The notes below the pieces were generated by a model that had not been told where the DNA came from, did no database searches, and saw nothing but the letters and a program-made list of their open reading frames with translations. From the NCBI RefSeq assembly GCF_000703085.1, contig NZ_JNLL01000001.1, positions 1,426,001 to 1,490,000 on the forward strand: a stretch of DNA of 64,000 nucleotides, given 5' to 3'. The stretch comes from Persephonella sp. KM09-Lau-8 (GTDB lineage: Bacteria > Aquificota > Aquificia > Aquificales > Hydrogenothermaceae). Position 1 is the stretch's first letter. The number at the start of each line of letters is the position of its first letter. Below are positions 1 to 64,000 of the stretch, piece after piece. A program made the position numbers and the translations under genes.

Positions 1-487
1 GGCAAGATTTGAAGCAATATTAGAAGATTTCAACCTTGAATGGTGCGTCAGATGTATGGAATGCACAACAAGATGTCCAAAAGAAGTTCAACCTTATGAA
101 AACATAATCAGACTTAGAATAATGGCAGCAGAAGCTGGATACAAAACTCCAGGAGAAATCCACGCAGAGATATTTGAACAGGATATATATAACAGAGGTC
201 TTTTAAATGAAATGCTGCTACCAATGAGACAGGAAGGAATTCTCGGTGCTATCAAAAGAGCACCATTTGGAATTAAAATGATGCTCAAAGGAAAAGTTAA
301 TTATGCAGATTTCTTTGGTGGTCATAAAGTAAAAAGACTTGATGAAGTTCAGAAAATATATGAAGTGGCTAAGCAAAAGGAGAAAGAAGTCAAAATTAGA
401 CTTCCACAGATTATGGGTGTTATTTATGAAGATAAAAGAAAAACAAGAAAAAGACTCAATTATGCAGAAACTGGAGGTAATGAGTAA
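1..487 (+). CDS. Fumarate reductase/succinate dehydrogenase-type iron-sulfur subunit, C-terminal part
   Basis: The frame is open from base 2, so the gene starts before the window and only about 161 codons are visible. Near the visible N-end is a CxxCxxCxxxCP [4Fe-4S] motif (bases 44-78), followed by a helical tail of about 130 residues without further cysteines. This is the C-terminal half of an SdhB/FrdB or HdrC-like protein, which carries electrons between a flavin subunit and a quinone or thiol partner. The stop overlaps the region of the next start, an HdrB-like gene. That pairing is known from SdhABE/F-type and Hydrogenobacter-type fumarate reductases. HdrC of a heterodisulfide reductase-like complex is the alternative. 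The missing 5' part would decide. Confidence 0.7.
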   Translation, partial: ARFEAILEDFNLEWCVRCMECTTRCPKEVQPYENIIRLRIMAAEAGYKTPGEIHAEIFEQDIYNRGLLNEMLLPMRQEGILGAIKRAPFGIKMMLKGKVNYADFFGGHKVKRLDEVQKIYEVAKQKEKEVKIRLPQIMGVIYEDKRKTRKRLNYAETGGNE

Positions 488-1371
488 TGGCTGAATTAAA
501 ATATGCCTTTTATACAGGATGTTCTGCAAAAGGTGTAGCTCCTGAGCTTTACAATTCCACAAAACTTGTGGCAGAAAAACTTGGAATGGAGCTTATAGAA
601 CTAGAAGCTGCTACATGCTGCGGTGCTGGAGCTGTTCAGGAAAAGGATGAATTCCTTGCACTTACAATAAATGCAAGAAACCTTGCCCTTGCTGAAGAGC
701 TTGGTCTTGATATGCTTACTATCTGTAACACATGCACACTTATGCTTAGAGAAACAAAATTCAAACTGGACAATGACCCTGAACTAAAAGAAGCGGTTAA
801 TGAAGTTCTCAGAGAAGCAGGACTTGAATACAAAGGAACTTCAGAAGTTACCCACTTTTTATGGGAAGTGATTGATGGAGTCGGTCTGGATAAACTCAAA
901 GAGATGGTTATAAGGCCACTTAAAGACTTTAATATAGCACCATTTTATGGCTGCCATATCATAAGACCTCCGTATCTCATTGGGTATGAAGACCCAGATA
1001 ATCCAAAATCAATAGAAATGATAATAGAAGCTTTAGGTGGAAATCCTGTAGACCACACAGCAAGACTTGCCTGCTGTGGATTCCACTCATTCTGGTCAGC
1101 AGAAGACAAAGTAACCCTTAAACTTACAGCAATGGATGCAGAGTCTGCAAAAGAGGAAAAAGCAGACTTTATGGTAACACCTTGTCCGCTCTGCCATACA
1201 CAGCTTGATGCAATGCAGGAAGAAGCAGAAGAAAGAATTGGAGTTAATATAGGAATGCCTGTATTACACCTTCCTCAAATGATAGGGCTTGCAATAGGAT
1301 TTAAACCCCATGAACTTGGACTTGATAAACACGTTATTTCTACAAAAGAGATTATCAGAAAAGTAGCATAA
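487..1371 (+). CDS. HdrB/SdhE-like CCG-domain protein
   Basis: 294 residues with the two cysteine-rich CCG repeats of heterodisulfide reductase subunit B. The first repeat has TCCGAGAV and CNTC; the second has ACCGFHSFW and CPLCHTQLD. In HdrB these cysteines bind unusual [4Fe-4S] clusters. In SdhE/FrdE-type subunits the same fold serves quinone or thiol chemistry and membrane attachment of a fumarate reductase or succinate dehydrogenase. The start abuts the preceding iron-sulfur subunit gene, so the two are translationally linked. A hairpin with a T-run follows the stop, ending the operon. The physiological direction (fumarate reduction in the reductive TCA cycle or succinate oxidation) cannot be read from this sequence. 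Confidence 0.8.
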   Translation: MAELKYAFYTGCSAKGVAPELYNSTKLVAEKLGMELIELEAATCCGAGAVQEKDEFLALTINARNLALAEELGLDMLTICNTCTLMLRETKFKLDNDPELKEAVNEVLREAGLEYKGTSEVTHFLWEVIDGVGLDKLKEMVIRPLKDFNIAPFYGCHIIRPPYLIGYEDPDNPKSIEMIIEALGGNPVDHTARLACCGFHSFWSAEDKVTLKLTAMDAESAKEEKADFMVTPCPLCHTQLDAMQEEAEERIGVNIGMPVLHLPQMIGLAIGFKPHELGLDKHVISTKEIIRKVA

Positions 1372-1376
1372 AATCA

Positions 1377-1402
1377 GAGGGCAGCAATGCCCTCCTTTTT
1401 TT
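1377..1402 (+). terminator. Rho-independent terminator after the HdrB-like gene
   Basis: GAGGGC (1377-1382) pairs with GCCCTC (1389-1394) across a 6-base loop and is followed by a C and seven T. It lies five bases after the stop codon. Confidence 0.85.
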
Positions 1403-1446
1403 ATTTAGTCAAACATATCAAAAACATCTTTATTTATACCATAAGT

Positions 1447-1470
1447 TGATATATAATTATTCTAATATCA
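1447..1470 (+). promoter_or_regulatory. Candidate ArsR-type operator over the -10 box
   Basis: TGATAT (1447-1452) and ATATCA (1465-1470) form an inverted repeat that brackets a TATAAT box (1452-1457). The start codon of the ArsR-family gene lies 24 bases further on. ArsR-family repressors bind AT-rich dyads over their own promoters, so autoregulation is likely. No strong -35 box is visible. Confidence 0.4.
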
Positions 1471-1494
1471 TTACGTATATAGGTGGGGAATATC

Positions 1495-1806
1495 ATGGAA
1501 GAAATTGTTCATGATGAAAAAGAAAGATGGAAAGATGAAGAGTTTTTAGAGGAAAATGCAGAATTGTTAAAAGCCCTTGCACATCCAAACAGGCTTAAAA
1601 TCATAGGATTTTTAAGTTCTGGTAAGAAATGTGTAAAACATATTTGGGAGGCACTGGATTTACCACAGCCAAATGTATCTCAGCACTTGTCTGTTTTAAG
1701 AAATAAGGGTATATTAGGATATAAAAGACAGGGCTCTATCGTTTGTTATTACATAAAAAACAAAAAAGCTCTGGAAATATATAAGCTACTACTAAAGGAG
1801 GAATAA
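1495..1806 (+). CDS. ArsR-family transcriptional regulator
   Basis: 103 residues from the ATG at 1495, which follows the ribosome binding site AGGTGGGG (1481-1488). The GTG at 1483 lies inside that site and is less likely. The winged helix is complete: ALAHPNRLKIIGFL, then the recognition helix PQPNVSQHLSVLRNKGIL and the wing YKRQGSIVCYYI. A cysteine sits before the recognition helix (GKKCVKHI), where metal-sensing members carry ELCVCDL, but the second cysteine is absent. The signal could therefore be redox or another ligand rather than a metal. A thioredoxin gene starts 3 bases after the stop and is surely co-transcribed, which hints at a redox or sulfur signal. Confidence 0.85.
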   Translation: MEEIVHDEKERWKDEEFLEENAELLKALAHPNRLKIIGFLSSGKKCVKHIWEALDLPQPNVSQHLSVLRNKGILGYKRQGSIVCYYIKNKKALEIYKLLLKEE

Positions 1807-1809
1807 AAT

Positions 1810-2127
1810 ATGGCAGGCAAAGTATGCATAGTGAACGAGTCAAACTGGGAACAGGAAGTTTTAAATTCTGATTTACCAGTGTTAGTTGATTTCTGGGCAC
1901 CATGGTGTGGACCATGTAGATTAATTGCACCTATAATTGAGGAGTTGGCTGAAGAGTTAGAAGGAAAAGCTAAGATATGTAAGCTCAATACAGATGAAAA
2001 TCCAAATATAGCTATGAAATATGGTATTAGAGCAATACCAACAATTATGGTATTTAAAAATGGACAGGTTGTTGATACAAAAGTAGGTGTTCAGCCTAAA
2101 GAAGTTCTCAAAAGTCTCCTTGTATAA
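1810..2127 (+). CDS. trxA: Thioredoxin
   Basis: 105 residues, the normal single-domain length. The active site WCGPC has its cysteines at 33 and 36, and the cis-proline segment (RAIPTIM) is present. It reduces protein disulfides in the cytoplasm and takes electrons from thioredoxin reductase, which is not in this window. A strong ribosome binding site (AAAGGAGG) lies at the end of the preceding ArsR-family gene, with a 3-base gap, so the two form one transcript. A second thioredoxin domain, fused to TPR-like repeats, lies at 49.4 kb. Confidence 0.9.
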
Positions 2128-2136
2128 GGTAGATAA

Positions 2137-2937
2137 TTGAGCGTAGAAATACACCCAACAGCAATTGTTTCAGACAAAGCTCAGTTAGGGGTCAACGTAA
2201 AAGTTGGCCCCTTTTCTATTATTGAAGACCATGTGAAAATCGGAGACAACACAGAGATATCCTCAAATGTAAAAATCAAAAATTTCACAACAATCGGTGA
2301 AAATTGTAATATTTCAGAGGGAGTTGTCATAGGAGGTATTCCCCAGCATCTTGGTTTTAAAGGTGAGGAAACCTATGTTGAAATAGGTAATAACGTAACT
2401 ATTAGAGAATACACAACTATCCACAGAGGAACTTCCTTTGATGATGGTATAACAAGAATTGGAGATAATACTTATCTTATGGCTTATGTTCATATCGCCC
2501 ATGACTGTAAAGTTGGCCATGACACAATTCTCGCCAATGCTGTAACACTTGCAGGGCATGTCAAAATAGGAAATTATGTTTTCATAGGTGGGTTAACCCC
2601 TATCCATCAGTTTTGTAGAGTTGGTGATTATGCAATGGTAGGTGGCGCATCAGCGGTAGACAAAGATATTCCACCATTTACCAGAGCTTCAAAAAACCAC
2701 GCAATGTTATACGGATTAAATCTTGTTGGGCTCAAAAGAAGAGGATTTACCCCAGAGCAAATTAAACTGATAAAAGAAGCATATAGAATCATATTCAGAA
2801 CAGCACCAACACTGGAAGAAGGTATCAAAGAAGTAGAACAGAAACTTCCCCAAACCCTAGAAATAAAAATGCTAATTGACTTTATCAAAACCTCAAAAAG
2901 AGGAATAGCTCCAGAGGCTTCAAAGAAAAAAAGATGA
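2137..2937 (+). CDS. lpxA: Acyl-ACP:UDP-N-acetylglucosamine O-acyltransferase
   Basis: 266 residues with a TTG start. LpxA performs the first step of lipid A synthesis, transferring a 3-hydroxyacyl chain to UDP-GlcNAc in the cytoplasm. The N-terminal two thirds consists of hexapeptide repeats (IHPTAIVSDKAQLG and onward) that form the left-handed beta helix. The catalytic histidine lies in the AYVHIAHDCKVGH segment. The C-terminal helical part begins with the LpxA-like NHAMLYGLNLVGLKRRGF. The stop overlaps the next start (ATGA), an lpxI gene, so two lipid A steps are coupled. This shows a Gram-negative envelope. Confidence 0.93.
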   Translation: MSVEIHPTAIVSDKAQLGVNVKVGPFSIIEDHVKIGDNTEISSNVKIKNFTTIGENCNISEGVVIGGIPQHLGFKGEETYVEIGNNVTIREYTTIHRGTSFDDGITRIGDNTYLMAYVHIAHDCKVGHDTILANAVTLAGHVKIGNYVFIGGLTPIHQFCRVGDYAMVGGASAVDKDIPPFTRASKNHAMLYGLNLVGLKRRGFTPEQIKLIKEAYRIIFRTAPTLEEGIKEVEQKLPQTLEIKMLIDFIKTSKRGIAPEASKKKR

Positions 2938-3749
2938 ATAAAATAGGCCTTATAGCTGGTGCAGGAGAGCTTCCTGTAGAATTCGCAAAGTCAGCCGTCC
3001 AAAAAGAAAAACCCCTAAAAATTTATGCAATCAAAGGTATCACAGACAAAAAAATCCAGAATATAGCTCCAACTGTATGGTTAAATCTTGGAGAAGCCCA
3101 GAAACTAATAGATAGTATGAAACAAGACCATATTATTGATGTGGTTATGTTAGGAAAGATAGAGCATTTTCATCTTATTAAATCCATCCATAGATTTGAC
3201 AAAAGAGCACGAAGTTTTTTTAACCAATTAATAGACAAAAGAGCAAAATCAATTCTTGAGGCAGTTTTAAATGAACTTCAGAAAGAAGGATTTAATCCAA
3301 TTGATCCAACGCCATACTTATCCTCTCTTTTGGTTCCAGAGGGTTTGATTGCAGGAAAATATCCAGAAGAGCACTTTATAGAAGATGCAAAATTTGGTTT
3401 AAAAATAGCAAAAGAAGTGGCAGAACTTGATATTGGCCAGACAGTTGTTGTTAAAGACAAAATAGTAGTTGCAGTAGAAGGACTTGAAGGAACAGACAAA
3501 TGTATAATAAGAGGTGGAGAGTTGGCAGGAGAAAACACAGTTGTCTGTAAAGTCGCCAGAAAAAACCAGAATATGAGATATGACGTTCCTGTTATCGGAA
3601 CCAAAACCCTTAAATCTATGAAAAAAGCCAAGGCAAAACTACTTGCTGTAGAAGCAGGAAAAACATTTTTAGTAGAAAAAGAGGAATTCAAAAAATTAGC
3701 ACAAAAATACGGCATTTCTGTTATAGGTTTTGATTTATCAAATATTTAG
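2934..3749 (+). CDS. lpxI: UDP-2,3-diacylglucosamine pyrophosphatase
   Basis: 271 residues, LpxI family (formerly DUF1009). It hydrolyses UDP-2,3-diacylglucosamine to lipid X, the step that LpxH performs in E. coli. The family N-terminus KIGLIAGAGELPVEFA is present, as is the C-terminal domain around VDKD-like and GTDKCIIRGGEL segments. The gene overlaps lpxA by four bases, as in many bacteria that use LpxI. No membrane segment or signal peptide is visible, in keeping with a soluble or peripheral enzyme. Confidence 0.9.
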   Translation: MNKIGLIAGAGELPVEFAKSAVQKEKPLKIYAIKGITDKKIQNIAPTVWLNLGEAQKLIDSMKQDHIIDVVMLGKIEHFHLIKSIHRFDKRARSFFNQLIDKRAKSILEAVLNELQKEGFNPIDPTPYLSSLLVPEGLIAGKYPEEHFIEDAKFGLKIAKEVAELDIGQTVVVKDKIVVAVEGLEGTDKCIIRGGELAGENTVVCKVARKNQNMRYDVPVIGTKTLKSMKKAKAKLLAVEAGKTFLVEKEEFKKLAQKYGISVIGFDLSNI

Positions 3750-3778
3750 CTTTATTCCCATTAATCCGAAAAATTTTT

Positions 3779-4330
3779 ATGGCTCAAAAACTTTCAGAAA
3801 CAGCTTATATTAGGGAAATTTCTACATATATAAAACAAGCAACAGGTTTTAATATTAATCTATCAGCCGCTGATAAACAAATTTTAAAAGAGTGCATCAA
3901 AAAAGAAATACCACTTGAAACTCTAAAAGAACTTATTAGAAAAGAAGCTTCCCGCTATCCACCAGAAAAAAGAAAAAAAATGAATTTATCCTTTTTAAGA
4001 GAATATATTAAGAAACCTGTTAAATCCAAAGAAGAAACAGCTAAAACTGTAAATGTTCCTCAAAGAAACTGGCAAGAAGTGATTTATAAATTAAATATTC
4101 CTGAGGAAGTATTGAATATAAAAGATATTCTAGAAGATTTACAAGAAATAGCTATAGAAACAAAAATCATTAACTATCTGTGGGAACATCTGCCAACCGA
4201 GGAAAAAAAAGCTCTCCAAAAAAAAGCTATAGAAAAACTTAAAAAAGAGTTTATATTGACAAATATAGAGGTAGAAAAAGTTTTAAAATCAATAATCAGA
4301 CAGCTAATAAAAGAAAAATACAATATCTAA
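3779..4330 (+). CDS. Conserved helical protein of unknown function
   Basis: 183 residues, not recognised. The protein is strongly charged and looks almost entirely helical, with many Lys and Glu residues. It has no signal peptide or membrane segment. The first 70 residues (IREISTYIKQATGFNINLSAADKQIL) look like a compact helical domain, followed by a Lys-rich linker around 75-95 and a second helical half. The start codon has no clear ribosome binding site, so an internal start cannot be excluded. It lies 29 bases after lpxI and 12 bases before another unknown gene on the same strand. Confidence 0.6.
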   Translation: MAQKLSETAYIREISTYIKQATGFNINLSAADKQILKECIKKEIPLETLKELIRKEASRYPPEKRKKMNLSFLREYIKKPVKSKEETAKTVNVPQRNWQEVIYKLNIPEEVLNIKDILEDLQEIAIETKIINYLWEHLPTEEKKALQKKAIEKLKKEFILTNIEVEKVLKSIIRQLIKEKYNI

Positions 4331-4342
4331 AGGAGAGCGGCC

Positions 4343-4660
4343 ATGAAGAAGATAGAAAACATTCCAGAATTTGTAAAAGAACTTGTAAAAAAAGAATATC
4401 CAGATGTCCAAAATGGCTGTGTAATGGTTTATCAGCTTGGAAAGGAACATATGCTAATTGAAGTTTTTGATGAAAATGATAACAAAGCTGGAGAGATAAT
4501 CATTAATCTTAAAACAGACAAAATATACAAAGACGGCAAAGGTTATTCTATAAAAATAGAAGGCACTCCCAAGGGAATGATTAGATATTTCCTTGAGGAA
4601 GGGGGAAGAAAATTAGACGGAAAAGCAGAAAGCCTGTATCCCTGTCTGCCAATTTCATAA
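4343..4660 (+). CDS. Small unknown protein upstream of tRNA-Leu
   Basis: 105 residues, not recognised. It has a good ribosome binding site (AAAGGAGAG) and starts 12 bases after the previous unknown gene. The predicted content is mixed alpha/beta, with an alternating strand pattern around HMLIEVFDENDNKAGEIIINLKTDKIY that recalls a small antiparallel sheet. There is no signal peptide. Two cysteines (QNGC and YPCL) show no metal-site pattern. The tRNA-Leu gene begins 15 bases after the stop. Confidence 0.6.
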   Translation: MKKIENIPEFVKELVKKEYPDVQNGCVMVYQLGKEHMLIEVFDENDNKAGEIIINLKTDKIYKDGKGYSIKIEGTPKGMIRYFLEEGGRKLDGKAESLYPCLPIS

Positions 4661-4675
4661 TATAATAATGTTAAA

Positions 4676-4759
4676 GCCCGAGTGGCGGAATTGGCAGACG
4701 CGGGGGACTCAAAATCCCCTGCCCGCAAGGGCGTGCGGGTTCGACTCCCGCCTCGGGCA
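4676..4759 (+). tRNA. tRNA-Leu (CAA)
   Basis: The acceptor stem GCCCGAG (4676-4682) pairs with CTCGGGC (4752-4758), with discriminator A at 4759. The anticodon stem GGGGA/TCCCC encloses the loop CTCAAAA, giving anticodon CAA (4710-4712), which reads UUG. A long variable arm (CCCGCAAGGGCG region) marks a class II tRNA such as leucine. The T arm GCGGGTTCGACTCCCGC is intact. CCA is not encoded. The gene sits at the border between household genes and an AT-rich accessory stretch, a classic position for integration. Confidence 0.95.
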
Positions 4760-4830
4760 TTTGGTTTTTATGGATCTCCAAAAAATGCTATTTATTTTCA
4801 AATCCTGAAAATTTATCGAAAATTTTACAA

Positions 4831-4919
4831 TTTAGCGGACATACGGGGGACAGATTTGCTTCTTTGAAACCTCATAAAATTTTGTTCTGTGGGGATTTAT
4901 CTTTTCATTTAGTGGACAT
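4831..4919. repeat. Two 12-bp direct repeats, TTTAG(C/T)GGACAT
   Basis: TTTAGCGGACAT lies at 4831-4842 and TTTAGTGGACAT at 4908-4919, differing at one base and spaced 77 bases apart. The spacing and sequence recall the multiple internal repeats at the ends of some IS21/IS481-like elements, but that comparison is from memory. No transposase is present. The repeats precede a short orphan ORF and frame-broken coding remnants. Confidence 0.35.
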
Positions 4920-4957
4920 TTTTAAGTCCCCTTTGCCTGTCTTGAAGGAGGTATGTT

Positions 4958-5170
4958 GTGGAAAAGACAGGCATTTCAAATGTATATATAAGAAAAAACT
5001 GTTGTGTTTTCAGGATGAAACACAACGAAAAAGAATATTTTAAAACCCTCTGTAGTGTTGAAGAAATAAAATCCACAAAAAGTCTAAGAAAATTTACAGA
5101 GGAGCTTAGAATAAAGATTCCAAGCGATGAATGGGATAAAGAAGATAAAAAGACACTTTTAATATTGTAG
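4958..5170 (+). CDS. Short ORF of unknown function, possibly a remnant
   Basis: 70 residues from a GTG with a fair ribosome binding site (GGAGGTAT). The product is charged, soluble and unrecognised. It contains two adjacent cysteines (KNCCVF) and a third further on (TLCSVEE). It lies just behind two 12-bp repeats and ahead of frame-broken coding traces, so it may be debris of a mobile element rather than a working gene. Codon use looks coding-like, but the evidence is weak. Confidence 0.35.
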   Translation: MEKTGISNVYIRKNCCVFRMKHNEKEYFKTLCSVEEIKSTKSLRKFTEELRIKIPSDEWDKEDKKTLLIL

Positions 5171-5194
5171 CTTGGGAAGAGTGTTCATCTGAAT

Positions 5195-5312
5195 ATGCAG
5201 GAGATTTTGAAAGATGAGCTTGAACATGTAGAACATGAAATATTTGACCATGAACTTAAAATAGAAGGATATTGGACATCCAGACGGTGTTATTGAGGTA
5301 GGCTCCTATTAG
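5195..5312 (+). pseudogene. Frame-broken coding remnant
   Basis: From the ATG at 5195 a frame reads a hydrophilic helix rich in Glu and His (DELEHVEHEIFDHELKIEG) and then hits a stop at 5294-5296. A neighbouring frame continues plausibly as GHPDGVIEVGSY to a TAG at 5310-5312. The two together look like the tail of a small protein broken by a one-base change. It runs into the 3' end of the convergent gene. The parent family is not recognised. Confidence 0.22.
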
Positions 5313-5908
5313 ACCTTGTAATTTTCTATTTTTTCTAAAACTTTTGTGGCATAATGTGAAAATAAAAATTCTTTTTTTATAATTTCATATATAGAAATAG
5401 GTAAAGATAAAAACATACCAGGTGTTTTAGAAAGTATTTTAATAGTTGTAAGAGGTAGTTTTTCCATTATATCTTCAGTAACTTTATCTACATTTGTTGT
5501 ATTAGACCAAAGCAAATAAACAGTGTTTCTACTATAATTTATTTGATAAAGAGCTAATGTTAAAAAAGTAAAATTTCTTAAAAGCTGAAGTTCATGCATT
5601 ATTGAAGGTAAAAGAACCGGTTGAGAACTTCCATCAATAGCTAAAGGAAAGGGCATTAAAGAAATATTTTTTCCGATTTCTTTTTTTAAATCATCAATAG
5701 TTTTTCTTAAAAATCTATTAATATCATAGTTAGAAATATTTTTTAAATCTCCCAAAGAATTTATCTTTTTATTGAAAAATTTACTAAGTTCGTTTATTAA
5801 TTCTTTTTCATTTACAAAGCATAATTCCAATTCAGAAATTAAAAATTTACTTATTTCTTCCTTAAATTCTCTTTCTGAAGGTATATAAGGGTAAGGTGCT
5901 ATAGGCAT
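5309..5908 (-). CDS. Unknown protein, last gene of a five-gene cassette
   Basis: 199 residues from the ATG at 5908, which follows GGAGGG at a good distance; the upstream TTG at 5923 overlaps that site. Not recognised. The N-terminal half is charged and helical. A conserved-looking patch PFPLAIDGSSQPVLLPSIMHELQLLRNF lies around residue 85-115. The C-terminal half has moderately hydrophobic helices but no clear membrane span. The gene lies 19 bases after the 418-residue gene upstream and is the distal member of the minus-strand cassette. Confidence 0.6.
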   Translation of the reverse strand: MPIAPYPYIPSEREFKEEISKFLISELELCFVNEKELINELSKFFNKKINSLGDLKNISNYDINRFLRKTIDDLKKEIGKNISLMPFPLAIDGSSQPVLLPSIMHELQLLRNFTFLTLALYQINYSRNTVYLLWSNTTNVDKVTEDIMEKLPLTTIKILSKTPGMFLSLPISIYEIIKKEFLFSHYATKVLEKIENYKV

Positions 5909-5927
5909 AATAAATCCCTCCAAATAA

Positions 5928-7184
5928 TTAATAATTCTCTAATTCTTCCCACTTTTTATTTATTTTTTCTCTATTTCTAACTATTTTTTCATAATTATCA
6001 TTTCTTAGAGCTACTTTTGTAAATTCTACACCTCTTTTAAAAAGCATAAGCCATTGAGATATATTTATTGCCATAGGATTTCCATGATAAAATGCAATTT
6101 TTACCACATTCCCAGCCGATGCTATACTATGGGCATAAAAAAGCATTTTAGTTAGTTTTATATCGTTTCTTATTTTTATTATTTCCTTTTGAGATAAAGG
6201 TAAACTTTTATCAATTTTATCTATAGACAGTATATGATATAAACGAACTATAATTTCTATTACAGCTGGAACAGTACTCATCGTTAAAAAGTGTCTTAGA
6301 TCATATCCATTTTCGTACATCCATCTTGTAAGTTCCGCAATAGTTCTATTTTTTTCTCCAAATTCCCCTATTTGAAGTAATTGGGTAAAACCCCAACCTG
6401 GAATGGGTATTCCTCTGCTAGTACATATATCTGATATTATGTGTAATAACCAAATGACTGGAGCAAATATTTTATCTTGTGTAGGTAAATCAAAAGTAGA
6501 AATTACATGTGGGATTCCTTTACCATCTATTACGGAAACTTGACCATTTAGTATATCTATGACTCCGAAGATTAAGCCAAATAAAGGATCATGTCCTAAA
6601 CTTAACATTCTGTGGTTTCCTGGATAAAAATTGTTGAGACCTCCTGGATTTATACTCATATCATAAGGAACTTTAGCTCTCTCTTCTAAAGACTTTAAGA
6701 AAGGAGATAAATTTCCATCTTCATCGACTCCTAAATTTCTTAACCACTTTGTTAAAGAGCTTCCTTCTTGCTGAAATTTATAGAGATAATTTATATCTTT
6801 TGGAATTTTAACTATAAGAATGTCAATTGCAGATGCTATAACTCCAGCAGTCCCAACAACTAAAATATCAAGTAAGGATAATTCAGGCATTTTAACCTTT
6901 CTTGAAACTTCTTTACTGATATCTTTTTCAACTTTTTCAATTAAATTTTCATCAATAAGGTTATTTAATGAGTTTATTTCAGGATTAGTACCAAAATTAA
7001 AATTCGCCTCATAAGGATTGTTTTTACCTATCTTTTTATAAAGATGATCAACTTTATCCTTTAAATTTTTTATATCGCTATTTGTCTTACTTATTTGGCC
7101 AGAAAGACTATCTGTATTAGATATTAATTGATTTAATCTTATTATTTGGTCTTTTAACTCATTTTCAAAATCTAAGAAATCCAT
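5928..7184 (-). CDS. Unknown protein with a His/Asp-rich, membrane-hydrolase-like core
   Basis: 418 residues. An N-terminal coiled coil (about 1-50) is followed by a hydrophobic helix (about 103-127). The core carries NHRMLSLGHDPLFG (His191, His198, Asp199) and WLLHIISDICTSRGIPIPG (His248, Asp252). This spacing and wording recall the metal-binding signature of the YdjM/DUF457 membrane-bound hydrolases (HRGxTHS and HLxxDxxTxxG). That is a resemblance seen by eye, not a search result. The C-terminal third is helical with several amphipathic stretches. The gene is packed two bases behind the 344-residue gene. The function is unknown; a metal-dependent hydrolase acting at a membrane is a reasonable guess. 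Confidence 0.6.
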   Translation of the reverse strand: MDFLDFENELKDQIIRLNQLISNTDSLSGQISKTNSDIKNLKDKVDHLYKKIGKNNPYEANFNFGTNPEINSLNNLIDENLIEKVEKDISKEVSRKVKMPELSLLDILVVGTAGVIASAIDILIVKIPKDINYLYKFQQEGSSLTKWLRNLGVDEDGNLSPFLKSLEERAKVPYDMSINPGGLNNFYPGNHRMLSLGHDPLFGLIFGVIDILNGQVSVIDGKGIPHVISTFDLPTQDKIFAPVIWLLHIISDICTSRGIPIPGWGFTQLLQIGEFGEKNRTIAELTRWMYENGYDLRHFLTMSTVPAVIEIIVRLYHILSIDKIDKSLPLSQKEIIKIRNDIKLTKMLFYAHSIASAGNVVKIAFYHGNPMAINISQWLMLFKRGVEFTKVALRNDNYEKIVRNREKINKKWEELENY

Positions 7185-7186
7185 TT

Positions 7187-8221
7187 TTAAACCCTCTTAT
7201 TTTTTTCTTCTACAAGATGGTTAATTAGCTTTTCCAAATACTCTATAGATTTTTCCAAATTTTCTATATTTTCTTTATTTTTAGAGTTTTCTAATCTAAG
7301 TTTATCCAGTTCAGACTTTAACTGAGCTTCATTTTTTCTAAGTTCCGAAACTATTTCTTGTATAGTTCTCACATCTTTTTGTTGTCCTAATATAATTTCT
7401 TTAGCAATTGTTTCCAATTTTGCTGCTTGTGATAGCGTAAAATCAGAACTGCTACTAATTAATGCTCCAATTCCTGTTCCTATACTTCCACCAAGTAAAG
7501 CACCGCCTCCAACCAAAACAGTTAATCCCCCTGCCATCCCAAAACCACCTGCAGCAATAGCACCTCCTCCTAGTGTTGCTAAACCTGCAGAAACTGCCGC
7601 AGCACCAGAAAGTCCTAAACTTGCTCCAATAGCTCCAGCAATATATGGAGCAGCCAACCCTCCAGTTACAGCTGCAATTAAAGCTCCTGCAAGCCCAAAA
7701 ATAGCAACTTTAGCCCAATATCCACTTAAGCTTTTATAATTTGAGATATAACTATCTTCTAATTTATCCACATATTCATAAGGGATGTTTAAATTATGAA
7801 AAAGAATTTTCAAATAATCTTTATCCTTATTATATGAAGCTGATATTTCATCATTTTTATGAAGAGGATAGTATGGAACAAAAGTTATTAACTCTAATGC
7901 TATTAAATATTCAGGTAGTTTACTTTTTTTAATTTGTTGTTTTTTATCTACTAATTTTTTAATTTCCGCTAAATCTTCTATTAAATCAACTGATTTATTT
8001 GAATATTTTTCTAATAAATCAAGTACACTTTTTTTCCATCTTTTGTGCCAATCAACTTTTTTCTTTTTGATATCATTTCCAAAAATATCTTTAACTTTAT
8101 CTATCGTAGATAAATCCCCTTCAATGTCTTTTTTAATAAGTAAAGATTGCATGCTAAATAAAATCCTGAGTTCTTGTGGGTCAAGCGCAAATAAATTAAA
8201 AATATCTCCTGTATAATGCAT
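7187..8221 (-). CDS. Unknown protein with a Gly/Ala-rich membrane-insertion segment and coiled coil
   Basis: 344 residues in three parts: a charged helical N-terminal domain (1-165); a long Gly/Ala-rich hydrophobic segment (about 168-254) that could form several membrane hairpins; and a C-terminal coiled coil (about 265-340) dense in Lys, Glu and Leu. The layout recalls membrane-inserting hairpin proteins such as TMCO4-like or pore-forming proteins, but no family is recognised. A clear ribosome binding site (AGGAGG) precedes the start. It sits between the small membrane protein and the 418-residue protein with 2-base gaps, so it is certainly co-transcribed and probably part of one complex. 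Confidence 0.6.
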   Translation of the reverse strand: MHYTGDIFNLFALDPQELRILFSMQSLLIKKDIEGDLSTIDKVKDIFGNDIKKKKVDWHKRWKKSVLDLLEKYSNKSVDLIEDLAEIKKLVDKKQQIKKSKLPEYLIALELITFVPYYPLHKNDEISASYNKDKDYLKILFHNLNIPYEYVDKLEDSYISNYKSLSGYWAKVAIFGLAGALIAAVTGGLAAPYIAGAIGASLGLSGAAAVSAGLATLGGGAIAAGGFGMAGGLTVLVGGGALLGGSIGTGIGALISSSSDFTLSQAAKLETIAKEIILGQQKDVRTIQEIVSELRKNEAQLKSELDKLRLENSKNKENIENLEKSIEYLEKLINHLVEEKNKRV

Positions 8222-8223
8222 AG

Positions 8224-8496
8224 CTATTTCCTCCTATTAGAATTATCTTTGTATATAAAATACAAAACAACACTAACAATCAAAAAAACGAACAATCCTA
8301 TTGAAATTAAAGCTGCTCCTTCACGGCCCCATCCCATGTTAGCACTGATTATAATAGCAATAATTATGATAGCTCCAACAATGACTACCAAAAAATTAGA
8401 CAGTATATACAATAAACCTACAACAACCACATAAACTACAGCTCCAACAATAAAAAACGCCAAAGCAAAAAGCAATAAAAAAATAAGTTTAAACAT
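8224..8496 (-). CDS. Small multi-span membrane protein
   Basis: 90 residues with about three hydrophobic helices covering nearly the whole chain (2-35, 37-53 and 62-80) and a short basic C-terminal tail (KDNSNRRK) likely to be cytoplasmic. The first two spans run almost together. Not recognised. The start codon overlaps the stop of the upstream 127-residue gene (TAATG), the sign of translational coupling. It belongs to the five-gene cassette with a predicted membrane-inserting protein next to it. Confidence 0.6.
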   Translation of the reverse strand: MFKLIFLLLFALAFFIVGAVVYVVVVGLLYILSNFLVVIVGAIIIIAIIISANMGWGREGAALISIGLFVFLIVSVVLYFIYKDNSNRRK

Positions 8497-8879
8497 TATT
8501 CTTCAATGAATTTTTCTAGTTGCTCCAGTAATTTTTCCCTTAATTTAGAATTTACTTTTTCTTGAAATTCTTCATCATTTTCTATGGCAAGTAATACTTT
8601 AGTAACTGAATCATCAAAAACTTTAGATAATATTTCTTTATTTGTCTCTAAACTATCAACCAATTTCTCTTTAGCATTTATAGCAAGCTTTGCAACCTGT
8701 TCGTTATCCAAATTTTTTAAATTATCTATTAATACTTCATAAAATTTTTCAAATACAGCTTTTTTAGTTTCTTCAGTTAATTCATCCATAACTAATTGAA
8801 CAAAATTGGTTTCTTCAACTAATTTTTCTATTTTTGGTTTAAAAAGATTTAATCCCGATTTAAGTAAAATATCTTTCAT
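8496..8879 (-). CDS. Helical acidic protein, first gene of the cassette
   Basis: 127 residues, predicted entirely helical and rich in Glu, Leu and Lys, with heptad-like spacing. There is no signal peptide, membrane span or metal motif. Not recognised. A strong ribosome binding site (AAAAGGAGGGG) lies just upstream. As promoter-proximal gene it may be a soluble partner or chaperone of the downstream membrane proteins, but that is inferred from position only. Confidence 0.6.
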   Translation of the reverse strand: MKDILLKSGLNLFKPKIEKLVEETNFVQLVMDELTEETKKAVFEKFYEVLIDNLKNLDNEQVAKLAINAKEKLVDSLETNKEILSKVFDDSVTKVLLAIENDEEFQEKVNSKLREKLLEQLEKFIEE

Positions 8880-9268
8880 TTAAAATCCCCTCCTTTTTAT
8901 GTTGAAAAATGTTTGAAAACTGAAAGGAAATTTTAAACCCAGTAGAAGACATTAAATAAATTATTTGATAAAAATATAGACTGACAGAATAATAAAAAAA
9001 TGCTGAATGTAACATTTTTTAATTAAACCCCTACCTAACCTTAATTATGTTTTTTCTGTATGTTTTCAATTTATTTTGCATTACTTTATAATTTTTATTA
9101 AAAAAATCAAGTTTTAATATTATTAGTAGAAAATATCAATATAAAGCAAGTTTAAAACTATGCCAAAATTTATTAACTTTATATGCAAAAAAGCAGAAGA
9201 ATTTTGAAGATCATCGTAAACAAACCAATCTTCCTCCCAATTTTATCTAAATTACAAAGGCTTTATCT

Positions 9269-9318
9269 ATACGATATTATCGTATAATATTGTTGATTTT
9301 TATACGATACTATCGTAT
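9269..9318 (+). promoter_or_regulatory. Twin perfect 17-bp palindromes (operator pair)
   Basis: ATACGATATTATCGTAT (9269-9285) and ATACGATACTATCGTAT (9302-9318) are perfect palindromes apart from the central base. They are identical to each other except at that base, with centres 33 bp apart, about three helical turns. One lies just upstream of a -35 box and the other inside the promoter spacer. This is the arrangement expected for cooperative binding of a dimeric repressor on one face of the DNA. Confidence 0.75.
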
Positions 9319-9321
9319 ATT
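9293..9321 (+). promoter_or_regulatory. Sigma-70-type promoter of the DUF4143 ATPase
   Basis: TTGATT (9293-9298), 17-bp spacer, TATATT (9316-9321). The second palindrome fills the spacer and touches the -10 box. The start codon TTG lies at 9356. Confidence 0.55.
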
Positions 9322-9355
9322 TATAAATAAATTTATGAACTTAAGGATATGAGAA

Positions 9356-10516
9356 TTGGAAGAGATTTTTTATAGATTCAATCCTTGGTGGGAAGAAGAA
9401 TTAAAAATAGATTTTATTGATAGACCTAAATATACAGTGCCACTACTATCATCTATAGAAAGTTCATCTGTTGAAATAATTACAGGTCTTCGTCGTATAG
9501 GTAAAACCTCAATTATGAAATTACTTATAAAAAAACTAATAGAAGAAAAGAATATTCCAGCAAATCATATATTTTTTATTTCTTTAGATTTTTACAAATT
9601 GGAAGATTTGAGTATATTAGATATAGTAGAAGAATACTTAAAGCTACAAAAAATATCCTTTTCAGACAAAATTTATCTATTTCTGGATGAGGTCACATAT
9701 AAAAAGGATTTCGCATTACAATTAAAAAACCTGTATGACCTTTACAATGTAAAAATATTTGCTTCTTCCTCCTCTGCTTCAGTTTTGAAAGACAAAAAAG
9801 CTTTTTTAACAGGAAGAGAAAAAATAACAGAAGTTCTACCTCTCGATTTTGAAGAATTTTTAAAGTTCAAAGGAATAAAACTTAAAAAAGCTGATAAACA
9901 TTTGTTAAAAGCTTATTTTGAAGATTATATGAAAATTGGCGGGATTCCGGAATATGTCCTAACGGAAGATTTAGAATATGTAAAGCAACTTATTGATGAT
10001 ATCCTTTATAAAGATATAATAGCCATGCACAACATAAAGGAAAAAACGGTCGTAAAAGAATTTTTCTTTTTACTAATGGAAAGAGCAGGTAAGCAGTTAA
10101 GTTTAAACAAAATATCCAAGATATTAGATATCAGCCCTGATACAGCAAGAAGATTTTTTGAGTATTTTTTAGATACCTATATAATCTATGCGATAGAAAG
10201 ATGTGGAAAATTAAACGAAAGATTAAAATCCCCCAAAAAAATATATGCTGGAGATGTTGGAATAAGAAATATCATTACAGAATTTAAAGATTTAGGAGCG
10301 GTTTTTGAAAACTTAGTTTTTTTGAAAATAAAAAACAAAAATCCATGCTATCTTTTACAAAATGGTATAGAGATTGATTTTTTAACGGAGGATAAAGCTC
10401 TTATTGAAGTAAAATATGAAAGAGAGCTGAATGAAAAGCAGCTTAAACTTTTTAGAGAATTCCCAGCAAATCAGAAAATAATAGTTGATAGTTTTGAAAA
10501 ATATATAGATTTATAG
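9356..10516 (+). CDS. AAA_14/DUF4143-type ATP-binding protein
   Basis: 386 residues from a TTG with AAGGAT upstream. The N-terminal AAA_14 ATPase has Walker A GLRRIGKTS (44-52) and Walker B KIYLFLDEV (D111, E112). A sensor-like SSSSAS follows, then the helical middle and the C-terminal DUF4143 domain with its nuclease-like ending (LLQNGIEIDFLTEDKALIEVKYE). Members are common in archaeal and thermophile accessory DNA. Their role is unknown; STAND-like regulation and defence have been suggested for relatives. Two palindromes control its promoter. The TTG start and position beside a tRNA-linked island suggest acquired DNA. Confidence 0.85.
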   Translation: MEEIFYRFNPWWEEELKIDFIDRPKYTVPLLSSIESSSVEIITGLRRIGKTSIMKLLIKKLIEEKNIPANHIFFISLDFYKLEDLSILDIVEEYLKLQKISFSDKIYLFLDEVTYKKDFALQLKNLYDLYNVKIFASSSSASVLKDKKAFLTGREKITEVLPLDFEEFLKFKGIKLKKADKHLLKAYFEDYMKIGGIPEYVLTEDLEYVKQLIDDILYKDIIAMHNIKEKTVVKEFFFLLMERAGKQLSLNKISKILDISPDTARRFFEYFLDTYIIYAIERCGKLNERLKSPKKIYAGDVGIRNIITEFKDLGAVFENLVFLKIKNKNPCYLLQNGIEIDFLTEDKALIEVKYERELNEKQLKLFREFPANQKIIVDSFEKYIDL

Positions 10517-10588
10517 AGTTTGAAGGTTCCATAACTATGGATTATATTTGTATAATCTAATAATAATGGTTTCAGAGTGTAAACAGTT

Positions 10589-11886
10589 ATGTCTGAGAAA
10601 ACAAAAGAGAAACAACTACTATCATCTGAAAATGACAAAAAAAACAAAGATATAGATATACTTAAAGCTTTCCAAATTCTAAAAGATATACCGTTATCAA
10701 AAATCTCTTTTTTGGTGATTCTATATACTTCGACATTCTTTATAATTCCTTATTTTGTCTATTATAGATTCCTTCCCATAGATTCTTCTTTAACTTCGAT
10801 ACCACTCAAATTTATACTACTTGGAGCATTTGGGATTTTTCTATTTTTACATTATTTTCTTTTTTTGTTATTGGTATCTATGGATTTATGCAAGACTCAA
10901 AAAATATATATATTCGCCAATCTAACTTTTCCAAGAGTGAAAGAAAAAGGAATTATCTTAAGAGAGTTATACATTTGGACTTTTTTTCATATATTTTATC
11001 TTTTATTTTATCTTTTTTTATATTACTTGTTGGTTTTATAACTCTATCTTTTGAGCCAAATTTTGTTTTTGTCATTTTATTACTTTTACTCCCTTTTTTC
11101 TTATTTTTCTTAATAAGAAAAGTGCTTAGAAAACCAAAAATAGTATTTAAATGTATTAGGAATTTTATTACTTGTTCCAAGAGTATTCCTACGAAATTTA
11201 AAGAATTTTATATAAGCCTCAAGAACAGAAATATTGACCTCCATTTATCATGGAAATTGTTAGAATCATATCTTTCGCGATATTTCTTCTTCCATCTATC
11301 TATTATGGGAATATTGATTCCTCTTATCCTAAGCTTAAATCTTAATGACAATAACAAATGGATTCTTATTATAACGCTCTTTTTAATATATATTTTTATA
11401 TTCTTATCTTTTCTACCTGTTTTAGAAAATAAATATTTAACCTCAACTATTCTAGTTATGATTTTTCCACCTCTTATGCTTATGTTACTTACTATAGATA
11501 AATATGTAATCTTGTTAAAGGCTGGATATTCGTTTGTAGGCGTATCCTCAAATCCAAGTGATTCTGTTCTCTTATGTATATCAAAAAACTCAAACGTATC
11601 TGTTTCACCGGGTATATACAAAAAAAGGTTAAGCGGAGAGCCTCCCCTTATCTTAATAAACAGTAAAAAAAGATTTGAGGACTATATATGTTTCAGGGAT
11701 GTAAATGTTGTTTGGAACGGTGATAATTATGTATGGATAACCGAAGACGAAAAAAGTAAATTTCTAATTAATATTCCTAAAACAGCTTTATTAAATCATG
11801 AAGTAATGTTTTTACCAAAATCAGATACTAACTCAAATACTAACAACAACGAAAGGAAAAATGAAAAAGACAAAAATAAGAAATAA
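10589..11886 (+). pseudogene. Membrane protein gene split by a -1 frame break at a T7 run
   Basis: Two overlapping frames (10589-11041 and 10888-11886) look like one protein. The first frame gives a charged N-terminus and two membrane spans. Reading moves to the second frame by a -1 step at TTTTTTT (10981-10987), joining IWT to FFSYILSF. The joined product would be 432 residues, with about six membrane spans and a soluble C-terminal domain with strand-like segments (NVVWNGDNYVWITEDEKSKFLI). It may be a mutated gene, a sequencing error, or a slippage site, since T TTT TTT is a possible -1 slippery heptamer. The family is not recognised. It ends 3 bases from the convergent hypF. Confidence 0.55.
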
Positions 11887-11889
11887 TTC

Positions 11890-14133
11890 TTAAAGATTTT
11901 CACTATAAACCAGCTGGCCTAAGGAGAGTCCTCCATCGTTTGCAGGGACTTTTTTGTGGGTTAAAACCTGTATCCCTTCTTTTTCAGCTAACTGGATAAT
12001 TTTTTCTGTTAAGGGTTTATTTTGGAAAACTCCTCCAGATAAGCCAAGTTTTATACCTTTCCCATTTTTTTTATAAACTTCTATAGCTATATGAGCCAGT
12101 GTATTTATAAATCTGGATATTTTTACTGAAATATCTGACCTATCCTGTATGATTCCCTGAAAAATAGGTTCCCAATTAACAGTTTCTTTTATCTCAAATG
12201 GATAAAAATCTTTTATATTCCAGTCATAAAAATTTTCCATTATCATTCCTGATTGTCCTTCATAGGATAAAATCTGTCTTATATCCAAAATAGAAGCTAC
12301 TGCATCAAAAAGTCTTCCTACTGAGGAAGATAACGGGGAATTCAAACCTTTTTCCCATGTTTTATATAAAAGTTCAATCTCCTTTTCTTTAAAAGCCCTT
12401 GTGGTTGCGATATCTGGTAAATCTTTCCCAAAAATTTCAAATAAAAGTGATAGGGCAACCCGACGAGGTTCTTTTACTGCTTTTTCTCCACCTATAAGCC
12501 TAAAATAATCAAAATGGTAAACTCTTTTATATTCTTTGTAATCAGAAATTAAAAATTCACCACCCCACAAATTTCCATCCTCTCCATATCCTGTTCCATC
12601 CCAACAAACAGCAAATATAGGTTCGTCTTCTATCTGATTTTCTACCATTAAGGAAAGTGCATGGGCGTAATGATGCTGAATCTGGATTAATAGGATATTA
12701 TTTTTTTGAGAAAATTCTTTTGCCCATTGGGTAGAGTGGTATCTGGGATGCAAATCTGCAATCACAACCTCGGGCTGAAAATCATAAAGCTCAAAAAATG
12801 AATAAATTATCTCCTCAAAATTCCTGCATGCATCAATAGTCTCTAAATCTCCAATATGTTGGCTTAAAAATGCTTTGTCATCAAATCCAATAGCTATTGT
12901 ATTTTTCTGATGTCCTCCGACAGCAAGGACTTTTTTATTTAGATTAAATGGCAGTTTTACTGGTAAAGGGGCATATCCCCTTGAACGTCTGATAAAGGAA
13001 ATTTTTTTGTTAATTATCCGAACTACGCTATCATCAACACGATTTTTGATATCTCTGTTATGGGTTAGTATGTAATCTGTAAAAATTGATAGTTTTTCAA
13101 ATGCCTCTTCATTGTCTTTGACTATAGGCTCGTCTGAGAGATTTGCAGAAGTCATAACAAGTGGTTTTCCAAAATCATTCAGTAAAAGATGATGAAGAGG
13201 AGAGTAAGGCAGAAAAACACCAATTCTATCCAAATAAGGTGCCACTTCTTTGCTTAAATCTGTGTTTCCTTTTGATTTAACAACTACTATTGGTTTTTCA
13301 GGGGATAGTATAATGGCTTCTTCAAATGGTGTGATATCTGCATACTCTCTTATCTGATTAATATCCCTAAACATTATTGCAAAAGGTTTTTCTCCTCTTT
13401 TTTTCCTTTCTCTAAGGATTTTTATGGCTTTATCATTTGTAGCATCGCAAACCAAATGAAATCCTCCTATCCCTTTAATTGCAAGGATTTTTCCTTGTTT
13501 AAGAAGTTCTATTGTATCTTTCAAAGCCTGTTCTTTTTCGCTCACAAACTGTTTATCTGATGTATAAAGGGTTATGTGGGGTCCACAAACAGGACAGGCA
13601 TTAGGCTGGGCGTGAAATCTTCTGTCTGATGGGTCTTTATACTCTTTTTCACATTCAAGACACATTTTGAATTTTTTCATAGTGGTATTAGGTCTATCAT
13701 AAGGCAGTTTCTCAATTATAGTGAAACGGGGTCCACAATTTGTGCAGTTAATAAATGGATATCTGTATCGCCTGTCTTTCGGGCTATTTAGTTCTTTTAA
13801 ACATTCATCACAGGTTGATATATCAGGGAGAATAAAAACTTCTTTTCTCCCTTTTGTGTCTGATTTTCTGATTTCAAAATCTTTAAAGTTTGATAAGGGT
13901 AGTTCTTCTATTTCCTGAGAAAATATATGGGCAAGGGGTGGTTTTTCTGTTTGAAGGGAGATCAGGAAGCTGTTTATGTTTTCTTCTTCTCCTTCTATTT
14001 CAATAATTACTCCATGGGTATCATTTATAACATAACCATTTAAACTATATTTTTTCGCCAGATTATAAACAAAAGGCCTAAAACCTACTCCCTGAACTGC
14101 TCCTGTAAGATGAATTTTCAAGTGTTTTTTCAT
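11890..14133 (-). CDS. hypF: Carbamoyltransferase HypF, hydrogenase cyanide-ligand synthesis
   Basis: 747 residues, full length. In order: an acylphosphatase domain (GAVQGVGFRPFVY, with Arg19); zinc-finger cysteine pairs (CDEC, CTNC, CLEC, CPVC); a YrdC-like domain (KIGG-type IKGIGGFHLVCDATN); and a Kae1-like domain with the metal ligands HHYAHAL, the loop WDGTGYGEDG and the C-terminal ANDGG. HypF makes carbamoyl-adenylate from carbamoyl phosphate and ATP and passes the carbamoyl group to the C-terminal cysteine of HypE. It is the distal gene of the minus-strand hyp operon. A degenerate paralogue lies at 21.9-24.0 kb; this copy has all the catalytic motifs. Confidence 0.95.
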   Translation of the reverse strand: MKKHLKIHLTGAVQGVGFRPFVYNLAKKYSLNGYVINDTHGVIIEIEGEEENINSFLISLQTEKPPLAHIFSQEIEELPLSNFKDFEIRKSDTKGRKEVFILPDISTCDECLKELNSPKDRRYRYPFINCTNCGPRFTIIEKLPYDRPNTTMKKFKMCLECEKEYKDPSDRRFHAQPNACPVCGPHITLYTSDKQFVSEKEQALKDTIELLKQGKILAIKGIGGFHLVCDATNDKAIKILRERKKRGEKPFAIMFRDINQIREYADITPFEEAIILSPEKPIVVVKSKGNTDLSKEVAPYLDRIGVFLPYSPLHHLLLNDFGKPLVMTSANLSDEPIVKDNEEAFEKLSIFTDYILTHNRDIKNRVDDSVVRIINKKISFIRRSRGYAPLPVKLPFNLNKKVLAVGGHQKNTIAIGFDDKAFLSQHIGDLETIDACRNFEEIIYSFFELYDFQPEVVIADLHPRYHSTQWAKEFSQKNNILLIQIQHHYAHALSLMVENQIEDEPIFAVCWDGTGYGEDGNLWGGEFLISDYKEYKRVYHFDYFRLIGGEKAVKEPRRVALSLLFEIFGKDLPDIATTRAFKEKEIELLYKTWEKGLNSPLSSSVGRLFDAVASILDIRQILSYEGQSGMIMENFYDWNIKDFYPFEIKETVNWEPIFQGIIQDRSDISVKISRFINTLAHIAIEVYKKNGKGIKLGLSGGVFQNKPLTEKIIQLAEKEGIQVLTHKKVPANDGGLSLGQLVYSENL

Positions 14134-14763
14134 TTACTTTTTTCTATTTTCATAGCATAAACAATTCATTATTTTATAGTAATCCTTCCATAAACCTTTC
14201 CTTTTTTTCTTAGCTTCTGCAAGAAGGTTTTCCAGATATTTAGGATATTTTTTCTTTGTGTATATGCAGGCATATCCATCTTTAATCACTTCTTCGTTAT
14301 AAAGTTCTCCCTTTTTATTCCATATCAATGCAAGATATCTTTTGAAGTCTCCCTGACCTTCTATTTTAATTTTTACTTTATCTTTTGCGTGAAAATTTCT
14401 TTTGGCATAAGCTGTGGCTTTTTGTCCCAGTTCCCTCATTTTTCTTTTTGAGACTCCACATTTATCTGCATCATTTAGTAGTTTGTATCCTTCACTTTTT
14501 TCTGGAGTGTCTATCCATAAAAGCCTTAGCTTTGCTTTTTCTCCATTTACATTAACTACTATAGTATCCCCATCAGATACTTTTTTTACTTCTGCTGTGT
14601 ATTCTCCTGGTGTGAGTTTTGCTGTTTTCTGATTTGTGCTTTTTTCGGAAGTTGTTATTGATTTTAGCAGTTTTGCAGCTCCGGGAAATTTAGACTCTAA
14701 TATATACCCCCCAACAAGAATAATTATTGCCAGAATTAAAGAAATACCACTTTTTTTCTTCAT
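14134..14763 (-). CDS. Membrane-anchored or exported thermonuclease-like protein (SNase fold)
   Basis: 209 residues. An uncleaved-looking N-terminal hydrophobic segment (about 7-25) is followed by a Ser/Thr/Lys linker and an OB-fold nuclease domain. It has the SNase motifs VSDGDTIVV, LRLLWIDTPE (with the family Arg and Asp) and the later RYLALIW and YACIYTKK. Such enzymes cut DNA or RNA with calcium. The stop abuts hypF, and hypA lies 41 bases upstream. The gene is thus inside the hyp operon although nucleases have no known part in hydrogenase maturation. An interloper like the nearby toxin genes is possible. Confidence 0.8.
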   Translation of the reverse strand: MKKKSGISLILAIIILVGGYILESKFPGAAKLLKSITTSEKSTNQKTAKLTPGEYTAEVKKVSDGDTIVVNVNGEKAKLRLLWIDTPEKSEGYKLLNDADKCGVSKRKMRELGQKATAYAKRNFHAKDKVKIKIEGQGDFKRYLALIWNKKGELYNEEVIKDGYACIYTKKKYPKYLENLLAEAKKKRKGLWKDYYKIMNCLCYENRKK

Positions 14764-14804
14764 AAATCTCCCCCAATTCAGTATTTCAAATAATTTAGCA
14801 TAAA

Positions 14805-15149
14805 TTAAACTTCAAGCTCCAAACTTAATAAATACATATCTTCCCCGTCTATTATCTGTAGATTGTATCCTTCGCAGAAGGGACAGATAAATCTATTATT
14901 TTCAATAATAAACTCTTTTCCACAGTCTTCGCATTTTGCCACTACATCCTGAATAATCATCTCCAACTGGGCATTCTCACAGATAGTTTTTTCTTTAAAC
15001 GTGTCGAACGCAATTTTCAAAAGATGGGGCTCTATACCTGACATTTTGCCAATTTTGACAACTACTTTAGAAACAGATTTTGCATTATTCTGCATTGCAT
15101 TCTGCTCTATCAATCCCATCAAGCTCTGAACTACAGAAAACTCATGCAT
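14805..15149 (-). CDS. hypA: Hydrogenase nickel incorporation protein HypA
   Basis: 114 residues, the usual length. It starts MHEFSVVQ, whose His2 is the nickel ligand. The zinc site is formed by CEDC and CPFC near residues 73-93. HypA brings nickel to the large subunit together with HypB. The first codons overlap the end of the upstream HEPN gene by 8 bases, so translation of this essential maturation factor is coupled to a toxin-type gene. That is unusual. Confidence 0.95.
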   Translation of the reverse strand: MHEFSVVQSLMGLIEQNAMQNNAKSVSKVVVKIGKMSGIEPHLLKIAFDTFKEKTICENAQLEMIIQDVVAKCEDCGKEFIIENNRFICPFCEGYNLQIIDGEDMYLLSLELEV

Positions 15150-15558
15150 TTCTGGTATGTTCCTTTAGTTTATCTAAAATCTTTTCTATAATAGGTAAAT
15201 AAATATGCAGATCTTTAAATATCTTTTCAGCAACCTCCTCGTGATAAGTATGTGAAGTCATATTCCTATCATCTATCATTTCAAGTAAAGTTGTCGTTTC
15301 GTCTTCCGTTAAATATCCTGCTGAAAAGAAATCCCTAATACAACCTTTAGGAGATTTACAATCAATACCTGAATGTTCATAGAGGAAGTTTTTTAACGTT
15401 TTCCACATAATTTCAACTGTAAACTCGAAACGCTGAATCGTTGAGTCTCTGAAAAATGTATAGTAATCATCTTCTTTATGTTTTAAAGTTTCTTCATAGG
15501 ATTCTTTTAATCTCCCAAATGCCTTTTCAAAATCTTCTAATCTCTTTTTTAAAGCCAT
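15142..15558 (-). CDS. hepT: HEPN-domain toxin (HepT/HI0074 type)
   Basis: 138 residues, all helical. The HEPN RNase signature R-x4-H is present as RNMTSH (Arg98, His103). In HepT-MntA systems this protein is the toxin and the adjacent minimal nucleotidyltransferase inactivates it by adding AMP to a tyrosine next to the motif; HTYHEE supplies such a tyrosine. The start overlaps the end of the nucleotidyltransferase gene by 10 bases and the end overlaps hypA by 8. The pair sits between hypE and hypA. Confidence 0.85.
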   Translation of the reverse strand: MALKKRLEDFEKAFGRLKESYEETLKHKEDDYYTFFRDSTIQRFEFTVEIMWKTLKNFLYEHSGIDCKSPKGCIRDFFSAGYLTEDETTTLLEMIDDRNMTSHTYHEEVAEKIFKDLHIYLPIIEKILDKLKEHTRNA

Positions 15559-15842
15559 CTTTTTCCTTTTTCTTTTACGGTTTTTCTTAAATACGGTGCA
15601 TTTTTTAAATCCACTATATCTACTTTATAAGGGAGATTGCTCTCTTCAAGTATATATTTTAGCTGTGATAATCTTTGGCTTATATCTTTATTTGATTCAA
15701 ATGCCAGATCTATATCTGAATGTTCTGTATTTTTTCCTTCTGCCCGTGAACCAAAAAGATATACTTTTACATTTTCATCTTTAAAAAATTCTTTTAAAAA
15801 CTGCTTTAAATCTTCAATTGTTTTTATTTTTTGCGTTTTCAT
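15549..15842 (-). CDS. mntA: MNT-type nucleotidyltransferase antitoxin (MntA)
   Basis: 97 residues, a minimal nucleotidyltransferase. The signature GSRAEGKNTEHSDIDL is complete: Gly31-Ser32 and the metal-binding Asp43 and Asp45. In studied relatives it adenylylates and silences the HEPN partner. The gene precedes and overlaps the HEPN gene, the standard order. It follows the PIN gene by only 5 bases, so two toxin-antitoxin modules lie back to back between hypE and hypA. Confidence 0.85.
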   Translation of the reverse strand: MKTQKIKTIEDLKQFLKEFFKDENVKVYLFGSRAEGKNTEHSDIDLAFESNKDISQRLSQLKYILEESNLPYKVDIVDLKNAPYLRKTVKEKGKRWL

Positions 15843-15847
15843 ATATA

Positions 15848-16255
15848 TTACCTTAAATATTTATCAATAAAACTTTTACTATCCAGAATTTCAATATCAT
15901 CGAATTTTAAATCTTTGTCATTAGTAATCAAGCAATCGCATTTATACTTTTTTGCTAATAGATATTGGATATTATCTTCAAAATCTTTATTTTCTAATTT
16001 TAATGCTTCATATATTAGATTTGTATCTGGAGTGCAAATTTCCATTGCCTCCAGTAATAAAATTAAAAATTCTTTTATTTCATTCTCTTTCTTTTGCTTT
16101 TTTGCAATGTAATTTATATTTACCAATGTAATATCCGAGATATATCCTTCAAATAGTCCTACATCTACACTATTTAAAATTATTGAGGCTTCATAACTAT
16201 TTTTTCTATCAAGCAAGAGGTCTAAAAGTATATTTGTATCTAAAAATATCTTCAC
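15848..16255 (-). CDS. PIN-domain toxin (VapC-like)
   Basis: 135 residues. The PIN fold begins MKIFLDTNILLDLLLDR with the catalytic Asp6. Later acidic residues lie in NKDFEDNIQYLLAKK and CLITNDKDL, matching the PIN_3 branch. PIN toxins are magnesium-dependent RNases, often cutting tRNA or rRNA. The gene follows a Phd-like antitoxin by 2 bases. The product ends with ILDSKSFIDKYLR, the usual PIN tail, so it appears intact. Confidence 0.85.
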   Translation of the reverse strand: MKIFLDTNILLDLLLDRKNSYEASIILNSVDVGLFEGYISDITLVNINYIAKKQKKENEIKEFLILLLEAMEICTPDTNLIYEALKLENKDFEDNIQYLLAKKYKCDCLITNDKDLKFDDIEILDSKSFIDKYLR

Positions 16256-16257
16256 CT

Positions 16258-16521
16258 TTAATCCTGAACTATGTTGTTGTATCTGTCATCGTTTATTTTG
16301 AGATTTTTATCTAACATGCCTCTAAATTTGGAAAACTTTCCTGTAGATAACATATTTAACAAATCTTCTTTATTCTGACATTGAGAGATTAATTTTAGGT
16401 ATTCTTTATATGGAATGATTACTGCCTTTTTTTCTTTCTTTTTATTATCAATTATTAATGTGCTTTCATTCAGTATTTTTGTAAAATTTTTTTGAGCCTG
16501 ACTTATGTTTAAAACTTTCAT
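16258..16521 (-). CDS. Phd/YefM-like antitoxin
   Basis: 87 residues from the ATG at 16521, preceded by GAGGTG; the GTG at 16530 lies in that site. The N-terminus MKVLNISQAQKNFTKILNES and the strand KKEKKAVIIPYKEYLKL match the Phd/YefM DNA-binding fold (Ala-Arg-x-Asn-Phe replaced by AQKNF). The acidic, less ordered C-terminus should wrap the PIN toxin encoded next. It lies 75 bases after hypE, with its own palindrome upstream. Confidence 0.75.
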   Translation of the reverse strand: MKVLNISQAQKNFTKILNESTLIIDNKKKEKKAVIIPYKEYLKLISQCQNKEDLLNMLSTGKFSKFRGMLDKNLKINDDRYNNIVQD

Positions 16522-16538
16522 AATAAACACCTCAAAGA

Positions 16539-16554
16539 TTATATATGTATATAA
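16539..16554 (-). promoter_or_regulatory. Candidate antitoxin operator
   Basis: TTATATA-TG-TATATAA is a perfect dyad 18 bases upstream of the Phd-like start codon, in the right place for autoregulation. The strongly AT-rich background makes such dyads common, so support is modest. Confidence 0.3.
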
Positions 16555-16596
16555 TAAGTTTAAATCTACATATTTTCAATATGAGGTTATATGTAT

Positions 16597-17595
16597 TTAA
16601 CAAATCCTTGGCAAAAGTTCTCCTGCAGGTGGTTCCATTATTCTTTTTGAGCCATAAGGGGATTTCAGGATTACTTTTCCTTTGTAGTTGGAAATTGCTT
16701 TTCCTATTATTTGGGCGTCTTTTCCAAGTTCATTATTTTTCATAACTTCCAGAGCTTTTTCTGCTTCGTTTTCAGGAACAGCTAATATTAATTTTCCTTC
16801 GTTTGCCAGTGTATAAGGTTCAAGTCCAAGAAGTTCACAGAGCCCTTGAATTTCATCTTTTACAGGGATTTTTTCCTCTTCTACTTCTATTCCAATATTT
16901 GACTGCTCTGCCCATTCATTTAAAACTGCTGATAGTCCTCCTCTTGTTGGATCTCTCATTGTTTTTATGGTTATTCCTGCATTAATTAAATCTTCCACCA
17001 GTGGCCATAAAGAAGCGCAATCAGAGGCTATATCTCCTTCAAGCTCTATTCCTTCCCTTTGAGCCATTATACAGGCTCCGTGGTCTCCCATTGTTCCAGA
17101 AACTAAGATAACATCTCCTTCTTTTATGTTGTGTGCTGAAATTCCTTCATAAACTATCTCTCCAATTCCTGTTGTGTTTATAAAAATCTTGTCTGCTGAA
17201 CCTTTTGGAACTACTTTTGTATCCCCTGTGACTATCTGCACTCCTGTTTTGTTCATTTCTTCTGCCATCGATTTAACAATTTCTTCTAATTCTTCAAACA
17301 GTAGTCCTTCTTCTATAATAAAGGAACAGCTTAAATATTTGGGTTTTGCTCCCATCATGGCAAGGTCGTTAACTGTTCCAGCTATAGCTAGTTTCCCTAT
17401 GTTTCCACCTTTAAAGAAAATAGGTGATACTGTGAAACTATCTGTTGTAAAGGCAAGTTTTGAGTTCATGTCTAAAACTGCTGCATCTTCCATACTTTCT
17501 AAAATAGGATTTGAAAAATGTTTAAAAAATAGCTCTTTTATTAGTTTTTGAGTTTCTTCTCCTCCACCGCCGTGGGATAAGAGTATCTGTTTCAT
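16597..17595 (-). CDS. hypE: Hydrogenase maturation protein HypE
   Basis: 332 residues. The N-terminal SHGGGGEETQKLI and the glycine-rich ATP-binding region (AIAGTVNDLAMMGAKP) place it in the PurM/SelD/HypE fold. The C-terminus ends PRIC, whose final cysteine accepts the carbamoyl group from HypF. HypE then dehydrates it to thiocyanate for transfer to iron. The ribosome binding site (AAGAGGT) lies in the tail of the DUF433-like gene just upstream. Together with hypC, hypD, hypA and hypF it completes the Fe(CN)2CO pathway in this operon. Confidence 0.95.
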   Translation of the reverse strand: MKQILLSHGGGGEETQKLIKELFFKHFSNPILESMEDAAVLDMNSKLAFTTDSFTVSPIFFKGGNIGKLAIAGTVNDLAMMGAKPKYLSCSFIIEEGLLFEELEEIVKSMAEEMNKTGVQIVTGDTKVVPKGSADKIFINTTGIGEIVYEGISAHNIKEGDVILVSGTMGDHGACIMAQREGIELEGDIASDCASLWPLVEDLINAGITIKTMRDPTRGGLSAVLNEWAEQSNIGIEVEEEKIPVKDEIQGLCELLGLEPYTLANEGKLILAVPENEAEKALEVMKNNELGKDAQIIGKAISNYKGKVILKSPYGSKRIMEPPAGELLPRIC

Positions 17596-17624
17596 AGGCT
17601 ATACCTCTTTATGTTTTAATACTT

Positions 17625-17789
17625 CTAATATAGCTTCTTTAAAAGCTGAGGATAGTTTTCTAAAATGTTATCTATAGTTTCACCAGCTAATAAAAAGTCT
17701 AAAATCAGATAGACAGGAATTCTTGTTCCTTTAAAAACTGGTTTTCCACCAAGAATATTTGGATTTCTTTCTATATATTTATATTTCAT
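17625..17789 (-). CDS. Small DUF433-family protein, probably frameshifted at its end
   Basis: 54 residues. It has the DUF433 core: NPNILGGKPVFKGTRIPVYLILDFLLAGETIDNILENYPQ. The reading frame then ends early with LLKKLY. Adding one base at 17638-17640 would continue it as LLKEAILEVLKHKEV to a TAG at 17599-17601, giving 63 residues and a 3-base gap to hypE. That fits the compact packing of the operon. DUF433 proteins usually act as antitoxins for PIN-like or DUF5615 toxins. The start overlaps the end of the PIN gene by four bases. Confidence 0.65.
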   Translation of the reverse strand: MKYKYIERNPNILGGKPVFKGTRIPVYLILDFLLAGETIDNILENYPQLLKKLY

Positions 17790-18199
17790 CTTCTTCTCTC
17801 AAATGGATTTATTATTACCGTCTTATTTTCAATTATCTGTTTATGCTGCATATCTTCACTGTACAGAATCTTACAATTATTTTCTAAAGCCGTTGAAATA
17901 ATTAGAGAATCATAATAACTATATTTATACTTATGTTTAATTAAATGTGCTTTTTTTATGGTTGCTATTTCAAATTGAGTTACATCTACTATTGTCAAAA
18001 TTTCATCTATAACATTTAGTGCATTTTGATAATCCAATTTGAATTTTTTGTATAAAATACTGGATAACTCATTAATGACTTGAGTAGATATCAAACAATT
18101 TTCTTCTAATAATATTTTATTTGCAATTATTCTTTTATCTTGTTCATCTTCCGAAAATGCATAAATCAAAATATTCGTGTCTAAAAAAACATATTCCAT
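17786..18199 (-). CDS. PIN-domain toxin (VapC-like)
   Basis: 137 residues. MEYVFLDTNILIYAFSEDE carries the first PIN aspartate (Asp7). VINELSSIL supplies the conserved Glu, and YSYYDSLIISTALENNCKILYSEDMQH the C-terminal acidic cluster. It is an RNase toxin by family. The start directly follows the stop of a 60-residue partner gene with no gap, and the end overlaps a DUF433 gene. It may have two candidate antitoxins, one on either side. It differs in sequence from the PIN proteins at 15.8 kb and 30.0 kb, so the three are not recent copies. Confidence 0.85.
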   Translation of the reverse strand: MEYVFLDTNILIYAFSEDEQDKRIIANKILLEENCLISTQVINELSSILYKKFKLDYQNALNVIDEILTIVDVTQFEIATIKKAHLIKHKYKYSYYDSLIISTALENNCKILYSEDMQHKQIIENKTVIINPFERRR

Positions 18200-18382
18200 C
18201 TATCTACTCTCAGCTTCTTCTCTATCAAACTTAAAATTTTTTGTTTTAAGCCTTAATGAGAATAAGAAACCTTTTTCCTTCTTTTCTAATTCTTCTTTTA
18301 ATTTTTTCAATCCTTCTTTTGTATTTTTTGCCTTTATTTTTAAATTTATGTCTTCATCAACTTCTATGATTATTTTTCCCAT
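18200..18382 (-). CDS. Probable antitoxin of the PIN protein
   Basis: 60 residues: a beta-rich start (MGKIIIEVDEDINLKIKAK), a Lys/Glu helix (TKEGLKKLKEELEKKEKGF) and an acidic tail (FDREEAESR). The size, the AbrB- or VapB-like first strands and the zero gap to the PIN toxin support an antitoxin role. No specific family is recognised. It lies 49 bases after hypD on the same strand. Confidence 0.6.
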   Translation of the reverse strand: MGKIIIEVDEDINLKIKAKNTKEGLKKLKEELEKKEKGFLFSLRLKTKNFKFDREEAESR

Positions 18383-18431
18383 TACTAGTCTCCTTAGTCC
18401 AAATTTTCCAAATTTTCCTAAGTTAAATATA

Positions 18432-19544
18432 TTAAACCAGTTCTAACTTGCCATATTTATAATAAGCAGCACAGGCTCCTTCTGAAGATACCATGCAAGA
18501 ACCAAGTGGATTTTGAGGTGTGCAGGCAGTTCCAAAAACTTTGCATTCATAAGGTTTAGCCACACCTTTTAAAATATCTCCACATATACAAAGTTTATGG
18601 TCGTCAATTGGTTCATTTGGAAGTATATCAACGAAAACTTTCTCTGCATCTAAATCTGCATATTCATCTTTTAGCTTTAATGCTGAATATGGAATATCTC
18701 CTATTCCTCTCCATCTGAAGTTTTCTCGGGGCTCCATATATTTATTTATCATTTCTTGTGCTTTTGTATTTCCTTCCCAGGTAACAGCCCTTTTGTACTG
18801 GATTTCTACTTCTCTTCTGTTTTCTTTAAATTGTCTAATAATCCATAAAATACTTTCCATAATATCCACAGGTTCAAATCCTGCTACGACAACAGGAGTG
18901 TTATATAAATCAACAAACTCTTTGTATATTTTTGCCCCTGCTATTACAGATACATGGGAGGGACCTATGAAAGCATCTATCTTTGCTTCTCCACTGTCCA
19001 TTATCGCTTTGACAGGGGGAGGAACAAGGACATGGTTTATATGAAAGTAAATATTTTTGATGTTCTCTTGAATAACTTTTTCAATTAGAGCCGCTGTCAT
19101 AGGAGTTGTGGTTTCAAATCCTATTGCAAAATATATAACGTTTTTATCTGGATTTTCTTTTGCTATTTTGAGAATATCAAATGGGGCATAGACCATTTTT
19201 ACATTTTTTCCCTTTGCCCTTTCTTTTTGGAGGGAGCTTTTTGAGCCTGGAACTCTAATCATATCCCCAAGGGTTGCTATTATATTATTCTCATCCTGCA
19301 CCAATGCTATTGCGTGGTCTATTCTTTCTTTGGGCATTATGCAGACAGGACAACCAGGACCATGGATAAAGTCTATTTCTTCAGGTAGTAATTGTTTTAA
19401 ACCATACTTCATTATGGTATGTGTATGTCCTCCACAAACTTCCATTATGTTTAATGGTCTGTCTGCTTCCTTTCTAATTAGTTTTGCTAAAGCTTGAATT
19501 CTTTTTGAATCTCTAAAGTCTTTGAGATAATCAACCTGTTGCAT
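18432..19544 (-). CDS. hypD: Hydrogenase maturation protein HypD
   Basis: 370 residues, full length. The conserved motifs are CGGHTHTIMKYGL, GPGCPVCI, the GFETTTP and HVSVIAG segments, and the C-terminal [4Fe-4S] cysteines CICGDILKGVAKPYEC and FGTACTP. With HypC it forms the scaffold where iron receives its cyanide and CO ligands before transfer to the large subunit. It is the second hyp gene of the operon, separated from hypC by a TumA-TumE-like toxin-antitoxin pair. Confidence 0.95.
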   Translation of the reverse strand: MQQVDYLKDFRDSKRIQALAKLIRKEADRPLNIMEVCGGHTHTIMKYGLKQLLPEEIDFIHGPGCPVCIMPKERIDHAIALVQDENNIIATLGDMIRVPGSKSSLQKERAKGKNVKMVYAPFDILKIAKENPDKNVIYFAIGFETTTPMTAALIEKVIQENIKNIYFHINHVLVPPPVKAIMDSGEAKIDAFIGPSHVSVIAGAKIYKEFVDLYNTPVVVAGFEPVDIMESILWIIRQFKENRREVEIQYKRAVTWEGNTKAQEMINKYMEPRENFRWRGIGDIPYSALKLKDEYADLDAEKVFVDILPNEPIDDHKLCICGDILKGVAKPYECKVFGTACTPQNPLGSCMVSSEGACAAYYKYGKLELV

Positions 19545-19553
19545 GGTAATACC

Positions 19554-19913
19554 TCATGTATTTTCTTTGATTTTATCTTGGACAAATCTTAAAAAATCTC
19601 TAAATCCATTTTCTATATCTGTTCTGAAAGGAGGCTCTTGTATATTACTTTGTTCTTCAAAATGAAAATGATAGGGAAAACTTTTTAATTTCTTTGCTTT
19701 TCTATCTGGAAAATTATCATATCTAAAAATTTTTCCATCGATACATTCCCAGTGAAAACCAAATTTATTTTTTAATTTTTGCGATAAAAAGGTATCAATA
19801 AAACTTCCGTCAATTAGGATTATTCGAAGTTTATAATCTTTTATATACGAATACCTTATAATTTCTTTAAATTCCAGCTGTGCAATCTTTTGGAGTTTTT
19901 CCAAATTAGCCAT
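19554..19913 (-). CDS. TumE-like toxin (DUF6516 family)
   Basis: 119 residues. The pattern IRYSYIKDYKLRIILIDGSFIDTFLS, then FGFHWECIDGKIFRYDNFPDRKAKKLKSFPYHFHFEEQ matches the DUF6516/TumE group of small proteins that pair with an HTH or helical antitoxin. The conserved HW, RYDN and HxHF residues are present. It overlaps the upstream partner gene by 8 bases and ends 10 bases before hypD. Confidence 0.7.
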   Translation of the reverse strand: MANLEKLQKIAQLEFKEIIRYSYIKDYKLRIILIDGSFIDTFLSQKLKNKFGFHWECIDGKIFRYDNFPDRKAKKLKSFPYHFHFEEQSNIQEPPFRTDIENGFRDFLRFVQDKIKENT

Positions 19914-20187
19914 TTAATTTTTCCAAAAGTTTTTCTATTTTTTCTTTTTCTGCTTCTAAGTTGTCCAATAAAAAATAATCTTCGAACGCTTCTTCTTCTA
20001 TAATTTCACCTTCTTTTGCTTTTTTGTCTAACTCATAAATATTTTCTACACTGAACCTTTTCTTAATTCTAAAAATTTCGCTTTCTATTTCTAAAAGCTT
20101 ATCTTGAAGATATTTTTTCAAACTTTCTTTTATTAATTCATCTTCAGGTATAGACAATTCTTTTGCTATAGAAGTTATGTTTATCAT
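19906..20187 (-). CDS. Probable TumA-like antitoxin
   Basis: 93 residues, all helical. The N-terminus SIAKELSIPEDELIKESLKKYLQDKL looks like a small helix-turn-helix or ribbon-like DNA-binding segment. A long Glu/Lys coiled coil follows (DNLEAEKEKIEKLLEKL). It overlaps the TumE-like gene and begins 17 bases after hypC, so the pair was inserted between hypC and hypD. Position, size and charge give the antitoxin call. Confidence 0.6.
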   Translation of the reverse strand: MINITSIAKELSIPEDELIKESLKKYLQDKLLEIESEIFRIKKRFSVENIYELDKKAKEGEIIEEEAFEDYFLLDNLEAEKEKIEKLLEKLNG

Positions 20188-20203
20188 TTCTTTCTCCTTC
20201 CCT

Positions 20204-20446
20204 TTACAAATTTTCCTCTTCCTCTATATGTTTTATAATCTCTTCGTAAACTTTTAAACTTTCAAGGGCATCTTCCTCACTCATTTTTGTCATTGCATAT
20301 CCTACATGGATTAAAACATAATCTCCAACTTCAACTGGTTCAGACATAAGGTCTAAAGATACTTTCCTTTTAACCCCCATTGTATCTACTATTGCATAAT
20401 TATCAGGAAGTATTTCAACAATCTTTGATGGTATTGATAAACACAT
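20204..20446 (-). CDS. hypC: Hydrogenase maturation chaperone HypC
   Basis: 80 residues starting MCLSIPSKIVEI, with the essential Cys2 that binds the iron centre. The OB-fold strands and the end (DYVLIHVGYAMTKMSEEDALESLKVYEEI) are typical. HypC shuttles the Fe(CN)2CO unit between HypD and the hydrogenase large subunit. It is the first gene of the long minus-strand hyp operon. Its promoter carries one of four copies of the AATGAAT-N4-ATTCATT operator. Confidence 0.95.
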   Translation of the reverse strand: MCLSIPSKIVEILPDNYAIVDTMGVKRKVSLDLMSEPVEVGDYVLIHVGYAMTKMSEEDALESLKVYEEIIKHIEEEENL

Positions 20447-20460
20447 CTTTATCCTCTCTG

Positions 20461-20478
20461 AATGAATTATTATTCATT
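20461..20478 (-). promoter_or_regulatory. Hydrogenase-regulon operator, copy 1 (hypC)
   Basis: AATGAAT-TATT-ATTCATT, a perfect 7-bp dyad with a 4-bp centre. It starts directly after the hypC -10 box and so covers the expected transcription start. The same dyad with the same spacing occurs at 28577, 33116 and 35461. Confidence 0.8.
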
Positions 20479-20507
20479 AATTTATCATTATGAATAGATA
20501 ATCTCAA
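20479..20507 (-). promoter_or_regulatory. Promoter of the hyp operon
   Basis: On the minus strand TTGAGA (20507-20502), 17-bp spacer, TAAATT (20484-20479). The operator abuts the -10 box. Confidence 0.6.
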
Positions 20508-20523
20508 TAAAGAAGGTTGAAAG

Positions 20524-20556
20524 TTATATCTGTTAAGATATATTTTAAGATATAAT
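20524..20556 (+). promoter_or_regulatory. Promoter and repeats of the RHH-RelE module
   Basis: Two direct repeats TTAAGATATA (20533-20542 and 20545-20554) lie 12 bp apart. An inverted TTATATC (20524-20530) answers GATATAA (20549-20555). A TATAAT box (20551-20556) overlaps the second repeat. Ribbon-helix-helix antitoxins bind such tandem sites, so autoregulation is expected. Confidence 0.5.
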
Positions 20557-20586
20557 ACTTAAAAACAAATTATAAAGGTGCTTAAA

Positions 20587-20820
20587 ATGGCTACAGTAAA
20601 AAAACTTATAAGCATGGAAGAAAGTTTAGCTAAAGAACTTGAAAATATCTCAAAAATTTTAGAAATACCTCAAAGTGAGATAGTGGAAAGGGCTTTGGAT
20701 TTTTACCTTGATTATATAGATGGAATGATTGCAGAGAAGGTAAGTAAGGGAATAAGAGAAGGAAAAATAAAGGTTAAAGATGCTGACGAAGTATTTAAAA
20801 GGTTAGGAATAGATGTATAA
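20587..20820 (+). CDS. Ribbon-helix-helix antitoxin
   Basis: 77 residues from the ATG at 20587; the GTG at 20578 touches the ribosome binding site AAAGG. The N-terminus TVKKLISMEESLAKELENISKILEIPQSEIVERALDFYLD is the CopG/RHH DNA-binding fold. The C-terminal VSKGIREGKIKVKDADEVFKRLG is the toxin-binding tail. It overlaps the RelE-like toxin gene. It is divergent from hypC and so uses its own promoter. Confidence 0.8.
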   Translation: MATVKKLISMEESLAKELENISKILEIPQSEIVERALDFYLDYIDGMIAEKVSKGIREGKIKVKDADEVFKRLGIDV

Positions 20821-21094
20821 ACTAAAAATTTCAGAAGTGGCAGAAAAAGATTTAGAAAAATTTTCTGTTGATGAAAGAGTTTTTATAGCAGAAAAACTCA
20901 AATATTTAGCAGAAAATTTTGAAATTCTGAAAAAAACTAAAAAAGTTAATAAGCTCCAAGGATACGATAAATACTACAGATATATAATATCTCGAAAAAT
21001 AAGGGCAATATTTGAGGTTGAAGGAAATAAGATTATAATCCTTATACTTAGAGTTGGCAAAAGAAAGGATATATATAAGGATTTAGAATTTTGA
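20813..21094 (+). CDS. RelE/ParE-like toxin
   Basis: 93 residues with the RelE fold: KISEVAEKDLEKFSVDERVFIAEKLKYL, then the core KVNKLQGYDKYYRYIISRKIRAIFEVEGNKIIILILRVGKRKDIY. The basic and aromatic residues expected for ribosome-dependent mRNA cleavage (Arg in YRYIISRKIRAIF, Arg-x-Gly-Lys-Arg-x-x-x-Tyr at the end) are present, so it is probably active. Its start lies inside the antitoxin gene. Confidence 0.85.
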   Translation: MYKLKISEVAEKDLEKFSVDERVFIAEKLKYLAENFEILKKTKKVNKLQGYDKYYRYIISRKIRAIFEVEGNKIIILILRVGKRKDIYKDLEF

Positions 21095-21182
21095 TTATAT
21101 GGAATATATAAATATAAAAAGAAGGTGGAGAAAATTATAAAAAAAATTGAAAAAGCAATTGAAATAATGAGGAATAGTATTA

Positions 21183-21794
21183 ATGGAAATTTCATATGAC
21201 CTTTCTAAGAACTTAAAAGTAGTTGTTGGTTTACTCCCATTTTTAACAATTGTAGTAGGTGTAATTATTTATATTGTAGGATATTTCATAAAGAAACACA
21301 CTAAATCTTATTTTGATAATCATATCAAAGATGAACTTCAAAAAATGTTTAATGGATATAAACATGAAATTTATGAACATTTGAAAGATTTAAAGGATTT
21401 TAAGGAGTTCAAGGAAAGTAAGATACTTATAATAAACGATAAAAACAGAAGCATAGATAAGATGACATTATTAGCAAATTTTATAAACAAGGATGTCAAG
21501 GATCTTCATGAAATAGAGAATATTAAAAAAAAGGATATAGAAAGATATTCAATGATTATAATAGATAATGATGATGAAAGGATTAATCAAAATTTGGAAA
21601 AGTGGAAAAATCTTATAGAGAAAGTTCCTAATCATACTCCGATTATAATTTATGCAACAGAAAATAAACTAGAGTCAAATGAACTGTTTATTTTCAAGAA
21701 TAAACTATTCACACCGGTTAACAGTAATTTTACGTTGATAGAAAAACTATATAATGCGTTCTTAATAAGAAAAGTTATGGAAGATAAAAAATAA
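21183..21794 (+). CDS. Membrane-anchored protein with a Rossmann-like NARF-type domain
   Basis: 203 residues. One membrane span (about 14-36) follows a short N-terminus. A charged linker (HIKDELQKMFNGYKHEIYEHLKDLKDFKEF) comes next. The soluble domain (from about 78) has alternating strands and helices (KILIINDKN, YSMIIIDNDDE, HTPIIIYATEN), reminiscent of receiver or NARF-like nucleotide-sensing folds. No catalytic motif is clear. It lies after the RelE module on the same strand. A 24-codon frame with a ribosome binding site (21125-21199) overlaps its start and may only be a leader. Confidence 0.6.
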   Translation: MEISYDLSKNLKVVVGLLPFLTIVVGVIIYIVGYFIKKHTKSYFDNHIKDELQKMFNGYKHEIYEHLKDLKDFKEFKESKILIINDKNRSIDKMTLLANFINKDVKDLHEIENIKKKDIERYSMIIIDNDDERINQNLEKWKNLIEKVPNHTPIIIYATENKLESNELFIFKNKLFTPVNSNFTLIEKLYNAFLIRKVMEDKK

Positions 21795-21852
21795 GTATTT
21801 CTAACCTTTCAAAATAGAAAAATTAACACAAAATAAAGAAAATATAATTTAT

Positions 21853-23979
21853 CTATATAAAAACTCCTCCTAATGCTATATTTTGCCTGTCCACAGGTAA
21901 TTTTTTGTTTCTAAGGAGATTGTAGTTTCCTGAAAAATGGGGAAGAAGTTTTCCTGTTAATACTGGGTTTGTGAATATGTCTCCTGCCATAACTACATTG
22001 TTAAGTTTCAGTTTGTATAAAATGGAACTGCCTTCCTTTTCTATCCATTCCTTAAAGCCTTCTATCACTGAAAAGGCAAGCATTTTGTTATCTGTATCAG
22101 CCAGTTTAAAAGAAAGTGTGGAGTGAATGATTTTTCTCCAGTCTAAATAAAATTCCTCATCTATTTCCTCTAAAAAGTAGTCTATTCTAAGGCCTCTTTT
22201 TGCCTCAAATGATAAAGCCTCTTTTAAAAGTGCCTGATAAGGCTGGTCAAAATATGATGGTTCTTTATTAAAAATTCCCAGAAGATACGAAATCACGTTG
22301 AAAACTGCTGTTATACTGCTTTTTTCCTGATAGCTTTGAGAAGATATTTCTCCTGAAAACTGTGGAAATTTTTCTCTCCATCGGTTAATAAGTCTTTTAG
22401 CTTCTTCAGAACTTTTTTCTATCTCCTCTAATACCCATAAAGCAGTATCTTTCAGATTGTCGTATATACGAATAGGCAGGACTTTTATCAAAGGATTTAC
22501 TGTTTTATTTTTGTAAATAGCTATCATATCTTCGTTTGAATAAGATGAAAAATAAAAACATAACGCCTTTTCTGAAAGTTTATTATTTTCTGCTAAAACA
22601 GATAAAATAGCTCCTTCATATTTCTTAAAAGTTTTTTTCTTTTTATAAGGAATATCTATATTTTCTTCAATTCCTTCTAAAATATTTAAACTAATTATTT
22701 CATCTACAAAATCTTTTAGCTGGTATATCAGTTTTTCCTTTTTATCTACTAAATACTCCCCATTCCCAAGGTCTAAGGCTATATAATCCTCGGTTATTGC
22801 AAGATTGCCTGTAGGTTTTGCCTTTATTATTTCAGGTAAAATACCTTTTTCTCCTTCTTTTATAAATATTTCTCCGTTTATAAGAACTACTTCTGTTTCT
22901 TTTTGCTTGTTTATCACAGGAAGGTCAGCATTTAGCTCAAAATCGGTTATTGCTTTCTGAAATTCATCAGTTATATAAGCGTAAAAGATATAATCTATTT
23001 CCTCTTCTTTTAAATGATTTGCTAAAAGCAGTAGTATAGGCTCATCTGGGAATTTGATTTTTCCATATCCAAGGTCTGGGAATAATAAATCTTTTTCTGG
23101 TAGTTCTTTAAACGGGAGCAGGACAACTGGCTTTTCCTGTGAGGCAAGTGCTTTTAGTTCTGGCTGGTCTATATGGAAATATTTAGAAAGATTTTGTGGA
23201 TTTGTTATTAGTAAGTTCAAAGGCTTTTCTCTAAGGCCTAAAAACTGTCTGACCTTTGAAATATTTTCTTCTGTTGGAATTCCTGCAACGATTTCTCCTG
23301 CAGTTGTATATACCCTAAGTAAATTTCCTTTTTTTATAACTCCTGCTGCTGTTCTAATAGCTCCTACAGTTTTTTCATTATCAAATCCGTATCTTTCATT
23401 TTCTCCTTTTTTTAGATAGATAGGTGTTAAACAGTTATGGCAGGCTGTTAGTGGGTATTTATATCTAAAACTGTTTTCATCATTAAACTCTTTTTCGCAG
23501 TCTTTACACATTTTAAAAAATTTGAAAACTGTTTTTTCCCTCTCAAATGGATATTCATACAGATACGAGTAATGACTGCCACAGTTACTGCAGGATATAA
23601 ACGGAAAATAAAATCTTCTGTTGGAGATATCAAATAGCTCCTTTGTGCATGTTGGACAGGGAGAGAGATTTTTAGGAAGTATGTTTATCTCTCCTTTTAT
23701 ATGGAAAGGTCTGTCTTCTTCTTCAAAGTTTTCAACTGGATAGGTTTTTGCCTCAGACATAAAAATTGAGTAAGGAAGCTTTTCCCCAAGCTCAGAGTAA
23801 AATTTTTCTATATCTTTCTGACTACCTGAAACATATATATAAACTGTGTCTTTTTTTCTTTCTACAAAGCCGTTTATTCCTGTTTTTTTACCTATTTTAT
23901 AAATCAGGTCTATTATATGGTCGTTTCCAGAATAATAATCAAAAACTGTTTTTAACTTTAGCTGCTCCATTGTTTCCAT
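21853..23979 (-). CDS. Degenerate HypF paralogue in the hydrogenase operon
   Basis: 708 residues that align along their length with HypF. The four zinc-finger cysteine pairs are kept (108/111, 130/133, 158/161 and 180/183, with CSNCGSHYSYLYEYPFER like HypF CTNCGPRFTIIEKLPYDR). A YrdC-like domain follows (KTVGAIRTAAGVIKKGNLLRVY). The acylphosphatase loop GxVQGVGFRP is replaced by an unrelated sequence without its Arg. In the Kae1-like part HHYAHAL has become YEGAILS, WDGTGYG is lost, and ANDGG has become VDRQNI. Carbamoyl transfer is therefore unlikely. A scaffold or chaperone specific to the exported hydrogenase is my inference. It directly follows the maturation protease gene. Confidence 0.8.
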   Translation of the reverse strand: METMEQLKLKTVFDYYSGNDHIIDLIYKIGKKTGINGFVERKKDTVYIYVSGSQKDIEKFYSELGEKLPYSIFMSEAKTYPVENFEEEDRPFHIKGEINILPKNLSPCPTCTKELFDISNRRFYFPFISCSNCGSHYSYLYEYPFEREKTVFKFFKMCKDCEKEFNDENSFRYKYPLTACHNCLTPIYLKKGENERYGFDNEKTVGAIRTAAGVIKKGNLLRVYTTAGEIVAGIPTEENISKVRQFLGLREKPLNLLITNPQNLSKYFHIDQPELKALASQEKPVVLLPFKELPEKDLLFPDLGYGKIKFPDEPILLLLANHLKEEEIDYIFYAYITDEFQKAITDFELNADLPVINKQKETEVVLINGEIFIKEGEKGILPEIIKAKPTGNLAITEDYIALDLGNGEYLVDKKEKLIYQLKDFVDEIISLNILEGIEENIDIPYKKKKTFKKYEGAILSVLAENNKLSEKALCFYFSSYSNEDMIAIYKNKTVNPLIKVLPIRIYDNLKDTALWVLEEIEKSSEEAKRLINRWREKFPQFSGEISSQSYQEKSSITAVFNVISYLLGIFNKEPSYFDQPYQALLKEALSFEAKRGLRIDYFLEEIDEEFYLDWRKIIHSTLSFKLADTDNKMLAFSVIEGFKEWIEKEGSSILYKLKLNNVVMAGDIFTNPVLTGKLLPHFSGNYNLLRNKKLPVDRQNIALGGVFI

Positions 23980-24546
23980 CTAAAACTCCTGAATTCGTTT
24001 TTCTGATAGTTCTCCGTTGTATGAACCGAAATGTTTTTTGACAACTTCTTTTAAGGGTATATCGTTAATCTTTTCATATTTTATGCCGATTCTGTCTAAT
24101 TCTTTAAATATCTGGGCAATGGCTGTTTTGAAAGGAGTTCCTTCAAGGGTTTGTGTTAAACCTATCTCTGAAGCACAGATATTCTCTGGAATTATTCCTA
24201 TTACAACGGTGTCTGCCATTTTTCCTGTAAGTGGGGTTAGCTCTATCATCTGGAGAACTTCTACCTCGTGGGCTGTCTGGTGGTATGAGGCAATACCTGA
24301 CAGTTGCTCTGGTGTAAGTCTAAAAACACTTCCCGGTTTGTCGTTCATAGAGATTGTATCTATGAGGATTATATGGTCGTATTCATGGAGATAAGACATA
24401 AGACCAAAACCCAGTGTACCTGCATCTATCAGGTCTATTTCTGGTTCAAACCTATAATTTTCCTGAAGATACTTAACTATAAAAACTCCTATCCCTTCAT
24501 CTTTAAATAAAATATTTCCAACACCAACTATTCCGATTTTTTTCAT
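23980..24546 (-). CDS. hyaD: Hydrogenase maturation protease (HyaD/HupD family)
   Basis: 188 residues from the ATG at 24546, which has GGTG upstream; an ATG at 24558 is in frame. KKIGIVGVGNILFKDEGIGVFIV gives the nickel-binding Glu, DLIDAGTLGFGLM the Asp, and YHQTAHEVEVLQMI the His. The enzyme removes the C-terminal tail of the exported large subunit after nickel insertion. The extended C-terminus beyond the usual 160 or so residues is charged. It abuts the HypF-like gene. Confidence 0.9.
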   Translation of the reverse strand: MKKIGIVGVGNILFKDEGIGVFIVKYLQENYRFEPEIDLIDAGTLGFGLMSYLHEYDHIILIDTISMNDKPGSVFRLTPEQLSGIASYHQTAHEVEVLQMIELTPLTGKMADTVVIGIIPENICASEIGLTQTLEGTPFKTAIAQIFKELDRIGIKYEKINDIPLKEVVKKHFGSYNGELSEKRIQEF

Positions 24547-24618
24547 GATTTTCACCATTTAAAAATTTTTACTATTGTAGTTTATTTTTCGAAAATTTAT
24601 TTTTGCAAGGAGTATCCA

Positions 24619-24816
24619 ATGGAAGAGATTGAGGTTTGTATTTGTAAAAGGATAACCCTTTCTGAGATACTTCAGGCAATAGATGAAGAAGGTATAAAAG
24701 ACCTTGAAACCTTGATAGAGAAAACAAAAGCCGGAACAGTTTGTAAAATGTGTATATCCCCTGAAGAGGACCCTTACGGTGAAAGGGATATACACCTGAC
24801 AGAACTTTTAAAGTAA
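24619..24816 (+). CDS. BFD-like [2Fe-2S] protein
   Basis: 65 residues resembling bacterioferritin-associated ferredoxin. The cysteine set C-x-C (Cys7, Cys9) and C-x2-C (Cys42, Cys45) frames the motif RITLSEILQAI, LETLIEKTKAGTVCKMC. The domain also occurs in NifU and in nitrite reductases. It lies on the opposite strand, between the cytochrome b gene and the protease gene of the hydrogenase operon. A ribosome binding site (AAGGAG) precedes it. Its partner is unknown; a small electron carrier for iron handling or hydrogenase assembly is possible. Confidence 0.8.
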   Translation: MEEIEVCICKRITLSEILQAIDEEGIKDLETLIEKTKAGTVCKMCISPEEDPYGERDIHLTELLK

Positions 24817-24835
24817 AGGGGAGGATTTCTCCCCT
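24817..24835. terminator. Hairpin between convergent genes
   Basis: AGGGGAG-GATTT-CTCCCCT, a 7-bp perfect stem, lies between the BFD-like gene and the end of the cytochrome b gene. It could terminate both strands, although the T-tracts are short. Confidence 0.5.
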
Positions 24836-24836
24836 G

Positions 24837-25526
24837 TTATTTAACCTTTTTGAATTTATATCCACCGAATACAATAGCGATATCCCCTTCTTTCCAGAAA
24901 ATTGTTCTCCATACCTGATAGTAAATATGGAAAGCTACCCATGCAAGTATTATCCACATTGTAAAGTGATGCCACCATCTAACTCCTGCATGACCTCCAA
25001 GTAGCCATCCTACCCAGTCAGTAGCAAGATGAAGCAATGCCGGCCACCATGAACCTATAGCAGACAAACCGCTTTCTAAACCTTGAACATACATATAAAA
25101 ACCCGTTAAAAGCATCCATACAAGAAGGAGATGAAGAATAGTAAAATAAACAGCATTAAAACTATCTAAATGGGAACTATCAAAATTCTTTCTTCTATTC
25201 AGTGTAATAAGATTTAAGAACACTTCCCAGAACTCTTTTATATTCTGCCTATTGGGGATTAATTTTTTAATTGGTTTTTCAAACCTACTTGCAAAATAAA
25301 GATAGAAAATGGCAATAGAAACGACATCAAGAAGAAGTGCAGCAAAAAAGTGTATAAGTCTGTTATAAGCCATTACATATTTATAAGCTGCAGGTTCAGA
25401 TATTAATGTTTGATAATAGGGATGCCCTATGTAAAACCCTGTTATAACAGCTGCCAGAATAGAAAAGGCATTTATCCAGTGAAAAATTCTCATTGTTTTT
25501 GTCATTCTTTTTACTTTTTGATACAT
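24837..25526 (-). CDS. hyaC: Ni/Fe-hydrogenase b-type cytochrome subunit
   Basis: 229 residues with four membrane spans, HyaC/HupC family. Heme-ligand histidines occur in RIFHWINAFSILAAVITGFYIGHPYY, in NRLIHFFAALLLDV and in the C-terminal RWWHHFTMWIILAWVAFHIYYQVWR. It anchors the exported small and large subunits to the cytoplasmic membrane and passes electrons from H2 to the quinone pool. It starts 15 bases after the large subunit gene. Confidence 0.93.
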   Translation of the reverse strand: MYQKVKRMTKTMRIFHWINAFSILAAVITGFYIGHPYYQTLISEPAAYKYVMAYNRLIHFFAALLLDVVSIAIFYLYFASRFEKPIKKLIPNRQNIKEFWEVFLNLITLNRRKNFDSSHLDSFNAVYFTILHLLLVWMLLTGFYMYVQGLESGLSAIGSWWPALLHLATDWVGWLLGGHAGVRWWHHFTMWIILAWVAFHIYYQVWRTIFWKEGDIAIVFGGYKFKKVK

Positions 25527-25541
25527 AGCAGCCCTCCTTGT

Positions 25542-27305
25542 TTAAATGAAGCAAGCTCCACCTACAGGTTCAACTTTGTATACGCCAAGTTCTTTTCCTT
25601 TTGTATCAATAACATGAACAGCACAGGCAATACATGGGTCAAAGGAGTGAATTGTTTTTAGTATCTCAAGGGGCTGGTCTGGGTTTGAAAGAGTAGTTCC
25701 AATTAAAGAAGCCTCATAGGCTCCCATTCTATTTTTGTAATCCCTTGGTGCTCCGTTCCATGTTGATGGAACAACAGCCTGATAGTTTTCTACTTTTCCA
25801 TCTTTTATTCTAATCCAGTGTCCAAGAGCTCCCCTTGGTGCCTCTGTTAAACCGTATCCTTTTAATTCTTTTCCTTTTGTCAATTTTTCAAAATCATACT
25901 CTGTCCATGTGCTTAAATCTCCAGCAGCAACATTTTTGGCAAGTTCTGTCAACCATTCTTTCATAACATCAACCATTAAGGCTGTCTCTATAGCCCTTGC
26001 TGCTGTTCTTCCAACAGTTGAGAACAATGCTTTTGCAGGAAGATTTCCTGACTTTAATAGCCAGTCAACATAATGTTTTATTCTTTCATCACCTCTGGCA
26101 TATCCTACTATCATTCTGGCTAATGGTCCTACTTCAACTCTATGGTCATCATATATTGGAGATTTTATCCATGAGTATTTTCCTTTAGGGTCTAATGTTC
26201 CATCTGGTTTGAAGCCTGTATATTTTGGATTTGTCTGTCCTTCAAACGGGTGTAAGGGTTTGTCTGTTCCTTTATATTCATACCAGCTATGGGTTACGTC
26301 TTCTGTTATTTTTGACTGGTCAACATCATAAACTTTGGTTAAATCCATGTTCAAAACAAGCCCTTGTGGGAATAATGTTTTCCCTTGATACCATGGATTA
26401 TCATCCATTCGGAAATCGCCGTAAGCCATATAGTTTCCTAATCCTCTTCCTATTCCGGCTAAAGCTTCTTCTGCGTAAACAGTTCCAGCCATTAAAATAT
26501 CAGGCAGATATGCCCTGTATATGAATTCTCTTGAAAGACCTAATATGTCTCCAAAATGACCAAGTCTTGCTGGGTTTTGAATATCCTGAACACAGGTAAC
26601 ACCACCTACAACCAGTGATTGTGGGTGAGGGTTTTTACCACCGAAAATAGCCATAAGCTTAGCCATTTCCCTTTGTATCTGGAGTGCATCAAGATAGTGG
26701 CCTACAGCTACAAGGTTTTGCTCTGGAGTAAGTTTATAGGATTTGTTTCCCCAGTAAGCATTAGCAAAAGGTCCCAATCTTCCAGCTTTTACAAATTTTG
26801 TAAGCCTATCCTGAACAGCTTTGAACTCTCCTACTCCATCTTTCCATGGTCTTATTGTTTCTCCTGTAATAGGGTCTTTTAGCATAGATGCCCATTTTCT
26901 TGCTTCTTCAGCTGCTTTTGCAGGGTCAGCTTTTAGAGCAGATACCACATCAACCCAATCTAAAGCGTGGAGATGGTAAAAATGAACAACGTGGTCATGT
27001 ATATAAAGAGAACCCTGGATAAGATTTCTAACAAGTCTTGCATTTTTTGGAGGAACAACTCCAAGTGCATGCTCAACTGTTTGTGTTGATGTATAGTAGT
27101 GGGTTCCTGTGCACACTCCACATATTCTCATTGCCAGGAGAGGCACATCCCTTGGGTCTCTCCCTTTCATTATTACTTCTATTCCACGCCACATTGTAGA
27201 CGAGCTGTATGCATCAACTATTGTGTTGTTATCATCTAAGATGGCTTCTATTCTTAAATGCCCTTCTATTCTTGTGATTGGGTCAACTACCACATGTTTT
27301 CCCAT
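25542..27305 (-). CDS. hyaB: Membrane-bound [NiFe] hydrogenase, large subunit (group 1)
   Basis: 587 residues. The L1 motif RICGVCTGTH (Cys62, Cys65) and the L2 motif DPCIACAVH (Cys558, Cys561) provide the four nickel ligands. After His564 a 23-residue tail (VIDTKGKELG onward) remains for HyaD-type cleavage; this is longer than the usual 15 or so. It carries the active site and travels to the periplasm with the Tat-bearing small subunit. The gene lies between the small subunit gene (12-base gap) and the cytochrome gene. Confidence 0.96.
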   Translation of the reverse strand: MGKHVVVDPITRIEGHLRIEAILDDNNTIVDAYSSSTMWRGIEVIMKGRDPRDVPLLAMRICGVCTGTHYYTSTQTVEHALGVVPPKNARLVRNLIQGSLYIHDHVVHFYHLHALDWVDVVSALKADPAKAAEEARKWASMLKDPITGETIRPWKDGVGEFKAVQDRLTKFVKAGRLGPFANAYWGNKSYKLTPEQNLVAVGHYLDALQIQREMAKLMAIFGGKNPHPQSLVVGGVTCVQDIQNPARLGHFGDILGLSREFIYRAYLPDILMAGTVYAEEALAGIGRGLGNYMAYGDFRMDDNPWYQGKTLFPQGLVLNMDLTKVYDVDQSKITEDVTHSWYEYKGTDKPLHPFEGQTNPKYTGFKPDGTLDPKGKYSWIKSPIYDDHRVEVGPLARMIVGYARGDERIKHYVDWLLKSGNLPAKALFSTVGRTAARAIETALMVDVMKEWLTELAKNVAAGDLSTWTEYDFEKLTKGKELKGYGLTEAPRGALGHWIRIKDGKVENYQAVVPSTWNGAPRDYKNRMGAYEASLIGTTLSNPDQPLEILKTIHSFDPCIACAVHVIDTKGKELGVYKVEPVGGACFI

Positions 27306-27317
27306 ATCTTAAACCTC

Positions 27318-28562
27318 CTATTGTTCTTCCTTTGTTTCATCTTTTTTGCCTGCAATGGCACTTGCTACAGCATGAACACCAATTCCAATTGCTGTAGCTG
27401 TAAGGATTCCAAGACCTACTTCATCAACAGTGGCTTCAACTCCATGTAAACCTGGTGGTTGTATATCACTATCTGCCAGTGGTCTTTCTGTTGCATACTT
27501 GTCCCAAAAATCTGGTTCAGAACAACCGATACATCCTCTTCCTACACCAATAGGCCAGTTGGTTCCTTCGTTATATCTGACTATTGAACAGTTATTAAAG
27601 GTAAATGGTCCTTTACAGCCCATTTTATACAGACAGAAATTGTTTTTTGCTCCCTCATCTCCCCATTCCTCCACAAACTCTCCGGCATCAAAGTGGGCTC
27701 TTCTTTCACAGTTGTCGTGAATCCTATATCCAAAGGCAAATTTTGGTCTTAAAAGACTGTCAAGCTCAGGAAGTTCTCCAGTGAGGATATAATGGATTAC
27801 AACACCTGTGATATTTGCAGGGTTTGCAGGACATGCAGGGATATTTACTATAGGTTTACCTTTTACTATATCCATTACACCAACGGCACCTGTTGGATTT
27901 GGATAAGCTGCTGGAACACCTCCAAAGCATGCACAGGCACCGACAGCTATTACTGCAGCTGCATGCTCAGCAAGATGTTTTACATGCTCAACCCCTGTTT
28001 TAGGGTGTCTTCCTATGGTAAATGCTTCAGGCATTCCAACTGGAATTGAGCCTTCTACAAATAGTAAATATTTTCCGTCAAAATCTTTTACTGCCTTGTG
28101 GAGATTTTCTTCAGCCTGATCTCCAGCTGCAGCCATTATAACCTCTTGATACTCAACAGACAGATACTCTAAAATGAGCTCATCAACAGTTGGTGATGCA
28201 CTCCTAAGTAATGCTTCTGTGTTTCCGGCACAGTCCTGGATATTTATCCATATAATTGGAACCCTGTTCATTACCTCAGCTGCCTGTGCCACAAGAGGCT
28301 CAAACTGAGGAGGAAGCATAAGCATTGCAGTTGTTGCAGAAACCCATTTTAAGAAATCCCTTCTGGAAAGTTCCCATGTCTCAAGAAGTTCTTGAAACTT
28401 GATTTCTGCTTCTTTAACAGGTTGCTGAGCTTTAAGCTCGTTGAGTCTTTTTTCCATTTTTTTGTAGAGATTGTCGTAATACTCTTTACCGCGGTTGGTG
28501 TTTATGTAGTTTGTAGGTTTGGTGAAAATAGACCTTAGATGTTCCCTATCAAAGAACTGCAT
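27318..28562 (-). CDS. hyaA: Membrane-bound [NiFe] hydrogenase, small subunit with late Tat signal
   Basis: 414 residues. A twin-arginine motif SRRDFLK lies at 66-72, followed by a hydrophobic stretch (WVSATTAMLML). The 65 residues before it form an unusually long charged n-region; the strong ribosome binding site AGGAGGG supports this start over Met36. The mature part has the Cys ligands of three Fe-S clusters (DCAGNTEAL, CACFGG, CPANP, HDNCERRAHFD, CIGCSEPDFWD) and ends with a membrane helix (VGLGILTATAIGIGVHAVASAIAG) for docking to cytochrome b. It opens the operon hyaA-hyaB-hyaC-hyaD-hypF-like and is preceded by the regulon operator. Confidence 0.94.
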   Translation of the reverse strand: MQFFDREHLRSIFTKPTNYINTNRGKEYYDNLYKKMEKRLNELKAQQPVKEAEIKFQELLETWELSRRDFLKWVSATTAMLMLPPQFEPLVAQAAEVMNRVPIIWINIQDCAGNTEALLRSASPTVDELILEYLSVEYQEVIMAAAGDQAEENLHKAVKDFDGKYLLFVEGSIPVGMPEAFTIGRHPKTGVEHVKHLAEHAAAVIAVGACACFGGVPAAYPNPTGAVGVMDIVKGKPIVNIPACPANPANITGVVIHYILTGELPELDSLLRPKFAFGYRIHDNCERRAHFDAGEFVEEWGDEGAKNNFCLYKMGCKGPFTFNNCSIVRYNEGTNWPIGVGRGCIGCSEPDFWDKYATERPLADSDIQPPGLHGVEATVDEVGLGILTATAIGIGVHAVASAIAGKKDETKEEQ

Positions 28563-28576
28563 AGGATAGCCCTCCT

Positions 28577-28594
28577 AATGAATAATCATTCATT
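28577..28594 (-). promoter_or_regulatory. Hydrogenase-regulon operator, copy 2 (exported hydrogenase)
   Basis: AATGAAT-AATC-ATTCATT, extended by one more pair (T28576, A28595). It lies directly downstream of the same TAAATT hexamer that precedes copy 1, and just upstream of the ribosome binding site of the small subunit gene. Confidence 0.8.
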
Positions 28595-28629
28595 AATTTA
28601 ATGATGAATGAATTTTCTTTCAGTGTCAA
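28595..28629 (-). promoter_or_regulatory. Promoter region of the exported hydrogenase operon
   Basis: Minus strand: TAAATT (28600-28595) abuts the operator and is the likely -10 box, with a weak CTGAAA 17 bp upstream (28623-28618). A perfect TTGACA lies at 28629-28624 and would instead pair with CATCAT (28606-28601) at 17 bp. The exact start needs mapping. Confidence 0.45.
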
Positions 28630-28661
28630 TAGTAAATATGAAAAAAATCATAAATTGATGC

Positions 28662-30032
28662 TTAATGGGTTGTGCAGACTGAACAGACATCAAAACTTCT
28701 TAAAACCATTTCAGCAAGAAGAGAAGACCTTAATCCTTTAATTGATTTTTCAGCAGGGGATAGATATTTAGGGCATCTTGGGCCCAAATTCCATGTGGAA
28801 GGGGTGATGATATTATATTTTTTGATTATTCTTTCTTTAACCTGTATTTCATGTATTAAAGAGCCCCTTGCAGCCTCACAGAAACCAAAGGCTTTTCCTT
28901 CTAACTCTTTTATGTCCTTTTTAGGTTTTATATATGAAGGTTCTTTGATATCTATCTGGGACAGCCAATTTTTCATAGAAAGGAGCAGTTTTAATACTTC
29001 ATCTATTCTTGCCCATGTTCTTACCATGTAGCTATCTTTAAAGTCCTTTACAAGATTCAAAAATAGTTCATCCCTGTTATTGATTCTTCTCGCCAGTGGA
29101 CTGGTTTCATACGGAAGACCATCGTATCTAACAGCTTTAGCCCAGGAGTATCTATTTTTATCAAAGGAAAAACCTTTTTCTGTTAAAAATGAATAAGTAT
29201 CAACTTCCTTTACCTTGTTTATATCAAAATCCTTTCTCTTCCTTTTAGTTGCCCCTTTTGAAATAGAAGGGCTGATATCACACACAGTTAAAAATCTGTG
29301 ATAAGCTCTACCAAGTTTGTGAAGATTGTATTTAAGACACAGGTTTAAAAATATTTTCAGGTCTGAGTTTTTAGCGTTTTTCATATATTCATCAAGATTT
29401 TTTATAGACAAATATTTATCAGCAGGCATTCCAAGAATATTTTTTTCATAAAAATCTAACACTGAGTCTACTATTGCTGTTGCTTCGGCTATATCAAATG
29501 TTGTTGGATCTGATGTTACACCGCCGGGAATTGCATAAGAGGTGTGAGGCCATTGTCCTCCGAATATTGCTACAACTTTTACAATTTTAGAACTGTAATC
29601 TAATCCTTTTCTCCACTGGGAACCTTTTATAGGCTGATATTTTCTAAGCTTAGGATTTTTGTCTAATTTTAGGAAATCAGGTAAAACAAATAGATAAAAC
29701 CATCTGAGATGGTTCTGGATAATCTCTGAAGATAAGGTTAAATCCCTGATTAGCTTTGCTTTTTCTGGAATTTTTATATTTTCCCCTGCATTTTCATATA
29801 GATTTTCAAGGGCTTTGACTGTGGCTATCAGGTGAGCATGTCCACATATACCGCATATTCGGGGATTTATTACAAGGGCATCAAGAGGTAGCTTCCCTTC
29901 TAATATAAACTCAAATCCTCTGAAATTCGGTGCAATTATAAAGGCATCTTTTATCTTTCCATTCTCCCATATAAGCTTAAGCTCTATTTCTCCTTCAACC
30001 CTGTTTAAAACAGTCTTATGAACTTTTGGCAT
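28662..30032 (-). CDS. Soluble [NiFe] hydrogenase, large subunit without a C-terminal tail (group 2-like)
   Basis: 456 residues. L1 is RICGICGHAH (Cys60, Cys63). The protein ends with FDVCSVCTTH, so Cys450 and Cys453 are the other nickel ligands and His456 is the last residue. No cleavable tail follows, and the usual DPC is DVC. Large subunits made in mature length are known among regulatory (HupV/HoxC-type) hydrogenases and would not need a maturation protease. The partner small subunit has no signal peptide, so the enzyme is cytoplasmic. A group 2 uptake or sensory hydrogenase fits best. A toxin-antitoxin module separates the two subunit genes. Confidence 0.88.
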   Translation of the reverse strand: MPKVHKTVLNRVEGEIELKLIWENGKIKDAFIIAPNFRGFEFILEGKLPLDALVINPRICGICGHAHLIATVKALENLYENAGENIKIPEKAKLIRDLTLSSEIIQNHLRWFYLFVLPDFLKLDKNPKLRKYQPIKGSQWRKGLDYSSKIVKVVAIFGGQWPHTSYAIPGGVTSDPTTFDIAEATAIVDSVLDFYEKNILGMPADKYLSIKNLDEYMKNAKNSDLKIFLNLCLKYNLHKLGRAYHRFLTVCDISPSISKGATKRKRKDFDINKVKEVDTYSFLTEKGFSFDKNRYSWAKAVRYDGLPYETSPLARRINNRDELFLNLVKDFKDSYMVRTWARIDEVLKLLLSMKNWLSQIDIKEPSYIKPKKDIKELEGKAFGFCEAARGSLIHEIQVKERIIKKYNIITPSTWNLGPRCPKYLSPAEKSIKGLRSSLLAEMVLRSFDVCSVCTTH

Positions 30033-30033
30033 T

Positions 30034-30450
30034 TTAATCTCTTTTGAGTATGTTTAGGAATTCTTCAGGTTCATATATTGGGATATCATCAGCTTTGAAA
30101 TTTTTCATATTCCTTGTGATTAAGACATCACAGTTTGAATGTATAGCTGAGGCATAAATTACTGCATCTTCAAAATCATTAAAGTCTAATTTTCGTGCTG
30201 TTTCTAACACAGTCCTATTAACAGTGGCCATCTCAAATAAAGAAAAAATCAGGTCTATACTTTTTTCTGCCTCTTTTTTATCTAATGATTTTCTAACCAA
30301 ATAATAAATTGTTGTTATTGTTATAGCACACAAAACTCCAGTAAACTCTCCTTTTTCTACTTTTGAAATTAGCAAAGCTGATTGTTTCGAGAAAGGTTTC
30401 CTATCTAATAAAAGATCTAAAATCACATTGGTGTCTATTAAAACTCTCAA
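30034..30450 (-). CDS. PIN-domain toxin between the hydrogenase subunit genes
   Basis: 138 residues from a TTG start. MRVLIDTNVILDLLLDRKPF has the first catalytic Asp6. FNDFEDAVIYASAIHSNCDVLITRNMKNF carries the central and C-terminal acidic residues. It belongs to the PIN_3-type RNases and resembles the 15.8-kb PIN protein in layout but not closely. The TTG start overlaps the TGA that the upstream antitoxin would use if its frame were restored. It ends 1 base before the large subunit start codon. Confidence 0.87.
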   Translation of the reverse strand: MRVLIDTNVILDLLLDRKPFSKQSALLISKVEKGEFTGVLCAITITTIYYLVRKSLDKKEAEKSIDLIFSLFEMATVNRTVLETARKLDFNDFEDAVIYASAIHSNCDVLITRNMKNFKADDIPIYEPEEFLNILKRD

Positions 30451-30463
30451 AGATATTTTTCCT

Positions 30464-30685
30464 CTAAGTGTTTCTTATAATCTTCCTCTGAAATTTTTTT
30501 ATTTTTAAAACCCCTTTTAATTTTTTTACTGTTGGAGTTAATTCTTCATTTTTTTCTTTATCTTTTAAGATTAGTTTAAAATAATTTTCCACAATTTTAG
30601 ATATGGACTTTCCTTTTTTCTGGGAAAGCTCTCTTACATTTTCTATTAAATCTTTTTCTATTCTTAAAGTTAATTTAGTTTTCAA
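30464..30685 (-). CDS. RHH-type antitoxin (DUF6364-like), C-terminus frameshifted
   Basis: 73 residues as read. MKTKLTLRIEKDLIENVRELSQKKGKSISKIVENYFKLIL is the ribbon-helix-helix domain. The chain then ends with GVLKIKKFQRKIIRNT. One extra base in the T-runs at 30494-30506 would instead give ISEEDYKKHLEEKYL, the normal toxin-binding ending of this family. The stop (TGA, 30449-30447) would then overlap the PIN start. As read, the antitoxin lacks the part that blocks the toxin. Either the base call is wrong, slippage restores it, or the toxin is held by other means. Confidence 0.75.
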   Translation of the reverse strand: MKTKLTLRIEKDLIENVRELSQKKGKSISKIVENYFKLILKDKEKNEELTPTVKKLKGVLKIKKFQRKIIRNT

Positions 30686-30736
30686 AATTGGTACCTCTTT
30701 ACGTATATTTTCCTTATATAATATACGTCATTTTAT

Positions 30737-31666
30737 CTAATCCGTCTCCTCTAACTTTTTAGAAACTCTTTCATTTTTCAGGGTTTTTGCCACGCCTGTT
30801 ATTGTTATGTATGCTCTCTTTGAAACTCCCAGAGGGACTTCTTCAGGAATTCCCATATTTTTCTTTGTTTCAAAAAAGTTTTCCTTTAGTGGAAAATCAA
30901 ACTCTGTGCATCCAATACAGGGCATTCCTGCTCTTGTTTTAGAAGATATTCTATTCCATAGGATTTTATTACAAGGTGCATGGGTCATGGGACCTCTGCA
31001 TCCAAGATTATAAAATAGGCAACCTTCCTTATGTCCAAACTCTTCTGCCTCTGCTTTCCACTCAAAATACTCATTCCTGATACATCCATCGTGGGAAAGA
31101 TACATAAAAAGTTCTTTTGGTCTGTTAAACTCATCTAAAAGGATTTCTCTTCCTTCAAGAAGTGCAATCAAGGTTTGCATAAACCATGCAGGATGCATAG
31201 GGCATCCGGGGATGTTTATAACTGGATATCCTGATTTGGTCTTAAAATCAGGAGGTAAAAAACCCTTTTTTTCTTTGAAGGTAAACTGTAAACCTTTTAC
31301 ATCAGGATTTCCTGTAAAAGTAGCAGGAATATTACCAAATGACGCACAGTTTCCAGCTGCAATAATATAATCAACTTTGTCTTTCAGTTTTAAGACAATA
31401 TCACCAATGGAAAAATCCCCTATTCTGTGAAATCTTTTGTCTGTTGTTATGCTGCCTTCTATTACCAGAAAGTTTACTTTTTTCTTGCCTGATAAAACTT
31501 TGTTTAATATTTTTTCAATATCTTCTTTGTAGCTGATTTCTGGATGGAATATCAGGTCTATTTTTGAAAAAATTTCATAAAAGGACGGATTTTCTGCATT
31601 TAGTAGAGACTGAGAATTTCCATTACAAGATAATCCCTGAAGCCATAGCAGTGTTTTTTTAGTCAT
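30737..31666 (-). CDS. Soluble [NiFe] hydrogenase, small subunit (group 2-like)
   Basis: 309 residues without a Tat signal or membrane tail, hence cytoplasmic. The first motif is WLQGLSCNGNSQSLLNAENP: Cys14 is kept but the second proximal-cluster ligand is Asn17, as I recall for cyanobacterial HupS (group 2a). Other cluster ligands are in AAGNCASFGNIP, INIPGCPMHP, LSHDGCIRNEYFE and MPCIGCTEFDFP. It should transfer electrons from its large subunit to a soluble partner or a signalling protein. Its start overlaps the end of the TetR-family gene by 8 bases, tying regulator and hydrogenase together. Confidence 0.9.
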   Translation of the reverse strand: MTKKTLLWLQGLSCNGNSQSLLNAENPSFYEIFSKIDLIFHPEISYKEDIEKILNKVLSGKKKVNFLVIEGSITTDKRFHRIGDFSIGDIVLKLKDKVDYIIAAGNCASFGNIPATFTGNPDVKGLQFTFKEKKGFLPPDFKTKSGYPVINIPGCPMHPAWFMQTLIALLEGREILLDEFNRPKELFMYLSHDGCIRNEYFEWKAEAEEFGHKEGCLFYNLGCRGPMTHAPCNKILWNRISSKTRAGMPCIGCTEFDFPLKENFFETKKNMGIPEEVPLGVSKRAYITITGVAKTLKNERVSKKLEETD

Positions 31667-32261
31667 TTTTCAAGGCACGCCATATATTCTCTGCAAGCTC
31701 GTCTGAATACTCTACCGGTGTTTTTGGTAAAACATTTTCTCCCTGCAGGAAAACCATTCCACCAAGGGGACCCATCAGTGTAACAAATGCAGGGAAGAAG
31801 TCCTGTTGTCTTAAATCCCCTTTCCTTGCTCCCTCTTCTAAAAACAGCATAAGTTCTGTCACTACTTCATTTACACATAAAAATCCTTCACATCCTTCCT
31901 CAAAAACTTCTCTGTTTGAGAGGAAAACCCTGAGGAAATACTCTATCAGTTCAGGCTGTTCCTGAGCTATCTCAAAAAATCTCCTTACAATCTTATAGAT
32001 TTTTTCTTTTGTGGAAATATTTTCCTCATTTATTTTCCTTATTTCGTCCCCAAGAAGTTTTGAGGAATATTTCATTATATATTTGGCAAGTTCTTCTTTT
32101 GAGCTGAAATAGTTATAAAGATTTCCAACACTCATTCCCATAGCTTCTGCTATGTCTGGAATGGTTGTATTGTAGTAACCCCTTTCTGCAAACAGTTTAC
32201 AGGCAGTTTTTACTATTTCCTGTTTTCTTTCTTCCTTTGAAATTCTTTTTGTTTTTGACAA
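31659..32261 (-). CDS. TetR/AcrR-family transcriptional regulator
   Basis: 200 residues from a TTG. The N-terminal helix-turn-helix is clear: KLFAERGYYNTTIPDIAEAMGMSVGNLYNYFSSKEELAKYI. The C-terminal ligand domain (EQPELIEYFLRVFLSNREVFEEGCEGFL) contains one cysteine pair spaced by four residues (GCEGFLC). It lies between hypB and the soluble hydrogenase. It is the only one-component DNA-binding regulator inside the hydrogenase cluster, so it is the best candidate for binding the shared AATGAAT-N4-ATTCATT sites; that is inference. Its own start lies inside the arm of an 18-bp hairpin. Confidence 0.9.
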   Translation of the reverse strand: MSKTKRISKEERKQEIVKTACKLFAERGYYNTTIPDIAEAMGMSVGNLYNYFSSKEELAKYIMKYSSKLLGDEIRKINEENISTKEKIYKIVRRFFEIAQEQPELIEYFLRVFLSNREVFEEGCEGFLCVNEVVTELMLFLEEGARKGDLRQQDFFPAFVTLMGPLGGMVFLQGENVLPKTPVEYSDELAENIWRALKND

Positions 32262-32338
32262 TATAAAACCCCTGCTTTGTTTTATATGAATATAAGTATA
32301 AGAATATTAGCTCAAAATATCAAAGCAGGGGTTTTATA
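32262..32338 (-). repeat. Perfect 18-bp inverted repeat covering the tetR ribosome binding site
   Basis: TATAAAACCCCTGCTTTG (32262-32279) and its exact complement (32321-32338) flank 41 bases. The repeat fills the gap between the hypB stop and the TTG of the TetR-family gene. On the minus strand the second arm contains CAGGGG, the likely ribosome binding site, a few bases before the TTG. Transcripts reading through from hypB would fold the site away. Transcripts from the promoter between the arms lack the first arm and stay open. It could also act as a hypB terminator. Confidence 0.8.
32295..32323 (-). promoter_or_regulatory. Promoter of the TetR-family gene
   Basis: Minus strand TTGATA (32323-32318), 17-bp spacer, TATACT (32300-32295); both boxes match consensus at five of six bases. 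It lies in the loop of the 18-bp inverted repeat, with the -35 box reaching into one arm. The expected start near 32288 gives a leader of about 26 bases. Confidence 0.65.
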
Positions 32339-32341
32339 GGG

Positions 32342-33103
32342 TTATACTATGCTTCTTAAAGAGGATTTTAGTTTAATGTAATTAATCCATTTATCTAAAC
32401 CTTCTTCTGTTTTTGTGGAAATCTGGATAACATCCATTTTAGGATTTAAAGCTCTTGCCTCTTCAATGGCTTTTTTGACATCAAAATCAAAGTAAGGAAG
32501 AAGGTCTATCTTGGTAATAAGCATAAGATCAGCACTTCTAAACATTACAGGATATTTAGCTGGTTTATCATCCCCTTCAGGAACAGAAAGTAGAACAACA
32601 TTAAGGTGAGTTCCTATATCGTAGGAAGCAGGGCAAACAAGGTTTCCAACATTTTCTACAAATACAATATCAAGCTCTTCAAGGGGCAGATGATGAATTC
32701 CCTCATGAACCATAAATGCATCAAGATGGCAGGCCTGTCCTGTTGTGATTTGATATGCAGGAACTCCTTTGGCTCTTATTCTCTCTGCGTCCCTATTAGT
32801 CTCTAAATCTCCTTCTATAACACCAATTTTCAGCTCATCTCCAAGCAGTTCAATGGTTTTTTCCAAAAGGGTTGTTTTCCCAGCACCAGGAGAACTCATA
32901 AGATTTATGGCAAAAATTCCATGTTGGTCAAAATGTTTTCTGTTGCTTTCTGCCTGTTTATCATTTGCATCAAGGATTTTTGTAATTACTTCAACAGTTT
33001 TTTTATCCTCAAGGGTTGGATTTCCATGATGATGGTGATGATGGTGTTCATGGTCATGGTGATGATGTGTATCTGTTATAGAACAACCGCAATCTTTACA
33101 CAT
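32342..33103 (-). CDS. hypB: Hydrogenase nickel incorporation GTPase HypB
   Basis: 253 residues from the ATG at 33103, which follows AGGAGGG and gives the normal start MCKDCGCS; an upstream in-frame ATG would read through the operator. The CxxCGC nickel site is followed by a histidine run (residues 13-26, twelve His), likely a nickel store. The GTPase has NLMSSPGAGKTTLLEK (P-loop), EGDLETNRDAERI, the CHLD metal site and ENVGNLVCPASYDIG. It follows cbiO by about 50 bases and has its own operator and promoter. Confidence 0.95.
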   Translation of the reverse strand: MCKDCGCSITDTHHHHDHEHHHHHHHGNPTLEDKKTVEVITKILDANDKQAESNRKHFDQHGIFAINLMSSPGAGKTTLLEKTIELLGDELKIGVIEGDLETNRDAERIRAKGVPAYQITTGQACHLDAFMVHEGIHHLPLEELDIVFVENVGNLVCPASYDIGTHLNVVLLSVPEGDDKPAKYPVMFRSADLMLITKIDLLPYFDFDVKKAIEEARALNPKMDVIQISTKTEEGLDKWINYIKLKSSLRSIV

Positions 33104-33115
33104 TTTAGCCCTCCT

Positions 33116-33133
33116 AATGAATGGATATTCATT
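33116..33133 (-). promoter_or_regulatory. Hydrogenase-regulon operator, copy 3 (hypB)
   Basis: AATGAAT-GGAT-ATTCATT, extended by one further pair (33115 and 33134). A TATATT box (33139-33134) abuts it, with a weak ATGACT 17 bp upstream inside the end of the ABC ATPase gene. The operator is between this -10 box and the hypB ribosome binding site. Confidence 0.8.
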
Positions 33134-33151
33134 AATATAATACACCTGAAA

Positions 33152-33928
33152 TCAAAAGTCATGGAGATGATAATGGGTGTGGATAACATTGCCATGTCTA
33201 TGTTTGTGGATATGTATCAGATTAGCCTCTTTTAGCCTGTCTATGTCCTTAATAAACTCCTCAAGGTTGCCGTCATATATAAGCTGATGATTTTCTGATA
33301 AAACAAGTCCCCTCTCCCCAAGCTCTAAAGACAGGCTTAAGTTGTGGGTTGTGGTAATAACTGTAATATCAAGCTCATACAGAAAATCGACCAGCCAGCC
33401 TATACTTCGTGGGTCAAGGTTTGCTGTAGGCTCATCAAGCAGTAAAACTTCTGGTTCTAAAGCAAGGAGTGAGGCAAGGCATACCTTTTGTTTTTCTCCA
33501 CCTGAAAGCTCAAAAGGAGGTCTATCTAAATATTTGTAAATCCCCAGTTTATCAGCCCAGTATTTAACCCTTTCATCTATATTATCTAAACCAAGCTGGC
33601 GAAGGCCAAAAGCAATCTCATCATAAACAGTAGGATTAAAAAGCATGCTGTCAGGATTTTGGAAAAGGAGAACAACCTCTTTTCTAAACTGTTTCACAAA
33701 ATTTTTGTCTTTAAGCTGTTTCGGGGTTATTTGTGTATTTTTATAAAAATACTTTCCTTGTTGAGCAAAAATCAAACCATTTAAAATTTTTAAAAGTGTT
33801 GATTTTCCACTTCCATTTATACCAAGGAGAACAACCTTTTCCCCTTTTTTAATAGAAAAAGATATATCTTTTAAAACTTCCTTGTTTTCATATTTAAAGA
33901 AAAGATTTTCTACTTTTATCATACTCAA
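33152..33928 (-). CDS. cbiO: ECF-type nickel transporter, ATPase component, with His-rich tail
   Basis: 258 residues. Walker A is GINGSGKSTLLK, the signature LSGGEKQKVCLA, Walker B LLLDEPTANLDP and the switch His TTHN, so it is a complete ABC ATPase of the CbiO/NikO type. The last 20 residues hold nine histidines (HIHKHRHGNVIHTHYHLHDF), an unusual tail for CbiO that could bind nickel. The TTG start overlaps the end of cbiQ; an ATG at 33922 is the alternative. Nickel rather than cobalt is inferred from the hyp and hydrogenase neighbours. Confidence 0.9.
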   Translation of the reverse strand: MSMIKVENLFFKYENKEVLKDISFSIKKGEKVVLLGINGSGKSTLLKILNGLIFAQQGKYFYKNTQITPKQLKDKNFVKQFRKEVVLLFQNPDSMLFNPTVYDEIAFGLRQLGLDNIDERVKYWADKLGIYKYLDRPPFELSGGEKQKVCLASLLALEPEVLLLDEPTANLDPRSIGWLVDFLYELDITVITTTHNLSLSLELGERGLVLSENHQLIYDGNLEEFIKDIDRLKEANLIHIHKHRHGNVIHTHYHLHDF

Positions 33929-34476
33929 TCTATAAAAAATCCCCTTGATTTCATAGCTTGCGAAATTTCTTTTGAGTTGTTCATGGACTTATTCAAAAAG
34001 AAATAAAATACCCTTGAGATAAAATTATACATATCCTTTCTTTCAGGTTTCTGTATAGTTCGGCTTTTTAGTGCCAGTTTAAACTCATTAAAGGATTTTT
34101 TATAGGTCAAAATCTGGCTATAAGAAAGAACCAACAAAAATTGAAGAGTTTTTGAAAAGGATAAAGCTTTAAAGATATTTACCCTGTTGATAAAAAGAAA
34201 TGTCATAAATGTTATAGTAAAAACCCTCAAATTAAGAAGGAGTATATACTCAAACCATTCCTGATTTTTAAAAATAGAGTAAATAATATAGCTTATGCTA
34301 ACGATACTGTTAAACAGAATTATAGATAAAACTGTTTTTTTCACAACAGGAACAATACTCTTTCCTGAAATGACAAACAGAACAAATAAAAAACCAAGGA
34401 AAAACCATAGATTATGAACAGAAGTAAGAGCAATTATGCCAAGCAAATACAGGACAAAAAACAGTTTATCCTTCAC
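33925..34476 (-). CDS. cbiQ: ECF-type nickel transporter, T component (CbiQ/NikQ)
   Basis: 183 residues, shorter than usual CbiQ (around 220-260). There are four to five membrane spans, and the two coupling helices end in ALKSRTI and AMKSRGF, the Ala-x-x-Arg-x motifs that dock on the ATPases. The chain seems to lack some N-terminal residues but has all functional parts. It overlaps cbiO by four bases and the upstream cbiN-like gene by 11 bases. Confidence 0.88.
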   Translation of the reverse strand: MKDKLFFVLYLLGIIALTSVHNLWFFLGFLFVLFVISGKSIVPVVKKTVLSIILFNSIVSISYIIYSIFKNQEWFEYILLLNLRVFTITFMTFLFINRVNIFKALSFSKTLQFLLVLSYSQILTYKKSFNEFKLALKSRTIQKPERKDMYNFISRVFYFFLNKSMNNSKEISQAMKSRGFFID

Positions 34477-34762
34477 CTTTAGACCTGTTAAATCCTTTTA
34501 GCATATAAAAAAATAAGAATATAACTGAAATTCCAACTATAGCTGACAGGTAATAAGCGAGAACTTCAGGAATATCATTTAAGGAGTAATCAGGGATTAC
34601 AGCTTTTATTAGACCTTCATTTTTCATTCCTTCAGGTATAAAACCGATAACCTGTTTATAAAAGCTTTGTTCCCACTCTCCCCATGCAGGTTTATCTGTA
34701 AGCAGTCCTAAAGGAACCGCAGCAAGCAGTAAAATCACAGGCAAAAGAAATCTTTTATGCAT
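34466..34762 (-). CDS. Nickel transporter small membrane component (CbiN/PDGLE-like)
   Basis: 98 residues with two membrane spans (about 5-21 and 66-88) and a loop between them. IPDYSLNDIPEVLAYYLSAIVG matches the PDGLE/NikN-type partner that assists CbiM/NikM. It starts inside the end of cbiM (8-base overlap) and its end overlaps cbiQ. Two such spans around an exported loop are the hallmark of the N component. Confidence 0.8.
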   Translation of the reverse strand: MHKRFLLPVILLLAAVPLGLLTDKPAWGEWEQSFYKQVIGFIPEGMKNEGLIKAVIPDYSLNDIPEVLAYYLSAIVGISVIFLFFYMLKGFNRSKGEG

Positions 34763-35423
34763 TTTTTACCCTTTCCTTAAAAAACGGATTTTTTATTTTT
34801 TCAATGAATTTAACAACAATAAGTGTATATAATCCCTCAACTATACCAAAATAAAGTATATGGGAACCAACAAGAGCAGGAATTGTAATTTCCAGTCCAA
34901 ATGGAAAGAATAAAGGTTTTCCATCAGGAGTATGGGCTATAACAGGCTGAATTCCAAGGAAAACTGCAACAACAAAAGAAGCAGCCACAATAGAAAGCCA
35001 CCCAGAGATAAATAGGGCTATATTTTCATTAAATTTAGATAATGCTTTGTATGTGTAATAAGCAACAAATGATGCAACAAATCCTATTGCCAGAGAATTA
35101 ACAGCCCAGGCCGTTATCCCACCATCCCCAAAAATAAGTGCCTGTATCAGTAAAACAAGACTAACAGAAATAAAAGCTATCCATGGATCTATCAGGATGG
35201 AAATTGCAGCTGTTCCAATAGCATGTCCGCTTGTTCCCCCAGGAATAGGGATATTTATCATCATAATTAGAAAAGACATCGCAGTTAAAGAAGATATCAG
35301 CGGAAATGTCTCGTCATTAAGCTTTTCTTTTAGTTTCTTTATTCCATAAGCCATAAGGGGCACAGCCACAGCATAAGAGGGTATATATGTTATAGGCGAT
35401 AAATAACCATCTGGAATATGCAT
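34755..35423 (-). CDS. cbiM: ECF-type nickel transporter, substrate-binding component (CbiM/NikM)
   Basis: 222 residues beginning MHIPDGYLSP; the free N-terminus and His2 bind the metal in CbiM/NikM. Seven or so hydrophobic segments follow, with the family IPIPGGTSGHAIGTA and the loop IAHTPDGKPLFFPFG. It is the first gene of the importer operon and has an AAAGGAG ribosome binding site. Operator copy 4 lies in its promoter. Nickel specificity is inferred from the shared control with hydrogenase genes. Confidence 0.92.
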   Translation of the reverse strand: MHIPDGYLSPITYIPSYAVAVPLMAYGIKKLKEKLNDETFPLISSLTAMSFLIMMINIPIPGGTSGHAIGTAAISILIDPWIAFISVSLVLLIQALIFGDGGITAWAVNSLAIGFVASFVAYYTYKALSKFNENIALFISGWLSIVAASFVVAVFLGIQPVIAHTPDGKPLFFPFGLEITIPALVGSHILYFGIVEGLYTLIVVKFIEKIKNPFFKERVKNA

Positions 35424-35455
35424 TCTGCAACTCCTTTGTTCCTATTCCTTTATCC

Positions 35456-35484
35456 AAAATAATGAATGAAGATTCATTTGTCAA
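35456..35484 (-). promoter_or_regulatory. Promoter of the nickel importer operon
   Basis: Minus strand TTGACA (35484-35479), 17-bp spacer, TATTTT (35461-35456). The spacer is the operator itself. Confidence 0.6.
35461..35478 (-). promoter_or_regulatory. Hydrogenase-regulon operator, copy 4 (nickel importer)
   Basis: AATGAAT-GAAG-ATTCATT. It occupies the space between the -35 and -10 boxes of cbiM, a typical repressor position. Confidence 0.8.
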
Positions 35485-35541
35485 CTATAGGGATTTAAAA
35501 TTAAAATTTTTGACCGATAATTAGATATTAGAGGTTAGCTT

Positions 35542-38500
35542 ATGATTAAATTTGCTATATGCCCACATGACACAAAAAAAGGTTTGGATAGATGGGAAAG
35601 AATTATTAAATCTCTTGAGGATATTTTTTCTCAAGAAATAAAACCTATTTTATTTAAAAATCACTTCGAAGAAGTAAAAAAGTTAGAATCTGACAAAATA
35701 GAAATAGATATATATTACGCATCCCCTGATATATGTTTCAAATTAGAAGAAAAAGGATTTATCCCTTTAGCTAAATTTTGTTCTCAATTTGATGAAATTC
35801 TTATCATAAAAAAGAAAGGAAAAAAAATTCCTAAAAAAGCAAAGGTAGGGATAAGCCCTTATAAGTATATGTATTTAGCCTTCTTAGAAGAAGATATCAA
35901 AAAGAAACATATAGATATAATCTATATATATTCTTATCCAGAACTTACAGATAAATTACTTGATGAAGAAATAGATATAGCTTTTATATACAAAGAGTTC
36001 TATGAATATTTACCAGAAGATTCAAAAAATCAAATCAAAATATTAAAAAAATTAAATACTAACTTTTTCCATACATTTATGGTTCGTAAAGATTTCTACA
36101 AAAAAAATGAAAAAGAAATTGAGACTTTTATAGAAAGAAATGGCCTCGAAAGAATTACCAAAGGAGAATTGAAAAAACTAAAATCTAATTTCCATCTAAT
36201 AAAAAATCTCAGAGAAATAATAGAAGAAAAAGTTATTTTTGAATCAATATTGGAATTTCCACACGTATTTATTGTGATATATCAAGATTACTTTGTTTTT
36301 GCCGACGAAACCTTTAGAAAATTCACAGGATATACATTAGAAGAATTAAAAAAATTACATCCAGAAGATCTCATAGCAGAAGATGAGAAAAAACCAGCTA
36401 TGAGAGAAATAATATCACGGAGAAGAAAAGGAGAATTTTTCGAAAAAGAATACTCTCAATTAAAGATAAAAACTAAACACGGGAAAGTCAAATATATTTT
36501 AGCATTTTCAAGAACAATACTATATAAAGGCCAATACGGAGGAATAGTTTTAGGAATTGATATAACAAAAGGAGAAAAAATAGAAAGATTCTATAAGTTT
36601 ATGAAAGAAATTAACCAGTTAATAATCAAGGAATTTGATGAGAAAAAGATGTTTCAAAAAGCCGTAGATGACTTAATAGATATAGTTGAATTTGAAAAAG
36701 CAGGTTTTTTTAAACTTGAAAATAATAAAGTTAAATTGGTCTATGGAAGAAATACCTTAGAAGAAGAAGCAAAATTCGCAGAATTTATGCTCTATAGATG
36801 GTATAGAGACACCAAATATCCAACTCTAATAATTTCAAACATTGAAAAATCTAATCTGCATCCCTCTATAAAAGATAGAATCAAATCCTATGGATACAAT
36901 TCATTTTTTGTAATTCCAATCTTCAAGAAAAACAAACTTCATGGATTTCTGACAGGAGGTTCTTCTGAAGTAGGATTCATTAACAGAGACGTAAATTCCG
37001 TATTGAATGAAATCAAAAGAGATCTAAGTTTCGCCCTAGATAAAATAGAAAATTTAAAAGAGCTTAGAATAATCACCAATGCCATAGAAAAATCAAAAGA
37101 ATGGTTCATGATAACAGACTCAGAAGGAAGAATAATATATGCCAATCAAACAGTTTCCAGGATTTCAGGATATAAAAAAGAAGAACTTATAGGAAATACA
37201 CCACGAATTTTTAAATCTGAATATCAAACACAAAACTTTTATAAAAAACTTTGGAAATCTATTAAAGCAGGCAAAGATTTTGAGGCAGTTTTTGTAAACA
37301 GAACGAAGGATGGAAAGTTATTTTATTTAGATCTTTTAATACATCCTATAAAACTTAAAAACAAAGAAATATATTTTGTCGCAACAGGAAGAGATATTAC
37401 AAAAGAGGTTTATTTATCCTCAGAAGTTGAAAAATATAAATTCTATGACCCACTTACCCAGCTTTTAAATGCCTATGGATTTTCATTTAACATATCTGAA
37501 AAACTTAAAAATACCAGAAATCTGGGAGCACTAATTATAATCGATATTTACAATATGTCTTATATAAACAATGTGTATGGAGAGGATACAGGCGATAAAC
37601 TATTACAATTTTTAGCAAAACAGTTGGAAACAAACTTTAAAAAGGAAGATATAAAAGCAAGAATAGGTGGTGATGAGTTTGGTTTGTTTATTCACGGCCT
37701 TAAGAAAAAAGAGGATATAAAAATTATTTTGGAAAGGATTTACGAGATATTCTCCAGTCCTGTAAAGATAAACAGTATGGAAATTGAGATTTCTTTTGAT
37801 ATTGGTATATCTATATACCCTGTAGATGGAAGAAGTTTTCAGACCCTTTATAAAAAAGCCTTTATAGCCCTTACATCTGCAAAGAAAGAGGGTAAAAATG
37901 TGATTAAGTTTTATAATCCACAGATGGAAAAGCTGGCCAGAAAATCAATTTTTATAGAAAATCTGGTAAAAAAGGCAATAAAAGAAAATCTGTTTGTATT
38001 TCATTATCAGCCTTATTTCAGTCAAAAAGAATTTAAACTTGAAGGGGCAGAATGCCTTGTAAGGATAAAAGACGGAGAAAATATATATTTTCCAGACACT
38101 TTTATTGATTTCCTTGAAAAAAGTGAATTTATTACAGAATTTGAGGATATTTTAATAAAAAATGCTGTAGAAAAGATAAAACAATGGGGAATAAGAATAT
38201 CCATAAACATATCAGGTAGAAGCTTTTTAGATAAGTATTTTTATAAAAAATTTGAAAATATCCCACAGGATATAAGACAGAATATAATCCTTGAAGTTAC
38301 AGAAAGGGAACTGCTAAGGGATATAAAACTGGCACAGCATAACATTCAAAACCTTAAAAAACTAGGACTTTCCATAGCTATAGATGACTTTGGAACAGGA
38401 TATTCATCCTTTTCTTATCTAAAAGACCTTCAGATTGATATACTTAAAATTGATATATCATTTATCAGAGATATGTTAAAAGGTAAAAGCGAACAGGCCA

Positions 38501-38688
38501 TTGTAGAAACAATAATCCAGCTGGCTCACAGGCTCGGCATGAAAACCCTCGCTGAAGGAGTTGAGGAAAAAGAGCAAATTAAAATGCTTCAGAATTTTGG
38601 TTGTGATTATCTTCAGGGCTATTACTTCCAGAAGCCAACCGATGAAGAAAGCTTCAACAACTACCTAAATCAAATCCTCAAAAGCTGA
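35542..38688 (+). CDS. PhnD-like/PAS/GAF/PAS/GGDEF/EAL sensor for c-di-GMP
   Basis: 1048 residues. The N-terminal 210 or so resemble a PhnD-type substrate-binding domain (MIKFAICPHDTKKGLDRW, ISPYKYMYLAF) but without signal peptide or membrane span, so ligand sensing would be cytoplasmic. Then come PAS (about 235-345), GAF (about 350-500), PAS (about 510-625), GGDEF (motif GGDEF at about 709-713, intact) and EAL (from about 800; AECLVR with Glu837, EVTERE, IDDFGTGYS, LKIDISFI, EGVEE). Both catalytic domains look able to work, so it may make and break c-di-GMP. It is divergent from cbiM. Confidence 0.85.
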   Translation: MIKFAICPHDTKKGLDRWERIIKSLEDIFSQEIKPILFKNHFEEVKKLESDKIEIDIYYASPDICFKLEEKGFIPLAKFCSQFDEILIIKKKGKKIPKKAKVGISPYKYMYLAFLEEDIKKKHIDIIYIYSYPELTDKLLDEEIDIAFIYKEFYEYLPEDSKNQIKILKKLNTNFFHTFMVRKDFYKKNEKEIETFIERNGLERITKGELKKLKSNFHLIKNLREIIEEKVIFESILEFPHVFIVIYQDYFVFADETFRKFTGYTLEELKKLHPEDLIAEDEKKPAMREIISRRRKGEFFEKEYSQLKIKTKHGKVKYILAFSRTILYKGQYGGIVLGIDITKGEKIERFYKFMKEINQLIIKEFDEKKMFQKAVDDLIDIVEFEKAGFFKLENNKVKLVYGRNTLEEEAKFAEFMLYRWYRDTKYPTLIISNIEKSNLHPSIKDRIKSYGYNSFFVIPIFKKNKLHGFLTGGSSEVGFINRDVNSVLNEIKRDLSFALDKIENLKELRIITNAIEKSKEWFMITDSEGRIIYANQTVSRISGYKKEELIGNTPRIFKSEYQTQNFYKKLWKSIKAGKDFEAVFVNRTKDGKLFYLDLLIHPIKLKNKEIYFVATGRDITKEVYLSSEVEKYKFYDPLTQLLNAYGFSFNISEKLKNTRNLGALIIIDIYNMSYINNVYGEDTGDKLLQFLAKQLETNFKKEDIKARIGGDEFGLFIHGLKKKEDIKIILERIYEIFSSPVKINSMEIEISFDIGISIYPVDGRSFQTLYKKAFIALTSAKKEGKNVIKFYNPQMEKLARKSIFIENLVKKAIKENLFVFHYQPYFSQKEFKLEGAECLVRIKDGENIYFPDTFIDFLEKSEFITEFEDILIKNAVEKIKQWGIRISINISGRSFLDKYFYKKFENIPQDIRQNIILEVTERELLRDIKLAQHNIQNLKKLGLSIAIDDFGTGYSSFSYLKDLQIDILKIDISFIRDMLKGKSEQAIVETIIQLAHRLGMKTLAEGVEEKEQIKMLQNFGCDYLQGYYFQKPTDEESFNNYLNQILKS

Positions 38689-38724
38689 TAAAATAAATAA
38701 AAAACTTTCTGAGGTAATCCCTTT

Positions 38725-40290
38725 TTGAATAAAAAGGATATTTTCCTGTATATATTTGTTTTTATAACTGCTTTTTTTATTTTTTCTGCAAATATAGGTG
38801 GTCTTTCCATATACTCCCTTGACGAAGCCAAAAACTCCGAATGTGCCAGAGAGATGCTGGAAAGGGGAGATTTAATTGTTCCAACCTTTAATTATGAGCT
38901 CAGGACAGATAAGCCACCTGTCCATTATTACTTTATGATGATTGCCTATAAACTATTTGGAGTTAATGAGTTTTCAGCAAGATTTTTTTCTGCTGTTTTC
39001 GGGGCTTTAACCGTTTTAATCACATTTTTATTTGCCAGAAGATATTTAGGGGAAAAAGTTGCCTTTATGACTTTTATTGTGCTGTTGTCTTCCTTACATA
39101 CTGCCGTCCAGTTTCACATGGCTGTCCCTGATCCATATTTAGTCTTCTGGATAAATGCTGCTCTTTTTTCATTTTTTGTGGGTTTTAAAGAGAAAAAGAG
39201 TATTTTCATATATCTGTTTTATATCTTTATGGGATTAGGGGTTTTAACAAAGGGACCGGTTGCAATTGTTTTACCTTCTGCAATAATTCTGATTTATCTG
39301 TTTTTAATTAGAAATTTAAATTTAACCTCAATAAAATTTCTAAGGCCTATAAAAGGATTTTTAATAACCCTTGCTGTATCTTTGCCGTGGTATGTTGCTG
39401 TCTATATAAAAACCGATGGAAAATGGGTCTATGATTTTATCTTTAAGCATAATATCCATAGGTTTTCTGCCCCTATGGAAGGGCACGGGGGAATATTTTT
39501 AGTCACATTTTTATTTGTTTTTATTGGACTGCTGCCTTTTTCTGTTTTTATTATTCAGGCTTTGAAAAGGGTATGGAAAGACAAAAGTAAAGATATTCTG
39601 CTATTTTCACTAATTTTTGCAGCTGTATATGTGGGATTTTTTGCCATTTCCAAAACAAAACTACCTAACTATACTGTCCCTGCATATCCACCCCTTGCAA
39701 TAATTTTAGGCTATTATCTTACTCAGATTCATCTATCAAAGCTAAAATCAATATTAGCTAGTATATCAGTATACATCTTGCTAAGCATAGCCATAGTAAT
39801 AGGCCTTTATTTTGGAATAAAAAATGAGCCTGCAATAAAAGATCTTTCTTATTTATCATTCTGGTTCCTTATCCTGACTGCCGGCGGTATTCTTGCGTTT
39901 ATCTTTGCTTTAAAGAGAAATCTTGTTTTATCAGTGTTATCCCTGTCTGTATTTTCAATATTTATGAGTTTTATATTTTTTTACAAAGCATTTCCGCCAG
40001 TTGATAAAAGAAATCCTGTTATGCAGATGCTACCTTTGATAGAAAAGGATAAACCTGTAAGATATTACCGTAATTTTAATCCTGCTTTTGTCTTTTATCT
40101 GCAAAAACATATAAAGCCTTTAAAGAAAAATGAAATTTCTCCATTCCTAAACAATCCTGAAAGGGCCTATATATTGACAAGAAAAAGGTATTTAAAAGAT
40201 TTTTCAGGGATAAAGAACGCTTTTGTCCTAAAAATTGTGAAAGATTTATTTGAGAATAAAGTATCAGCTTTAGTATCAAACAAAAAATAA
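38725..40290 (+). CDS. GT39/ArnT-like membrane glycosyltransferase
   Basis: 521 residues from a TTG with GAGGTAA upstream. There are about twelve membrane spans. The first loop carries SLDEAKNSECAREMLERGDLIVPTFNYELRTDKPPVHYY, the catalytic DE region of the PMT/ArnT family. These enzymes move a sugar from a polyprenyl-phosphate donor to lipid A or proteins at the outer face of the inner membrane. A lipid A modifying role would fit the lpx genes but the acceptor cannot be told. It ends at a terminator shared with mscS. Confidence 0.82.
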   Translation: MNKKDIFLYIFVFITAFFIFSANIGGLSIYSLDEAKNSECAREMLERGDLIVPTFNYELRTDKPPVHYYFMMIAYKLFGVNEFSARFFSAVFGALTVLITFLFARRYLGEKVAFMTFIVLLSSLHTAVQFHMAVPDPYLVFWINAALFSFFVGFKEKKSIFIYLFYIFMGLGVLTKGPVAIVLPSAIILIYLFLIRNLNLTSIKFLRPIKGFLITLAVSLPWYVAVYIKTDGKWVYDFIFKHNIHRFSAPMEGHGGIFLVTFLFVFIGLLPFSVFIIQALKRVWKDKSKDILLFSLIFAAVYVGFFAISKTKLPNYTVPAYPPLAIILGYYLTQIHLSKLKSILASISVYILLSIAIVIGLYFGIKNEPAIKDLSYLSFWFLILTAGGILAFIFALKRNLVLSVLSLSVFSIFMSFIFFYKAFPPVDKRNPVMQMLPLIEKDKPVRYYRNFNPAFVFYLQKHIKPLKKNEISPFLNNPERAYILTRKRYLKDFSGIKNAFVLKIVKDLFENKVSALVSNKK

Positions 40291-40295
40291 AAAAA

Positions 40296-40311
40296 CCGCC
40301 CTTAAGGGCGG
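40296..40311. terminator. Bidirectional terminator between convergent genes
   Basis: CCGCCC-TTAA-GGGCGG, a GC-rich perfect stem. On the minus strand it is followed by T6 and then more T-rich sequence, so it mainly serves the mscS gene. On the plus strand the tail is weaker. Confidence 0.85.
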
Positions 40312-40318
40312 CCTTCTG

Positions 40319-41131
40319 TTAATCCTCTTTTTTCAGATGAACATCCATCTGAGGATATGGTATTGATATACCAACTTCATCAAATCTGGTTTTAATCTTT
40401 TCCAGCAGGTCAAAGTAAACAGGCCAGTAATCACCTGATTTAACCCATGGTCTAACAACAAAATTAACGCTGCTATCTGCAAGCTCTGCAACAGCCACGG
40501 TAGGAGCAGGGTCTTTGAGAATTCTTTCATCGCTATTAAGAATGTTCCATATCTCCTCTTTTACTTTTTGCAGGTCATCCTCATAGCTAACACCTATTGT
40601 AAGGTCAATCCTTCGTGTGTCTTTTGCAGAATAGTTAACTATATTTCCACCTATAACATTAGAGTTAGCTACATAAACCAGTTTATTGTCCCCTGTTCTA
40701 AGTTTTGTTGTGAACATTCCTATTTCTTCAACCACACCGGAAGTTCCAGCAGCTTCAATGAAATGTCCCACTTCAAATGGTCTAAACAATAACAAAAGAA
40801 AACCTGCCCCAAAGTTTGAAAGCTGGTCTTTAAGGGCAAAACCAATAGCTAATGTGGCAGCACCGAGAATAGCAACAAATGTTGATGTATCAACACCCAG
40901 AGCACCTAAAGACAGAATAATAACGATAACAAGGAGAATACCATAGGTTACATCTCCTAAAAATTTAGACAGGGTAACATCCCATTTGGCCCTTTCCATC
41001 AGCTTTCTTGCAAGGGTAGTAAGCCATCCAGCTACAATTCTACCTACGATGAAAATAATAATTGCTGCTATAACCTTTAGACCATAAGCGGCAAGGTAGG
41101 TCTGAATAACTCCCCATACATCTGACACCAT
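40319..41131 (-). CDS. mscS: Small-conductance mechanosensitive channel, MscS family
   Basis: 270 residues, the length of E. coli MscS. Three membrane helices end in the pore helix (GAATLAIGFALKDQLSNFGAGFLLLLFRPFEVGHFIEAAG), which shows the Gly/Ala packing and the Gln-Leu-Ser-Asn-Phe motif. The beta domain follows (GVVEEIGMFTTKLRTGDNKLVYVANSNVI), then the cytoplasmic vestibule. It releases solutes when the membrane is stretched by osmotic downshock. It is transcribed towards the glycosyltransferase gene and alone in its unit. Confidence 0.93.
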   Translation of the reverse strand: MVSDVWGVIQTYLAAYGLKVIAAIIIFIVGRIVAGWLTTLARKLMERAKWDVTLSKFLGDVTYGILLVIVIILSLGALGVDTSTFVAILGAATLAIGFALKDQLSNFGAGFLLLLFRPFEVGHFIEAAGTSGVVEEIGMFTTKLRTGDNKLVYVANSNVIGGNIVNYSAKDTRRIDLTIGVSYEDDLQKVKEEIWNILNSDERILKDPAPTVAVAELADSSVNFVVRPWVKSGDYWPVYFDLLEKIKTRFDEVGISIPYPQMDVHLKKED

Positions 41132-41232
41132 GTTTTACACCTCCCTCTTTTATTTATAGTCTTATTTCTACCTTTATTTGTAATTATTCGGCCAAAGCCA
41201 TAATTTATTAAAAAGAGTATATGGAGAGTCTC

Positions 41233-42222
41233 ATGAATATAGTTTTTACCAGTGTAAAACCTGAAGAAGAGGAGTTTTTCAGAAAGGAATTATCTGCTTA
41301 TGAGCCTACCATTTATAGCCAGACTATAGACAAGATACCTTTAAACCAGATCAAAAATGTGGATATCCTCTCAGTTTTTGTTTTTGATAAGTTAAACAAA
41401 GAAATCCTGTCCCCATTGAAAAATCTTAAATTGATTGTTACCCGTTCTGCAGGAGTTGACCATATTGATCTGGAATATTGCCGAGAAAATGGTATTCAGG
41501 TAGCACATATGCCTGCCTATTCGCCTAAATCAATTGCCGAACATACCTTTGCACTAATTCTCGCATTGACAAGAAAACTGAAAAAGATAAATAACAGAAC
41601 CTCTCATATAAACTATAAGCAAGAACCAGAAATACTGGCAGAAGATCTATTTGAAAAAAGTGTAGGTATCATAGGAACAGGCAGAATAGGAACAGAAGTT
41701 GCAAAAATGGCACTGGTATTTTTTAAGGAGATTTTTGCTTATGATATAAAAGAAAATCCCCAGCTTAAAGATTTAGGGGTTAAATATGTTTCTCTTGAAG
41801 AGTTGTTTAAAAACAGTGATATCATCTCATTGCACGTTCCATATACGCCCCAAACTCATTATTTAATAAATTCTGAAACAATAAACAAAATGAAAGATGG
41901 AGTGATTTTAATAAACACCTCCAGAGGAAAAGTAGTAAATACCGATCATTTTTATCAGGCAATAATGGAAGGGAAAATCTCTGCAGCTGGACTTGATGTT
42001 TTTGAGGAAGAGGATGTTTTAATACTCGAAAAATATGAAGAAGGAAAAGGAAGCTCTAAAAATTTGAAAATTCTAAAGCTAAACAGCTTAGACAATGTAA
42101 TCATTACTCCTCATATTGCATATTACACAAAAACTGCCATTGACAGAATAAAAAACTGCACAGTTGAGGCAATAAAAAACTTTATTACTCAAGGGGATAC
42201 AGGTAGATACAGGGTTATTTAG
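41233..42222 (+). CDS. D-2-hydroxyacid dehydrogenase (NAD-dependent)
   Basis: 329 residues from the ATG at 41233, which has GGAGAG upstream; an ATG at 41221 is in frame. The Rossmann motif is VGIIGTGRIGTEV. Catalytic residues appear in NTSRGKVVN (Arg), DVFEEEDV (Glu) and TPHIAYYT (His). The substrate loop SAGVDHIDLEYC is that of D-lactate or related dehydrogenases. It may reduce pyruvate or another 2-oxoacid. It is followed 11 bases later by the HATPase-GNAT gene. Confidence 0.88.
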   Translation: MNIVFTSVKPEEEEFFRKELSAYEPTIYSQTIDKIPLNQIKNVDILSVFVFDKLNKEILSPLKNLKLIVTRSAGVDHIDLEYCRENGIQVAHMPAYSPKSIAEHTFALILALTRKLKKINNRTSHINYKQEPEILAEDLFEKSVGIIGTGRIGTEVAKMALVFFKEIFAYDIKENPQLKDLGVKYVSLEELFKNSDIISLHVPYTPQTHYLINSETINKMKDGVILINTSRGKVVNTDHFYQAIMEGKISAAGLDVFEEEDVLILEKYEEGKGSSKNLKILKLNSLDNVIITPHIAYYTKTAIDRIKNCTVEAIKNFITQGDTGRYRVI

Positions 42223-42233
42223 GAGGATTTATA

Positions 42234-43679
42234 ATGGATATTAAAATGGAACTGCCCAACAAAGTGGAAATAATCCAGCCGGTTGTGGATTTTACATATA
42301 GATGGGCTTTAAATTCAGGTCTTGAAAAGCCTGAGGCAGTTGAACTGGCAACTGCTGTGGATGAACTAATCACAGATGTTGTTTTGTTTGCTTTTGAGGA
42401 AGAGGCCACATTTAATATGTTTTTTAAAAGTAATCTGTCTGACATTGAGATTATTCTGCAGGAACTTGGAGAACCATTTGACCCTGAAAGGCATAAATAT
42501 TCTGTTGAAAAGGTAAAAAAAGAAAACAATTTTGAAGGAGCAGGATTTAAGCTAATAAAATCCCTTGTTGACCATTTTGTTTATATCTATAAAGGCAGAG
42601 CAGGGAAAGAGTTCCGAATAGTCAAGAACATAAAACACAAGCATATAACCCAGCTATTTACCAGAGAAATTCTTCATAAAGAACCTGAAAAAGCTGTAAG
42701 CTACCAGATAGCCCCTGTTACAGAAAATGATGCCGAGGATATCGCCAGATTAATCTATCGTTCTTATGGATATACCTATCCAAAAGAAGATATGTACTAC
42801 CCAGACAGAATTGTAAAAGCTCTTAGAGAAGGCAAAAAATTTGGTGTTATTGTCAGAACAGATAAAGGTGAAGCCGTTGGATATTTTGCAGTAATCCGTT
42901 CCACAGATTCCAATATCGGAGAGGTTGGCGAGGTTGTTGTTTCCCCAAAACACAGGGGAAAAGGCATAATGAAGATGATGATGAAAGCCCTGATTGATAT
43001 GGCAAAAAGCAAAGGTCTTTTAGGCCTGTTTGGAGAAGCAGTAACAGTTCACACAATAAGCCAGAAAGTAAACGCAAAATATGGCTTCAAATCTACGGCA
43101 CTTGTTCTTGGATTTTTTCCTTATGCAGAATACAAAGGATTTAAACAGGCAAAACAACGAATTTCTGTTGTTATAGATTTTTTACCACTTGTTGAAAGGA
43201 AAAAAGTTCAGCTTTATTTACCTGTGGAATACAGTAAGATACTAAAGCAGATTTATCAAAATCTGGGAATAGAGGTTGAAAATCTCCCTTTAAAGCAGAA
43301 AATTAATATTCCGGAAAAGTCTAAACTTAGGCTAAATATAAACTATAAACTACAAAATGCTGTTATTATCGTTGACGAATACGGACAGGATTTTCTATTC
43401 AGGATTAGAGAAAAAGAAAAAGCTCTTGTTGAAAAAGGTATAAAAGGCATATATATAGACCTACCCTTGCACAAGCCTTACACAAAAAAAGTTGCAAAAT
43501 TACTAAGGGAAAACGGATATATCTTTGCAGGATTAATGCCACTCTTCCATAAGGAGCAGGATTTTCTTCGAATACAAAAAATAGTAGAGCCCATTGATTT
43601 CAGGTATATAAATGTATTTTCTCCTATGGCTAAAAAAATAAAAAGAAAGGTTTATTCAGAATACAAGAAGGTGATTTAA
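42234..43679 (+). CDS. Fusion of RsbW-like ATPase and GNAT acetyltransferase
   Basis: 481 residues. The first 135 resemble anti-sigma-factor kinases of the RsbW/HATPase_c_2 group: ELATAVDELITDVVLFAFEEE has the N-box-like Glu/Asp region, and EPFDPERHKYS and GAGFKLIKSLVDHF form the ATP-lid side. Residues about 150-300 are a GNAT domain (EVVVSPKHRGKGIMKMMMKALIDMAKSKGL) with the acetyl-CoA loop intact. The last 180 residues are a second, more diverged alpha/beta domain. A STAS protein is encoded next with no gap, so this may be a partner-switching unit that controls acetylation. Confidence 0.75.
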   Translation: MDIKMELPNKVEIIQPVVDFTYRWALNSGLEKPEAVELATAVDELITDVVLFAFEEEATFNMFFKSNLSDIEIILQELGEPFDPERHKYSVEKVKKENNFEGAGFKLIKSLVDHFVYIYKGRAGKEFRIVKNIKHKHITQLFTREILHKEPEKAVSYQIAPVTENDAEDIARLIYRSYGYTYPKEDMYYPDRIVKALREGKKFGVIVRTDKGEAVGYFAVIRSTDSNIGEVGEVVVSPKHRGKGIMKMMMKALIDMAKSKGLLGLFGEAVTVHTISQKVNAKYGFKSTALVLGFFPYAEYKGFKQAKQRISVVIDFLPLVERKKVQLYLPVEYSKILKQIYQNLGIEVENLPLKQKINIPEKSKLRLNINYKLQNAVIIVDEYGQDFLFRIREKEKALVEKGIKGIYIDLPLHKPYTKKVAKLLRENGYIFAGLMPLFHKEQDFLRIQKIVEPIDFRYINVFSPMAKKIKRKVYSEYKKVI

Positions 43680-43976
43680 ATGGAATATACAAAAAAAGAA
43701 GATCAGCTTATTATAAGGCTCAACGAGGATTTTAATTATCCAGCAGTTAAGAAAATAGAAGGTCTGCTAAATTTAGAAAATATTGATAAAGTTGTGATTG
43801 ACCTTACATATTCAAAATTAGTGGATAGTGAAGCTGTAAAGTTTATGTATACCTTATTGAAAGATGGTATTGATATTACACTGATTAATCCACCTGAAAT
43901 ACTTGATAAAATACTGGATATACTTGAACTTAAAGATGAGTTTAAAAATATCTCAATTGTGAGGGAAGGTAGATAG
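43680..43976 (+). CDS. STAS-domain anti-sigma factor antagonist-like protein
   Basis: 98 residues with the SpoIIAA fold. DKVVIDLTYSKLVDSEAVKFMYTLLKDGIDITLINPPEILDKILDIL matches STAS, including the Asp-Ser (VDSEAV) where the Ser would be phosphorylated by an RsbW-type kinase. The start lies directly after the stop of the HATPase-GNAT gene. The natural reading is kinase and phosphorylatable antagonist, with the GNAT domain as the output in place of a sigma factor. Confidence 0.75.
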   Translation: MEYTKKEDQLIIRLNEDFNYPAVKKIEGLLNLENIDKVVIDLTYSKLVDSEAVKFMYTLLKDGIDITLINPPEILDKILDILELKDEFKNISIVREGR

Positions 43977-44387
43977 ATGGCAATACAGACACCATTTGTT
44001 GCAGTTGATGGAATAATCCAGCTTTTCGATGAGAATGACAACTTTAAAGGAATAGTGCTGATAGAAAGAAAAAATCCCCCTCTGGGACTTGCCATTCCCG
44101 GTGGTTTTGTTGATATAGGAGAAACTGTTGAGCAGGCTTTAGTCAGGGAAATGAAAGAGGAAACCAGTCTGGATGTGGAGATAATCAGACTGCTTGGTGT
44201 TTATTCTGACCCTAAGAGAGACCCAAGATTTCATACAGTATCAATTACTTTTGTATGCAAGGCTTACGGCCAACCTAAAGCCAGCAGTGATGCCAAAGAG
44301 GTAAAAGTTTTCAAGCTGGAAGAAATTCCCTTTGACAAACTGGTCTTTGACCATGCAAAAATCCTGCAGGATTATTTGCTTAGATAA
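43977..44387 (+). CDS. NUDIX hydrolase
   Basis: 136 residues. The NUDIX box [22 protein letters not shown] is complete (Gly-x5-Glu-x7-Arg-Glu-x2-Glu-Glu). The closest type is ADP-ribose or NADH pyrophosphatase-like, from the proline-containing IPGGFVD and [16 protein letters not shown] segments. It hydrolyses a nucleoside diphosphate linked to another moiety. It follows the STAS gene without a gap, and its last bases overlap the end of the convergent histidine kinase gene by 16 bases. Confidence 0.88.
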
Positions 44388-45964
44388 GCTACTTCTGGGC
44401 TTTTGAGAGTGTTGGTTATTCTTGGCAATCTTATCTCAAAGCGAGCTCCGTTTTTGGTATTTTCCACGGACAACTGTCCATTCATATAGTTTTCTATGAT
44501 GAGTTTGCTAATATAAAGACCAAGGCCTGTGCCCTGGGCTTTTCTGGTGGTGAAATAAGGTTCAAATATCCTGTCTTTTATTTCTTCCAGTATTCCTCCT
44601 GCTGTATCTTCCACAAATATTCGAACAGAATACTTATCCTGAGAGGAGTATATTTTGATTTTTCTATCCTTTATATTTCTTTCTAAGAACATATCCTTTG
44701 CATTGGTCAGCATATTCAGAATTATCTGGCCAAACTCATTTGGGTATCCTTCTATATAAATAGATTTATCAATATCTATCTCTAAATCTATATTATTTGA
44801 GGTTAACATAGGTTTTATTAGCTTTACTGTCTTCCTAATTCTGTCATACAGGTTGAATATCTCTTTTTCTTTGTCTGGTTTGAAAAAGTTCATAAAATTG
44901 TTAATTGTCTCAGACATATCTTGTATTTGAAGGTTAGCATTTTCAAAGCAGTAATCCATTGATTCTTTATCAATTGAGTTGTTATTCATCTGGTATTTGA
45001 TATATGTCCTGCTAAGCAATGCTGACAAAGAGTTTAAAGGCTGTTTCCACTGGTGTGCTATAGCACTCATCATCTCCCCCATCTCAGCCAGTCGGGACTG
45101 GGCAAAAAGAAGTCTATCTTTTTCAAGATTTTTCTGGGTTTCTTCTTTTACCCTTTCTTCCAGATGTTTGTTCAGTTCTTCTAACTGCTGGGTTTTATGA
45201 TCTAACTCCTTACTCTGCTTGTAATAATCAACCCATAAATCAACTCTGAGCAGAAACTCCTCAAAAATAAATGGCTTTCTTAAATAATCACTGGCACCAT
45301 TTTTTAGTATATATCTAACTGTTTCCGCATCTGCCGTCCCGGAAAGGACAAGGACAGGAAGTTTAATTAATCTTTCATCCTCCCTTATATACTGTAAAAG
45401 CTCTGTTCCATGAATATCAGGAAGTTCCATATCCAGAACAATAAGACTGTAATTTTCCTCTTTAAGTTTCTGAAGTCCCTCATTTCCAGAAAAAGCTGTA
45501 TCAACTATATAGTTTCTTGGTTCTAAAACCCTTTTGACCTGTTTACACACAAAACGGGAATCATCAATAATTAAAACTCTGTCTTTATCTTTCTCCTGAA
45601 TATGTTTGATAATTTTTACTATTTCTTCAAGGGAGTATTGGAGATTTTTATCTTTTACAATGTAGTCTAAAATTCCGTATTTGAACAATTCATCTCTTAG
45701 ATACTCATCTTTCAAGGAAGTAAGAACAATTATTTTTGTGTCTGTTATTGAGCGTATATCCATTATTAATTCAGAACCTTCCCCATCAGGAAGATGCAGG
45801 TCTAAAATAATAAGGTCGTATTTATTATGGCTAAGATATCTATCTGCTTCTTTTAGTGAAAAAGCACTATGAACACCAAATCCAAGGTCATTTAATTTTT
45901 TGCTTATTATATTATTCATAGTTTTTGAGTCTTCAACTACAAGGATATTGCCCTTTTTCTCCAT
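44372..45964 (-). CDS. Double-receiver histidine kinase
   Basis: 530 residues without a membrane span. Two receiver domains come first, with phosphoacceptors Asp55 ([10 protein letters not shown]) and Asp178 ([12 protein letters not shown]). A coiled coil (about 250-290) leads to the kinase: H-box [15 protein letters not shown] with His304, N-box [17 protein letters not shown]1 VEDTAGGI and G2 GTGLGLYIS. It is a cytoplasmic hybrid kinase whose two receivers probably integrate signals from other kinases. It lies 15 bases after the REC-PAS-GGDEF-EAL gene and is likely co-transcribed with it. Confidence 0.9.
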
Positions 45965-45979
45965 TCTCCTCTCCGGATT

Positions 45980-47953
45980 TTAAGTAATAAATTTATAAAT
46001 TATATCCTCATAAGGTTGAGGTTTTCCAAAATAATATCCCTGAGAAAAATCTACCCCTATGTCCTTTAAAATTCTATGGATATTATCATTTTCCACAAAT
46101 TCTGCGATGGTCTGTAAATTCTGCTTCTTTGCAAAGGAAACTATTGTTTCTACCAGATTTCTGGAAAATTTATCATTTTCTATATTTTTTACAAGGCTAC
46201 CATCTATTTTAAGAATATCAGGCTGATAATCTAATAATCTCTCAAAATTAGAATAGCCACTACCAAAATCATCTATTGCTATCTGAATTCCAAAAGATTT
46301 AATTGTTTTTATGAAATCTTCAATTACAGAAAAATCCTTTACATCCTCTTCCAATAGCTCAAATGTTATTTTATTTGCTTTGTCTTTGTTGTTCTCAATT
46401 AATCTAAGAATTTCATTACGGATGTGTTCTTTTTCTATATCAACAACAGATAAGTTAATACTGATTTGTGTATCTATCACTTCTAACACATTAAAAGCCT
46501 GCCTCATTACTGAAAATGTAAATTCTGGATAATATTTGGTTTTCTTGGCTATATCTAAAAATGAAAATGGAGACAGAATATTCCCATCTTTATCTTTTAT
46601 CCTTACAAGGGCTTCATATTTTGAGATATTCCCTGTATGGTTATCAACGATAGGTTGCAGATAAAGAAGAATTCCTTCATTTTCTACGGCATATTTTATT
46701 AAACTTAAAGTTTTTAGATTTTTCTTGGCTTCTGCTTTTATTTTCTCTTCCAGCTCATTTGCTATTATGAAGTCTGTATTAATTTCGCTTATTTTAGATA
46801 GACCATATTTGGCAATTTTATAAGCATTTTTACCATAAGCTATACTGATACTTACCTCTATTTCATAATCTATAAACTCTCGGCTTACCTGTTGGAGAAT
46901 TTTTTGAACCCTTTTTAGATTTCTAATTGTTTTTTCTATAAGTTCATTTGTTATTTCGTTCAATTCTTTTGCCAGCACAAATTCTCCATCCCCTACATTT
47001 ATGACCTCATTAAAATTACATTCTTCTGGTATGTTCTGTATGATAATTTTTATGATTTTTTCTTCAATTTCCTGTAAGGATTTAAAATCCAGAAGATTTT
47101 CAATATATTTGAAATTATCAACATTAATAATAGCAACAAGAAAATTTTCCGAAGTAATAAACATATTTTCCAATTTTTTCCTTGGATTTATAATGTTAGA
47201 AACATCCTTCCGTATAGATAAAAACTCAACTACATTTCCTTCCTTATCTAAAATAGGTGTTATTATGGTATCCACATAATAAGTAGAACCATCTTTTGCT
47301 TTATTTTTGACTATTCCCTTCCATTTCCTTTTTTCTTCTTTTATTGTTTTCCATAAATCATCAAAAAATTGTTTAGGCACATCTGGATGTCTAACTATAT
47401 TATGTGGCTTTCCTATGAGTTCTTCTTCTGAGTATTTTGATATATCACAGAATTTTTTGTTTACATAGGTGATTATTCCTTTGGAGTCTGTTTTTGAAAC
47501 AATAAATAACTCATCAACAGCTTTCTGGTATTGTTTTAACAAATAAATATTCTTTTCCAGTTCTTTTTTAAGGGTTATCTTTTCTAAAACCTTTTTTATC
47601 ACCTCAAGAAACTGGTTCAGGTCTATAGGCTTGAGTATATATCCATCAACTCCCAGTTTTATGCTCTGTATTAAATAATCCGTTTCTGAATGGGCTGTAA
47701 GAACTATTATAGGAATATCTTTATCTTTTTCTCTTATCTTACTTACCATCTCAAGACCGGACATAACTGGCATATTAATATCTGTAATGATTAAATCTGG
47801 CTTTTCCTTCTGATAGATTTTTAGCCCCTCATTCCCGTTAGACGCTGTCAGAATTTTGTGGAAGAACTCTTTCAGGAGGAGAAGAGTTGTTTCTCTGACC
47901 CTTGGATCATCTTCAACATATAAAACTTTTATTTTTTCAGTTTCTGGTATCAT
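45980..47953 (-). CDS. REC-PAS-GGDEF(degenerate)-EAL response regulator
   Basis: 657 residues. Receiver (about 8-125) with Asp58 (IITDINMPVMSG). PAS domain (about 140-260) with the Aer-like NIVRHPDVPKQFFDDLW. GGDEF domain (about 265-400) in which the motif is GDGEF, so cyclase activity is doubtful. EAL domain (about 415-650) with EALVRIKD, INLS, FELLEEDV, IDDFGSGYSNF, LKIDGSLV and AEFVEND all present, so c-di-GMP hydrolysis is likely. It heads the minus-strand pair with the double-receiver kinase, which may phosphorylate it. Confidence 0.88.
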   Translation of the reverse strand: MIPETEKIKVLYVEDDPRVRETTLLLLKEFFHKILTASNGNEGLKIYQKEKPDLIITDINMPVMSGLEMVSKIREKDKDIPIIVLTAHSETDYLIQSIKLGVDGYILKPIDLNQFLEVIKKVLEKITLKKELEKNIYLLKQYQKAVDELFIVSKTDSKGIITYVNKKFCDISKYSEEELIGKPHNIVRHPDVPKQFFDDLWKTIKEEKRKWKGIVKNKAKDGSTYYVDTIITPILDKEGNVVEFLSIRKDVSNIINPRKKLENMFITSENFLVAIINVDNFKYIENLLDFKSLQEIEEKIIKIIIQNIPEECNFNEVINVGDGEFVLAKELNEITNELIEKTIRNLKRVQKILQQVSREFIDYEIEVSISIAYGKNAYKIAKYGLSKISEINTDFIIANELEEKIKAEAKKNLKTLSLIKYAVENEGILLYLQPIVDNHTGNISKYEALVRIKDKDGNILSPFSFLDIAKKTKYYPEFTFSVMRQAFNVLEVIDTQISINLSVVDIEKEHIRNEILRLIENNKDKANKITFELLEEDVKDFSVIEDFIKTIKSFGIQIAIDDFGSGYSNFERLLDYQPDILKIDGSLVKNIENDKFSRNLVETIVSFAKKQNLQTIAEFVENDNIHRILKDIGVDFSQGYYFGKPQPYEDIIYKFIT

Positions 47954-48066
47954 TTTAAAAATTTAAAAGTTGCATCCCTTTTCCTATTAACTATTAATTA
48001 GTATTACTAATATAAAAAGACTTAAATATATTTACAAGCATTATTAATAACTTAGTGGAGGACAAA

Positions 48067-48270
48067 ATGGAGATAAAAGTTAAATATAGAGGAAAAGAAC
48101 AGATACTAAGATTTAATAACGAACCTGTTAAAGCTATAGATATTCTTAAAGCATTGGGTCTATCCCCTGAACATGCATTTGTTGCAAAAAACGGAGAACT
48201 TGCAAGTGAGGATGAAATCATAACCCCTGAAGATGAAATAAAAGTGGTTAATGCTATATCCGGAGGATAA
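48067..48270 (+). CDS. ttuB: Ubiquitin-like sulfur carrier (TtuB/ThiS/MoaD type)
   Basis: 67 residues from the ATG at 48067, preceded by GTGGAGG; the GTG at 48055 is in that site. A beta-grasp pattern (MEIKVKYRGKEQILRFN, AIDILKALGL, GELASEDEIITPEDEIKVVNAISGG) ends in Gly-Gly, which carries the sulfur as thiocarboxylate. The following gene is a TtuA-like thiolase, so the pair is likely TtuB/TtuA for 2-thioribothymidine at tRNA position 54. An activating E1-like enzyme is not in the window. ThiS is the alternative. Confidence 0.78.
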   Translation: MEIKVKYRGKEQILRFNNEPVKAIDILKALGLSPEHAFVAKNGELASEDEIITPEDEIKVVNAISGG

Positions 48271-48344
48271 TCTTATTCTCTATTGAAAAATCTCCATAAG
48301 GATATAATTATTATCCAGCATCAAAAATCCCTTCAGGAGATGAA

Positions 48345-49292
48345 ATGGCAAAATTAAAAAAAGGAAGTAGATGCACAGTTTGCAAGGCAAAAGGGGAAAA
48401 AGAAAAGGCTGTAGTTTTCCTGCCACACCACAGGCTTGCTCTATGTAAAAAGCATTATATAGAGTGGTTTGAAAAAAGAGTAGCAAAAACTATAAAAGAG
48501 TTTCGTATGTTTTCCCCGAAGGACAGGATACTGGTTGCTGTTTCAGGTGGAAAAGACAGCCTTGCCCTGTGGAATGCACTGGTAAAACTGGGATATGAAG
48601 CAGATGGCTTTTATATAGACCTTGGAATTGATGAGTATTCACAGGACAGCAAAAGACTGGCACTCCAGTTTGCAGAAAAGATAGAGAGACCTCTACATAT
48701 AGTATCCCTCAAAGAAGAGATTGCCCCAATCCCACAAATAGACCAGATTACAAACAGGCCTGCCTGTTCAGCCTGCGGCACAGTAAAAAGGTATTACATG
48801 AACAAATATGCAAAAGAGCTTGGATACAACATAATAGCCACAGGACACAATCTTGATGATGAAGTGGCAGTTTTATTTGGAAATACACTTCACTGGGATA
48901 TTGATTATCTAAAAAGGCAGTATCCTGTTTTAAAAGAAGAAAACGGATTTATCAGAAAAGTAAAACCCCTGTGCAAAATTACAGAAAAAGAGGCAGCCCT
49001 TTATGCATTTTTCAATAATATTGAGTATATAGAATATGAATGCCCATTTTCAGAAGGAGCCTCATCTATAGAATATAAGGAACTGTTTTCCCAGCTTGAA
49101 GAAAAACATCCAGGAACAAAGCTCCAGTTTTATACAAATTTCCTTAAAAAGATGTATCCGATACTAAAGGAACATGAAGAAAGGCAAAAACAGGAACTTC
49201 AAAAATGCAAAATATGTGGAGAACCATCATTTTCCGAAATATGTAGTGTATGTAAACTAAAGGAAAAGGTAAAAACCATGGCAAAATCTTAG
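48345..49292 (+). CDS. ttuA: tRNA 2-thiolation protein TtuA-like
   Basis: 315 residues. N-terminal zinc finger CTVCKAKG...CKKH; the PP-loop VAVSGGKDSLALW; catalytic cysteine region ACSACGTVKRYYMN with GHNLDDEV; a second cysteine in YECPF; and a C-terminal zinc finger CKICGEPSFSEICSVC. This is the TtcA/TtuA layout. TtuA adds sulfur from TtuB to U54 (T54) of tRNA, which stabilises tRNA at high temperature. It lies 74 bases after the sulfur carrier. Confidence 0.85.
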   Translation: MAKLKKGSRCTVCKAKGEKEKAVVFLPHHRLALCKKHYIEWFEKRVAKTIKEFRMFSPKDRILVAVSGGKDSLALWNALVKLGYEADGFYIDLGIDEYSQDSKRLALQFAEKIERPLHIVSLKEEIAPIPQIDQITNRPACSACGTVKRYYMNKYAKELGYNIIATGHNLDDEVAVLFGNTLHWDIDYLKRQYPVLKEENGFIRKVKPLCKITEKEAALYAFFNNIEYIEYECPFSEGASSIEYKELFSQLEEKHPGTKLQFYTNFLKKMYPILKEHEERQKQELQKCKICGEPSFSEICSVCKLKEKVKTMAKS

Positions 49293-49311
49293 TGATATAG
49301 GCTAAGATTTT
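49283..49311 (+). terminator. Hairpin at the end of ttuA
   Basis: AAAATCTTAG (49283-49292) pairs with CTAAGATTTT (49302-49311) over a 9-base loop. The first arm is the last codons and stop of ttuA. The T-tract is short, so termination may be partial. Confidence 0.45.
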
Positions 49312-49376
49312 ATTTGAAAATATCACTAAAAATTCATATTATAAATATATAGTAATAAATACAAAAGGAGGTTAAG

Positions 49377-50195
49377 ATGGCTCTAATATATGATGTAACA
49401 GATGATAACTTTGAGGAAGTAGTTGTAGAAAAATCCTATGAAAGGCCTGTTGTTATAGATTTCTGGGCTCCATGGTGTGGCCCCTGTAGAGTGCTAAAGC
49501 CTCTACTGGAAAAACTTGCAGGTGAATATGGCTTTGTTCTGGCAAAAATAAACACAGATGAAAATCCCCATATAGCACAGGAGTTTGGAGTTAGCGGAAT
49601 ACCAGATGTTCGTATATTTATAAATGGAAAAGAGGTTGATAGATTTGTTGGAGCTTTACCTGAACCAAAACTGAGGGAAGTTTTATCAAAATATATAAAA
49701 TCTGAGGCTGATAAACTCCTTGATGAAGCAAAAATGGAGTTTATGGCAGGAAATCTAACAAAAGCAGAGGAAATTTACGAAAAACTTCTTAAAGAATATC
49801 CAGAAAACAAAAAAATAGCCCTTGAAGCTGCCCAGTTTTACATAAAAGAAGGTAGATTAGACAGAGCAGAGGAATTGTTGAACTCTATTAAGGAATACCA
49901 TAAGGAATACTTTACAAAAGCACAGGCTTTAAAAGAATTAATAACTTTCAAAAAATGGTGTGAAGAACTACAACCTGAAAATGAGCTTGATAAACTTCTC
50001 AAAGAGGGAGCCTGCCTTGCACTGCAGGAGCAATATAAAGATGCATTAGAAAAATTCCTGAAAGTTGTCCAGCTGGATAAAAAATACAAAGATGAAGCAG
50101 GCAGAAAAGCAATGGTAGCAATATTTAATATCCTTGGAGAAGGAAATCCATTAACCAAGGAATACAGAAAAAAACTGGCCATGTGGCTGTATTAA
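49377..50195 (+). CDS. Thioredoxin with TPR-like tail (YbbN/CnoX type)
   Basis: 272 residues. Residues 1-110 are a thioredoxin with the complete site WCGPC (Cys34, Cys37), unlike E. coli CnoX, where the first Cys is Ser. Residues 112-270 form helical repeats (MAGNLTKAEEIYEKLLKEYPENKKIALEAAQFYIKEGRLDRAEELL) of TPR type. In CnoX this combination protects proteins from oxidation and delivers them to chaperonin. The intact site suggests redox activity here. A good ribosome binding site (AAAAGGAGG) precedes it; LolA follows. Confidence 0.87.
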   Translation: MALIYDVTDDNFEEVVVEKSYERPVVIDFWAPWCGPCRVLKPLLEKLAGEYGFVLAKINTDENPHIAQEFGVSGIPDVRIFINGKEVDRFVGALPEPKLREVLSKYIKSEADKLLDEAKMEFMAGNLTKAEEIYEKLLKEYPENKKIALEAAQFYIKEGRLDRAEELLNSIKEYHKEYFTKAQALKELITFKKWCEELQPENELDKLLKEGACLALQEQYKDALEKFLKVVQLDKKYKDEAGRKAMVAIFNILGEGNPLTKEYRKKLAMWLY

Positions 50196-50205
50196 GGGGG
50201 AGTTT

Positions 50206-50808
50206 ATGAAAAAATATATTTTCCTTTTTCTCCTTGTTTTTTCTTTTTCTTATGCTGATATTTTAGACAAATTAGAGAAAAAGCTATCACAGATAAGTTC
50301 AATAACCGCACAGTTCAAGCAGCAGACCTTTATGGAAGGCTTAGATCAGCCTGATGAGTATGAGGGAAAGCTATTTATATCAAAACCGGACACGGTTAAA
50401 CTTGAGTATTCAAAGCCTGTTAAACAGATATATTTCCTCAAAGGCAATGAATTAATCGTTTATTCTCCAGAGGAAAAACAGGCAGTTAAAACAAAGCTTT
50501 CTGACCAGTTTATAATGCTGAAAATATTCAAAACAATAGCCTCAGGAAAAAGCCTCAAATCCCTTTTCAAACTGGAAAAAAATGAGAAAAAAGGCACAGA
50601 TACACTACTTGTATTAGTCCCCAAAGACCAGAAAGATATAAAAAAGTTCACAATGCTGATATCATATGAACTTAATATTAAAAAAATGACCATCTGGGAC
50701 AAAGAGGGGAACAAAATTGCTATTGAATTTTATGATTTTGAATATAGTAAAAATCCCCTAAACCTTTATATTAAAATACCTGAAGATACAGAATGGATGG
50801 AGTATTGA
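50206..50808 (+). CDS. lolA: Outer-membrane lipoprotein carrier LolA
   Basis: 200 residues. A signal peptide (MKKYIFLFLLVFSFSYA) is cleaved near residue 18. The LolA/B fold signature appears as LSQISSITAQFKQQTFMEG, GKLFISKPDTVKLEYSKP and QIYFLKGNELIVYSPEEKQ. LolA takes lipoproteins from the inner membrane to the outer membrane through the periplasm. It is consistent with the lpx genes and a Gram-negative envelope. It starts 10 bases after the thioredoxin-TPR gene. Confidence 0.87.
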   Translation: MKKYIFLFLLVFSFSYADILDKLEKKLSQISSITAQFKQQTFMEGLDQPDEYEGKLFISKPDTVKLEYSKPVKQIYFLKGNELIVYSPEEKQAVKTKLSDQFIMLKIFKTIASGKSLKSLFKLEKNEKKGTDTLLVLVPKDQKDIKKFTMLISYELNIKKMTIWDKEGNKIAIEFYDFEYSKNPLNLYIKIPEDTEWMEY

Positions 50809-50818
50809 GGCTTTTATA

Positions 50819-51265
50819 ATGAATATGGGGAAGATTATTCTTGGATTTATCGTGGCTTTTACCATTTTGACAGTTATTTCATTTTTTGTTCTGGATAAGA
50901 AATATGCCGTTTCCCTTGGAATTATTGACCTATCCATAATAATATTTGCCTTTCTGGTCTGGCTTAATGATAAACAGTTCCACGAACGCCCAGGCCAGAG
51001 AATTTTCTCTATATCAGATAAAAAATTTATTGATGATGTAATAGTCCGTCAGATGAATATGCATGGAATAACAGAAATTAAAAATTGTGGTAATAAAATA
51101 GAATTTTTTAAAAAAGGACACAAGGCAGCAGAACTTAAATTTAGAACAGACGAAAATGGAAAACCAGTGGTAATAGATGGCAAATATGTAATAGAAATAG
51201 AAGCCCCAGAGTATATTCTTCACAATATAGACCATGAAACATGGAGTTTAATAGGAAAAAAATGA
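50819..51265 (+). CDS. Membrane protein of unknown function
   Basis: 148 residues. Two membrane spans (about 5-24 and 32-48) are followed by a soluble domain of about 90 residues with mixed strands (FDDVIVRQMNMHGITEIKNCGNKIEFF-like pattern, then ELKFRTDENGKPVVIDGKYVIEI). Not recognised. It follows LolA by 10 bases, and its end overlaps the cupin start in an ATGA arrangement (ATG 51262, stop 51263-51265). Confidence 0.6.
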   Translation: MNMGKIILGFIVAFTILTVISFFVLDKKYAVSLGIIDLSIIIFAFLVWLNDKQFHERPGQRIFSISDKKFIDDVIVRQMNMHGITEIKNCGNKIEFFKKGHKAAELKFRTDENGKPVVIDGKYVIEIEAPEYILHNIDHETWSLIGKK

Positions 51266-51549
51266 TACAGAAAACAGGTATCACAGACCCAGAGCTTATT
51301 AAACAGCAGCTTGAAAAAGAAGGATATACGAACATTTTTACATGGTGTGATGGAGCCGGTTCTTTCTATGACTGGCATACTCATCCTTATCAAGAGGTGA
51401 GATGGGTTTACAAAGGTTCCATTATAATGGGAACAGAGGACGGCGAAATAGTCTTAAATGAAGGAGATAGACTGGATTTACCGGCTGGAACAAGACACTG
51501 GGCAAAAACAGAAACAGGCGTCTGTTATGTATGCGGAAGTAAAAAATAG
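51262..51549 (+). CDS. Small cupin-domain protein
   Basis: 95 residues from the ATG at 51262, which overlaps the preceding stop (ATGA); an in-frame ATG lies at 51241 inside the upstream gene. The cupin motifs are DWHTHPYQEVRWVYKGSIIMG and NEGDRLDLPAGTRHWAKTETG, giving the metal ligands (His-x-His, Glu, His). The C-terminus ends CYVCGSKK. Cupins of this size serve as metal-dependent enzymes or sensors. The substrate is unknown. Confidence 0.8.
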   Translation: MIQKTGITDPELIKQQLEKEGYTNIFTWCDGAGSFYDWHTHPYQEVRWVYKGSIIMGTEDGEIVLNEGDRLDLPAGTRHWAKTETGVCYVCGSKK

Positions 51550-51558
51550 GAGGTCAAA

Positions 51559-51819
51559 ATGACAAAAGAAGAAAGACAAAAGATGGACGAGCTTATTATG
51601 AAAGCTTTTACACTGGCCTATGAGCTGGGAACAAATCTTGATGAATTACATAGACAGTTTAGGGAATTAAGATTTAATACCAAAGACAAAGATTTGAAAG
51701 CGGCGTTGATAAATCTTGAGCATGCATTTTTTATGACAGCCCAGTCAATAAATATACTTAAAGAACAGACCAGAAACGCTCTTATACCTCTCAGAAAAGC
51801 ACAAACCTGCGAGGAGTAA
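51559..51819 (+). CDS. Small helical protein of unknown function
   Basis: 86 residues, fully helical (MTKEERQKMDELIMKAFTLAYELG, LDELHRQFREL, ALINLEHAFFMTAQSINILKEQTRNALIPL). Not recognised. A ribosome binding site (AGGAGG) lies upstream. It starts 9 bases after the cupin gene and ends directly before the next start, so it belongs to the same transcript. Confidence 0.6.
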   Translation: MTKEERQKMDELIMKAFTLAYELGTNLDELHRQFRELRFNTKDKDLKAALINLEHAFFMTAQSINILKEQTRNALIPLRKAQTCEE

Positions 51820-52197
51820 ATGGAAAGAAAAATTCCAACAGTTTTCCTGAAGGCTTATGAGCTGATAGATGAAAACACAATGGACAAACTTGATGATGTA
51901 GAAACTCCTTTAATGCTTGTTGAGGAGATAGAAGATTTTAAAGAAAATGTTTTCTGGGTAAAAATCAGGAATCTCTGGGTTTTGATAGGAAAAATTCCTC
52001 CACTGAAACCTTCACCAGAAGATATAGTGCTATTCAGAGAAAAAGGCCAGTGGGGATTGTTTAAATACTTAGGTGAAGAAGAGGACAAAGTTGTCCTAAG
52101 AGATGGTAAAGATGAAAGAACTACCAGAGTTCCTAAAGAAATTGTTGAGTCTTTGGAATTATTTGGAAAAGTTCTAAGGGTTCAGGAAAAGGTATGA
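51820..52197 (+). CDS. Protein of unknown function
   Basis: 125 residues, not recognised. It mixes strands and helices (PLMLVEEIEDFKENVFWVKIRNLWVLIGKIPPLKPSPEDIVLFREKGQWGLFKYLGEEEDKVVLRDGKDERTTRVP). A beta-rich small domain such as an SH3-like barrel is possible for the middle and end. There is no signal peptide. It starts right at the stop of the previous gene and overlaps the TlpA-like gene by four bases. Confidence 0.6.
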   Translation: MERKIPTVFLKAYELIDENTMDKLDDVETPLMLVEEIEDFKENVFWVKIRNLWVLIGKIPPLKPSPEDIVLFREKGQWGLFKYLGEEEDKVVLRDGKDERTTRVPKEIVESLELFGKVLRVQEKV

Positions 52198-52676
52198 TAA
52201 AAAAAGGGTTATCAGCTTTTTTAACATTTTTTCTGGTTTTCTTAACTTTTTCGTGCCAGAAGGAACAGGCTGATAATAAAGAAGCATTTAAAAGTATTTT
52301 GTTATCCGCTGATGGAAAACCTATCCCACTTCCAGAGGACAAATTGATATTTATAAATTTTCTTGCTTACTCATGCACATCCTGTATGAAAGAACTGCCA
52401 GTAATAAAAAAAGTTTTAAGTGAACCAAAATACAAAGACAAATTCCAGTTTATAGGAATTGTAATAGACAGTGATAAAGGAGATTTTTCAGACCCGAATT
52501 TTCCGATTTATTCGGGGCATAAACGTAATTTTGTAAGATTTCCAGTTCAAGGAACACCAACCACCTACATAATAACCCCTAAAGGTAAAAAACTCCTTGT
52601 TATATTTGGTGCAGTGACAGAGGAAAATCTGAGAAAATTTTTAGACCAGGCTCTACAAAAAGCAAAAAGCCTTTAA
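52194..52676 (+). CDS. Thioredoxin-like lipoprotein (TlpA type)
   Basis: 160 residues. The lipoprotein signal peptide ends LTFS-Cys21, the lipid-attachment residue. The thioredoxin-like fold has AYSCTSCMKE (Cys61, Cys64), the cis-proline GTPTTYI and a GAVTEENL end. It should reduce disulfides of periplasmic proteins, for example in cytochrome c assembly. It overlaps the upstream gene by four bases. LepA follows after a 66-base gap. Confidence 0.82.
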   Translation: MIKKGLSAFLTFFLVFLTFSCQKEQADNKEAFKSILLSADGKPIPLPEDKLIFINFLAYSCTSCMKELPVIKKVLSEPKYKDKFQFIGIVIDSDKGDFSDPNFPIYSGHKRNFVRFPVQGTPTTYIITPKGKKLLVIFGAVTEENLRKFLDQALQKAKSL

Positions 52677-52742
52677 TCTTTAGAAATCTTTGAAAAATAT
52701 TATAATTTATACTCTAAAAATTTATTCTGATTGGGGTAATAA

Positions 52743-54545
52743 ATGAGTAGAAGAATGGAGCATATAAGAAACTTTTCAATAATAGCCCATGTTGACCATG
52801 GTAAATCAACTCTTGCAGATAGATTAATGGAATTTACCGGAGCTATTGAGGAAAGGGAAAAAAAAGACCAGCTTCTTGATACCCTTGATATAGAAAGGGA
52901 AAGGGGTATTACAATAAAGCTTCAGGCAGTAAGGCTGAACTACAGGGCAAAAAATGGAGAAGAATACACACTTCATCTGATTGATACCCCGGGACACGTT
53001 GATTTTGGATATGAAGTTTCCCGTTCACTTGCAGCCTGCGAAGGAGCATTACTGCTAATTGATGCCACACAGGGTATAGAAGCCCAGACTATAGCAACAT
53101 TCTGGCAGGCACTTGAACAGGATTTGGAAATAATACCAGTTATAAACAAAATAGACCTTCCATCTGCAGACGTTGACAGAATAAAAGAACAGATTGCAGA
53201 TGTTCTGGGGCTTGACCCTGATGAAGCAATACTTGCATCTGGTAAAGCAGGAATAGGTATTGAAGATATTCTTGAGGCAATTGTAAATAAAATTCCACCT
53301 CCTAAAGGAGAAGAAAATAAGCCTCTAAAAGCTCTTATTTTTGATTCATATTATGACTCATACAGGGGTGCTGTTGCCTTTGTCAGAATATTTGATGGTG
53401 AGGTAAAAAAAGGCACCAGAATAAAATTAATGTCCACAGGAAAGGAGTTTGAAGTTACAGAGGTTGGAGCGCAAACTCCACACATGACACAGCTTGAAAG
53501 TCTAAAAGCCGGTGATGTTGGATATATAGCAGCTGCAATTAAAGATGTAAGGGATATACGAATAGGAGATACAATAACCGATGCTAAAAACCCTACGCCT
53601 GAACCTGTTCCCGGATTTAGACCTGCAAAGCCCATGGTTTACGCAGGGCTCTACCCTACCGGTTCAACACTTTTTGAGGATTTAAGGGATGCCCTGGAAA
53701 AATACTCAATCAATGATGCGGCTCTAACCTATGAAATGGAAAGTTCTCCAGCACTTGGGCTTGGATTTAGATGTGGATTTTTAGGTCTATTACATATGGA
53801 AATTGTTCAGGAAAGACTTGAAAGGGAATATGATATTGAGCTAATTACCACAGCACCAAACGTTATATATAAAGTCATAACCAAAAAAGGTGAAGAGATA
53901 GAGGTTAGAAACCCTGCCCAGATGCCTGACCCTTCAGTAATAGAAAAAATCCTTGAGCCTTATATTGAAGCAAATATTATCACCCCAAATGATTACGTGG
54001 GAGCAATAATGCAGCTTGTTCAGGAAAAAAGAGGTATCCAGAAATCATTTGAGTATATAGACAAAAAAACCGTTCTCCTTAGATATGATATACCTATGGC
54101 AGAAGTTCTGTTTGATTTCCACGACAAACTAAAAACAGCCACAAGGGGATATGCTTCTTTTGATTATGAGTTTAAGGATTACAGACCCGGTGACCTTGTA
54201 AAAATGGATATTAAGATTAACGGGGAGCCTGTTGATGCCTTATCATTTATAGTTCATAGGGACAAAGCATACAGAGTTGGAAGAAATATAGTTGATAAGA
54301 TGAGGGAAGTTATCCCAAGACAGCTATTTGAGGTCAGAATTCAGGCTGTTATAGGTTCAAAAGTTGTAGCATCAGCAAGAGTTGCACCACTTAGAAAAGA
54401 TGTTCTTGCCAAGTGTTATGGTGGTGATGTAACCAGAAAGAAAAAACTCCTTGAAAAACAGAAAAAAGGTAAGAAAAGAATGAAACAGCTTGGTAAAGTT
54501 GAGCTTCCACAGGAAGCATTCCTCAGTATACTAAAGGCGGAGTAA
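52743..54545 (+). CDS. lepA: Elongation factor 4 (LepA)
   Basis: 600 residues, normal length. GTPase motifs [13 protein letters not shown] (G1), RERGITIK (G2), DTPGHVDFG (G3), NKIDLP (G4) and SGKAG (G5) are present. The C-terminal LepA-specific domain ([31 protein letters not shown] type) is complete. LepA is a ribosomal back-translocase or a biogenesis factor. It starts after a 66-base gap and is followed by a siroheme gene after 2 bases. Confidence 0.95.
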
Positions 54546-54547
54546 AG

Positions 54548-55111
54548 ATGGCTCTATTTCCTATGTTTGTTGACATAAAAGGAAAAAAAGTCTTAATCAT
54601 CGGAGGAGGAATAGTTGCTCTCCGTAAAATAGAAAAACTTCTTCCCTTTGAGCCTGATATGAAAGTTATTGCAAAAGATTTTCATCCTGATACATTTCAG
54701 CTTTTACAGGAAAAAAATATCCCTTACGAACAAAGGGAGTTCAGATTTTCTGACCTTAAAGGACAAAAGATTGTTATTGTTGCTGTTGATGATATAAACC
54801 TACAAAAACAGATTTTTGAATATACAAGAGGGAAAAATATTCTGGTTAACTCTGTTGATAGCCCTGACTATTGCGATTTTATTTTTCCTGCCTATGTGAA
54901 AAAGGGAGATATTGTCATAGGAATTACTACCTCAGGAAATCTTCCAGGACTATCAGCAAAACTGAGAAAGCATATAGAAAAAAACCTTCCAGAAAATTTA
55001 GAAGATATATTCAACCAGATAAAAAAAGTCCGTGAGGAACTACCGAAAGGAGAAGAAAGACAGAAAAAAATACTCCAACTGATTGATGAACTTTTTGAGA
55101 ATAATAAATGA
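54548..55111 (+). CDS. Precorrin-2 dehydrogenase / sirohydrochlorin ferrochelatase (CysG N-domain type)
   Basis: 187 residues, MET8/SirC/CysG-B type. GKKVLIIGGGIVALRKIEKLLPFEPDMKVI is the NAD site. NSVDSPDYCDFIFPAYVKKGDIVIGITTSGNLPGLSAKLRKHIE contains the family Asp and catalytic Ser. It makes siroheme from precorrin-2, which the nirA product at 61.7 kb requires as cofactor. It follows lepA by 2 bases and overlaps the next small gene by four bases. Confidence 0.88.
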   Translation: MALFPMFVDIKGKKVLIIGGGIVALRKIEKLLPFEPDMKVIAKDFHPDTFQLLQEKNIPYEQREFRFSDLKGQKIVIVAVDDINLQKQIFEYTRGKNILVNSVDSPDYCDFIFPAYVKKGDIVIGITTSGNLPGLSAKLRKHIEKNLPENLEDIFNQIKKVREELPKGEERQKKILQLIDELFENNK

Positions 55112-55365
55112 CTTCTGTTGAGATAACCGTTAATAGAAGCTATAAGGATTTTATTTCCGAAAAAGAACTTGCACAAATTATTAAAGAAATGAAAAAAGCT
55201 GAAACAGAAAGGATTTATATTTTATTCACAGAGGTTCCAGTGAAAGAACTTATAGCCTTCAGCCTGAGAAACAATATCCCTTTTGAAAATCTAAAAAATT
55301 ATTATCTTAAATATATAAAGAGCATAGGATTTAAAAAATTAGAAAGGATGTTTGGAAATGATTGA
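55108..55365 (+). CDS. Small unknown protein
   Basis: 85 residues, not recognised. It seems alpha/beta (SVEITVNRSYKDFISEKELAQIIKEMKKAETERIYILFTEVPVKELIAFSLRNNIPFENLKNYYLKYIKSIG). The overlap with the siroheme gene (ATGA) and with the HAD gene (8 bases) shows translational coupling on both sides. Confidence 0.6.
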   Translation: MTSVEITVNRSYKDFISEKELAQIIKEMKKAETERIYILFTEVPVKELIAFSLRNNIPFENLKNYYLKYIKSIGFKKLERMFGND

Positions 55366-56122
55366 TTTCAAAAAAATAAAAGGATTTTTGCTGGATTTAG
55401 ATGGTGTTTTATACATTATAGACAAGCCGATAGAAGGTGCACAGGAAACCCTAAAAAAACTAAAAGAGAAATATCCTGTCAGATTCATAACAAACACCAC
55501 CACAAGACCCCGTAAAGTTGTTTATCAGAAATTAATCAAAATGGGGTTTGACGTCAAAGAAGAGGAAATCTTTTCTGCCCTTGAGGCTACAAAGCAGTTT
55601 TTAAAGGAAAAAGATGCTGGAGCTTTCCTGATACTCACAGACCTTGCCCTTGAAGACATGAAAGATATCAAAAAGGAACCTGTCGAATATGTGGTAATTG
55701 GAGATGCACGGGATAATTTCACCTATGAAAATATGAACAAAGCCTTTAGATATTTAATGGATGGAGCTGAGCTACTGGCAGCTGCCAAAAATAAATATTT
55801 CAGAGATAAAGACGGTAAATTATCTTTAGACTGCGGAGCATATATTGTGGGACTGGAATTTGCAACAGGTAAAAAAGCAAAGCTTATAGGTAAACCGAAT
55901 AAAGACTTTTTCTTACTTGCTGTAAAATCAATGGGATTAAAACCGGAAGAGGTGGCAGTTATAGGTGATGATATTGAATCCGACGTCAAAGGTGCAATGG
56001 ATGCCGGACTAAAAGGAATACTGGTAAAAACAGGCAAATTCACCCCTCAAGATTTAGAAAAAGGTATAAAACCAGACCTGATAATAGAAAACATTAATCA
56101 AATTTTGGAGTTTATAGATTAA
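55358..56122 (+). CDS. HAD-superfamily IIA hydrolase (phosphatase)
   Basis: 254 residues from the ATG at 55358 with AAAGGATG upstream; the TTG at 55352 is also in frame. FLLDLDGVLYIIDKPIEGA is motif I, RFITNTTTRPRKVV motif II, the cap domain occupies the middle, KLIGKPNKDF gives the Lys, and GDDIESDVKGAMDAGLKGI motif IV. NagD-like phosphatase on a small sugar or nucleotide phosphate. It closes the lepA operon before the restriction cassette. Confidence 0.88.
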   Translation: MIDFKKIKGFLLDLDGVLYIIDKPIEGAQETLKKLKEKYPVRFITNTTTRPRKVVYQKLIKMGFDVKEEEIFSALEATKQFLKEKDAGAFLILTDLALEDMKDIKKEPVEYVVIGDARDNFTYENMNKAFRYLMDGAELLAAAKNKYFRDKDGKLSLDCGAYIVGLEFATGKKAKLIGKPNKDFFLLAVKSMGLKPEEVAVIGDDIESDVKGAMDAGLKGILVKTGKFTPQDLEKGIKPDLIIENINQILEFID

Positions 56123-56124
56123 TT

Positions 56125-57558
56125 ATGAATGAATATATTCTCCATTTTGCAGAAAAACCATTGCTATTAGATGAAGAAGATTTAGAGGATACAAAAGAAA
56201 TTCTTGAATATTTAAAAAAGAAAGAACAGATAGATATTCAGGAAAATTTTATATTTTTTAAAAACTACACTGGAATTATTGAAACAAAATCTAAAAATTA
56301 CTTGGTAATTCCCAAAAAATTAGCCAAACACTTTAATCTAATAAATGAAAAGGATGAACCTATAGAAAATTTTGAAAAAACTTATGACAAAAAATTTGAA
56401 CAATTTTTAAAGTATATTTTACAAAAACTTTCAAAAGAACATATTATCTATAGCCTAAGTTTATCTCATTTCCCAGTAGAAGAAAGCAAATTAAATGAAA
56501 GTTCTATTTTAAAGCTACTGCTGTTATTAAACAAAAAGGATGAACTTATCGGTTCCTTTTACTTGATACTTACAAACCCACATAGAAAACTGATTGAGTA
56601 TGAAAGTTACAAAAATATTGATGAAGTTAGCTATGTGGACTCGGATGTTATAGTAGACATTATCCAAAATCCTGAAAGATTATATGAAACTTCAAATGGA
56701 ATAATTGACGATCAAGGGAAAAGATATGCACCTTCAACAGTTCTCCAGTATGAAACTGAGGAAACTTTTGATACTTTGGAAAATAGATTTATAAAACACT
56801 TTTTAAAAGAATTAGAAAATATTCTTTTGAATGAACTGAAAGATTTTATGTTTTTGGATGAATTAAAGGAATTAAAAAATGAAGTAGAAAATATGCTTCA
56901 ATCAGACATTTTTTCTGAAGTTGGCGACCTGAACTATTTTCCATCAAATTCACAGGTTCTAATGAAAAAATCTGGATACAGAGAGATCTTCCAGATTTAC
57001 AGACTTTTACATCTCTCTTTTGTCCCAAAGATTTTTGAAGATTTAGACATGGCTTTTTCTTTAAAAGATATGGCTACTCTGTGGGAATATTATGTTTTGA
57101 TAAAGATATTAAAAGAGTTTAAGGAAAAATGTGGAAATTATAAAGTTGAAATTAATTTTAAAGAGAAAAGTAAATATAAAACCAACTATGAGGAGGCAAA
57201 GTTTAGGTTTAAAAATAGATTAATCTTATATTTTCAAAAGACTAAAAAGAGTTATGCAAATGTAGAATTCAGACCTGATTTTCTAATTGAATACAACGGA
57301 AAAAGTTATGTCTTTGATGCAAAGTTTAGAATTTTTAAAGATAATAGGCCAGACATCCTGAAAAATATGCATTATTATAAAGACGGATTAAAACTGAATT
57401 CAGCAGTGGCAGTGTGTTTAGGGGAAGATAAAAAAGGAAGTTTTTGGGTAGTTGATAAAACTGATAAAAACGATAAGGATTTGTTTTCTCTTTTAGAAAT
57501 AATAAACAATGAAGAACTTAAAGGTATTGGATATATTAATTTAAAATTAGAAATGTAA
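56125..57558 (+). CDS. DUF2357/McrC-like nuclease with PD-(D/E)xK core
   Basis: 477 residues. The C-terminal third holds the nuclease core RPDFLIEYNGKSYVFDAKFRIF (Asp385, Asp398, Lys400). The N-terminal 300 residues are helical and fit the DUF2357 region of McrC-like proteins (DTLENRFIKHFLKELENIL and the following segment). It probably cuts DNA when driven by the McrB-like motor encoded two genes downstream. It starts 2 bases after the HAD gene, so the cassette may share a promoter with it. Confidence 0.8.
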   Translation: MNEYILHFAEKPLLLDEEDLEDTKEILEYLKKKEQIDIQENFIFFKNYTGIIETKSKNYLVIPKKLAKHFNLINEKDEPIENFEKTYDKKFEQFLKYILQKLSKEHIIYSLSLSHFPVEESKLNESSILKLLLLLNKKDELIGSFYLILTNPHRKLIEYESYKNIDEVSYVDSDVIVDIIQNPERLYETSNGIIDDQGKRYAPSTVLQYETEETFDTLENRFIKHFLKELENILLNELKDFMFLDELKELKNEVENMLQSDIFSEVGDLNYFPSNSQVLMKKSGYREIFQIYRLLHLSFVPKIFEDLDMAFSLKDMATLWEYYVLIKILKEFKEKCGNYKVEINFKEKSKYKTNYEEAKFRFKNRLILYFQKTKKSYANVEFRPDFLIEYNGKSYVFDAKFRIFKDNRPDILKNMHYYKDGLKLNSAVAVCLGEDKKGSFWVVDKTDKNDKDLFSLLEIINNEELKGIGYINLKLEM

Positions 57559-57587
57559 ACTCTAAAAGAGAACTAAAAGAGGAAAAA

Positions 57588-57893
57588 TTGAAATTAAAAG
57601 TAATTCCTGCTTTTACAGGAAGAGAATATCAATCTATAGATGAAATTTTAAAGGATAAGAAAGCAAAAAAACTCCTCTGGGCTGAAATTTTGTTTAATGA
57701 TGAAATAAACTGGGAAAAATTTAAAGACAAAATAAAAGAAGATTATAAAAAAGTGGCTATTTTTTATACAAATTTTAGATATTTATTCAAAAGGAAAAAG
57801 CCATTACCAGAAATAAGAGAAAGAGTAGATGAAAAAGAAATTAGAAGATTTGAAGAAATTTATAGGTTTCTAAATATCGGAGAGAAGGCATGA
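57588..57893 (+). CDS. Small protein between the McrC- and McrB-like genes
   Basis: 101 residues from a TTG with GAGGAAA upstream. Basic and helical (KFKDKIKEDYKKVAIFYTNFRYLFKRKKPLPEIRERVDEKEIRRFEEIYRFLNIGE), not recognised. The end overlaps the McrB-like start by four bases (ATGA), so it is translated with it. Two-gene McrBC systems do not have it; it could be an adaptor or a regulator. Confidence 0.65.
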   Translation: MKLKVIPAFTGREYQSIDEILKDKKAKKLLWAEILFNDEINWEKFKDKIKEDYKKVAIFYTNFRYLFKRKKPLPEIRERVDEKEIRRFEEIYRFLNIGEKA

Positions 57894-60121
57894 GTAAAAA
57901 ACTTTCAAAAGAAGAAATAAAAAAGTTAATTAAAGATTTTATCAATGATTCTTTAAAGAATTTATATAACTCAAGTGAAATTAATCAAAGATGTAAAGAT
58001 TTAAGCTATAAAGATCTTCAAATAAAAGTTGGTTTTGGACTTGGTGTTCCTGCAAAAGTTTCCTGGATGGCTTTTTTAAAATTTGATCAAAAAGTTTCAA
58101 AAGGAATTTATCCTGTGATCCTATTTAATAGAAAAGACTGTTTAATACTAGTCTATGGTATTTCTGAAGCAAAAAATCCAGAAATAGATTGGGGAAAGAA
58201 AATAGAAAATAAATATAAAAAAATAAAAGATTCAAATTGTGAGTGTAATCTATCTATAATAAAAGAAAAATATCCTAATTCTTACTTAAAAGAATGTTAT
58301 AAACTGAAAAATGGAGAATTAAATGAAACACAATTGAATGATCTGATAGAAAATTTAGATGAAATAATTGATTATTATTTTAAAAATTTTCAATCTTCAT
58401 ATAAAAGAAAAAAGGAAACTTGCTTTGAAAACTCAAACTTAAAACTTGAACCACACATAATCAAGTCTTTTTATAATTCCCTCAAAACGAAAGGATTTAT
58501 AATACTTGCAGGACTTTCAGGGACAGGAAAAACAAAAATATTTGAGGAATTTGTGAAATGTTTTCCAACTTTAGATAAAGGAGAGAAAGAAAAATGGATT
58601 GTTATTAAAGAAACAGGTAAAAAGCTTTTACCTGTGAAAAAAGAAGAAATTGAATTTAATAGAGGAAAAATATCAATTATAAATTTTATAGAATCTATAA
58701 ACGAAGCTTTGTCATCTGAAACCAATAGAAAGGTATTTTTAAAATTAAACAATTATTATGTAGACCTAATCTCTGTAATAGGGAAATTAAAAGAAAAAAC
58801 AGATCTAATAGGCTCATCGGATATTACTAATCATCTTTCTGTATATATTGCAAGTTTATTTGGATTTGAGATTATCGAAAAAAAAGATATAGAAAAATTA
58901 AATTTACAGAAATTAGATAAAGAATTAGAAATAAGGGAATTTGAAAGAAAAATGTCTAACAATCTATTCTTCCCAATCCGTCCAGATTTTAAAGATACAA
59001 AATCATTACTTGGATTTTACAATCCATTGAAAGAAAAATACCATTCAACACCTTTATTAGATTTTGTTTTAGAATCTTCAAGAAACTATTTAGAAAAAGG
59101 AAATGAGGCTGATCCATTCTTTGTTTTGTTTGATGAAATGAATTTAGCAAGAGTTGAATATTATTTTGCTGACTTTTTATCAGTGTTAGAAGCAAAAAGA
59201 TTTGAAAATAGTAATGAAACGATAAGAAATGAAAACTTTATTGAATTTTTAAAAGTTTTAGGAAAGGAAACTTCTGTAATAAACGAAAATAATTACAAAT
59301 TCACATCCCAAAGTATAAAACTCCATAATGAAGAAAAAATTGATGATATTCCAAAAGAGCTATTCTTACCACCAAATCTTTACTTTGTTGGAACAGTAAA
59401 TATCGATGAAACTACACACATGTTTTCACCAAAAGTTTTAGATAGAGCATTTACAATTGAGTTTGATGTAGGAAGTTTTAATGAATATTTGGAGTTTTTA
59501 AATGAAAAATCAGAGAATTCAAACTTGGCTGATGAATTTAAAGATAAACTCAAACAAGATTTTATAAACAACGGTAGGTTTGCAGTCATTGATAAAAACA
59601 AAATAAAAGAGTTTACTAAAGAAAATAAAAACATTATTAAAAAACTTCAAGATATAAATGAAGTTTTAAGAAAATATAATCTACACTTTGGCTATCGTGT
59701 TTTTGATGAAATTATGATGTTTCTTTATAACTCTCAGAATTCACAGTATAGCTTTGAAAGTTTAGATGAAGCTTTTGACTTGGCTATAAAAATGAAAGTT
59801 CTTCCAAAATTCCACGGAACAAGACAGAAACTCGAAGAGCCAATTATTGAGCTTTTGGAAGTTTTAAAGTTGAGAAAAGTAAATTCTGAAAATGAACAAT
59901 CTCAAGAGAATTCCGAGAATCAATCTAATAATGAAAAGAAAGATTTAATAGAACAAATTTCAGAAAATTTAAAAGGAATTCCTGTTATTGAGAATAAAAC
60001 TTTGAAGGTATCTTTAGGAGAAAAGGAATTCCGAATACAAACCCCTTATTTACATACTACGCATAAACTTTTAGAAATACTTTACAAGCTTCAAACACAA
60101 GGATTTGCCAGCTTTATGTAA
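57890..60121 (+). CDS. McrB-like AAA+ GTPase/ATPase with N-terminal MrcB domain and large insertion
   Basis: 743 residues. The N-terminal 170 or so look like the MrcB/DUF3578 DNA-binding domain (YKDLQIKVGFGLGVPAKVSWMAFLKFDQKVSKGIYPVILF). Walker A is GLSGTGKT (208-215). Walker B is LFDEMNLARVEYYFADFLSVLEAKR (Asp415, Glu416). About 200 residues separate them, clearly more than the roughly 70 in E. coli McrB. Sensor-like FVGTVNIDETTHMFSPKVLDRAF follows where McrB has NTAD. It should recognise DNA modified or foreign to the cell and drive the McrC-like nuclease. Confidence 0.83.
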   Translation: MSKKLSKEEIKKLIKDFINDSLKNLYNSSEINQRCKDLSYKDLQIKVGFGLGVPAKVSWMAFLKFDQKVSKGIYPVILFNRKDCLILVYGISEAKNPEIDWGKKIENKYKKIKDSNCECNLSIIKEKYPNSYLKECYKLKNGELNETQLNDLIENLDEIIDYYFKNFQSSYKRKKETCFENSNLKLEPHIIKSFYNSLKTKGFIILAGLSGTGKTKIFEEFVKCFPTLDKGEKEKWIVIKETGKKLLPVKKEEIEFNRGKISIINFIESINEALSSETNRKVFLKLNNYYVDLISVIGKLKEKTDLIGSSDITNHLSVYIASLFGFEIIEKKDIEKLNLQKLDKELEIREFERKMSNNLFFPIRPDFKDTKSLLGFYNPLKEKYHSTPLLDFVLESSRNYLEKGNEADPFFVLFDEMNLARVEYYFADFLSVLEAKRFENSNETIRNENFIEFLKVLGKETSVINENNYKFTSQSIKLHNEEKIDDIPKELFLPPNLYFVGTVNIDETTHMFSPKVLDRAFTIEFDVGSFNEYLEFLNEKSENSNLADEFKDKLKQDFINNGRFAVIDKNKIKEFTKENKNIIKKLQDINEVLRKYNLHFGYRVFDEIMMFLYNSQNSQYSFESLDEAFDLAIKMKVLPKFHGTRQKLEEPIIELLEVLKLRKVNSENEQSQENSENQSNNEKKDLIEQISENLKGIPVIENKTLKVSLGEKEFRIQTPYLHTTHKLLEILYKLQTQGFASFM

Positions 60122-60125
60122 AGCT

Positions 60126-60560
60126 TTAAACAAATATATCTATCTTCTGTTGTTGATTATTTTCTTCCTGCTGTTGTTTTTGCAGTTCTATTCTTGCTTT
60201 CATCTCAAGCATAGCTGCTCTGGCAGCTACGGCTCTATCCTGTGGAGAAGGATCTGCTGGGGCAAGGGCAGCTCTTTTTATTTTCTGGGCTATCTCTATA
60301 GTTTCTTCTGGAGTCCTACCTTCTTTTATTTTTATAGGAACTTCTCCACCAACTATGTATAACTTACCATCGGGACCTTTTTTATACTTATAATGAACAG
60401 GTCCTGCCAGCTCTCCTCCTGCAATCTTATGTGCCATCTCATGAGCTTTTACCTTTTGTTCAGTTATACGAAGTTGCTGTATAACCTGCTGCAGCTTTAT
60501 ATCATTAAGATTTTTATACCCCTGATAATAAGCCCCTGAATTCCCAACTCCCTCAATCAT
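60126..60560 (-). CDS. SprA-related putative metalloprotease
   Basis: 144 residues. KVKAHEMAHKIAGGELAG has the HExxH-type motif (HEMAH) of the SprA-related/CJM1_0395 family. GPVHYKYKKGPDGKLYIVGGEVPIKIKEGRTPEETIEIAQKIKRAALAPADPSPQDRAVAARAAMLEMKAR is the conserved rest. A Gln-rich tail (QKQQQEENNQQQK) ends the chain. There is no signal peptide. Role unknown. It is convergent with the McrB-like gene and lies 14 bases after the TrpD2-like gene. Confidence 0.72.
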   Translation of the reverse strand: MIEGVGNSGAYYQGYKNLNDIKLQQVIQQLRITEQKVKAHEMAHKIAGGELAGPVHYKYKKGPDGKLYIVGGEVPIKIKEGRTPEETIEIAQKIKRAALAPADPSPQDRAVAARAAMLEMKARIELQKQQQEENNQQQKIDIFV

Positions 60561-60573
60561 TTCAATTTAAAAA

Positions 60574-61578
60574 TTAATGATACTCATCTATAATTTCAAT
60601 ATACCTTTTAAACCTCTCATAAGCTTTGCTGGATTTTAGGGTTTCTGTGGATATTTGTTTTGCAGTGTCTAAATCATCTGTTAAGCCATAAGCCATAATT
60701 AGAATTGCTGCTGTTAAGATGGCAAAAGGGGTATGGTTCTGGTCTTTATTTTTTAGTATATCAAGGCAGACTTTTGCATTTTCTTCAGGGGATATTTTTC
60801 TTAGGATGAACTCTTTATTAATACCTTCAGGGTAAATTTTAATTTCCTTATCATTTAAATGTAAGATAGTTTCATGGTTAGGAAACGGCTCTACGCCACC
60901 TTCAAGGGCTTTGAATACAGTTATCTTTTCTATACCTACATATTTAGCAAGTTCTGTATATTTCTGAATATACGGAGGGTGAGATACTCCTGTAATTACC
61001 TTATCTGTTCCAAATGGGTTCAGCATACGTTCCATCGTGTTGTGGTATGTCCTCAGTCCAAATTCCTTTCTTTTTGGTAATAAATTGAACAATTTTTGTG
61101 CAAATAACCTCTGGTGTACAAATCCAAATCCTACCTCCTCAAGAGTTTTAACTACAGTATCCAGATTATCAGGGATCCTCGCCCCCATATATTCAAGTAT
61201 CTGATGATAGGTAATTCCATATTTAGAAGGGATATTTTCTGCTCCATGTCCTGCCAAATAAGCTCCTGAAGCTGCTGCAATAAATATCGCTGCAGGAAGA
61301 ACATGCACAGACCTGTTTTTCCCATCATAGTTTATTGCTATATCCAGAGGTTTTATGTCGGTTTTTATACTGAGCATATATTCCCTATGTGCATCGATAA
61401 AACCTTTGAGCTCCTCTACTGACGCATATTTTATCCTTTCAGCTGCCCAAAAGGCTCCAATCTGTAGGTCTGTTGCCTTTCCCTCTATGATTAATTTTTC
61501 AGCATTGTAAGCTTCCTGTTGAGAAAGGTCTTTTAATCTTTTCTTTCCTGTGCCTACAACTTTCAGATATTCAATCAT
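60574..61578 (-). CDS. TrpD2/YbiB-like phosphoribosyltransferase-fold protein
   Basis: 334 residues from the ATG at 61578, which has AAGGAG upstream; an in-frame ATG lies at 61668. The fold is that of anthranilate phosphoribosyltransferase (LSQQEAYNAEKLIIEGKATDLQIGAFWAAERIKYAS, DIAINYDGKNRSVHVLPAAIFIAAASGAYLAGHGAENIPSKYG) but the TrpD motifs KHGNRS and GTGGD are changed (KNRS, HGAE). TrpD2 proteins such as YbiB bind DNA instead of making tryptophan. The call follows that family; substrate activity is not shown. Confidence 0.72.
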   Translation of the reverse strand: MIEYLKVVGTGKKRLKDLSQQEAYNAEKLIIEGKATDLQIGAFWAAERIKYASVEELKGFIDAHREYMLSIKTDIKPLDIAINYDGKNRSVHVLPAAIFIAAASGAYLAGHGAENIPSKYGITYHQILEYMGARIPDNLDTVVKTLEEVGFGFVHQRLFAQKLFNLLPKRKEFGLRTYHNTMERMLNPFGTDKVITGVSHPPYIQKYTELAKYVGIEKITVFKALEGGVEPFPNHETILHLNDKEIKIYPEGINKEFILRKISPEENAKVCLDILKNKDQNHTPFAILTAAILIMAYGLTDDLDTAKQISTETLKSSKAYERFKRYIEIIDEYH

Positions 61579-61686
61579 TACTATTTCTCCTTGCACAAAT
61601 TTTGTGAAAATCCACTCATTTGATTTTACTATAAAAAATTTAGAAAAGCTTTGTTTTTCAAGGTTCATCTAAAATTTAATTTTTTT

Positions 61687-61702
61687 TGGCATGGTTCTTG
61701 AA
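61687..61702 (+). promoter_or_regulatory. Possible sigma-54 promoter of nirA
   Basis: TGGCAT-GGTTC-TTGAA has the GG and the 10-base spacing of a -24/-12 promoter; the -12 dinucleotide is GA instead of GC. It is 36 bases ahead of the nirA start. Sigma-54 control of nitrogen assimilation genes is well known, so it deserves a look. Confidence 0.35.
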
Positions 61703-61737
61703 AATATATCAACTAAAAAAGCCCAAAAGGAAAAAAA

Positions 61738-63645
61738 ATGAAAAAACTCCTCAAAATTTCTCAGGAAAGAAACAAAAGAATAAATAAAATAGAAAAGCTG
61801 AAACAGGAACACACTCCACAAGAAGCATGGGAAAAACTTGAGTATTACGCACAGCATGGATTTTCTTCCATTCCTGAGCATGATTTGAACTATTTCTTTA
61901 AATGTTTTGGGATTTTTTACAGACCTGCAACTCCAGAAAGATTTATGCTGAGGGTTAGAATTCCAGGGGGAAAATTAAACTATCAGCAGGCGAAAAAATT
62001 AGGAGAAGTAGCAAAGCAATACGGAAATGACTATATAGACCTTACAACCAGAATGCAGGTTGAACTGCGTTATATAAGGATTGAGGATATTCCTACTGTT
62101 TTAAAGGAACTTGAAAGTGTTGGAATAACAACTTTTCAGACAGGAGTGGATAACTTTAGAAATATAGTTCAAGACCCGTTAGATGGGGTAGCCTTTGATA
62201 ATGTAATAGAAACATGGGATATTCTTCTTAACATTCAAAAGATTTTCCTGAAAAATCCAGAATGGATATGCCAGCTACCAAGGAAGTTTAACATTGGAAT
62301 ATCTGGCTCATACTCCAATAGATGCAATATTTACGGACATGATGCCTGCTTTGTTTTAGCAGAAAAAGATGGGATATTCGGTTTTAACGTATATCTGGGA
62401 GGGAAAGTAGGAGCTATTGCCAGGCCTGCAGGGGTGTTTTTGACTGGGGGGGAAGTCCCCCTCTTTTTTAAAGCATTAGCCAGAGTTTTCAAAAAATATG
62501 GTTTCAAAGATAGCCGAAACAAAAACAGGCTTAAATATATGATTGATGCTGTTGGAATGGAAGAGATTATAGATGCAGTTAAACATGAAGCTGGTAGAGA
62601 ATTTGAAAAAGCAGGAAAAACCTTAACAGAAATGGAGGGAGGGGAAAAAACAGGAAAAGTTCAGCTGAAAGACGGGACATTTGCCATGCATATGGTTGTC
62701 CCGTCTGGAATTTTTTCGGGAACAGCTATGATAGAGGCTGCAGAAGCTTCAAAGGAATTTGGAAATGGAGAAATAAGACTTACAGTTGCACAAAATCTTT
62801 ACATACTTGGCGTTCCAGAGGAAAATATCTCTAAACTTTTATCCCTTCCTATTTACCAAAAATATAAAAATATAAACTCCCCTTATTTCAACGATGTAAT
62901 AGCCTGTGCAGGAACAGAGCACTGTCCATTTGGGGTTATTCCCAATAAACCGGATGCAATAGAAGTAGCAGAGTATCTAACTCAAAACTATCCTGCTGAC
63001 CCTTCAGATACAAAAATCAGAATGTACTGGTCTGCATGCCAAAAAGGCTGCGGTATTCATGGAAATGGAGATATAGGTTTTGTAGGGGTAAAGTTTAAAA
63101 AAGATGGAGAAACAACTGTTGGTGTTGATATGTATTATGGTGGGACAATGACCGGGGAGCAGGAGGAAGGGAAGCTTTTAATAAAAGCTATTCCTTTACC
63201 AGAAGTTAAATATTATGTTGAAGAGCTTGTCCAGGAATATCTACGCCTCCAAAAGCCCAAAGAAAGTTTCGAGAAATTTTACAGAAGAGTTTTATCAAAA
63301 ATATCAAAAGAAGCTCTTAGATTTTTGATAGTTTTCAACAATCTAATGAAAAACAAAAATATCAGACTGGAAATAAACGATATTCTCCTAAATAAATCCA
63401 GTGAAGAAGAAGAAATTTTTGCCTTTGGATACCAGCTTTACAGAAAACTCACAGAAAAAGCTCCTTATACAAGACCGGATTTACTTCAGATTTACGACGA
63501 GCCTGAACCAGAAAAACCATCAAAATTAAATCCAGAAATATCAAAGGAATTTAGCGAAATAATCCTCAAAATGATAACTAAAAAACCAGAAAAAAGATAC
63601 AAGGTTTTTACTGAAATAGAGGAAGACCTTAAAAAGATAGTATAA
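61738..63645 (+). CDS. nirA: Ferredoxin-dependent assimilatory nitrite (or sulfite) reductase
   Basis: 635 residues. The two-repeat siroheme reductase fold is complete: FYRPATPERFMLRVRIPGGKLN, RMQVELRYIRIEDIPTVL, and the Fe4S4-siroheme cysteines ACAGTEHC (Cys393, Cys399) and ACQKGC (Cys434, Cys438). The N-terminal 40 residues and a helical C-terminus of about 110 are longer than typical. The transporter gene just after it resembles NarK/NasA, so nitrite for assimilation is the likely substrate. Siroheme could be made with the enzyme at 54.5 kb. Confidence 0.85.
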   Translation: MKKLLKISQERNKRINKIEKLKQEHTPQEAWEKLEYYAQHGFSSIPEHDLNYFFKCFGIFYRPATPERFMLRVRIPGGKLNYQQAKKLGEVAKQYGNDYIDLTTRMQVELRYIRIEDIPTVLKELESVGITTFQTGVDNFRNIVQDPLDGVAFDNVIETWDILLNIQKIFLKNPEWICQLPRKFNIGISGSYSNRCNIYGHDACFVLAEKDGIFGFNVYLGGKVGAIARPAGVFLTGGEVPLFFKALARVFKKYGFKDSRNKNRLKYMIDAVGMEEIIDAVKHEAGREFEKAGKTLTEMEGGEKTGKVQLKDGTFAMHMVVPSGIFSGTAMIEAAEASKEFGNGEIRLTVAQNLYILGVPEENISKLLSLPIYQKYKNINSPYFNDVIACAGTEHCPFGVIPNKPDAIEVAEYLTQNYPADPSDTKIRMYWSACQKGCGIHGNGDIGFVGVKFKKDGETTVGVDMYYGGTMTGEQEEGKLLIKAIPLPEVKYYVEELVQEYLRLQKPKESFEKFYRRVLSKISKEALRFLIVFNNLMKNKNIRLEINDILLNKSSEEEEIFAFGYQLYRKLTEKAPYTRPDLLQIYDEPEPEKPSKLNPEISKEFSEIILKMITKKPEKRYKVFTEIEEDLKKIV

Positions 63646-63658
63646 GGAGGCCATTTTA

Positions 63659-64000
63659 ATGCATAAAAAGATTGAATACCAAGGGAAAGTTATTGAGATT
63701 ACAGGTAATCCTCAGATAGGGCTTATAATGGCAACCTGGGGATTTTTTATAGGATTTGCAGCAGTTTCCCTTTATGGTCCTGTTGCAAAAAATCTTAAAG
63801 AAATTCTAGGATTGTCCGGTTTCTTAATGGGGTTACTGGTTGCTGCACCAAACCTTACAGGTTCACTCCTTAGAATACCATTTGCAGCATGGGTTGATAA
63901 GGTGGGTGGTAAAATTCCACTTGCTACACTGTTAATCCTCGCTGTAATCGGAATGGGAGGGCTATCAACACTTTTATATCTGTATTATCCAAATCTTGAG
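63659..64000 (+). CDS. MFS nitrate/nitrite transporter (NarK/NasA-like), N-terminal part
   Basis: 114 codons, cut by the window end. The start has AAGGAGG upstream, partly in the nirA stop. The first membrane spans (GLIMATWGFFIGFAAVSLYGPVAKNLKEILGLSGFLMGLLVAAPNLTGSLLRIPFAAWVDKVGGKIPLATLLIL) match the nitrate/nitrite porter group of the MFS, with the Arg in span 2 (LLRIPF) that binds nitrate. It is co-transcribed with nirA, giving a nitrogen assimilation operon that continues outside. Confidence 0.85.
   Translation, partial: MHKKIEYQGKVIEITGNPQIGLIMATWGFFIGFAAVSLYGPVAKNLKEILGLSGFLMGLLVAAPNLTGSLLRIPFAAWVDKVGGKIPLATLLILAVIGMGGLSTLLYLYYPNLE

Follow-up and report, generated by a model that had tools for sequence, protein, structure and literature searches.

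A HypF-fold pseudoenzyme, HydE, encoded in the hydABCDE operon of Persephonella and its putative role as a dedicated hydrogenase maturation factor

HypF synthesizes the cyanide groups of nickel-iron hydrogenases and serves all hydrogenases of a cell. Here we identify, by gene order, homology and phylogeny, a 708-residue protein of Persephonella sp. KM09-Lau-8 as HydE, known from the hydABCDE operon of Campylobacterota, and predict it to be a triple-dead HypF pseudoenzyme, with the catalytic residues of the acylphosphatase, YrdC and Kae1 domains gone. HydE would be a maturation factor reserved for membrane-bound [NiFe]-hydrogenases of the hydABC type, derived from a HypF-type carbamoyltransferase and acting as a subunit-specific chaperone or adaptor, a reading to which we give somewhat better than an even chance.

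The window, a stretch of 64,000 nucleotides from this 2.07 Mb genome, contains hydE as an open frame at 21853–23979 (−) with 0 internal stops. Its ATG adjoins the stop codon of hydD, the protease gene (gap 0), with AGGAG a few bases upstream, and the genes ahead of it on the same strand encode a Tat-type small subunit, a NiFe large subunit, a cytochrome b and the maturation protease. The preliminary description had placed the gene inside a hydrogenase structural operon, next to the protease; this is right because hydE starts at the hydD stop, behind the genes of the hydABCD order. The complete HypF it had located at 11.9–14.1 kb is likewise present, as a 747-aa protein scoring 878 bits against TIGR00143. 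The features of the locus are as follows.

11890–14133 (−): hypF, catalytically complete paralogue, 747 aa (TIGR00143, 878 bits)
16597–17595 (−): hypE (TIGR02124)
18432–19544 (−): hypD (TIGR00075)
20204–20446 (−): hypC (PF01455)
21853–23979 (−): hydE, predicted HypF-fold pseudoenzyme, 708 aa, beginning directly after the hydD stop codon
21853–22809 (−): degenerate Kae1-like domain of hydE (residues ~391–708), without HHxAH or DGTGYG and with the HydE-specific D600, S620 and S623 (PF22521, residue comparison)
23390–23979 (−): degenerate acylphosphatase domain of hydE (residues ~1–100) and four CxxC zinc-finger pairs (C108–C183) (Pfam PF00708, PF07503; residue table)
23980–24558 (−): hydD, hydrogenase maturation protease (PF01750 / TIGR00072)
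24619–24816 (+): BFD-like [2Fe-2S] protein, 65 aa, between hydC and hydD (PF04324)
24837–25526 (−): hydC, b-type cytochrome anchor (TIGR02125)
25542–27305 (−): hydB, NiFe large subunit, proposed HydE client (PF00374; association with hydE)
27318–28562 (−): hydA, small subunit with Tat signal (TIGR00391)

In relatives, hypC lies directly behind hydE; here a toxin-antitoxin pair lies between the two, together with a 203-aa ORF on the opposite strand (21183–21794, +), whose product has a hydrophobic segment near its N terminus and weakly matches FleQ in its C-terminal part.

The kinship of HydE with HypF is evident over the N-terminal part, where the two window proteins share 29% identity across 382 residues, and window HydE reaches only 163.2 bits against the HypF model TIGR00143, far from the cut-off of 466.1 bits and from the score of window HypF. 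HypF columns conserved to at least 95% were compared after 23 HypF and 55 HydE relatives had been aligned jointly. In the acylphosphatase domain, the loop GxVQGxGxR reads YxSGNxHxI in window HydE; the catalytic Arg (HypF R19) is replaced by Ile23 and the Asn (N37) by Arg41, and these residues are kept in 5% and 4% of the 55 HydE, respectively. Of the YrdC adenylation site, window HydE lacks the PTSAN stretch, whose P, T and S are absent in 55/55 HydE, and the KxR element, which is kept in 0% of the family. At the Kae1 metal site, HHxAH has become KYxGA (453–457), with the three His kept in 0% of the 55. The Kae1 nucleotide motif DGxGYG reads SSxSNE; its GYG is kept in 0–2%, and 31% have an Asp aligned with that of DGTGYG. 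In place of the DG of ANDGG, window HydE has RQ. By contrast with these sites, window HydE keeps all eight zinc-finger Cys (C108, C111, C130, C133, C158, C161, C180 and C183). Across the 55 HydE, eight zinc ligands are found in 42 sequences, four in 5, and one or none in 8; the zinc fingers were dropped stepwise in the Helicobacter line. The preliminary description had read retained zinc-finger pairs, an acylphosphatase loop missing together with its Arg, YEGAILS in place of the HHYAHAL metal site, a lost WDGTGYG and a changed ANDGG. All of these motif calls proved correct, since the HypF-conserved columns read otherwise in window HydE and the residues are lost. A mere displacement of the catalytic residues is ruled out by the joint alignment, in which they are lost both in window HydE and family-wide.

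A further reading, which we regard as improbable, is that HydE is an enzyme put to a new use, with an active site of its own. S71, D600, S620 and S623 are invariant or nearly so in the 55 HydE and not conserved in HypF, and HydE has T225 where HypF mostly has Gly; however, the HydE–HypF alignment is uncertain at these candidate residues, and few further polar positions are conserved in HydE.

AlphaFold2 modeling of window HydE with a 55-row alignment yielded a complete HypF fold (mean pLDDT 94.1, pTM 0.92). The best nine PDB matches of the model were all HypF (TM ~0.7–0.8), with TM 0.79/0.76 against 3vti_A; TsaD/Kae1 and Sua5 appeared among the lower-ranked matches. A 548-aa Helicobacter relative, which shows scarcely any sequence match to Pfam HypF domains, was predicted with pLDDT 89 and again had HypF as its best structural match.

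We next consider the family to which the protein belongs. The order hydA-hydB-hydC-hydD-hydE is found in Helicobacter pullorum, H. valdiviensis, H. burdigaliensis, H. mesocricetorum, a Helicobacteraceae MAG, a Sulfurimonas MAG and several Hydrogenothermaceae; a second Sulfurimonas arrangement reads hydA-hydB-hydC-hydE-hypF-hydD. Many sequenced Hydrogenothermaceae encode full-length orthologues, Sulfurimonas has full-length homologues with 25–28% identity to the window protein, and HydE relatives are widespread among the sampled Campylobacterota, close to hydB. In the tree, HydE and HypF form opposite sides of one branch (support 100), with window HypF among the Aquificota HypF. Common gene order, full-length homology and a single clade apart from HypF thus identify the window protein as HydE. 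The Helicobacter HydE sequences read were those of the four named species, so the tie to H. pylori HydE (HP0635) is drawn from the place of hydE in the operons of these other species rather than from its own sequence. According to two papers, H. pylori hydE mutants are without hydrogenase activity and the function of the gene is unknown (PMC7695850, PMC5557546; after Benoit et al. 2004); its role is there still termed unknown or incompletely understood, long after the 2004 mutant study. The form had been taken at first for an undescribed one, which did not hold: it corresponds to HydE, with a published H. pylori mutant phenotype. The search proposed at that stage, for homologues that pair the lost motifs with hydrogenase operons, found them in the hydABCDE loci of Hydrogenothermaceae and Campylobacterota. 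A single-protein scan of genome contigs gave no matches; an alignment-based contig scan found HydE but missed most Campylobacterota, and its negatives beyond the two phyla say little. No HydE-specific model turned up in Pfam or NCBIfam.

hydE is under purifying selection. Close pairs gave dN/dS values of 0.09–0.19 (about 0.1), and the large subunit in one of these pairs gave ~0.04. HydE is among the fastest-evolving proteins of its cluster, with identities of 53% for HydE vs 90% for HydB in one comparison and 28% vs 66% in another. This rapid divergence, the lost motifs and two broken copies, one in a low-quality MAG (G008) and one in a duplicated cluster (G304), are what would be expected of a decaying HypF copy. 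Such decay is nevertheless extremely unlikely given open full-length frames in 17 Hydrogenothermaceae entries and across Campylobacterota, together with dN/dS of ~0.1; selection and distribution refute a pseudogene reading. The preliminary suggestion that preservation of the 708-residue frame implies a working HypF paralogue without carbamoyl transfer is supported by the same dN/dS and by the family-wide loss of the catalytic centers.

The association of HydE with particular hydrogenases was surveyed in 136 Aquificota genomes, with the HydB clade defined by at least 72% identity to window HydB. HydE was present in 21/23 genomes carrying such a HydB and in none elsewhere, including 0/68 genomes with only other hydrogenases (Fisher p ~1e-18, uncorrected for relatedness and hence overstating independence, because the genomes are related). 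The two HydB-clade genomes without HydE are draft assemblies, 78% and 86% complete: in one, the contig breaks off behind hydC, and in the other (G013) hydDE does not adjoin hydABC, so that the absence there may be real. In one genome (G015, locus L131), hydE stands alone ~145 kb from hydABC and is still full length and intact, showing that operon context is not needed for its retention. Six Campylobacterota genomes (G136, G366, G382, G348, G263 and G266) encode two HydE and one HypF, each HydE near its own HydB. No HydE accompanied the extra HydB of ~47–51% identity in sampled Campylobacterota genomes, and none was found near the large subunits of intermediate identity in G366 (63%) and G266 (72%). 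HydE thus comes one per hydABCDE operon, and HypF is single.

These patterns bear on a role in the common cyanide pathway, in which HydE would be a scaffold or regulator that adjusts the delivery of cyanide, either as a partner of HypF or by imitating HypF in binding to HypE. The HypF fold, the appearance of 3vti, a HypE–HypF complex, among the top structural matches and the overlap or abutment of hydE and hypF in several genomes are consistent with this role; in Sulfurimonas, Sulfurihydrogenibium-like and other genomes, hypF comes immediately after hydE. Two HydE per one HypF in six genomes, the lack of HydE in genomes of the same phylum that have HypF and other hydrogenases, and the solitary position of Helicobacter hydE behind hydD, not beside hypF, all argue against it, and we rate such a role as rather unlikely. 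An own-subunit assembly factor is favored over the shared pathway because HydE copies follow hydABCDE operons while HypF stays single, and because maturation of hydrogenases from other clades does without HydE. As HypF serves all hydrogenases and HydE is duplicated or retained per structural operon, like the protease, a subunit-specific assembly factor is the most economical reading. The preliminary description had offered a large-subunit chaperone or a HypE-binding scaffold; copy number and the other clades fit subunit-specific assembly better than the HypE scaffold.

Under the favored reading of HydE as a subunit-specific assembly factor, a HypF-type carbamoyltransferase would have given rise to a protein that retained the HypF body and lost three catalytic centers. 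HydE would act in the cytoplasm as an assembly chaperone or adaptor. It would take up the apo form of the large subunit encoded in the same operon and either keep it ready for the shared Hyp proteins, and after them for the protease HydD, or deliver it to them. The HypF body would serve for binding only, with no chemistry of its own, and the zinc fingers may form a structural arm, lost in some lineages. Co-occurrence and the neighboring protease point to HydB as the client; alternatively, HydE could bind HydA, HydC or HydD. Two observations count against this reading: because HydE evolves so much faster than HydB, it is hard to see a tightly conserved interface, and the position of hydE directly before hypF in several genomes would also fit HypF as partner. 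A related mechanism would make HydE a hydrogenase-specific hand-over station, one per operon, which takes the apo large subunit and perhaps Fe(CN)2CO from HypCD and joins them, and which would parallel HoxV/HupK on a different fold; we consider this conceivable, though with a low probability.

HydE might instead act late in assembly, in HydA–HydB joining, in quality control before Tat export or in membrane localization. A HybE-type Tat chaperone was found in 0/136 Aquificota genomes, which would leave room for such a function; yet HybE is equally absent from the HydE-lacking Aquificota, so HydE is not a simple HybE replacement, and HybE as a functional stand-in is uninformative. The fold of HydE is, moreover, that of a cofactor-maturation protein. 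A late role therefore appears no better than a minor candidate.

Comparison with known systems delimits the family. HydE shares domain order, zinc fingers and fold with HypF (TIGR00143) and differs from it in its score of 163 bits (cut-off 466) and in lacking the acylphosphatase, YrdC and Kae1 catalytic residues. With the Campylobacterota HydE of the H. pylori HP0635 operon type it has in common the place after the protease, full-length homology, the clade and the missing motifs; Helicobacter HydE has 540–580 aa and one or none of the eight zinc Cys, whereas window HydE is longer, has all eight and comes from Aquificota. The [FeFe]-hydrogenase maturase HydE is a radical-SAM enzyme of another system and has only the name in common with window HydE; that identity was dropped. 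HydE is used in the [FeFe] maturase sense for Sulfurospirillum (PMC4794192), and the name invites confusion. HoxV/HupK is a hand-over scaffold of oxygen-tolerant hydrogenases; like HydE, it is an inactive paralogue of a protein from the hydrogenase system, is encoded alongside a single hydrogenase and acts in its maturation (PMC12134894). HoxV/HupK, however, resemble the large subunit and HydE resembles HypF, with no homology between them; membership of window HydE in that family was rejected, as Pfam gives HypF-type domains and no PF00374.

In the open literature, with subscription papers (including those on the Wolinella hyd operon) outside its scope, we found no HypF paralogue or pseudoenzyme of the HydE kind, and a 2025 review of NiFe-cofactor assembly leaves HydE unmentioned. 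The HydE family is already known genetically; its dead-HypF nature and its tie to single hydrogenase operons are what we did not find in open papers. hydE-type genes can be mistaken for hypF, and recombinant expression of hydABC-type hydrogenases probably requires hydE. Viewing HydE as an operon-following dead HypF narrows the question to which subunit is bound and whether the arrest of maturation precedes or follows cofactor insertion.

Several further features of the cluster were observed. The place of the BFD-like gene (24619–24816, +) is conserved in several Hydrogenothermaceae, even in G013 with hydDE apart from hydABC; this [2Fe-2S] protein could be relevant to how maturation is supplied with electrons. 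Toxin-antitoxin modules occupy most hyd/hyp/hup gene junctions (15142–21094, 30034–30685): an MNT/HEPN pair and PIN/Phd-YefM between hypA and hypE, PIN between hypE and hypD, a TumE-like module between hypD and hypC, RHH/ParE between hypC and hydE, and PIN/CopG between hupL and hupS. The same junctions are often closed in relatives. Directly upstream of hydABC, a second, cytoplasmic-type hydrogenase (HupSL-like, 28662–31666) without HydE is encoded together with TetR and HypB. The HupSL-like and TetR arrangement upstream of hydABC also occurs in a Sulfurimonas locus (L127), which suggests whole-cluster transfer between phyla.
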